A stretch of DNA of 28,543 nt from a virus (IMGVR_UViG_3300026094_000030:1-28543); one strand, 5' to 3'. Shown: positions 1-28,543, counted from the first letter of the stretch. Translations and numbers: made by a program. Notes: generated by a model not told the origin, from the sequence alone.

Positions 1-906
1 CTCGGTCAGACCACGAAGCTTCTCGGCCTGAGAAACGGTAAGATCCTCGGCGGCCTCATTCACGATCTTTTCGCGAGTGAGAGCCTGGACCCGCTCCTTC
101 AGTGTCATCGCACGAGTGACGGACTCATTGAGCTCATCCTCGAGACGATCCACCTTACCGGCGAGCTGATCCACGACGTCGACCTTGGACTCAGGAACCT
201 CAACGTAGTGCTCCTGGAACACACCCTTGAGTGCACCCATGAAGGACTCAGCGATCTCGGCGCGAAGACCGTTCTCAATCGCAAGCTTGTTGTCCTCCAT
301 CCAGTTCTCAACAACGTAGTTGAGATAACCGTCGACCTTCTCGACCATCTCGGACTGAATGCGATCGGTCTCTTCTGTAAGCTCCTGCTGGTAGCTCTCC
401 TCGAGCTCCTCGATTCGCTCACCGACCTTCGCGTTCAGTGCGGCCTCAAAGATGACCTCGGCCTTTTCCTTAAAGCCTTCTGAGAGAGTAGCTTCGGAAT
501 CAACGAGAGCCTCGATGTCCTCCTTCATGGAGTCCTTCTTAGCGTACTTCTCGTTCTTCTTTTTGTACTTCTCACTGGTCTTGGACATCTCGGACTCACC
601 GTCCTCCATATCCTCTTCGTCGCCGTTGTCCTTGGCCTCGTACATTTCGTCGTACATCATCTTTTCGACGGTCTTCTTGAGATCGTCCTTGTTCATCTCA
701 TGCATCTTGTCGTATGCTGCCTTCAGCATACCGGCCTTGGTCTTCGGAAGCGGCTTAGCCTTGGGAGCGGCATCGATAGCACTATCGACGTTGTCCGTAC
801 CCTTGGCACTCATGGCCGCCTTGGCCTCATCCAGATTCGCGATTCCCTCGTCAGAAACTTTGTCATCAACGAGTTCATCGCGGAGGTTGCCGTTGTCTTC
901 TGACAT
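1..906 (-). CDS. 22: Prohead core scaffolding protein gp22, partial (C-terminus cut by window edge)
   Basis: The frame is open from an ATG at 906 to base 1, giving 302 codons without a stop. The product matches the T4 gp22 type: very acidic and Lys/Glu-rich, helical, with long coiled-coil stretches (for example the ELEESYQQELTEETDRIQSE part around residues 170-190). In T4, gp22 is the main internal scaffold on which the prohead shell assembles, and gp21 later degrades it. The start is supported by an AGGAG ribosome site at 920-916, nine bases upstream. A perfect late promoter lies about 155 bases upstream, so the leader is long. Gene 21 lies upstream with two small genes between, as expected for the head-core cluster. 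It already exceeds T4 gp22 (269 aa) and is unfinished. Identity is by composition, a recognisable gp22-like sequence and synteny. Confidence 0.88.
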   Translation of the reverse strand, partial: MSEDNGNLRDELVDDKVSDEGIANLDEAKAAMSAKGTDNVDSAIDAAPKAKPLPKTKAGMLKAAYDKMHEMNKDDLKKTVEKMMYDEMYEAKDNGDEEDMEDGESEMSKTSEKYKKKNEKYAKKDSMKEDIEALVDSEATLSEGFKEKAEVIFEAALNAKVGERIEELEESYQQELTEETDRIQSEMVEKVDGYLNYVVENWMEDNKLAIENGLRAEIAESFMGALKGVFQEHYVEVPESKVDVVDQLAGKVDRLEDELNESVTRAMTLKERVQALTREKIVNEAAEDLTVSQAEKLRGLTE

Positions 907-915
907 TTGCAATTT

Positions 916-920
916 CTCCT
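916..920 (-). promoter_or_regulatory. Ribosome binding site of gene 22
   Basis: AGGAG on the minus strand, nine bases before the ATG at 906. It fixes the start of gene 22. Confidence 0.7.
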
Positions 921-1060
921 GCTTTGTCAAAGTTTTGAGAGGAAATCTTAAACTCTTGTAAGATCTCAGTCTCGTATCGTCCACGTGATCCTCATGAAAA
1001 GAGGAGTACCCATAAATGTAATATCTGTGGTATTACCCACAAATTCTTTTTTATTACTGT

Positions 1061-1068
1061 TATTTATA
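1061..1068 (-). promoter_or_regulatory. T4-type late promoter upstream of gene 22
   Basis: Exact TATAAATA on the minus strand, the T4 late -10 element recognised by gp55-type sigma. It lies in the 199-base gap before gene 22. Transcription would start near 1055, giving a leader of about 150 bases with two short hairpins (1041-1026 and 1005-989). Confidence 0.75.
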
Positions 1069-1105
1069 AAAAGATCAATTTCTAAACAGTAATGTTTCTT
1101 TTCTG

Positions 1106-1411
1106 TTAAAACTTAAAGTTAAAGTATTTGTCCGGATTCTTCATCATACCTTTAAGAAGATTCTGATACGCATTACTGATCAGAGCAATCTCTTTGTTTG
1201 CATCGTCGGCTTTCTTAGCCATTTTTTGGTTTTTCTTGGTTCGAGTGGAGACGTTTCCATCCAGATCTGTCTCAATATCACCAACACCAAAGGCATCATA
1301 GAATGCGTTGTCGATATCAACACCTCTATCGCCCTGCACTTCTTCGAGAACATCCTCGAGCATAGCGTTGACAAAATCTTTAATCTGTTTATCAGAAGGT
1401 TGAAAAGCCAT
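1106..1411 (-). CDS. Small head-core-region protein, conserved hypothetical (101 aa)
   Basis: Not recognised by name. The 101-residue product begins MAFQPSDKQIKDFV and is mostly helical and charged, with a basic patch (TRTKKNQKMAKK) in the middle. It ends in KNPDKYFNFKF. The neighbouring 101-aa protein upstream ends KNPNKYSRR, so the two share a KNPxKY tail and may be diverged duplicates. It starts three bases after the TAG of that gene and lies between gp21 and gp22, which suggests a prohead core or assembly role. That role is inferred from position only. A late promoter and a gap of about 200 bases separate it from gene 22. Confidence 0.75.
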   Translation of the reverse strand: MAFQPSDKQIKDFVNAMLEDVLEEVQGDRGVDIDNAFYDAFGVGDIETDLDGNVSTRTKKNQKMAKKADDANKEIALISNAYQNLLKGMMKNPDKYFNFKF

Positions 1412-1414
1412 GAA

Positions 1415-1720
1415 CTATCTCCGGCTATACTTGTTAGGATTCTTAGCGACGTCCTGCACGTACGCACGAAGCTGATCTAGAAACTGTTTTGATAACTTTT
1501 TTGCCGCGGCCTGGCCGGCACGAGGATCCTCATCCGGAAAAAAATCTGCGGCCACCTCCCTGTGATCGCGCAGGTAGCTAGCCACGAGATACTCAATCAT
1601 TTCGTTTACTTCTTCGGCTGCCTTCTGCCTTGCTTGTTCAATATCTCGTTTACTTACTCTTTCATCGAGCATACCGAGATAAGCTTCGGTGATTGCTTTG
1701 ATCTCGTTAATGTCATTCAT
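1415..1720 (-). CDS. Small head-core-region protein, conserved hypothetical (101 aa)
   Basis: The 101-residue product starts MNDINEIKAITEAYLGMLDE. It is predicted to be almost entirely helical, with alternating acidic and basic residues of the kind found in T4 prohead core proteins. The C-terminus carries KNPNKYSRR, like the KNPDKY near the end of the next gene. It starts nine bases after the gp21 stop codon, so it is probably translated from the same message as the protease. No catalytic motif or membrane segment is visible. A core or accessory scaffolding role is an inference from its place between gp21 and gp22. Confidence 0.75.
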   Translation of the reverse strand: MNDINEIKAITEAYLGMLDERVSKRDIEQARQKAAEEVNEMIEYLVASYLRDHREVAADFFPDEDPRAGQAAAKKLSKQFLDQLRAYVQDVAKNPNKYSRR

Positions 1721-1729
1721 TGGTATACC

Positions 1730-2371
1730 TTAGAACTTGTTCAGCACGTCTTTGAGGATCTTCATCTGCGCCTCGGCGAGACGATCCTGGGATACGGTAT
1801 TCAGTGTCTTGCGATATCCGTCAACGTCCTGTGCTCGAATGACTCCGTTCTCGACGAAGTACTCCACTCCCTCCATGATTCCGTTGACGAACGCGTCAGG
1901 AGCCGAGGGATCCTGAACGATGTCGACGGTCGAGAGAATGAAGTCCTCGGAGACGATGGTCTTACCGCCGGACTGCTTGAGCGATCCCATGCCGCGAGTC
2001 GATACACCGAGCTGAACCTCACCGTCCATCAGACCGCGAACGATCTTACCCATCGGTGTCTCAAGGATCTCAGCCTTACCCATGACGTTATTGCCGTCCC
2101 AGTTGAGGTCGACGATCTTGTGCGATACGCGATCGAGGTTGATCGTTGGAGAATCCGGATGACCGAGCTCACCGACCGCACGACCCTTTGAGACCTGCTC
2201 GGTCTGATACTTCTTGGTGGCCGACTCAAGAGTCTTCTTAGGATATACACGACCGTTGCGATTCTGAGCCTCGGCCTGCATAAATACACCCTCGATCATG
2301 TACTTCTTCTCACCGTTCTTTTCCTCGGTAAGGTATCGAAGTTCGTCGGTATGCTCGGTAATCAGTTTCAT
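1730..2371 (-). CDS. 21: Prohead core protease gp21 (S77 family)
   Basis: At 213 aa it is almost the length of T4 gp21 (212 aa). In T4 this serine protease matures the prohead by cleaving the scaffold, the core proteins and the N-terminus of the capsid protein. Visible motifs are GELGHPDSP with the presumed catalytic His71, GVSTRGMGS with the presumed nucleophile Ser124, and STVDIVQDPSAPDAF with acidic residues 150-154. NGRVYP (residues 39-44) near the N-terminus is also typical of the family. The start at 2371 is preceded by a weak AGAGAA ribosome site. The gene lies between the small core genes and gp22, the T4 order. Assignment is firm from motifs plus synteny. Confidence 0.95.
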   Translation of the reverse strand: MKLITEHTDELRYLTEEKNGEKKYMIEGVFMQAEAQNRNGRVYPKKTLESATKKYQTEQVSKGRAVGELGHPDSPTINLDRVSHKIVDLNWDGNNVMGKAEILETPMGKIVRGLMDGEVQLGVSTRGMGSLKQSGGKTIVSEDFILSTVDIVQDPSAPDAFVNGIMEGVEYFVENGVIRAQDVDGYRKTLNTVSQDRLAEAQMKILKDVLNKF

Positions 2372-2385
2372 ATCTTAGTTCTCTG

Positions 2386-2661
2386 TTACTTCAGCATTCT
2401 TTCGATTTCTGCCAGAACCTTGAAGTACTGATCGTACGACTTCTGTAGCTTATTCTCGAGCTTCTTTCTCGTATTCACATCGCTAATAGTATCAACCATC
2501 GACATACGAATGTCCTGATGCACGTCCTCGAGTGAATCGATCTTCTTGCCAAGATCCCTAGCAGACATGGTACGAACCTCATCGACCTGCTGCACCTCTT
2601 GATTTTTTACCTGCTCGAGGTAGATATCCTTAACAACCTGAAAATCGCTCTTTTCCTTCAT
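2386..2661 (-). CDS. Small coiled-coil protein upstream of gp21, hypothetical (91 aa)
   Basis: Not recognised. The product of 91 residues starts MKEKSDFQVVKDIYLEQVKN and is helical throughout, with heptad-like stretches between residues 35 and 90 that suggest a coiled coil. It has a purine-rich leader (AAAGGAAACGAGAG before the ATG) and ends 14 bases before gp21. It is one of four small ORFs filling the interval where T4 has genes 67 and 68. A role as a minor prohead core or scaffold-associated protein is plausible by position only. Confidence 0.72.
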   Translation of the reverse strand: MKEKSDFQVVKDIYLEQVKNQEVQQVDEVRTMSARDLGKKIDSLEDVHQDIRMSMVDTISDVNTRKKLENKLQKSYDQYFKVLAEIERMLK

Positions 2662-2676
2662 CTCTCGTTTCCTTTA

Positions 2677-2946
2677 TTAGAGTACGGGGAACGTGATACT
2701 GACGAGTCTTACACCGGCGTTGGCCGCAAAGACCTTGTCATCATCACGCTTATTCAACGTGAATACTTCCGATGGTACTAGTGTCATCGATCCGATAACA
2801 TCATCGTTGTCGTTTAGAATCGTAAGCAGTTGCGACGATGACGTCGTATTCGTCACGCGCACTCGACTCGCCGAGGACACCGTGGACGCGGCACCCGATG
2901 TGGTCGGTGCAGCGATCTCTTCTGATATTGGTCTATATGAAGCCAT
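2677..2946 (-). CDS. Small beta-rich protein in portal-protease interval, conserved hypothetical (89 aa)
   Basis: The 89-aa product opens MASYRPISEEIAAPTTSG and continues with short Val/Thr/Ser-rich beta-type segments (residues 22-45 and 50-89). It ends with a hydrophobic strand LVSITFPVL. Unlike its helical neighbours it looks like a small beta-sandwich. I recall similar small proteins near the portal gene of marine T4-like phages but cannot confirm this without a search. It starts only five bases after the upstream stop codon, so it is co-translated in the head operon. A minor virion or head-decoration role is possible, but no function is known. Confidence 0.72.
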   Translation of the reverse strand: MASYRPISEEIAAPTTSGAASTVSSASRVRVTNTTSSSQLLTILNDNDDVIGSMTLVPSEVFTLNKRDDDKVFAANAGVRLVSITFPVL

Positions 2947-2951
2947 GGTGA

Positions 2952-3185
2952 TTACAGATCCATCAGCTCAACAAAGTCCTCGATGCCCTTCTTAGCATCC
3001 TTTTCGGACTTGAACTCATCCAGCTTGTCACCGTCGACGTATGCAACGTACTTCGACCCTTCCTTCTTGATCTCTGCCGGATACTTCTTACGTCCAGAGC
3101 CGACCTGCATCTTTTCAACGGTCTTTTCATTGATAGACGAGGCTGACTCACTGATATGTGTACGAAAGTCCTTGAAGTTACGCAT
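2952..3185 (-). CDS. Small prohead core-region protein, gp68 position (77 aa)
   Basis: A short charged protein beginning MRNFKDFRTHISESASS. The start at 3185 overlaps the previous stop codon by eight bases, and the MRNFKDF opening resembles small phage core proteins. An in-frame ATG at 3209 would add eight residues. Residues 25-65 contain a Lys/Tyr-rich segment (GSGRKKYPAEIKKEGSKYVA) ending in an acidic helix, compatible with a small alpha/beta fold. It occupies the place of T4 gene 68, but homology to gp68 is not visible by eye. An accessory scaffold role is inferred. Confidence 0.72.
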   Translation of the reverse strand: MRNFKDFRTHISESASSINEKTVEKMQVGSGRKKYPAEIKKEGSKYVAYVDGDKLDEFKSEKDAKKGIEDFVELMDL

Positions 3186-3507
3186 TGTCCGAATCCTCGG
3201 CGAGACCATAGCCCTTCTTCATGTACTTGTCGAGATCCTTCTTATCGATTACCTCGACTTTACCGTCCTTTACGACCATTGTCTCTTTGTCTGGATCGAC
3301 CATCTGACGGGACTTCTTTTCGTCGAGCTGCTCCGTGGCCTCTTCCTCAACAACAGAATTCCCGGCCATCTGTGACGCGAGTTCGATCTTCTTGTTCTCA
3401 AAAGCCGAATTGATCTTTTCGGCCATGGCTGCCTGGAACTCGTCCTTGGCTGTCGTATAGTCCTGTTTCTGAACCGAGTCGATAAACTTATTTACATTTT
3501 CGTTCAT
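3178..3507 (-). CDS. Prohead core-like protein, gp67 position (109 aa)
   Basis: The 109-aa product starts MNENVNKFIDSVQKQDYTTA. The first 45 residues form an amphipathic helical region, followed by an acidic EEEATEQLDEK linker and a Lys/Asp-rich C-terminus. T4 gene 67 encodes a small acidic prohead core protein at this exact place directly after the portal gene. Start choice is supported by AGAAGG upstream of the ATG and by a perfect late promoter about 30 bases away, so it opens a late transcription unit. I call it a gp67-type core protein by position and composition, not by sequence identity. Confidence 0.78.
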   Translation of the reverse strand: MNENVNKFIDSVQKQDYTTAKDEFQAAMAEKINSAFENKKIELASQMAGNSVVEEEATEQLDEKKSRQMVDPDKETMVVKDGKVEVIDKKDLDKYMKKGYGLAEDSDNA

Positions 3508-3536
3508 TTGAGTAACCTTCTAATATATTTGTTTAC

Positions 3537-3544
3537 TATTTATA
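3537..3544 (-). promoter_or_regulatory. T4-type late promoter before the small core gene after gp20
   Basis: Exact TATAAATA on the minus strand, between the gp20 stop codon and the ATG at 3507. The predicted leader is about 24 bases. Confidence 0.78.
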
Positions 3545-3557
3545 CATTAAGCCGTTT

Positions 3558-5105
3558 TTAGAACATATCGTCTTCTTTAGACGGATCCTTATACTTACCG
3601 GCAGAGATCTCGTCCTTGATCTGCTTGTCCATCTGCTCGATATCTTCCTCGGTCTGCTGCAGGATGTTCTTACGCACCCATTCCTCGGAGTAGAATCGGC
3701 CGATGTGATCCTGCACGTCTCGCAGAATGTTCATGCGATCCTGAATTAACTCGGCCTGCTTCAGCTCGGTAAAGTGGTTGTCCCGCATGAAGTCAATACG
3801 AATCTTCTGCGAGATGGACTTCCACTCCTTCTCGTTGACCACACCCTTTGCAATGAGCTGCGTCTTGAGCATGTCCATAAAGAGATGAGAGAACTTTTTA
3901 CGCAGACGATTGATGAACTTCTGAAACTTCAGCTCGTCGCGAGTGATCTCGGTCGCACGACCCATCGAGAACGGCGAGTCCTCCTCGAGTCGATTAGTCG
4001 GAACGTTCAGGGATTTGTACAGCTGCTTCTGAAAATAGATGATGTCGTCGATCTGTCCAAGGTTCTCACCGCCGGGCAGAGTCGTGATCTCCGTACCTCG
4101 ACCACCCTCCTTACGTGGCAGCCAGAAGTCCTCGAGCATCGACATGTGCTTACGATCGTCGCGCATCTCGCCGGTATTCGCATCGTAGACCATCTTGTTA
4201 CGATACTTCGACATGATGTTGCGCATGTACTCCTCGGCCTTACCCTTGGGAAGGTTACCGACATCGATATAGAAGATTCGACGTTCAGGAGCACGTGACA
4301 GACGATAGATGACTAGCGAGTCCTCCATCATGCGAAGCTGATTCACCGGCTTGAGCGCCTTGTGTAGGTACGACAGAACACGACGACGCGCCGAGTCCGT
4401 AACACCTGAGGTTACATATGTAACCGCATCCGGCGAGATCTTTAATCCCTGCGACATCTGCGTCAGTGTCTGATTCTGATAGACGAAGTACTCATTGACT
4501 CCCTTCACCATCTTGGTGCGAGTCTTCTCATCGTACTCCTCCTTGACCTCGCGTACCTTACGCATCTTGGTCGGATCGATATAACGAACCTCAAGAATAC
4601 CCTTCTTAGGATTCTTAGGATCGACGATCTTATGATAGTAGATCTTACCGTCGATGTACCACCGACGAAAGATGTCGTGACCGCGAAAGTTAAAGTCCAG
4701 AAGCTCGACTACGTTATCGAACTCCTCGTAGATAATGTCCTTGATCTTATCGGAGACTTCGTCGTCTTCGTCAAGGCTGTCCAGATTGATCTGAACGGGA
4801 GCGGACGCGTCGTCGGAAACGATCGCCTCGTTAACGATGTCTTCGATCGCCGCATCACACTCGGTGTTCTGTGCCAGATCCCGATACTTGTAGATCAGAT
4901 CCGTGTCGTTCTTGGTGCCCGTACCGTCCATATCGATGTACGAGCCGTAGTAGCCACCGGCATTGATTACCTGGCCGGTGCCGTCCTCCGCAGTCGGAGC
5001 AACGAACGATAGTTTATTCGCGTCCTCTTTTTCGCTCTGAGACTTACGCTTGAGCTCAAAGCCGAACAAAGAGAAACCGTTATTTTGTCCGTCGTTTTCA
5101 GCCAT
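3558..5105 (-). CDS. 20: Portal vertex protein gp20
   Basis: At 515 aa it is close to T4 gp20 (524 aa). The portal is a dodecamer at the unique head vertex. It nucleates prohead assembly, is the channel through which the terminase pumps DNA, and later joins the neck. Family-typical segments are FRRWYIDGKIYYH (146-158), LEDFWLPRKEGGRGTEI (324-340) and FSMGRATEITRDELKF (379-394). The start at 5105 is preceded by GGAG. It follows gp19, separated by a GC-rich hairpin and a weak late promoter-like box, and precedes the gp67-position gene, exactly as in T4. Truncation or frameshift is not seen. Confidence 0.97.
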   Translation of the reverse strand: MAENDGQNNGFSLFGFELKRKSQSEKEDANKLSFVAPTAEDGTGQVINAGGYYGSYIDMDGTGTKNDTDLIYKYRDLAQNTECDAAIEDIVNEAIVSDDASAPVQINLDSLDEDDEVSDKIKDIIYEEFDNVVELLDFNFRGHDIFRRWYIDGKIYYHKIVDPKNPKKGILEVRYIDPTKMRKVREVKEEYDEKTRTKMVKGVNEYFVYQNQTLTQMSQGLKISPDAVTYVTSGVTDSARRRVLSYLHKALKPVNQLRMMEDSLVIYRLSRAPERRIFYIDVGNLPKGKAEEYMRNIMSKYRNKMVYDANTGEMRDDRKHMSMLEDFWLPRKEGGRGTEITTLPGGENLGQIDDIIYFQKQLYKSLNVPTNRLEEDSPFSMGRATEITRDELKFQKFINRLRKKFSHLFMDMLKTQLIAKGVVNEKEWKSISQKIRIDFMRDNHFTELKQAELIQDRMNILRDVQDHIGRFYSEEWVRKNILQQTEEDIEQMDKQIKDEISAGKYKDPSKEDDMF

Positions 5106-5136
5106 TCCCTACTCCAGTTACAAAAAATAGACATCG

Positions 5137-5155
5137 GGGGGAGAGAGCCTCCCCC
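5137..5155 (-). terminator. Probable rho-independent terminator after gp19
   Basis: On the minus strand GGGGGAG - GCTCT - CTCCCCC forms a 7-bp, GC-only-but-one-pair stem with a 5-base loop. About ten bases later the strand reads TATTTTTTG. It lies in the 82-base gap between gp19 and gp20. The distance from the stem to the T run is longer than ideal, so termination may be partial. Confidence 0.5.
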
Positions 5156-5171
5156 GTCAGTCCTTCTCAAT

Positions 5172-5179
5172 TATTTATT
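5172..5179 (-). promoter_or_regulatory. Weak late-promoter-like box before gp20
   Basis: AATAAATA on the minus strand, seven of eight matches to TATAAATA, between gp19 and gp20. It lies upstream of the hairpin at 5155-5137, so transcripts from here would have to pass it. Confidence 0.3.
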
Positions 5180-5187
5180 ACGGCCGA

Positions 5188-5715
5188 TTAAGAAGTCGTT
5201 CCCGACTCCCAGTAATCGACCTGAAGCTCGACCTCGAACTCCTCGATCTCGTTTTCCGTATCGTACGAAACGTCGATCGCGCCAACCGATGTCGGAAAAG
5301 CACCACGGAAATCGTAACGCTTAACGGCAACACCAGACTTATCGAGCTGTTCGATAATGAGGTCGGCCTTGTAGTCGGTCGGATTTGTCAGACCGGTGTT
5401 TTCGGAATGACCGTTAATACCATTCATCCAACGCTCAAAGGCGTTACGAATCGCAAAGTCGGTATCATTGATCACTGTGATTGTCCAGGGCTCAAAGGTA
5501 CGATCCCCGGCGATCTGTAGCTGCCGACCACGGAAAGGAACCGTAATGGTTTCAATCGTAGAGGCGGGAAGCTGAGCCGACTTACACATAAAAGAAGTCA
5601 GCTCTACATCCCCGGCAGCATAGCCAGGGTAATTGACCGTAGCCTTGAACAGATTGGAACGTGCACCGCCTCCAACCAGTTTAGACTTAAAGTCGTCTAC
5701 TCCAAGAATTGCCAT
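5188..5715 (-). CDS. 19: Tail tube protein gp19
   Basis: At 175 aa it is slightly longer than T4 gp19 (163 aa). Hexamers of this protein stack into the inner tube of the contractile tail through which DNA passes. The sequence has the family pattern: MAILGVDDFKSKL at the N-terminus, a FMCKSAQLPASTI segment (42-54), the VPFRGRQLQIAGDRTFEPWT strand pair (59-78), RNAFERWMNGI (89-99) and a beta-rich acidic C-terminus. A good AAGGAG ribosome site precedes the start at 5715. It is 13 bases downstream of gp18 and shares its transcript. A GC-rich hairpin follows. Confidence 0.97.
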   Translation of the reverse strand: MAILGVDDFKSKLVGGGARSNLFKATVNYPGYAAGDVELTSFMCKSAQLPASTIETITVPFRGRQLQIAGDRTFEPWTITVINDTDFAIRNAFERWMNGINGHSENTGLTNPTDYKADLIIEQLDKSGVAVKRYDFRGAFPTSVGAIDVSYDTENEIEEFEVELQVDYWESGTTS

Positions 5716-5728
5716 CTCTGTTTACTCC

Positions 5729-7441
5729 TTACTGACCGGCAATCTCACTGAACTCAACACCAGTGCGTGTGGCGATAAAGTTCAGAGTGATAAAGTTAAT
5801 GGAACGAGCCGGCTGAATATAAATGTCAGCAACGAATCGGTTTGTATCAATGACTTCCGGTGTATTGTTCGTGTCGTCACAGATAACGGCAAAGTCCGTT
5901 ACACCGCGTCGGCCCTGAACATCACGCAGGAAAGGCTCGACCAGATTGCGGAACTGAGCTCTCGTAAACTCGTCGTTAAGCTCGAACAACTGGAACTTAG
6001 CCGCAGTCGAAATTGCCTTCTCAAGAGCGATGAACAGACGACGAACGTTGATGCGATCGAATGCAGAGGGACGAGCCAGTGCAGTCTTGTCACCGAAAAG
6101 AACCGTCCCCTCACCAGGGAACGAAACGATTGGATTGACACGAGCCTTGTACAATGAGTCACGCTCATTCTTACGTGGATTAAATGCAATCTTAGTGATT
6201 CCGCGAATCTGACCGCGATTAAAACCTGCCGGTGAAAACCAAGGATCAGAAACATTATCGGTAAAGGCACAAAGACCAGCGATGTCGCCAGCAGCATTGA
6301 TCCAACGGAACACATCGTTATACTTATCGTATACATAAAGAGCAGTTGAATCAAACACAGCGTATGAGCTTGATGTAATTTCATCTGCCCATTCGATTAC
6401 ATCGGTAGATGCATCGACATTATTAACGGTACGACTGATTGCAGGTGAAACGAATGCTACAACATCACGTCGATCCTCTGCAATAGCAACAAGATCATTG
6501 GCGAGCGTCGTGTCATCAGTATCGGATGCTGGAACACCAATGATAAAGTTAACGTCTACGGTCTCTGAGTCGCCAAACAGATCGTAGGCTGTTTGTAACT
6601 CACCCACTGAAGGATCCTCAGAATCACCGTCACTGCCGCCTGACAGATCAAACTCAAGAACGGTGTCTGATGTTGTGTATTCAAAATCTCCGTCAGAGGT
6701 TTCAACAAGATCATCCGTGTTGGTAGTTCTTACACCAGATTCCGGCAAAAGTGCCGTATCTGCAGGACCCGCCCAAACGTACTGTGACTGATCGTTGATT
6801 ACATCAATGTAGAAGTTACTAGTACCATCTGATTTCTTTGCATCTGCAGCCTGCGACAGACCAGAAAAGATTTCAAGAACATCGCCCTTGGTACCAGTGA
6901 TAAGTCCTTCCTTATCATACACAACTACATGAAGCTCATCGTCTTGAACTCCCTTGTCTTCTGCATAGTCTGTTGTGCTTGGTGCAAAATCAAAAACATT
7001 CGCAAAGTCGGATTGATCGAATGAGGTGCTATTTGTAATAAGCTCTACCGCAATGGAGTTACCCAGATCACCAGGGTACTTAGCAATGTACTCATCGCCG
7101 GTAGTGAGAGACGTCGACTCAAAGTCGCCTTCGTTTTTTACTAGAACTCCTGATCCACCAACGTTTGCATTAAGTTGTCCGTCGTTAGCCGTACGCACTA
7201 CTCGCAGATCGTTTGCGTACTGCAAGAACTGAGCGGCCGGCATGAAGTATTTGAAAGTTGTATCGTTCGGCTCAAAGAAGCGATTCACCAACTGCTGTTC
7301 TGAACCGACCTGAACGATCTCTTCAACGGGGCCCCAGGCAAAAGCGCCTGCGATCGCACCGATGGAAGTCGAAACTGCCGGAACGACATTGGTAAGATCG
7401 ATCTCTTTGACTTCTACGCCTGGAGAGACCTGAAAAGCCAT
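5729..7441 (-). CDS. 18: Contractile tail sheath protein gp18
   Basis: The 570-aa product (T4 gp18 has 659) begins with the classic sheath opening MAFQVSPGVEVKEIDLT. The conserved C-terminal sheath domain covers about residues 420-565, with VSFPGEGTVLFGDKT, INVRRLFIALEKAI and a final GVEFSEIAGQ. The middle (about 95-345) is a variable, acidic, Asp/Ser/Thr-rich surface domain with runs such as GGSDGDSEDPSVGE. The sheath contracts around the gp19 tube during injection. The start has a GAGGA ribosome site seven bases away and an exact late promoter about 65 bases upstream. gp19 follows after 13 bases. Length variation in the middle is usual in this family. Confidence 0.97.
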   Translation of the reverse strand: MAFQVSPGVEVKEIDLTNVVPAVSTSIGAIAGAFAWGPVEEIVQVGSEQQLVNRFFEPNDTTFKYFMPAAQFLQYANDLRVVRTANDGQLNANVGGSGVLVKNEGDFESTSLTTGDEYIAKYPGDLGNSIAVELITNSTSFDQSDFANVFDFAPSTTDYAEDKGVQDDELHVVVYDKEGLITGTKGDVLEIFSGLSQAADAKKSDGTSNFYIDVINDQSQYVWAGPADTALLPESGVRTTNTDDLVETSDGDFEYTTSDTVLEFDLSGGSDGDSEDPSVGELQTAYDLFGDSETVDVNFIIGVPASDTDDTTLANDLVAIAEDRRDVVAFVSPAISRTVNNVDASTDVIEWADEITSSSYAVFDSTALYVYDKYNDVFRWINAAGDIAGLCAFTDNVSDPWFSPAGFNRGQIRGITKIAFNPRKNERDSLYKARVNPIVSFPGEGTVLFGDKTALARPSAFDRINVRRLFIALEKAISTAAKFQLFELNDEFTRAQFRNLVEPFLRDVQGRRGVTDFAVICDDTNNTPEVIDTNRFVADIYIQPARSINFITLNFIATRTGVEFSEIAGQ

Positions 7442-7505
7442 GTGCTATTCCTCTTTATCATTGAAACTTATAAGTTGATCATAATACGGTTGTTTTCATT
7501 AATAG

Positions 7506-7513
7506 TATTTATA
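7506..7513 (-). promoter_or_regulatory. T4-type late promoter before gp18
   Basis: Exact TATAAATA on the minus strand in the gp17-gp18 gap. It is embedded in the perfect palindrome TATTTATAAATA (7506-7517), so the plus strand also reads TATAAATA at 7510-7517. Leader to gp18 is about 60 bases. Confidence 0.78.
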
Positions 7514-7527
7514 AATAACGGGATTTC

Positions 7528-9144
7528 TCAAAAAAATGTACCGAAACTAGGGTCATCACTCGTGGTCCATACCTCGCCGTCAATGATCTCAGTGTTATGA
7601 TCGAGGCCGTCGTCCATCTCTCCGAACGGAACCATATCGTCCTCGATCATCTTCATTTGTTCCTCGTACAACATCTTTTTCACATCAACATCATACTGTT
7701 CGGCAAACATATTTGTCGTTGAGAACCAGCCAAAGAGAACTAAGTTCATGACCAGATCGTCGTGGTTACCGTTTGACGCCGCGAATGACGAGCCGTGTGC
7801 AACGAATGTCGACAACTCAATGATCGTAGCCGAGTCACGAACAATAAGTTGGTCCTGCTCGATTAGGTCCTTCATTGTTGACGTGCCGATTCGTTTGACC
7901 CTACGATCCATATAGACGCCAATCGCGTTTGCCTTTACCGCGGATTCGACAAACACGTTCTCGTATTCAAGCTCGTAATAGAGTCCGTTACACACGACCG
8001 CACCCTGGTCGTTATTCTCAATGACGACGTACGCCTCGTTATATGTTTTTGCATATTTGTAGATGACATCAGGAAACAATAGTGGTGAGATCAGATTGTC
8101 CTGGAATACAGCGACTTGCCGAAACGGTCTGGATGAAATGTCAATGATATTAAACGTCGAGTAGTCCTTTCCGCGACCCTTGGCCACATCGACAAACATC
8201 ATGTACTCTGAATCAGGATTCGGTCGCTCGTACACACGAACGTTGTCCTGCTGATATATCGGATTCTCTGTCTTTAACTTTAGTAGCTTATCGCCAGAGA
8301 TCAGCGTGTTGCCCGAACCCAGGAAGTCGTTTCCGTACTCCTGATTAAACTCTATCTCAGAGCTGTTGGCAATGGTCTCTCGTTTCCACTCCTCGTCACG
8401 ACCGGGTACGTCCCACCAGTCGATGCGAAAAGGCTTAAAGTTATTCGTACCCTGTACTGCGCCCTCCCAGAGTTTATGAAAGACGTTACCGACACCTTTT
8501 GCCGTTGAGGTAATGATGATCTTCGTGCTCTTACCCGACGAGATAACTGGATAAGTTGATGTATAGAACTCCGCATCGTTCTGAATGAGCGCGAACTCAT
8601 CGAGAAAGAGAAGGTTGACCGACATACCACGAATGGAAGACGAGGATGTCGACGCAGCAATGATTCGAGAGTTGTTTGAGAACTCGATTGATAACTTGTT
8701 CAGCGACTTGCATCCAGGCTGAAGAAAGAACGGCAAGTTCTCTAACGCCAGTGTGACACGTGCGAGCATTTCTTTGGCGGTTGCACCCTTGTTCGCAAGA
8801 ATAGCGATTGTTTTCTCAGGATGAAAGATCGCATACCAGAGAAGATACACCACCGATGATATCGACTTGCCGGACTGACGACAGGCAAGAACGATAGAAA
8901 ATCGATTCTCGTTAAAGTGTGAGAACATTTCTCGCTGGTAGGGATACAGATCAAAGGGAACGAGGCCGCCGTCGAGTGAGATGACCTTGATATAGTTCTC
9001 GGCAAAGTACACCGGATCCTTCAAGCACTTGGCGTACTCGTTGATCTCATCACGAGTCCACTCCTGCTCAACCCCATCACGCTTAACGTTTGCATTACCT
9101 AGGTACGATAGGTTGGAATGATTCTGAAGCCTCTGCTCAGACAT
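7528..9144 (-). CDS. 17: Terminase large subunit gp17 (packaging ATPase and nuclease)
   Basis: The product has 538 aa (T4 gp17: 610). The N-terminal ATPase domain shows Walker A ACRQSGKS (87-94), Walker B NLLFLDEFA (177-185, with Asp182-Glu183) and coupling motif ITSTAKG (211-217). The C-terminal RNaseH-like nuclease has acidic residues in the expected order: FVDVAKG (Asp319), VIENND (Glu376) and NGNHDDLV (Asp462/463). It powers DNA translocation into the prohead through gp20 and cuts concatemers. The start lies one base after the gp16 stop codon, indicating translational coupling. All catalytic motifs are intact. Confidence 0.98.
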   Translation of the reverse strand: MSEQRLQNHSNLSYLGNANVKRDGVEQEWTRDEINEYAKCLKDPVYFAENYIKVISLDGGLVPFDLYPYQREMFSHFNENRFSIVLACRQSGKSISSVVYLLWYAIFHPEKTIAILANKGATAKEMLARVTLALENLPFFLQPGCKSLNKLSIEFSNNSRIIAASTSSSSIRGMSVNLLFLDEFALIQNDAEFYTSTYPVISSGKSTKIIITSTAKGVGNVFHKLWEGAVQGTNNFKPFRIDWWDVPGRDEEWKRETIANSSEIEFNQEYGNDFLGSGNTLISGDKLLKLKTENPIYQQDNVRVYERPNPDSEYMMFVDVAKGRGKDYSTFNIIDISSRPFRQVAVFQDNLISPLLFPDVIYKYAKTYNEAYVVIENNDQGAVVCNGLYYELEYENVFVESAVKANAIGVYMDRRVKRIGTSTMKDLIEQDQLIVRDSATIIELSTFVAHGSSFAASNGNHDDLVMNLVLFGWFSTTNMFAEQYDVDVKKMLYEEQMKMIEDDMVPFGEMDDGLDHNTEIIDGEVWTTSDDPSFGTFF

Positions 9145-9145
9145 A

Positions 9146-9529
9146 CTAGTCCTCGCCGTCTTCGTCGTCGCTATCGTCGGTCGGTTGGTCTATAGTCGTT
9201 TTTTCATTGATTCGATCATGCAGCATACGCTGAAGCTCGGTAGTTGAACCGACGTACACATTATTTTGAGTCATTGAGTTCGGAAGCTGTTGAGGATTGT
9301 CGGTTAGACGCACTTCCTTCTTTTTCTTCTGCAGCTCCATGAGTCGATCCGCGATCTCGGCGTTCTGCTTTAGCATATTGGAGAGAACTTCGAACGCGCG
9401 TGGATGCTCGGATTCTCGAGCAAGATCAAGCATCAGATCGATCGCTTCATCACCCTTTTCGGTAAGATTGTAGTACCGAGCGCGAGCGTAGTCGTAGTCG
9501 TCTTGTACTTCATTCTCTTCGTTACTCAT
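9146..9529 (-). CDS. 16: Terminase small subunit gp16
   Basis: The 127-aa product from MSNEENEVQDDYDYARARYY (T4 gp16: 164 aa). It is helical, with a central segment (about residues 30-80) ending in MELQKKKKEV that resembles the oligomerisation helices of small terminases, and an acidic SDDEDGED tail. gp16 helps recognise DNA and stimulates the gp17 ATPase. I chose the start at 9529 because it forms an ATGA overlap with the gp15 stop codon. An in-frame ATG at 9544 would add five residues. It is followed one base later by gp17. Assignment rests on position and T4-like sequence. Confidence 0.9.
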   Translation of the reverse strand: MSNEENEVQDDYDYARARYYNLTEKGDEAIDLMLDLARESEHPRAFEVLSNMLKQNAEIADRLMELQKKKKEVRLTDNPQQLPNSMTQNNVYVGSTTELQRMLHDRINEKTTIDQPTDDSDDEDGED

Positions 9530-10524
9530 GATATTGTGTTCCATATCGAATTAAGATCGGTAATCGTAAAGCTGGCGCCGGACGTCGAACCGGTGACCGT
9601 CTCGCCAGTCTCAAACACATCATCCGGAACACCAACGAGTATAGAATCGGAATTTTCTTCGAGCAGTACGGCCGTTGCTCCTGATGTGGTTCCAGTTACT
9701 GACTCCGACTCCGCAAAAGGACCACCTGATAGACTGTCAAAGAAAAGCTCGAATCGTTCAGGTACTCGTGTATCAAACGAAACGTCGATCGTAAAGTTAT
9801 CGTTCTCGTTTGCATTCGTCGGTGTAATCGTTAAGTTCTGTGTCGAGAACGGTTCTCCGCTTGACGTCATATCAACATCAGAGACGTTAGTTCTCGTCTC
9901 TCGAATAATCTCACCAGAGGAATCCTCCAACGGACCGTAGTATTTAATACGCGTGTCAAACGAGAGTGTATAGATCAGCGATCTTCGAGAGTCGTAATCA
10001 CCCTCGTAGTCGTCGTTCAGATCGACACTTGTCAGAACGAACGGCATGTCTGACTTAAAGTTATTCTCAACCTCATTGACCGTAACAGAGTACTCAGGCT
10101 GAAAGAACGGTAAGATTTGCTCGAGTATCTGCAGTGCATCATCGGTATGCTTAGCCATGATGGAGAGCTGAAACGACAGACGATAGGTCGAGGGATAGAA
10201 CATCGTTTGTCTCGATGTCAACGATGTTCCAGGTATGTTCAGTTTTGTTCCGCGTGTCAGACGTGTTGACTCGTCGTACTCCAGACTCGTGATCTCAAAC
10301 GACATACGCGGCAGCTTAATTGCCAGACGCGGATCGTTTAGGTTCTCTTCCTGACGAATACGTGCAAGAAACTTTTGACGTGGGCCGTACGACAGAGGAA
10401 CCTTGATCTGTTGTAGTACATTACCCGAACCGTCGCGTTTAACGACCGTCAGATTGTTGAACAGTGTACCAAAGACGGCTACCGCACGTCGTGTGTGTTC
10501 GTTATAGAAATGATCGCCGAACAT
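9526..10524 (-). CDS. 15: Proximal tail sheath stabilizer and completion protein gp15
   Basis: The 332-aa product (T4 gp15: 272) begins MFGDHFYNEHTRRAVAVFGT and continues LPLSYGPRQ-like into KFLARIRQEENL, the recognised start of gp15. In T4, gp15 caps the last sheath and tube rings and joins the tail to the neck. Residues 1-210 align by eye with the family. The C-terminal part after about residue 265 has two copies of a beta-type repeat (ESVTGTTSGATAV and ETVTGSTSGASFT) not expected in T4 gp15, which explains the extra length. The start overlaps the gp14 stop codon by one base (TAATG) and its own stop overlaps gp16 (ATGA). Confidence 0.93.
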   Translation of the reverse strand: MFGDHFYNEHTRRAVAVFGTLFNNLTVVKRDGSGNVLQQIKVPLSYGPRQKFLARIRQEENLNDPRLAIKLPRMSFEITSLEYDESTRLTRGTKLNIPGTSLTSRQTMFYPSTYRLSFQLSIMAKHTDDALQILEQILPFFQPEYSVTVNEVENNFKSDMPFVLTSVDLNDDYEGDYDSRRSLIYTLSFDTRIKYYGPLEDSSGEIIRETRTNVSDVDMTSSGEPFSTQNLTITPTNANENDNFTIDVSFDTRVPERFELFFDSLSGGPFAESESVTGTTSGATAVLLEENSDSILVGVPDDVFETGETVTGSTSGASFTITDLNSIWNTIS

Positions 10525-11489
10525 TATGGAAGATTCCCTGGTTCACCGAACGGATTTGTGACTGAGAAATCAATGATCTGATCCCCGTCGATTTCGAACT
10601 GTGTATTGTCTGCAAACTCGTCAGTTTCATCGGGTATATACTTATCACCGATGTCGGCAAGGCTGTACTCCTTCAGAACGGACCAACCGGTATCGGAGTC
10701 ATCATCCAGAAGGAACAAATTACCAAAGTCCGGACCAAATGATCGCAGCTCACCGTCTGTCGATTCGACACCGACAAGTGTCAGATCACCCTCACGATCT
10801 TGTCCGGAGTCTGCCTCCTGAGTCGTAACAAAATCTGCAACTTCCGCTATGACTTCGATCGATTCAGAATCAGAATCTTCGGCACTGATCGTCTGGTATA
10901 CTTGCGTTCCTGGCGCGAATCCGGTGGATCCTCCACTAATTGAGAGTACGGTTTTAGACGCGTGTTCGCGCTCGAACTGATCGACGTTTTCATAACCCGT
11001 GTCAATCTTTTCTGAACTGTACTCGTACAGCTCACACCGCAGCTCATAGATCGGAAGATCGCTCAGCCGATAGAATGGCTTTTCATGTTCGACAAACCTA
11101 ATCTCGAACAATGAGTTTGCAAGAGGAAGATATACTAGGTCGCCTTCGCGTGGTCTTTCTTCTGTCAGATTGTTAACATCGATATCAACGAGTTGCCTAA
11201 ACCTGCGCTTAGCTACTATAAAGGTAGCCTGGTCTCGGATCTCTAGGCCAAACTTAGAGAGAAGAGTGCCTTCGCCCTCAAACCCTTCGGTGTTGGCAAT
11301 ATACATCTCAACGACGTATGCATCAGTGAATCGTGAGTATTCTTCATTAAGAATCTCATCGGTACTTACTTCAGCACGAGGAATGTACACAACATCTTGG
11401 CCGTACATACGAAGACCCTCTATAATAAGATCCTCGTATAGAAACTGCTCAGTACGAACAGACGGAGAAAAGAATACATTCGTTGGCAT
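10524..11489 (-). CDS. 14: Neck protein gp14
   Basis: The 321-aa product (T4 gp14: 256) begins MPTNVFFSPSVRTEQFLYED, followed by LIIEGLRMYGQDVVYIPR, a clear gp14 signature. gp14 and gp13 form the neck rings between portal and tail. The first 185 residues are family-like. The C-terminal third is acidic and low-complexity (for example LLDDDSDTG and DETDEFADN), probably a surface-exposed extension. It starts ten bases after the gp13 stop codon and overlaps the gp15 start by one base, so the neck genes form one translational unit. No frameshift or missing region is visible. Confidence 0.94.
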   Translation of the reverse strand: MPTNVFFSPSVRTEQFLYEDLIIEGLRMYGQDVVYIPRAEVSTDEILNEEYSRFTDAYVVEMYIANTEGFEGEGTLLSKFGLEIRDQATFIVAKRRFRQLVDIDVNNLTEERPREGDLVYLPLANSLFEIRFVEHEKPFYRLSDLPIYELRCELYEYSSEKIDTGYENVDQFEREHASKTVLSISGGSTGFAPGTQVYQTISAEDSDSESIEVIAEVADFVTTQEADSGQDREGDLTLVGVESTDGELRSFGPDFGNLFLLDDDSDTGWSVLKEYSLADIGDKYIPDETDEFADNTQFEIDGDQIIDFSVTNPFGEPGNLP

Positions 11490-11499
11490 TGGTGTTGAC

Positions 11500-12243
11500 C
11501 TAGCCTACGTGGAAGTCGATGGGATACTCATACTTGAGTTGCATCTCTTCCTCGATCTGACGAATTTCTTCCATTGCTTCATCGAACATCTGCTGACCGT
11601 TCAGTGTCACACCACCCGGCAGTTCCATACCTTCAAACTTTTTAAGATTAACACCCCACTGCCGTTTAAGAAGAGCTGTAAGATACCGCTTAAGAAACAT
11701 ATCGTTATAGACGTTAGTGCTTTCTTCTGGATCAACGATACGATACGCCTCAACGATAAGGTACTCGCCGACATTAATGTAGCGATCAAAATCAACGTTC
11801 AGATACAGACGATTCTGATGACGCGAAAACTCAACCTGCGGAGTACCGTTGATCATCATGTCGACAGTATTGATGTACTTTTGAACGTGTACGTAGTTAG
11901 CAAGATTACCCGAGAATCCGAGGTTATACATGTCGTTTAGCGCCATCTGATAACGCGCATCGAACATATTAACCGAGGAGTTCTCGTATGTGAACGGCAG
12001 GATTCGAATGACCGAGATCACTTCTTCGGGAATCGTAATGAACTCGTTGTCGACGTCGTCCTGAGTTAACTCGTGCTTGAACCAATCTCGATATATTGCA
12101 TCGTAATGATACTCGCGATAAAACTGGATAGCCTCGTCGACCCGGTCCTCGATTTGATCCTCATCGACGTTAATCTCAAGTACTGGAGCGCCAAGGTTGC
12201 GAAGGCAGTAGTTTATCAGAGTCTGTCTTGAATTGGGTATCAT
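11500..12243 (-). CDS. 13: Neck protein gp13
   Basis: The 247-aa product (T4 gp13: 309) carries the recognisable opening MIPNSRQTLINYCLRNLGAP then VLEINVDEDQIEDRVDEAIQ and FYREYHYDAIYRDWFKHELT. gp13 caps the portal with gp14 after packaging and provides the tail docking site. It is the first of the uninterrupted run gp13-gp20 and has its own late promoter about 37 bases upstream. It is the first structural gene after the AT-rich accessory island, which ends at the carbamoyltransferase gene. The ribosome site is weak (TGAGAT). Confidence 0.95.
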   Translation of the reverse strand: MIPNSRQTLINYCLRNLGAPVLEINVDEDQIEDRVDEAIQFYREYHYDAIYRDWFKHELTQDDVDNEFITIPEEVISVIRILPFTYENSSVNMFDARYQMALNDMYNLGFSGNLANYVHVQKYINTVDMMINGTPQVEFSRHQNRLYLNVDFDRYINVGEYLIVEAYRIVDPEESTNVYNDMFLKRYLTALLKRQWGVNLKKFEGMELPGGVTLNGQQMFDEAMEEIRQIEEEMQLKYEYPIDFHVG

Positions 12244-12279
12244 ATCTCAGTAGTACCGTTATTCTGTATTCGATACTAC

Positions 12280-12287
12280 TATTTATA
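12280..12287 (-). promoter_or_regulatory. T4-type late promoter before gp13
   Basis: Exact TATAAATA on the minus strand in the 59-base gap between the carbamoyltransferase and gp13. It would restart late transcription for the neck, tail and packaging genes independent of the island. Confidence 0.78.
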
Positions 12288-12302
12288 CATCATAAAATAT
12301 TC

Positions 12303-13940
12303 CTATTTTATCAAACAACCGGGTTCTTCATTGTATACTGTACCAATCTCTGGAAAATATAGAAAGTCTAAAGAGGAATTCTCTAAAACAAAAAAAGCAT
12401 CTTTAGGAGTCTCACAAAGAGGATCTCCCGCCAAATTCATACTAGTATTAAGAAGAATGCCATGGCCTGATAACTTTTTGAATTGTTTAAGAAGCTTATA
12501 TATGTGTCCATCTTTTTTTGTGACTGTTTGTATACGACAAGTATTGTCGACATGAGTAACTCCTGGTATTAAGTTACTAATCACCGGAAATGCAACTGTC
12601 ATAAAAGGACTTGAAGTCATACATGATGTGTCAAAGTATAAGTGTGCGTCTTCTTGTAAGACAACCGCGGCAAATGGTCTATACCACTCTCGATTTTTAA
12701 TTTCATTGACAATATTTTTTGCATTAGGATTCAATGCATTAAAAAGAATTGACCGATTTCCTAATGCACGTTGTCCAGCTTCTGCTTTACCTTGATATAT
12801 TCCAATGGAGTGATTTGAGTACAATAGTTCTGCAACATTTTTTGTATTTATTTTTATACCTTCATCTTTTGCAATACTGTAGTTAATACCATGAAATGAT
12901 GTTGTTTTGTTATGGGATAATTTTGGATGATACCACTTACGTAATCTATTATAAAGATCCATAGCTGCACCTATAGAGTTTCCGCTATCACCACACAAAG
13001 GTTCAAAGTAAAAGTTAATATTAGGGAATCTCTTAAGTAGATAATGGTTAGCAACAACATTCATTGCATATCCACCACTTAAACAAACATTATTAGTTGG
13101 TACAGTTTCTATATACTCTTCTATAAGATCTCCAACAGCCTCTTGAGTTTGATGCTGTACTGCATAACAAAAATTAGCGTATTTTTTATAATTTGTCTCA
13201 GTAATTTCCTTTGCGGGATTGAGCAAAAAATCTATAATATCAGCTCTACAAAAAAAACCATTGTTTAGAGTATTTGTTTCTTTATACATTCCATTAAATT
13301 GTTGATCGTACTCGCCGTAAGATGAAAGACCCATCGGCTTACCACAATCCAATTCAGTATTGCCAGTCACAATCGCAGCCAATTCGTATACCTGGCCTAT
13401 TCCTATCTTATTCTTAAAATCATACTTAGAAAGATTTATTGACTGATCAACTTCGGTTGGTGATTCATTCAAATAACCTCTATAATTTAGATTTCGAGTA
13501 AGATTTTTGTAAAGAAGTTCTTGTTTATTTTTGCTAAAAAAGTAAATAGATTCTGCTTCTACGAGTGTTTTAGCAGGATCTTCTTCTGATAACTTAACTG
13601 CGGAACCCATCCCATCAATAGAAAGCACTAAGGCGTTGTGAAATGCACTATTATAATACGCAAGTGATGCGTGACAAATATGATGTTTGTTATAATAATT
13701 ATAAATTGGAGGAAAATTGTTTAAAGAAAACTGATCACATATTAAAGAATATACATTTAAGTTAGCCGCAATCGCGTCTATCCTATAACGATTAATTATA
13801 TTTGTTAAAATATCTATATGTATGTTTTTATCGTGCTTAATACCGGTTAATCGTTCTGTTAAAAAGTATTTTACAATACGCCCATTCTTAATCAGACATA
13901 TTGAAGAATCGTGACCGGCATGTATACCTAGTATATTCAT
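12303..13940 (-). CDS. Carbamoyltransferase (NodU/CmcH/TobZ-type)
   Basis: The 545-aa product from MNILGIHAGHDSSICLI has the two-domain layout of O-carbamoyltransferases. The N-terminal Kae1-like domain shows GIHAGHDSS (5-13), the metal-binding-type KHHICHAS motif near residue 85 and SIDGMGSA. The C-terminal YrdC-like domain shows the signature EAGQRALGNRSILFNALNP and NTSMNLAGDPLCETP. Known relatives move a carbamoyl group from carbamoyl phosphate, using ATP, to a hydroxyl of a sugar or antibiotic, and in some phages probably to modified bases. The ATG at 13940 forms an ATGA overlap with the epimerase stop codon. A TTG at 13952 is possible but less likely. It is strongly AT-rich compared with gp13. 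The acceptor is unknown, probably a sugar made by the neighbours. Confidence 0.92.
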   Translation of the reverse strand: MNILGIHAGHDSSICLIKNGRIVKYFLTERLTGIKHDKNIHIDILTNIINRYRIDAIAANLNVYSLICDQFSLNNFPPIYNYYNKHHICHASLAYYNSAFHNALVLSIDGMGSAVKLSEEDPAKTLVEAESIYFFSKNKQELLYKNLTRNLNYRGYLNESPTEVDQSINLSKYDFKNKIGIGQVYELAAIVTGNTELDCGKPMGLSSYGEYDQQFNGMYKETNTLNNGFFCRADIIDFLLNPAKEITETNYKKYANFCYAVQHQTQEAVGDLIEEYIETVPTNNVCLSGGYAMNVVANHYLLKRFPNINFYFEPLCGDSGNSIGAAMDLYNRLRKWYHPKLSHNKTTSFHGINYSIAKDEGIKINTKNVAELLYSNHSIGIYQGKAEAGQRALGNRSILFNALNPNAKNIVNEIKNREWYRPFAAVVLQEDAHLYFDTSCMTSSPFMTVAFPVISNLIPGVTHVDNTCRIQTVTKKDGHIYKLLKQFKKLSGHGILLNTSMNLAGDPLCETPKDAFFVLENSSLDFLYFPEIGTVYNEEPGCLIK

Positions 13941-14914
13941 AAAGTTAAACAATGATTATTTGTGTAATACTGACTAAAAGTATTGGTTCTTGAAAAATCT
14001 ATAAGTTCTTCAATACCGTACAATAAATCATATGATGTTTCAAAATCTAGTACTTGCTTTGCCTTTTCAAAACTTACTTTATAATTTCGAGGATCTGTGT
14101 TTTTTGCGTTATGTACAATTTTAAGATTATAATTACAATCGTAGATATTATTCAGTATGTCTCTTTTAGTATAGTTATTTATGTTTGAGCCGCCATTAAA
14201 CACTTCAAAGTAAGTATCTTTTTTAGAAGCGGTCAGCACTTTATCAATAAGAATGCCAAAGTCATTTACGTGGCAGTAAGGTCTCCATGTATTTTCATCA
14301 TATACAGATATCTCTTGATTGTAAACTGTCTTATAAACGAACTCATTTATTAATAAGTCTAACCTAGTTCTAGCGCTTACCCCAAATGCAGTAGCAAACC
14401 TAAGAATGGTGCCGGTGTAGTCTACAATGTTCTTTTTAGACAACATTAGTTTTTCAGCAGCTACCTTGGCTTTTGCATACTCTCCCAGAGGATTAAGATC
14501 AAATTCTTCGGTTGCATACTTATCAGAATCAACTATACCATAGTTTGAGCACGTTGAAATAAATATTACATTTTCAAGCCCATAACCATCTAATGAATTA
14601 ATAATTGCTTGTACGCCATCATAGTTGGTTTGTTCCGCCAACTTAGGATTTTTTTGTATGACTTGATTTCCGACAAGACCTCCAAGGATAATAACGTCAG
14701 TAATGTCATCTATGTTATTTAAAACATTATCTGTTACATTCATGTCTACAGCAACGGTTTCGATACTAAGATGAGATATTAATTCTTGATGACCATAAAT
14801 AAAGTTGTCTAAGATACGAACACCATATCCTAAAGACTTGAGTGTTGCTGCTATAGCGGAACCAACATATCCTCCGCCACCTATCAGGAGTACTTTCCTA
14901 TCGCGTGTTGCCAT
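13937..14914 (-). CDS. NAD-dependent nucleotide-sugar epimerase/dehydratase (extended SDR)
   Basis: The 325-aa product has the NAD-binding glycine motif GGGGYVGS (12-19) after the strand KVLLI. It has the SDR active site with ISTCSNYG (119-126) and YAKAK (Tyr146, Lys150), and a substrate segment TILRFATAFG. This is the extended SDR type that includes UDP-glucose 4-epimerase and dTDP-glucose 4,6-dehydratase. The exact substrate cannot be read. The length is normal. The start overlaps the upstream dehydrogenase by 17 bases and the stop overlaps the carbamoyltransferase start, so the three genes are translationally coupled and should act on one sugar pathway. Confidence 0.9.
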   Translation of the reverse strand: MATRDRKVLLIGGGGYVGSAIAATLKSLGYGVRILDNFIYGHQELISHLSIETVAVDMNVTDNVLNNIDDITDVIILGGLVGNQVIQKNPKLAEQTNYDGVQAIINSLDGYGLENVIFISTCSNYGIVDSDKYATEEFDLNPLGEYAKAKVAAEKLMLSKKNIVDYTGTILRFATAFGVSARTRLDLLINEFVYKTVYNQEISVYDENTWRPYCHVNDFGILIDKVLTASKKDTYFEVFNGGSNINNYTKRDILNNIYDCNYNLKIVHNAKNTDPRNYKVSFEKAKQVLDFETSYDLLYGIEELIDFSRTNTFSQYYTNNHCLTL

Positions 14915-16124
14915 AATGAATTACTTTACTAGCTGAGCTCTGAATCTTGCGCCAAGGGTCGACTATTACACTATTAGCGGGGATGGTACAATAAATCTCG
15001 TCTTTGTGATTTTGCATTCCTGTTGTATAATTATATGTTACTTCAGCAGAGTGAGCCATGAGGAATACACCAGGTTCAGTCGGTTGATAATCGTCTCCAG
15101 TATAAGGATCAATGTATATCGGACTATGACCTAACTCATTACAAAAGTGGCTGATCAAAAGACTATAACTTCCATCTAGGTAGGGTACCTTTGGCTTATA
15201 TGCCTTACCGTGAATATAAATCTGAAAGTCGTTTTCCTCAGCGTGTTTTACCAGTTCTTTTGCAAGATTCTTTGCCTGGACCTCTCGAGAATTCATAATA
15301 GAATCAAATAAGTCATAACCAAGATCAAGTTCTTGAGCAAGATAACGAAGAGCAATATTGTCTCGTGGATGGCAGGCTCCACCATCACCCATACCAGCGG
15401 TCATGTATTGATGGCCCGTAATTCGAAGATTTGATTTTGATAATGCACCGGTCACCACATCGACGTCAATATGACCTAGACCATTTGCAACGTCCTGCAT
15501 CATATTTACCAGAGAAATCTTTGTTGAGATCCAAGTATTGTAAAAGATCTTAATGCACTCACACTCGTCCCATGTGCCAACCTCAAAACGTGGTTCGTTA
15601 TGAATCACTGTCTCATATAGATCAATAAGTTCCTTCGCATCGCCAGTAAGACTACCGTCCTCGGTTCCGATCATAATCATTTCGGGGTTTACCATATCCC
15701 ACGCAACAGATCCCATTGCAATAAGATATGGATTATACGCGAACCGAGTGTTATTGATCAGCGGAACGAACTCTCGTCGTGTGGTACCTGGCAATACTGT
15801 GGAGATCAGAACCAAGAGTTGATTCTTATTCATATACCGATCAGCTTTAGTGATGGTGTCCTTGACTATTGAGTAATCAAAGTCCTTGGGTTCAAGGTTT
15901 GTGATCGGGACCGAACCATCATATCTTTCATCATGAGGTGTGGGTACTGCAATGAATACAACATCACAGTCCTTTACACATTCTTGAATAGAGGACTTTA
16001 CGTTAACTATATCAGAACTGACATCTGTAATATCATACCCATTTACAGTATGACCAGCTCGACCAAACTCTTCTGCACAAGGAAGCCCAAGCTTTCCTAA
16101 TCCAATAAAGCCAATTGTACTCAT
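14898..16124 (-). CDS. UDP-glucose/GDP-mannose 6-dehydrogenase family protein
   Basis: The 408-aa product begins STIGFIGLGKLGLPCAEEFG, a Rossmann NAD site. It has the VFIAVPTPHDE strand (56-66), STVLPGTT (108-115), the conserved Lys192 in ECIKIFYNTW, and the catalytic-Cys loop GMGDGGACHPRDN (Cys251). GKAYKP (306-311) marks the UDP-binding C-terminal domain. These enzymes oxidise C6 of a nucleotide sugar twice, usually making UDP-glucuronate. The length is typical. Immediately upstream is a clean sigma70-like promoter, making this the first gene of a three-gene sugar operon with the epimerase and carbamoyltransferase. All key residues are present, so it is probably active. Confidence 0.93.
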   Translation of the reverse strand: MSTIGFIGLGKLGLPCAEEFGRAGHTVNGYDITDVSSDIVNVKSSIQECVKDCDVVFIAVPTPHDERYDGSVPITNLEPKDFDYSIVKDTITKADRYMNKNQLLVLISTVLPGTTRREFVPLINNTRFAYNPYLIAMGSVAWDMVNPEMIMIGTEDGSLTGDAKELIDLYETVIHNEPRFEVGTWDECECIKIFYNTWISTKISLVNMMQDVANGLGHIDVDVVTGALSKSNLRITGHQYMTAGMGDGGACHPRDNIALRYLAQELDLGYDLFDSIMNSREVQAKNLAKELVKHAEENDFQIYIHGKAYKPKVPYLDGSYSLLISHFCNELGHSPIYIDPYTGDDYQPTEPGVFLMAHSAEVTYNYTTGMQNHKDEIYCTIPANSVIVDPWRKIQSSASKVIHYGNTR

Positions 16125-16160
16125 AGCGAATTCCTACTTATTAACAAACTGACAATATAT

Positions 16161-16190
16161 ATTATACCACAATTTGACTTATATTGTAAA
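16161..16190 (-). promoter_or_regulatory. Sigma70-like promoter before the sugar dehydrogenase operon
   Basis: On the minus strand TTTACA (16190-16185), an 18-base spacer and a perfect TATAAT (16166-16161). It begins one base after the amidinotransferase stop codon, and the ATG at 16124 is 36 bases beyond the -10 box. It resembles the host-type early promoters of T4-like phages, not the TATAAATA late type. Confidence 0.7.
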
Positions 16191-17168
16191 TCACTCTCTG
16201 ATCAAATCAAGTGTAACACAGTGAAAGCATCCTCCTAGTGTACGTGCATGACGCATAGGCAACATAACGCAATCGATTCCGTATTTTTCTAGTTCTTTTC
16301 TTAGTGCATCCTGTCTCTCTTCAAGAACAACTAGATCTGGAGAAAGAGAGAACAGATTCATACTCACCCACTTGCTCGCGTTGTTATATCCTGGATAGTG
16401 ACCGATATCGGTAGGTTCAGGGCACCAGATCGCATCCCAAGATTGTAGAGGTTTTGGAAGTTGATCTTTCGACTTGATTCTATCTGGGTTGAGAAGCATT
16501 AGGCCTTCTCTAAGAAGCGCAATTGTGCTATCCAAATGCATATAACTGTACACTCCCTCGATCGTCCATACCTTTTTATCTATACCAATCAACTCTTGGA
16601 GATACTCGGCACCCCTCCTATTGCCAGAGTTACTTACAAGATAAAATAGATCATCGTTTGCCCTAAGGATATTTGCAGCGTCAAAGCAAGGCTCGATTTC
16701 ATTAAGAGCAAGCGTATCAGGATCGGCGATACATGCCTCATTATACAACTCATCGGATAACTTAGGATATGACTTGATATATGTTGTATCGAGATTATTA
16801 AAATGGTGCTCGATGTACTGCTCCTCTCCGCGCCTAGATCTTAAGGGCTGTGGTGTCGAAAGTATGATATCATTATACACCAGCACTCCATCGCGAGGAC
16901 AGTAATTATAGTACCCTGGGTTTACTCCTTCTTTTGGCCTTAGAACTTCTATACCCTGTTGGATTAAAAAATTACTAAAGACCTCTAAGTCAAAGTTAGC
17001 CTCATCAATTACCTTATCAGGGTACTTTCCAGACTTTATTGTTGCAGCGTCTTCTACATCTGCGTAATTTACGGTTCTAAGGCTTTTATCAACACGAGGA
17101 ACTTTTGCATTTGTTGCATCGCCAACGATTACTGATTTTAAAGAATCCCACTCATTAATTGATAACAT
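16191..17168 (-). CDS. Glycine amidinotransferase-like enzyme
   Basis: The 325-aa product resembles L-arginine:glycine amidinotransferase. It has NYCPRDG (88-94), EPCFDAANILR with Asp163, YMHLDSTI with His211, LLNPDR, SKWVSMN, and the final LGGCFHCVTLDLIR with the presumed catalytic Cys317. Asp, His and Cys are the amidinotransferase triad, all in order. The enzyme moves an amidino group from arginine to an amine. It is somewhat shorter than the animal enzyme but spans the whole core. The gene starts three bases after the upstream glycosyltransferase stop codon. The acceptor could be glycine or an amino sugar. Some marine phages carry relatives, from my general knowledge, and the role is unknown. 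Confidence 0.9.
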   Translation of the reverse strand: MLSINEWDSLKSVIVGDATNAKVPRVDKSLRTVNYADVEDAATIKSGKYPDKVIDEANFDLEVFSNFLIQQGIEVLRPKEGVNPGYYNYCPRDGVLVYNDIILSTPQPLRSRRGEEQYIEHHFNNLDTTYIKSYPKLSDELYNEACIADPDTLALNEIEPCFDAANILRANDDLFYLVSNSGNRRGAEYLQELIGIDKKVWTIEGVYSYMHLDSTIALLREGLMLLNPDRIKSKDQLPKPLQSWDAIWCPEPTDIGHYPGYNNASKWVSMNLFSLSPDLVVLEERQDALRKELEKYGIDCVMLPMRHARTLGGCFHCVTLDLIRE

Positions 17169-17171
17169 AAT

Positions 17172-18023
17172 TTATACTATCTGTGACGGGTTAACTTGTA
17201 GAGTCATTAAATGATCATATGGCTTATCATGTATAAAAAAATCATCGAGTGTAAAAAGGTCTCGTTCGTTTCTCCACCATTGATGACATGTTTTTTGTAT
17301 GGGTTCAAATGCATCTTTTGAAGAATTACCGCCGTCATCTATACACAGGGAAGCTTCTGTAGTAAATAAAGGCAAAGTATATATACAGTTTAATGAACCC
17401 AATGTTACATCAACATTATAATAATCAATCAAAGGTATTCCGTATATATTTAACAACCTTTTTTTATAATAAATTATTTGCCCTCTTTTGTTAAGATACA
17501 TATTTACTATTTTTTTAACCATAGATCTTTTAAATAACATGGCCCCAAATGTGAAATCTTTGTTAGGGTGTAAGAAAAATCTTATCATACGGTCCGAATC
17601 ATTATTGAGTTTAACTGCCTCCCAATCTGCTGGAAGATTATCCATAAAATACTTCCAATCGAAGTGCCAATAGTCTATAAGACTCAGATCATAGTCGTCT
17701 TCCATTATTAATAAATATTTTTCATCTGTATTATTAAGCCACCTTTTCATAAATTCAATATGATTAAGAAAATTCGCAGCATACATAAAACATCTATCTG
17801 GATTTATGTAGTGGCTTAGCTGGTCGTATTCCTCAAGTTTTCCTGCCCATTCATAAAAATTCTTTTCCGTGTAACAACTCTGTGATATTCTTTCAAATGT
17901 TATACGATATTTTTTAAACTGGCACTCCATAAAATCTCTTCGAACGTGATCACTATCAAGATTAAAGTAATATACCTTTGGCATACCTCTAGTCTTTAGT
18001 TTGTTTTTCATTTTATTCAGCAT
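17172..18023 (-). CDS. GT25-like glycosyltransferase, copy 2
   Basis: The 283-aa product looks like a family 25 (LPS-type) glycosyltransferase. It has the opening VYYFNLDSDHVRRDFMECQF (17-36), a positional RISQS motif near residue 45, and IMEDDYDLSL (107-116) supplying the acidic metal-binding motif, followed by DYWHFDW. The upstream gene is a clear paralog with the same motifs. Both share a 55-bp identical DNA stretch covering the EDDYD motif. No signal peptide or membrane segment is seen, so it acts in the cytosol. It lies ten bases after copy 1 and three before the amidinotransferase. Donor and acceptor are unknown. Confidence 0.82.
   Translation of the reverse strand: MLNKMKNKLKTRGMPKVYYFNLDSDHVRRDFMECQFKKYRITFERISQSCYTEKNFYEWAGKLEEYDQLSHYINPDRCFMYAANFLNHIEFMKRWLNNTDEKYLLIMEDDYDLSLIDYWHFDWKYFMDNLPADWEAVKLNNDSDRMIRFFLHPNKDFTFGAMLFKRSMVKKIVNMYLNKRGQIIYYKKRLLNIYGIPLIDYYNVDVTLGSLNCIYTLPLFTTEASLCIDDGGNSSKDAFEPIQKTCHQWWRNERDLFTLDDFFIHDKPYDHLMTLQVNPSQIV
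17653..17707. repeat. 55-bp exact direct repeat, copy 1
   Basis: Identical to 18518-18572 and flanked by divergent sequence. It lies inside the second GT25-like gene and codes for the segment around MEDDYDLSLIDYWHFDW. Confidence 0.9.
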
Positions 18024-18033
18024 AATTTTTAGA

Positions 18034-18876
18034 TTAAAATGAAAGCGCCCTTGATTCGTAGTTATAAAGGTACTCCGTCATATCAGTATCATTTGATTTA
18101 TTCATAGTAAAAAAATCATTTAGGGAAAAAACATCTCTTTTATTCTTCCACCAGTAATGATATATGTATCTATTTGTTTGGTGTCTTTTATATATGTGGT
18201 ATGCATTATCTTGCTGAAAGAAAGCTGTGTTCGTAGTAATTAAAGGAAGAGTGTAGTTTTTACCTACATGGTTTATGGACATGTCGACAGAGAGCGTATT
18301 ATCTTCGATACCGTAACACGGAAATCCTAAGGACATTATTTTATCACCACAAAAATATAAGTCTAATATTTTTGCTACGTGTTTTCTATTGATCAGAGTA
18401 GGTCCAAAGTTAAATGATTGATAGTCTTTGTGACTAAGGAAAAACTGCACACGCTCAAAGTGTTCGTAACCCAATTGAACAGTATCCCAGTCAAATGGTA
18501 ATCTTGACATTAAGTAATTCCAATCGAAGTGCCAATAGTCTATAAGACTCAGATCATAGTCGTCTTCCATTAAAATTATATAGTCTTCATTTGATCTCTT
18601 GTACCATTCCTTAAGAAAAACCATATGACTTACAAAGTTTGCCAACACACGAGGCGACATACCTTGATCGTTTTCAATAACTAAAGATCTATCTTGTAAA
18701 TAATCAGTCCATTCATTAACTTTACTGGCATTAAATCTATTACCTGAAATACGTGTGTAATCTATTCCATAATATTTAAATTGCTCCTCCATATATTTTC
18801 GGCGCTCAACTTCCTCGTCCATATTAAAGTAGTAAACATGAGGGAAGCCAGATAACTTATTATTAAGATCCATCAT
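18034..18876 (-). CDS. GT25-like glycosyltransferase, copy 1
   Basis: The 280-aa product has the same plan as the next gene: VYYFNMDEEVERRKYMEEQF (14-33), YTRISGNRF (40-48) and ILMEDDYDLSL (101-111), with the acidic metal-binding cluster at 104-108, then DYWHFDW. This fits GT25 (LgtB/LOB1-type) transferases that extend surface sugars. Overall identity to copy 2 looks moderate except around the EDDYD block, which is DNA-identical for 55 bp. The ATG overlaps the aminotransferase end by 14 bases. A second Met follows at codon 2. The C-terminal half (from about 170) differs more and may set acceptor choice. Confidence 0.83.
   Translation of the reverse strand: MMDLNNKLSGFPHVYYFNMDEEVERRKYMEEQFKYYGIDYTRISGNRFNASKVNEWTDYLQDRSLVIENDQGMSPRVLANFVSHMVFLKEWYKRSNEDYIILMEDDYDLSLIDYWHFDWNYLMSRLPFDWDTVQLGYEHFERVQFFLSHKDYQSFNFGPTLINRKHVAKILDLYFCGDKIMSLGFPCYGIEDNTLSVDMSINHVGKNYTLPLITTNTAFFQQDNAYHIYKRHQTNRYIYHYWWKNKRDVFSLNDFFTMNKSNDTDMTEYLYNYESRALSF
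18518..18572. repeat. 55-bp exact direct repeat, copy 2
   Basis: Identical to 17653-17707, 865 bases away, inside the first GT25-like gene. The mismatches begin immediately on both sides. Confidence 0.9.
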
Positions 18877-19465
18877 TAAAAACCTTCATTCTTGAAAGAT
18901 CTGGATAATCTGAATACGACCAGTCTTTTGGATCGCAATCCTTTACTTGATAGAATCTTTTTATACCAAGCTCTGCTGATTCTGGAGTCATATAATAATG
19001 ATACCCTATATGCGATACGTTTTGTTCGACCCATGGGGTATTAAGATCTCGACCATCATAACTCATTGTTTTTAACTTTAGGTAATCATCTCGGCTATCG
19101 GTAAGAATCATTCCACCGCGACCGATTGGCAGGTGTTTCTTAAACTGAAAGCTCAGACACATAAGAGAGCCTGGAATATATGAGTTTCTTTTCCATAGAA
19201 CTGCTGCATCAACAACTCGAGTGTCAGAAAGAAAATAATATGAATCCCAGTCTTCTGTATTCCAGTTCCAATCTATTCCTAGTTTCATCAATGTCATTGG
19301 AATAGAAAGATATGTACGTTTTGGGCAAGTTGTCTTACGTACTAAATCGTATCGTAGGGAGAGCTCTATTGCATGAGTGCAAGAATCTGAGGCAATACCG
19401 TATCTTGCACCAAAGTAATTTGCAACTAATGTCTCAAACTGTGTTACGGTGTCAAAAGAAGCCAT
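18863..19465 (-). CDS. Shortened DegT/DnrJ/EryC1/StrS-type aminotransferase
   Basis: The 200-aa product matches only the large PLP-binding domain of the DegT sugar aminotransferases, whose full length is usually about 360-400 aa. Visible are ASDSCTHAIELSL (25-37), VVDAAVLW with the PLP-contact Asp86, SFQFKKHLPIGRGGMILTD (105-123) with the presumed Schiff-base Lys110, and GYHYYMTPESAELGIKR. The C-terminal small domain is missing, and the gene ends in an overlap with the GT25 start, so this is not a frameshift. I chose the ATG at 19465, because the open frame back to 19507 overlaps the upstream stop codon. Activity is uncertain. Confidence 0.75.
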   Translation of the reverse strand: MASFDTVTQFETLVANYFGARYGIASDSCTHAIELSLRYDLVRKTTCPKRTYLSIPMTLMKLGIDWNWNTEDWDSYYFLSDTRVVDAAVLWKRNSYIPGSLMCLSFQFKKHLPIGRGGMILTDSRDDYLKLKTMSYDGRDLNTPWVEQNVSHIGYHYYMTPESAELGIKRFYQVKDCDPKDWSYSDYPDLSRMKVFNDGS

Positions 19466-19481
19466 TATAATTATATGAATC

Positions 19482-20081
19482 TTATGCCACAGTAATACTA
19501 AACTCAACCGTTCTTAGTTCATCATCTTCACTATAGTCATCCATCTTATGTTCGATATGCGAGGGCAGAATCACCAAATCACCGGTCTTTACTTGTTTAA
19601 TACAGTATTCGCGAAGAGGGCTGTCGCCGTTGTGATGAAATGTTTTCTTAGGAGAGGCAGGATTTTTAATAATCAAGTTACCAGCAGGTCCGTTGGCTCT
19701 AAGAAATAAATATCCTATAAAGTGTTGCGAATCGTCGGATACAAAGTTTTTCTTAGGATTTGAACCATACGCATAGATCGAAGAATCCATTAGATGGACC
19801 TGGTGTCTCTGTGTATCGGCACGTACACCTATAGCGTACTGAAGGATAGTATCTTTCAGTCTATTTGAAACTGCGTCAAAGATCTCATTGTTAAAAAGAA
19901 TATCTTTATTAATAGGAGAGCTTGACCAAGTATCGTCAGAAGTTCCAAGCCTACCCCAACAATCAGAATTAAGTTCAATAAGACGGTCGACTTCTTTATT
20001 CAAGATGTCAACATAGTTCTCGCGATCGTTTTCAAAGTATGAAGAATGAAAGATTGGAATATTTAAAGAATTGTCGATCAT
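19482..20081 (-). CDS. 2OG-Fe(II) oxygenase-like protein
   Basis: The 199-aa product resembles phage 2-oxoglutarate/iron oxygenases of the prolyl-hydroxylase-like type. The C-terminal half has a core-barrel pattern HFIGYLFLRANGPAGNLII (120-138), then GDLVILPSHIEHKM with the likely distal iron His178, and DDELRTVEFSI with the 2OG-binding-type Arg190. The proximal HxD/HxH iron motif is not clear. The aligned area reads VSDDSQ, so the metal site may be altered. GAGGT lies six bases before the start. It sits between the uncharacterised paralogs and the aminotransferase. Tentative role: hydroxylation of a sugar or protein in the island pathway. Confidence 0.6.
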   Translation of the reverse strand: MIDNSLNIPIFHSSYFENDRENYVDILNKEVDRLIELNSDCWGRLGTSDDTWSSSPINKDILFNNEIFDAVSNRLKDTILQYAIGVRADTQRHQVHLMDSSIYAYGSNPKKNFVSDDSQHFIGYLFLRANGPAGNLIIKNPASPKKTFHHNGDSPLREYCIKQVKTGDLVILPSHIEHKMDDYSEDDELRTVEFSITVA

Positions 20082-20133
20082 GATTTACCTCAAAACTGTA
20101 TTATCTATTACAGGTACTTGGTTAATAATTTTC

Positions 20134-20862
20134 TTACATGTGTTTTTTTCGTGTATAATAAGAACTATTAATTGAAAAATTGACGGCCGAACATGAACTC
20201 ACTTTATCAAACCACTCTGGATCATAGTGGCATTTGATGTCGACCTTTTTATCTGTCATAGGAGTCATATTTATCATAGGAACCCCCGCCTCAAGATACA
20301 GTACATCGCGCACGTCTGAGTTCATAAAGGTGTGAATATTTGTACTCGTTCCACCTCTAAAGTTACGAAAGGCTGTAGGTAACATAAGCCTGTTTAATAA
20401 ATCTGGATTATTCCACATTGCAGGTGACCAGTTCCATAGTAGGTCTCTCTTTTTGGTTGAGTACCCGTACCATGGGCTATGAAACTTAAAATGAATAAGA
20501 GAATTGGAGGTTAAGAACTTTCCTCCTTGGCTTGGATCATGGGATGAGATACCAGACCCATCTGCGCACACAGTCGAGTATCCATGTTCGTTTACTCGAT
20601 CATCTACAATAATCTCACAGCTCGTCCATAGAGGCATAGTATAGCTGTACCGAAAAACATCCATGAACCCTGGACATCGCTTAAGTGTATTACGTCGATT
20701 TGCTTTTGTCTTAAAAATATTGTTTTCGTATTCTTGTGGTATATCCTTCCACCACTGAGGAATGAACTTATTTGACTTATCTATAGGAAAGTATTCATAC
20801 GCTTTATAGTCATATGTTATAAAATCTACGGTAAGTTTTTTTGATCTTGAAAATATTAACAT
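20134..20862 (-). CDS. Uncharacterised protein, paralog A (242 aa)
   Basis: I do not recognise a function. The protein has KFIPQWWKDIPQEYE (32-46), TLKRCPGFMDVFRYSYTMPLW (a Cys/Pro-rich block around 59-80) and LEAGVPMINMTPM near residue 195. The next gene upstream has the same three blocks (CIPEYYKKL, RCVPFMEAITAGYTIPLW, LEKGTPLVQVFPF), so they are paralogs. Trp/Tyr/Pro are enriched and the fold looks like a jelly-roll or small-ligand-binding beta domain, which is only a guess. A sigma70-like promoter ends just nine bases before the ATG, so the message may be nearly leaderless. The 199-aa oxygenase-like gene follows. A role in the glycan island is inferred from context. Confidence 0.72.
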   Translation of the reverse strand: MLIFSRSKKLTVDFITYDYKAYEYFPIDKSNKFIPQWWKDIPQEYENNIFKTKANRRNTLKRCPGFMDVFRYSYTMPLWTSCEIIVDDRVNEHGYSTVCADGSGISSHDPSQGGKFLTSNSLIHFKFHSPWYGYSTKKRDLLWNWSPAMWNNPDLLNRLMLPTAFRNFRGGTSTNIHTFMNSDVRDVLYLEAGVPMINMTPMTDKKVDIKCHYDPEWFDKVSSCSAVNFSINSSYYTRKKHM

Positions 20863-20871
20863 ACTAAAGCC

Positions 20872-20900
20872 ATTATATCAGGTTGAGCAACAATTGTAAA
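20872..20900 (-). promoter_or_regulatory. Sigma70-like promoter before the island gene at 20862
   Basis: On the minus strand TTTACA (20900-20895), a 17-base spacer and TATAAT (20877-20872). The ATG at 20862 follows only nine bases after the -10 box, so RNA start and translation start almost coincide. Confidence 0.72.
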
Positions 20901-20924
20901 CAGTAGCAGGAGAGGTATGTATAA

Positions 20925-21608
20925 TTATTTCTTGCGCTTATGCCAAAAATATTTTCGATATCCGTGTTTTAGAACAGTCCCAAGTATATTTCCTGTTTTT
21001 CTTTCTCGTGTATGATCAATTTTTTTGATCTGATACTTATTAAAGTCATACCTCACAAAAGGAAATACCTGCACAAGAGGTGTACCCTTTTCTAGAAAGA
21101 ACTCGCCATCTCCGCCGGTCCAAATAAAGGGAAAGTTAATCTGAGTATAGTATGTATCAGTGTCGACTATACCATCAACAAGCTTAAATCGCGTCTCAAA
21201 GTGGTTCATCGGTGTTGTAAAAAGACACGAGACACCCGGTGGTGTCTCTATGATCCAAGGATTGATAAACTTTAAAAGATCCTTGCCATACGACAAATGA
21301 CTCGCCGGATGGTCGTCGAGTTGATGATACGGGTGCTGGCCTAAACCTTCGGTCATAGGGAAGTTATCTGGGAAAGTAAGCTCAATTTCTCCATTTTCAG
21401 CAACAACAAAGAGATCGGACCACAACGGAATTGTGTAACCTGCAGTAATTGCTTCCATAAAAGGGACACAGCGCTTAGCTGTGCCGCTCCGTGGATCGCT
21501 GCTCGATTCAACGTTCAGTTTTTTATAATACTCAGGTATGCACTTCCCAGACTTTACTGGTTTAGGAAACGCGCCCATAAACGATTCATCGATATAGAAT
21601 GTAATCAT
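20925..21608 (-). CDS. Uncharacterised protein, paralog B (227 aa)
   Basis: The 227-aa product shares with the 242-aa neighbour the motifs CIPEYYKKL (23-31), a KRCVPFMEAITAGYTIPLW block (45-63) and LEKGTPLVQVFPFVRYD (~172-188). It ends in a strongly basic HKRKK tail. I remember this type as uncharacterised proteins of marine T4-like phages, but cannot name a family with confidence. It lies 15 bases after the tail-assembly-chaperone-like gene and may be read through from the fibre block. Paralog A has its own promoter. No catalytic triad or membrane segment was found. Confidence 0.72.
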   Translation of the reverse strand: MITFYIDESFMGAFPKPVKSGKCIPEYYKKLNVESSSDPRSGTAKRCVPFMEAITAGYTIPLWSDLFVVAENGEIELTFPDNFPMTEGLGQHPYHQLDDHPASHLSYGKDLLKFINPWIIETPPGVSCLFTTPMNHFETRFKLVDGIVDTDTYYTQINFPFIWTGGDGEFFLEKGTPLVQVFPFVRYDFNKYQIKKIDHTRERKTGNILGTVLKHGYRKYFWHKRKK

Positions 21609-21623
21609 AATATAGACTAAGAT

Positions 21624-22091
21624 CTATGGAGTTGTCGTTGGTTCTTCGGGCCAAACAACATTGCCCGGGAATCCGTCTTGTTCCGTAATATCGCGAAGTG
21701 CTTGACGATAGTCTGCCCACTCTTGCGGAACAGGATCACCTATATCAAGATATTTAATAACAATCCAGTCGGTTGATGTAAGGAGAACATCTCTATCAGA
21801 TCGATCCTTCTCTTCTTCAGAAGGCTCATTATCTAGAGCTTCTTGTACTGCCTCTTCATCTCGACGATCAATCTCGGTCTGACGATCGTTCATAACCGCA
21901 TCAAACTGAGAGAAGTCGGTGATCTCTTCGTTATGATCGTTGTACTCAACTTCACCGTGGTCTCCGTACCACTGAACGGCATGAATCGACGAGTCAAGAT
22001 TTGTCGTAGGAACTTTCTCTACATTTTCTCCGTTAAGATTTACATCAACGGTTCCGTCATCGTTATTAATAATGGTGATTCTATCACTCAT
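21624..22091 (-). CDS. Tail assembly chaperone-like protein (Phage_tail_APC type)
   Basis: The 155-aa product has an N-terminal acidic, DNA-loop-like half and a C-terminal domain with the pattern RDVLLTSTDWIVIKYLDIGD, then VPQEWADYRQALRDITEQDG and FPGNVVWPEEP. That LLxxTDW...WxxYRQALRDI pattern is typical of the short phage tail-assembly chaperone family that often accompanies tail-fibre genes. It overlaps the previous stop codon by eight bases. It probably helps fold or attach fibre proteins in the host cytosol. The assignment rests on the C-terminal pattern, and the N-terminal half is not recognised. Confidence 0.82.
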   Translation of the reverse strand: MSDRITIINNDDGTVDVNLNGENVEKVPTTNLDSSIHAVQWYGDHGEVEYNDHNEEITDFSQFDAVMNDRQTEIDRRDEEAVQEALDNEPSEEEKDRSDRDVLLTSTDWIVIKYLDIGDPVPQEWADYRQALRDITEQDGFPGNVVWPEEPTTTP

Positions 22092-22422
22092 CTTCGTTGT
22101 CTCCGGTTTTTATGTCAAAGTATTTTTGAACGGGTTGATCGCTAGACTGAACCTGTGCCATTGCCCTCATAAGATTCTGTGAAGTATGGTTCGCATCTAC
22201 CATCTCGTTTCTAAACGACTCAACTGCCGCTCCGGTCTGACGACTCTGTTGTGAGTTCTCAATTAAGAGCATCGGCAGCCAAGCGATCGCACATCCGTAA
22301 TTATCAACTTCTTTGCCTGTATTCGGATCGGTACCACGTATCTGTGTATACCACGCGCACTCAAACTTTTGACACGGCTTAAACTTATTTAGAGGACAAT
22401 TGTCCTTGATCTCAATCGTCAT
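22084..22422 (-). CDS. Cys-containing small virion-region protein, conserved hypothetical (112 aa)
   Basis: The 112-aa product opens MTIEIKDNCPLNKFKPCQKF. It has four cysteines (9, 17, 22, 44), a short hydrophobic stretch (CAIAWLPMLLI, 44-54), then a long helical region (55-105). The Cys pattern could bind zinc or an Fe-S cluster, but no standard spacing is evident. I recall relatives in marine T4-like phages near fibre genes, not proven here. It starts eight bases after the collar-like gene and overlaps the next gene by eight bases, so it is co-translated in the tail-fibre block. Function unknown. Confidence 0.72.
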   Translation of the reverse strand: MTIEIKDNCPLNKFKPCQKFECAWYTQIRGTDPNTGKEVDNYGCAIAWLPMLLIENSQQSRQTGAAVESFRNEMVDANHTSQNLMRAMAQVQSSDQPVQKYFDIKTGDNEDE

Positions 22423-22430
22423 ATTATATA

Positions 22431-23027
22431 TCAGTCCTTCTGAGCGATAATAAAGTCTTGGTATTTTACATTAATGGATGCCGAAGCAGATGATAATGAT
22501 GCAGAGAGATCACCTCTACTTGGGTTGCCAGAAATTGATCCTGATAGGTTATGCGCCGCATTGTGACCGTGAGATCCAGATCCGCCGGTGGTGCCAGTAT
22601 TAAAACGGTTGCCGACTCCCCTTGGATCGTTGGATCTAAGCTGGTCTGATGCGGCTTGAGCATTTCCGCCTCTAGGGGCGTCATGACCATGTGATGGTAT
22701 TTGACTCGTGCTTAGTGTAGTAGATCCAATGTTCACATTACCAGAGATGCTTGTTGAAAGATTACCCGTTCCTGGATCGCCGCTCAGCGATACAGAACCA
22801 GAAACTGATGGTGATCCGAGAGCTGATGAGAAACCAGATGAACCGCCCGATCCAGGAGTACCACTTACGACTCGAAGAGCTGAGTCGTCGATCGATGTGT
22901 CCTTGGTCCAACCCGTCGGTGCACTTGAGTTATGAAAGAGAAGCCGGGTCCCGGACGGAAGAGGATTTGTTGCGATAACAGAGTTGTCCGGAAACTGAAC
23001 ACCCGTTGCTGTAAGTGATGTTGCCAT
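22431..23027 (-). CDS. Tail collar/fibre-tip-like protein with HGH motifs (198 aa)
   Basis: The 198-aa product starts with a short N-terminal adaptor (SLTATGVQFPDNSVI). It has the collar-like LPSGTRLLFHNSSAPTGWTK (23-42) and ALRVVSG (50-56). The remainder is Gly/Ser-rich beta structure with IPSHGHDAP (113-115 HGH) and GSHGHNAAHN (153-155), resembling iron-binding HxH motifs of T4 gp37/gp12-type fibres. It ends NVKYQDFIIAQKD, a common collar C-terminus. It is probably a trimeric receptor-binding or collar component. It follows one base after the S74 protein upstream. A late-promoter-like TATAAATA is inside that upstream gene. Confidence 0.85.
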   Translation of the reverse strand: MATSLTATGVQFPDNSVIATNPLPSGTRLLFHNSSAPTGWTKDTSIDDSALRVVSGTPGSGGSSGFSSALGSPSVSGSVSLSGDPGTGNLSTSISGNVNIGSTTLSTSQIPSHGHDAPRGGNAQAASDQLRSNDPRGVGNRFNTGTTGGSGSHGHNAAHNLSGSISGNPSRGDLSASLSSASASINVKYQDFIIAQKD

Positions 23028-23810
23028 CTATGAATTCCTTTGTTGTGTAATTAAACTATCAACTTTTTCGTTAAGCTCTTTAATTGCTGCAAACGCCAGA
23101 GAGCATAACTTAACATAATCAACAGCCAACTCACCGTTCTCTCGCTCTCTCACCGCTAGAGGAAACGCTTCTTGTACATCCTGAGCAATGACACCAAAGT
23201 CATTCTTTTGAAGAAAGTATGAGTCTTCCCCGCCTTTTCTATTTATATATTCATCGCTCCAATCAAAGGTCTTACCTCCGACGGTCTCAACAATACTCAG
23301 CGCGTTCTTAATATCCTGAATGTTTTCTTTGTTACGAACATCCGACGAGAAGTTGGATACGATATCACCCGTGGCTCGAATGTCACCGTTTGATGCAGGT
23401 GCAGGTGTATTCACACCGAGTGAGTCGACCTGAATCGTTCCCGATATTGTCTGATCGGTGTTGTTTCTTGCAACGGTACCATCGACTGAAAATGTAACAT
23501 TGGATGAACCGTTAAATGCAGAGCCGGATAATCCATCACCCGTACTTACAGATTTTGTAAGAGTGACATCGGTCCCCGTAATTGATCCACCCGTAATCGA
23601 GACGTTATTTGACTCTTGCTCGCCCATCGACGCAATATCAAGATTCGTCTTAGCCGCAGCCGTATCGGTCAGATCGCTGAGATTGTTCGATGCCTCGAGC
23701 TTACTCGTAGTAATCGAGATAAAGTTATTATCAATCTCAGCGTTGGTGAGTGGTGCATCCTTTACGGTTGCACCACCACCGGCCGTCTCTCTTGTTGTAA
23801 TCGATGTCAT
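23028..23810 (-). CDS. Fibre protein with C-terminal S74 self-cleaving chaperone domain, copy 2
   Basis: The 260-aa product has a short N-terminal fibre part (TTRETAGGGATVKDAPLTNA, residues 5-24) and a beta-repeat spacer. Its C-terminal peptidase S74 (intramolecular chaperone) domain starts around residue 156. The SDxRxK active-site pattern is SDVRNK (Ser156, Lys161), followed by GVIAQDVQEAFP. Such domains help trimerise the fibre and are then cut off in cis. It is the second S74 protein in a row and has an exact late promoter in the tail of the upstream gene. The N-terminal region is short, suggesting a side or accessory fibre. Confidence 0.88.
   Translation of the reverse strand: MTSITTRETAGGGATVKDAPLTNAEIDNNFISITTSKLEASNNLSDLTDTAAAKTNLDIASMGEQESNNVSITGGSITGTDVTLTKSVSTGDGLSGSAFNGSSNVTFSVDGTVARNNTDQTISGTIQVDSLGVNTPAPASNGDIRATGDIVSNFSSDVRNKENIQDIKNALSIVETVGGKTFDWSDEYINRKGGEDSYFLQKNDFGVIAQDVQEAFPLAVRERENGELAVDYVKLCSLAFAAIKELNEKVDSLITQQRNS
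23240..23247 (-). promoter_or_regulatory. Late-promoter-like box inside the 260-aa S74 gene
   Basis: TATAAATA on the minus strand, about 213 bases before the collar-like gene. It lies inside coding sequence (the residues Tyr-Ile-Asn), so it may be coincidental. Confidence 0.35.
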
Positions 23811-23831
23811 CTATTATTTCCTTATCGATTC

Positions 23832-26114
23832 TCAGTGAGAATGCGATTGATCTTCAAGATTATTTATACGAGTCTTAAGATCGTCGATCGTGGATGACTG
23901 CTCCTTAATCGCTTCGATAAGAAGTGGTACTAGCTTTTCGTACTGAACAGTAAGATACTCACTGTCGACCGGCGAGTCCTTAACGACTTCCGGAAGAACA
24001 CCCTGTACTTCCTGAGCCGACACGCCGACTCTCTTACCTTCCTGTAGACCAAGATCGATTGCCGTGTCGTTAAACTCAAAGTAGAAACCAGACAGTGCGT
24101 TGACCTTGCCGACTGCATTCTGAATAACTCCAAGGCGATCCTTCAAGCGATCATCGGAAGCGTTTGCGGTAATGTCACCCGTCGCAACGATCTCACCGGA
24201 TACGCCGGTCGCGTTTGTGCCGATACCGAGCGAGTCGAATCGTACATCATCATCGGTGTCAAGCCCAAGAGTATCGAGTGTCGGCGGATCAATCGTCTTA
24301 GATGAAAGACCAGTAATATGACCGAATCCATCAAGAGTAATGTCCTGAATAACCGTGTTGCCAGAATTATTGACTGAACTTTGAGTTGATGTATCAGCAT
24401 GACTAATCGTACGGTCTGCCGATAGGTCACCGCCGCCAGTAAGACCGCTTCCAGCGTTTATATCAGTTGTCTTGTCTGCTTTGGTACCGATATCATTTGC
24501 CACAGTTGTAGCAAAGTCTGGATCATCACCGAGTGCAGCTGCAAGTTCGTTGAGTGTGTCTAGTGTTGCCGGCGATGAATCAACAAGATTTGCTACCTCG
24601 GTATCAACGTAGGAACGTGTGGCAATGGTCGAGGTATCCACATCAAGAGAGATCGTCTCGTTGCTAGACTGATCGGTAGTAAAGTTACCGCCACCGGACA
24701 ACCCAGTACCAGCCGAAACGGTAATCGTCGCATCGTTCGGTGGTGCTGCTGTGGATGTGGATACTGCGGTAACGTGGCCAAAGTCATCGAACGTAAGTGC
24801 GTCAACAAATGTATTGGACGTAGAAGTTACGTCACTGACGGTTGACGTATCAGAGTGACTGATTGTACCGGTCGAGAAGTCAATGCCGGATCCGCCACTC
24901 AAATGAGCGTCGACTCGAGCATCTGTGTAATAAAGATTTGTACCTTCAGATAGATCATCAGTCGTAAACGGACCGAGCGCAACCGTTGCAGTGAAAGTTG
25001 ATCCATCGGCTGTACCGATGTCAAGATCACCAGTTGCATTATCATATGAAAAACTTGATACACCAGCGACGTTTGTTGTTGACGCACTTGTGATTCGACC
25101 CTGAGCATCAACCGTAATGACGGGAACCTCAGAGGCGGAGCCAAACGATCCGGCGGTTACCGCTGTATCAGCAAGTGAGAATTCACCGGCTCCAGACGAG
25201 TAATCGAGTCCGGTACCTGCGGATACTGCGTTTCTTACACGGCTATCAGTATAGTATAGATTCGTTGTACCTTCTGAGAGATCGTCGGTGTCATGATTAG
25301 AGATATCAGACACTGTGCCCGTAACATCTCCAACAAGATCAGTCGCAATGGATTTGTTTGATGCAAGGCGATCGTTTCCAGAATCGTACGTAAAGTCAGC
25401 CGTTCCGTCTGTACCAAGGTCGATCGTAAGACCGGCGCCATTAGCTGCAGTAGCGTTAGCAGCACCGTTAGCAATCGTGATGTTAATATCCTCGACATCA
25501 AGAGTCGTGGTGTTAAGAGTTGTGCTAGTACCGTTAACGATAAGATCACCATCAACGGTTACGCTATTAAAGGTAACATCATCTGTGGTACCGACGTCCT
25601 GACCAATTGAAATCTCACCAGTAGAGTAAGATACACCAGTACCACCGGATAAGTGTGAGTCGACTCTTGAATCAAGATAGTAAAGATTAGTTGATCCTTC
25701 AGAAAGATCATCGGTATCGTTGGCCGCAAGAGATACTGAAGTATTATTTCCTCCAGAATCCTTGAACTCAAAGCTCCCACCAACAACAGAGATCGTCGCG
25801 CCACCAAGATTGATTGTGCTACCACTTAAGAACAGATCGTTCCATCGGTTGGATGCGCTACCCAGATCATACGTAACATCGGCAGAAGGAATAAGATCGC
25901 CGGTAATCTGACCCGTGAATTCGGGGGACGAAAGCGTCTTATTCGTAAGTGTCTGTGTGCCGGCTAATGATGCAGTCTGAAAACCACCGGTCGTGGTTCC
26001 GTCATGGACTCGTAGAGTCTTATTCGTAACATCAACGGTAACCTCGGCATCGGCTCCCGTAAACGCATCATTTTCTGCATCGGTACCCTTTCTTAATACT
26101 AACTGAACCGCCAT
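23832..26114 (-). CDS. Large tail fibre protein with C-terminal S74 self-cleaving chaperone domain, copy 1
   Basis: The 760-aa product has a virion-binding-type N-terminus (VQLVLRKGTDAENDAF), then a long repetitive beta-type shaft. The repeat TDDLSEGxTNLYYxDxRV occurs three times (134-151, 276-293, 385-401). A further GHVTAVST/GHITGLSS module occurs twice (around 446 and 598). An S74 chaperone domain covers 653-760, with SDDRLK (Ser653, Lys658) and GVSAQEVQGVLPEVV. A coiled-coil end (IDDLKTRINNLED) would sit on the released domain. It is the main candidate for host recognition in the window. It follows the 217-aa gene by 12 bases. Confidence 0.9.
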   Translation of the reverse strand: MAVQLVLRKGTDAENDAFTGADAEVTVDVTNKTLRVHDGTTTGGFQTASLAGTQTLTNKTLSSPEFTGQITGDLIPSADVTYDLGSASNRWNDLFLSGSTINLGGATISVVGGSFEFKDSGGNNTSVSLAANDTDDLSEGSTNLYYLDSRVDSHLSGGTGVSYSTGEISIGQDVGTTDDVTFNSVTVDGDLIVNGTSTTLNTTTLDVEDINITIANGAANATAANGAGLTIDLGTDGTADFTYDSGNDRLASNKSIATDLVGDVTGTVSDISNHDTDDLSEGTTNLYYTDSRVRNAVSAGTGLDYSSGAGEFSLADTAVTAGSFGSASEVPVITVDAQGRITSASTTNVAGVSSFSYDNATGDLDIGTADGSTFTATVALGPFTTDDLSEGTNLYYTDARVDAHLSGGSGIDFSTGTISHSDTSTVSDVTSTSNTFVDALTFDDFGHVTAVSTSTAAPPNDATITVSAGTGLSGGGNFTTDQSSNETISLDVDTSTIATRSYVDTEVANLVDSSPATLDTLNELAAALGDDPDFATTVANDIGTKADKTTDINAGSGLTGGGDLSADRTISHADTSTQSSVNNSGNTVIQDITLDGFGHITGLSSKTIDPPTLDTLGLDTDDDVRFDSLGIGTNATGVSGEIVATGDITANASDDRLKDRLGVIQNAVGKVNALSGFYFEFNDTAIDLGLQEGKRVGVSAQEVQGVLPEVVKDSPVDSEYLTVQYEKLVPLLIEAIKEQSSTIDDLKTRINNLEDQSHSH
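23861..23868 (-). promoter_or_regulatory. T4-type late promoter before the second S74 protein
   Basis: Exact TATAAATA on the minus strand, embedded in the last codons of the 760-aa fibre gene, about 50 bases before the ATG at 23810. Confidence 0.6.
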
Positions 26115-26126
26115 TTTTTATATTCC

Positions 26127-26780
26127 TTAAACAGTTGAAACTAATTGGTTATCTGACAAACGTTTCCAGTTATTACCATCATAAAATGCCGGAACCGCTC
26201 CGTTGGCTTCATCAGTGACAAACGCCATTTCACCAGCAAGCCCAGTTGGAAGAGTTGACACTGTAAATGAAGGGAGAACAAATCGATCAGGTTTGAATGC
26301 ACCGTTAAGTGTAACCAACCCAAGATCAAATGATTCATCCAACTGATTCAAATTATTATTTAATGCCGTAAGAAAAAACGACTTTTCAATAGTAGGATCG
26401 TTAACTCCTCCAAAGTCATTATCTTTCAAAAATAACGAAAGAGAATCGTCACGTTCTTCCAAAAGTTCGATATCACTCTTAGTGACATCTCCAAGATCTT
26501 GAAGGAAATTATCCGTTTCTGTAAGTGATCCTAACTCGTAACTAAAATTACTAACAGTGTTTGATACACTTCCAAAATCACCTTCGTTTGCAGCAAACGG
26601 CAAAATTGCAGGAGATGTTGGACCACTTTCAAAAAAGTCAACGTTATTGTCAGAGTCTTTGAAATAAAGGCGGCCGTCGGAAAAGTTAAGAGCTAACTCT
26701 CCGTACTCGAGGGAAGAAGACCCGGGTATCTTTCCGATAACCGAAGACTTCTTTAACAGAATTCTATTCGTTGTAGCCAT
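26127..26780 (-). CDS. Fibre or baseplate-adaptor protein sharing an N-terminal module (217 aa)
   Basis: The 217-aa product opens ATTNRILLKKSSVIGKIPGS, then ELALNFSDGRLYFKDSDN and VDFFESG. The same module, with the same order, is present in the 122-aa neighbour. This type of N-terminal module is common in phage fibres and links the protein to the virion. Its middle (60-140) also aligns with the neighbour, after which residues 140-217 are unique, ending in a GEMAFVTDEANGAVPAFYDG and WKRLSDNQLVS collar-like tail. It may be an adaptor or side fibre. It has its own late promoter. Function beyond structural is inferred. Confidence 0.8.
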   Translation of the reverse strand: MATTNRILLKKSSVIGKIPGSSSLEYGELALNFSDGRLYFKDSDNNVDFFESGPTSPAILPFAANEGDFGSVSNTVSNFSYELGSLTETDNFLQDLGDVTKSDIELLEERDDSLSLFLKDNDFGGVNDPTIEKSFFLTALNNNLNQLDESFDLGLVTLNGAFKPDRFVLPSFTVSTLPTGLAGEMAFVTDEANGAVPAFYDGNNWKRLSDNQLVSTV

Positions 26781-26807
26781 TATACCTTTATTCTAAAAAG
26801 AATGATA

Positions 26808-26834
26808 CACGATAGCGCGATAAAAATCGCCGTG
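26808..26834 (-). other. Hairpin in the leader of the 217-aa fibre gene
   Basis: Inner stem GCGAT/ATCGC with a 4-base loop (26817-26830) and outer pairs CACG/CGTG. It is downstream of the late promoter, so it would be in the leader. On the minus strand a T-rich run follows, so a weak terminator is also possible. Confidence 0.35.
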
Positions 26835-26852
26835 TGTTTATCAATCTAAGTT

Positions 26853-26860
26853 TATTTATA
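26853..26860 (-). promoter_or_regulatory. T4-type late promoter before the 217-aa fibre gene
   Basis: Exact TATAAATA on the minus strand in the 88-base gap before the ATG at 26780. Leader is about 65 bases. Confidence 0.75.
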
Positions 26861-26868
26861 TATTTTTA

Positions 26869-27237
26869 CTAGAACGTTCCACCATCAATACCATCATCAT
26901 TAACGATCGTTGCCTCAGTAACCTCGCCAAAGCTATAGGCAAATGATTTTCCGCCACTTACGCTACCAAGATTTAGATCGTATTCTTCGGATCCTGTGGA
27001 TACCACTAGTCCAAGATCGGCATCATTCGCTGACCTAAAGGGTAGAAGATTCGGTTTTAGTTTATCGTTAAGTGATTGATTGCTTTCAAAAAAGTCGACA
27101 ACATTGTTGGCGTTCTTAAAATAAAGACGACCATCAGCAAAGTTAATAGCTAACTCGCCGAACTCGACATCCGATACCTGCGGCGCTTTTCCTACAACCG
27201 AAGATTTTTTTAAGAGTATTCTATTTGTAATTGCCAT
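26869..27237 (-). CDS. Short fibre/adaptor protein (122 aa) ending in IDGGTF
   Basis: The 122-aa product is a short version of the 217-aa neighbour: AITNRILLKKSSVVGKAPQ, ELAINFADGRLYFKNANN and VDFFESN, then LPFRSANDADLGL. It lacks that protein's later region and stops at DDGIDGGTF. The same final IDGGTF ends the fibre gene before it, pointing to a shared C-terminal cap. It is probably a structural adaptor. It follows the partial fibre gene after 30 bases with no visible late promoter, so it should share its transcript. Confidence 0.75.
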   Translation of the reverse strand: MAITNRILLKKSSVVGKAPQVSDVEFGELAINFADGRLYFKNANNVVDFFESNQSLNDKLKPNLLPFRSANDADLGLVVSTGSEEYDLNLGSVSGGKSFAYSFGEVTEATIVNDDGIDGGTF

Positions 27238-27267
27238 CAGTTCAACCTCTGTTGTTTATGGCAATTG

Positions 27268-28543
27268 TTAAAATGTACCGCCGTCGATATTAAATCCTTC
27301 AAGATCACTCGTATCAGCACCGGAACCAATTATATTAGTACCAACATAAAGCTGCTTTCCGATTCCTACACCACCACCAACGACGAGCGCACCGGTCGAT
27401 ACTGAGGATGAGTTATCAACACTCGTAAAGGTAACATCGCCAGATGCAGTAAGATCGGTGAATGCAGCGGTACCAGGATCCGATACTCCGATATCGGAGT
27501 TATTGATCGTCTTATTGGTGAACGTCTCTGTTTCGTCCAGAGTCGCTAGCGTACCAGTCGTCGGAAGTGTGACGTTTGTCGCACCTGTCGTAGTCAGCGT
27601 AAGATTATTCGCACCCGAGGTAGTAAGGTTACCGCCAAGTGTAATAGTCTTCGAACCGTTGTCGACACCTGTACCGCCGTACTCAGGGCTAATGATGTCG
27701 CCCTGCCAGGTACCAGTACTGATCGTACCAAGTGTTGTAATCGACGCCTGACCAACGTATGTAGATGCAATATCGATTGAATCAGCAGATACTGAGATTC
27801 GATCAGTTGTACCGCCAATATCAATAACGCCGGAACTAAACGTAAGACCGTCACCGGCAACAGAAGATGCGAGCTGAACGTTATCGCTCGATACCTCGAT
27901 ACCGTTTGCGGTGTTAACGAACAGAGTATCACCAGACTTCCCAAGTCCGTCGCCGGCTTCAATCTGTCCTGCACCAGAGAACTGAACAAAGTTTAGATCG
28001 TCGGTGCCAACTTGCTGTTGTCCACCGTCTGACGTAAGAACGAAGCCACGGTTATCACCTGTATTGCCTTCCTCAACAAAGAAGAACACACCAGATGTAA
28101 CCTCTTCCGGCTCGTCAAAGTCAGTTGCTCGACTTGCTGCACCAGAAGTTGCAACAACATAGACACCGTTCTCAGTCGCATCGTTCTGATCCTTAAGAAG
28201 AACACGATCGCCTGCCGAAACGGTAACACCATCAACCGAAACACCATCAATCAGACCGCTCGAAATATCGATGTTGGTAGTTGATGCAACTCGTACCGAT
28301 TCCTTCGGGTCAAGTCCAGCGGCTCGAGCATCGACATACGCTTTGGTTGCGGCATCCTGTGGATCCGTCGGATCGCTGAGATCCGTAATGCGAGAAGAGT
28401 TGAATGATACGTTTCCGGCGCCATTCGGATTCAGCGAGAGATCACCGTCGGTATCCGTGGTGCTGATCTCGTTTCCATCAACTCGAACATTATCGACATC
28501 AATCTGCTGAAGACCGTCAAGAGTGTTGGTCGTCGAACCAAGA
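27268..28543 (-). CDS. Tail fibre protein, partial (N-terminus outside the window)
   Basis: The frame is open from the right edge (first full codon at 28542) to the TAA at 27268, 424 residues without a start, so the N-terminus is outside. Recognised fibre blocks are DAATKAYVDARAAGLDPKES (68-87), VTVSAGDRVLLKDQNDATEN and GVYVV (117-141), and beta repeats such as LTTTGATNVTLPTTGTLATL. The later SVDNSSSVSTGALVVGGGVG and IGKQLYVGTN resemble phage fibre shaft modules. It ends IDGGTF like the 122-aa protein. It is a host-interaction candidate. A GTG inside at 28089 is not the start. Confidence 0.87.
   Translation of the reverse strand, partial: LGSTTNTLDGLQQIDVDNVRVDGNEISTTDTDGDLSLNPNGAGNVSFNSSRITDLSDPTDPQDAATKAYVDARAAGLDPKESVRVASTTNIDISSGLIDGVSVDGVTVSAGDRVLLKDQNDATENGVYVVATSGAASRATDFDEPEEVTSGVFFFVEEGNTGDNRGFVLTSDGGQQQVGTDDLNFVQFSGAGQIEAGDGLGKSGDTLFVNTANGIEVSSDNVQLASSVAGDGLTFSSGVIDIGGTTDRISVSADSIDIASTYVGQASITTLGTISTGTWQGDIISPEYGGTGVDNGSKTITLGGNLTTSGANNLTLTTTGATNVTLPTTGTLATLDETETFTNKTINNSDIGVSDPGTAAFTDLTASGDVTFTSVDNSSSVSTGALVVGGGVGIGKQLYVGTNIIGSGADTSDLEGFNIDGGTF

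Follow-up and report, generated by a model that had tools for sequence, protein, structure and literature searches.

What is a block of sugar-modifying enzymes doing between the tail fibre genes and the neck genes of a T4-like phage? We addressed this question in a 28,543-base T4-like phage fragment from IMG/VR (IMGVR_UViG_3300026094_000030:1-28543; "the window" below means this whole stretch), in which all named genes lie on the minus strand. Genes gp21 to gp13 occupy 1730-12243 and the fibre genes 21624-28089; the block lies in between, flanked by the genes for the neck protein gp13 (11500..12243; phrog_211 E 3e-44) and the tail fibre assembly protein Tfa (21624..22091; phrog_4912 E 3e-24). 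A preliminary description of this DNA had counted ten adjacent genes between the fibre genes and gp13; we find ten same-strand ORFs at 12303-21608, and Pfam, PHROG and PDB matches show its family calls to be right in the main. GenBank phages gave a near match for just one 114-base piece of the window. A defence-system reading was set aside, as PADLOC returned no defence match, and so was a wcaG or other RNA element, with no Rfam match in the window or in five relatives (L002, L003, L007, L009 and L071). A wcaG RNA is annotated upstream of the carbamoyltransferase gene of the cultured Synechococcus phage S-SCSM2R, a cyanophage.

The answer that we favour, and to which we give an even chance, is that the block is a horizontally exchangeable decoration cassette whose GT25 enzymes put a guanidino/amino sugar on the tail fibres. 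Its first gene encodes a DUF6065 protein (paralogue b, 20134..20862; phrog_7084 E 3e-15) with a conserved promoter in front, and is followed by a 2OG-Fe(II) oxygenase-like gene (19482..20081; phrog_81 E 2e-7, PF13759 below cut-off), a single-domain ("mini") DegT/DnrJ aminotransferase gene (AmTr, 18863..19465) and two GT25 genes. The PF01755 cut-off of 24 bits is exceeded by GT25a only (18034..18876; 28.9 bits, phrog_2835 E 1e-38), and the GT25-like b protein (17172..18023) is assigned by its match to the same phrog_2835 (E 3e-27); it is an extra copy, in that L003 and L071 have one GT25 gene at this site and the window two. Beyond a StrB1-like amidinotransferase gene (16191..17168) lies a gene for a nucleotide-sugar 6-dehydrogenase (UGDH-like, 14898..16124; PF03721 and PF00984, with PDB matches to GDP-mannose and UDP-glucose dehydrogenases), which has the N-terminal and central domains and the catalytic Cys, in GGACHPRDN, that define this family; its substrate is uncertain, because the C-terminal UDP-binding domain (PF03720) went undetected, though enough residues remain for one. 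Next comes an NAD-dependent nucleotide-sugar epimerase/dehydratase (13937..14914; PF01370 E 5e-27), whose best PDB match is a putative sugar-nucleotide epimerase/dehydratase (6vo6, E 4e-37), and last a NodU/TobZ-type O-carbamoyltransferase (CarbT, 12303..13952; true start likely the ATG at 13940), which carries both Carbam_trans_N and Carbam_trans_C, the mark of its family, and matches phrog_1601 (E 2e-126) and PDB TobZ/GdmN. In a distant relative (L086:1501-4250), the UGDH gene is broken exactly at the catalytic Cys by intein-like halves, of which the N-half starts with Cys and the C-half ends in VVHN ahead of CHPRDN. A distinct, endonuclease-like ORF of 273 aa separates the two halves, and the arrangement looks like a "fractured gene" in which a sugar dehydrogenase contains a split intein.

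Two of these enzymes form a constant pair. The amidinotransferase gets no match in a Pfam search and aligns over its whole length with the inosamine-phosphate amidinotransferase of PDB 1bwd (E 2e-69), StrB1 being the closest solved structure. Its Asp-His-Cys triad (D163/H211/C317) is invariant in nine aligned phage proteins, and no bacterial relative that we found exceeds 46% identity. By its catalytic residues and whole-length match, the window protein belongs with the StrB1-like pentein-fold amidinotransferases, for which inosamine phosphate is a putative substrate; a literature search on phage amidinotransferases found nothing useful. The mini AmTr (PF01041; the listed ORF, 18863-19507, includes a TTG extension) measures 194-212 aa in all 82 phage copies, as against about 360-390 aa for the two-domain DegT chain. 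Across nine aligned proteins, all of them without a C-terminal domain, the PLP lysine K111, D87, CTHA and the G(R)xG motif are invariant. In Foldseek, its structural model (pLDDT 88) aligns with ArnB-type enzymes (ArnB/GDP-perosamine synthase, TMq 0.6-0.66, TMt 0.37) over their large domain only; on length and model, we file it as a DegT-like, single-domain protein. The constant length, the kept motifs and a pN/pS of 0.26-0.31 led us to reject a decayed aminotransferase.

Relatives of the mini AmTr number at least 581 in viral contigs, against one in 386 cyanobacterial genomes, where it lies near GDP-mannose dehydratase-like genes, and none in 369 gammaproteobacterial genomes in a search run without a positive control. 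The cyanobacterial genome is small and low in GC, and its mini AmTr (L320, G742:C1:1208500-1228400) also has as a neighbour a small protein similar to the cupin-like 136-aa protein of L007. In one contig (L097:3597-4198) the AmTr gene runs in two frames, by frameshift or sequencing error. We examined 80 AmTr loci, 45 after dereplication, and found as partners the amidinotransferase (33), a 174-aa, Asp/Asn-hydroxylase-like 2OG protein (28), UGDH (23), GT25 (13), CarbT (12) and fibre-tip genes (8); these fractions are no population estimates, since the loci were chosen by similarity to the query. The module thus recurs near the same fibre-tip genes in 8 of 45 loci, for example in L202, L213, L220 and L250 in the order tip, o22084, 2OG, three or four GT25 genes, AmTr, 2OG, amidinotransferase and CarbT.

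We read the same site in relatives by anchoring on gp13 and probing with window proteins. Between DUF6065 paralogue a (20925..21608) and gp13, L009 has no genes and L002 has a shorter set, DUF6065b and 2OG; L003 (the same contig as L082, with L083 alike) has DUF6065b, 2OG, AmTr, GT25, amidinotransferase, UGDH, the 174-aa 2OG, a GT9-like gene and DUF6165, and L071 and L084 share the L003-type core as far as the 174-aa 2OG, beyond which they carry a sulfotransferase and one more DUF6065. In contigs that start within the cassette, its gp13-side end is visible: L006 closes the core with the 174-aa 2OG, L007 and L008 carry a different UGDH plus another epimerase (with the cupin-like 136-aa protein as well in L007), and in L011 a glycosyltransferase-like set is joined by DUF6165 and a 2OG enzyme. 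In L098, CarbT stands between DUF6065a and DUF6065b. The distal genes thus differ in L003, L006, L007, L011, L084 and L098, and they do so among close relatives, in that L004, L006 and L007 show about 92% identity in gp13 DNA, yet L006 and L007, at 91.6%, have different cassettes. The two edges are constant: the gp13 late promoter, TATAAATAGTAGTA, is common to nearly all relatives, and DUF6065a to those whose contig extends that far. With constant edges and contents that vary or are absent, this is a swap site, its borders being the DUF6065a/DUF6065b junction and the gp13 late promoter, with L009 as the empty site; comparing the site in related phages, a check proposed earlier, therefore bore out variable presence. 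Sulfation may be an alternative decoration, as other alleles carry sulfotransferase-like genes (L084:8376-9224 and L007:184-1011). Nearby, L005 has an extra 185-aa AT-rich ORF between gp13 and gp14 (1845-2402), which gives the neck region a second insertion point, and gp14 has about 410 aa in L012 (5569-6801) and L013 (3866-5104) against 321 in the window, the extra sequence lying in its C-terminal half.

These comparisons also correct the limits first drawn for the block: 12303-20862 is the swappable cassette, and DUF6065a belongs with the fibre-tip module, to which we assign it because it is kept in cassette-less L009 and moves with the fibre tip. The whole block o22431-o22084-Tfa-DUF6065a recurs on a podovirus-like backbone (contig L102/L269; 73, 93, 74 and 69% identity), apparently a host-recognition module that has passed from one phage type to another, and DUF6065 genes lie among tail- or fibre-like genes in L104, L105 and L107. 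The AF2 model of DUF6065a (pTM 0.77) matches dUTPases by VIA (Z 10.2; among the matches listed, all 50 are dUTPases), and stretches like motifs III and IV are in register with those of dUTPase at weak significance (hhalign E 0.07); the predicted fold is dUTPase-like, for which dUTP hydrolysis and a structural role are both candidates. A DUF6065 sequence search of the PDB gave nothing meaningful, and our literature search found no paper naming DUF6065. In haloviruses, DUF6065 has thymidylate synthase or ribonucleotide reductase genes in its vicinity.

The cassette had been called AT-richer than the genes on both sides, which our GC and codon-usage profile confirms clearly for the core genes and more mildly for the fibre block. 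Sliding GC is 0.31-0.41 in the block and 0.44-0.53 on the core side; GC3 is 0.31 in nine cassette genes against 0.55 in nine core genes (Mann-Whitney p=4e-4), with single genes from CarbT to DUF6065b at 0.23-0.36, core head, neck and tail genes at 0.43-0.68 and fibre genes intermediate at 0.30-0.47. Leave-one-out codon-usage log-odds are negative in 9/9 cassette genes and positive in all core genes. This composition is like that of a wider low-GC T4-like pool, as in more distant relatives (51-66% protein identity in gp13) the GC on either side of gp13 is mostly 0.32-0.41. The proposal that the cassette was acquired later is right in so far as the locus is a swap site; as a recent event, it fails for the shared DUF6065b-to-UGDH part, whose synonymous saturation against L003 equals that of gp13/gp14 and therefore speaks for no recent arrival in this lineage. 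The epimerase and CarbT genes are among the most AT-rich, and close relatives have other genes at their position. In the cassette genes tested, pN/pS is 0.11-0.31, which shows purifying selection.

Early expression had been proposed from two sigma70-like promoters and the lack of late boxes. On the coding strand, the exact late box TATAAATA occurs at 26860, 23868, 23247, 12287, 7513, 3544 and 1068, i.e., four and three times in the two flanks against 0.1 expected in each from dinucleotide shuffles, a genuine enrichment on each side; the box at 12280..12287, that of gp13, marks the distal cassette edge. None lies in 12303-21608, where about 1.0 would be expected, and this absence (P=0.39) was rejected as stand-alone evidence. 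Both promoters are present, with TG before the -10: an extended -10 element before DUF6065b (20872..20900, minus strand, TTTACA-17-TATAAT) and a second before UGDH (16161..16190, minus strand, TTTACA-18-TATAAT). Promoter-like sites in total number 53 against 49.9 by chance, and scores as high as these two arose in 0/2000 shuffled gaps. The gap before DUF6065b keeps promoter matches of 10 to 11.5 of 12.5 in L002, L003, L071, L097 and L098 (10.5 was reached in 0.7% of shuffled gaps and 11.5 in 0/2000), and this promoter is absent at the empty site of L009; its chance origin was rejected. In the gap before UGDH, the window alone has a strong promoter; L003, L006 and L071 score 8-9 there and keep just the -10, and for this one we keep chance origin open. 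Early expression is plausible, and we infer it from these elements only; late read-through from the fibre genes is also possible, as all genes lie on one strand. Thus, of the earlier interpretation, a compositionally distinct, variably present glycan-modification cassette inside the late region, with at least one conserved sigma70-like promoter, stands; the membership of DUF6065a does not, and the second promoter is not conserved.

From these enzymes, a decorated glycan is a plausible product. The dehydrogenase (by oxidation) and the epimerase would shape a nucleotide sugar, the mini AmTr would introduce an amino group, and the StrB1-like enzyme would convert it to guanidino with arginine as donor; the 2OG oxygenase may hydroxylate sugar or acceptor, the GT25 enzymes would transfer the sugar, and the carbamoyltransferase would cap a hydroxyl. 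The likeliest acceptor would be the phage's own fibre or fibre tip, encoded next door, with the cassette swapped among sister phages like an antigenic type, and enzymes made from its own host-type promoter could accumulate ahead of the late fibre proteins. Against a fibre target, 37 of 45 AmTr loci have no same-strand fibre-tip homologue in the DNA read, most fibre-tip loci have no AmTr module, and homologues of the 2OG and CarbT enzymes are known in DNA-modification pathways.

The cyanobacterial mini AmTr among GDP-mannose dehydratase genes also counts against it and would suit cell-surface polysaccharide, the region being a likely polysaccharide one, which favours a fair, if improbable, rival: that the enzymes change host LPS or capsule during infection, for example to block superinfection. 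GT25 is a family of LPS glycosyltransferases and a conserved host-type promoter would fit early action; however, we recognised no flippase, polymerase or ligase gene in the cassette, which lies inside the late structural region adjoining the fibre tip, a placement with likes in other phages. It is unlikely that the carbamoyltransferase, the glycosyltransferases and the 2OG oxygenase have 5-hydroxymethyl-pyrimidines of the phage DNA as their target. A TobZ-like phage 5hmC carbamoyltransferase makes 5-carbamoyloxymethyl-dC (PMC8670742), and the window CarbT is a distant homologue of it (24%); that enzyme is, however, accompanied by thymidylate synthase homologues, and none is in the window cassette. 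Full-length thymidylate synthase occurs in 3 of 11 IMG/VR records with the module (partial in a fourth), and the dUTPase-like fold and halovirus neighbours of DUF6065 point the same way, but the complete S-SCSM2R (244 kb, with amidinotransferase and CarbT) has neither a thymidylate synthase match nor a Tet/JBP match over cut-off, and the sugar-nucleotide dehydrogenase and epimerase, the fibre-side place and the allele swapping better suit surface decoration. Very unlikely is a pathway to a guanidino compound or cofactor transferred to no polymer: StrB1 and relatives make free small molecules and some AmTr-amidinotransferase loci hold B12-radical-SAM proteins in place of GT25, but two GT25 enzymes are encoded in the window, and many loci have GT25 genes adjoining AmTr.

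Glycosylation genes in phages are already a known kind; new here are a swap locus adjacent to the fibre tip, a constant mini-aminotransferase/amidinotransferase pair and a conserved internal promoter. If the fibre-decoration reading is true, phages diversify adhesin chemistry, beyond sequence, by exchanging whole sugar pathways among close relatives, and the pair, widespread and conserved in phages, is open to direct assay. We put forward tentatively, as a doubtful but broader claim, that T4-like phages have a glycan allele locus, hypervariable and expressed early, that is firmly joined to the fibre-tip module and decorates fibres with guanidinylated, carbamoylated sugars via a new single-domain PLP aminotransferase class, as a phage counterpart of bacterial O-antigen diversity.

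Among known systems, the StsC/StrB1 steps of streptomycin biosynthesis likewise pair a DegT aminotransferase with an inosamine-type amidinotransferase, whereas the phage AmTr is without the C-terminal domain and the phage has UGDH, not inositol enzymes. Campylobacter phage CP220 has an amidinotransferase (27%) adjoining two nucleotide-diphospho-sugar transferase genes, but is much more distant, with radical SAM enzymes replacing the aminotransferase and UGDH. The phage 5hmC carbamoyltransferase (PMC8670742) shares the TobZ/NodU superfamily with the window CarbT, whose cassette differs in having no thymidylate synthase/dCMP hydroxymethylase partner. We found no demonstration of function for the decoration operons of S-SCSM2R (PQ898602), which shares with the window the amidinotransferase (60%), mini aminotransferase (55%), CarbT (46%), GT25 genes and 2OG enzymes. 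Unlike the window, it has these in two operons, one with AmTr, amidinotransferase, GT25 and 2OG and the other with CarbT beside two epimerases and GT10, the radical SAM and GT10 genes going beyond the window set, and it offers a cultured phage in which the decoration could be sought.
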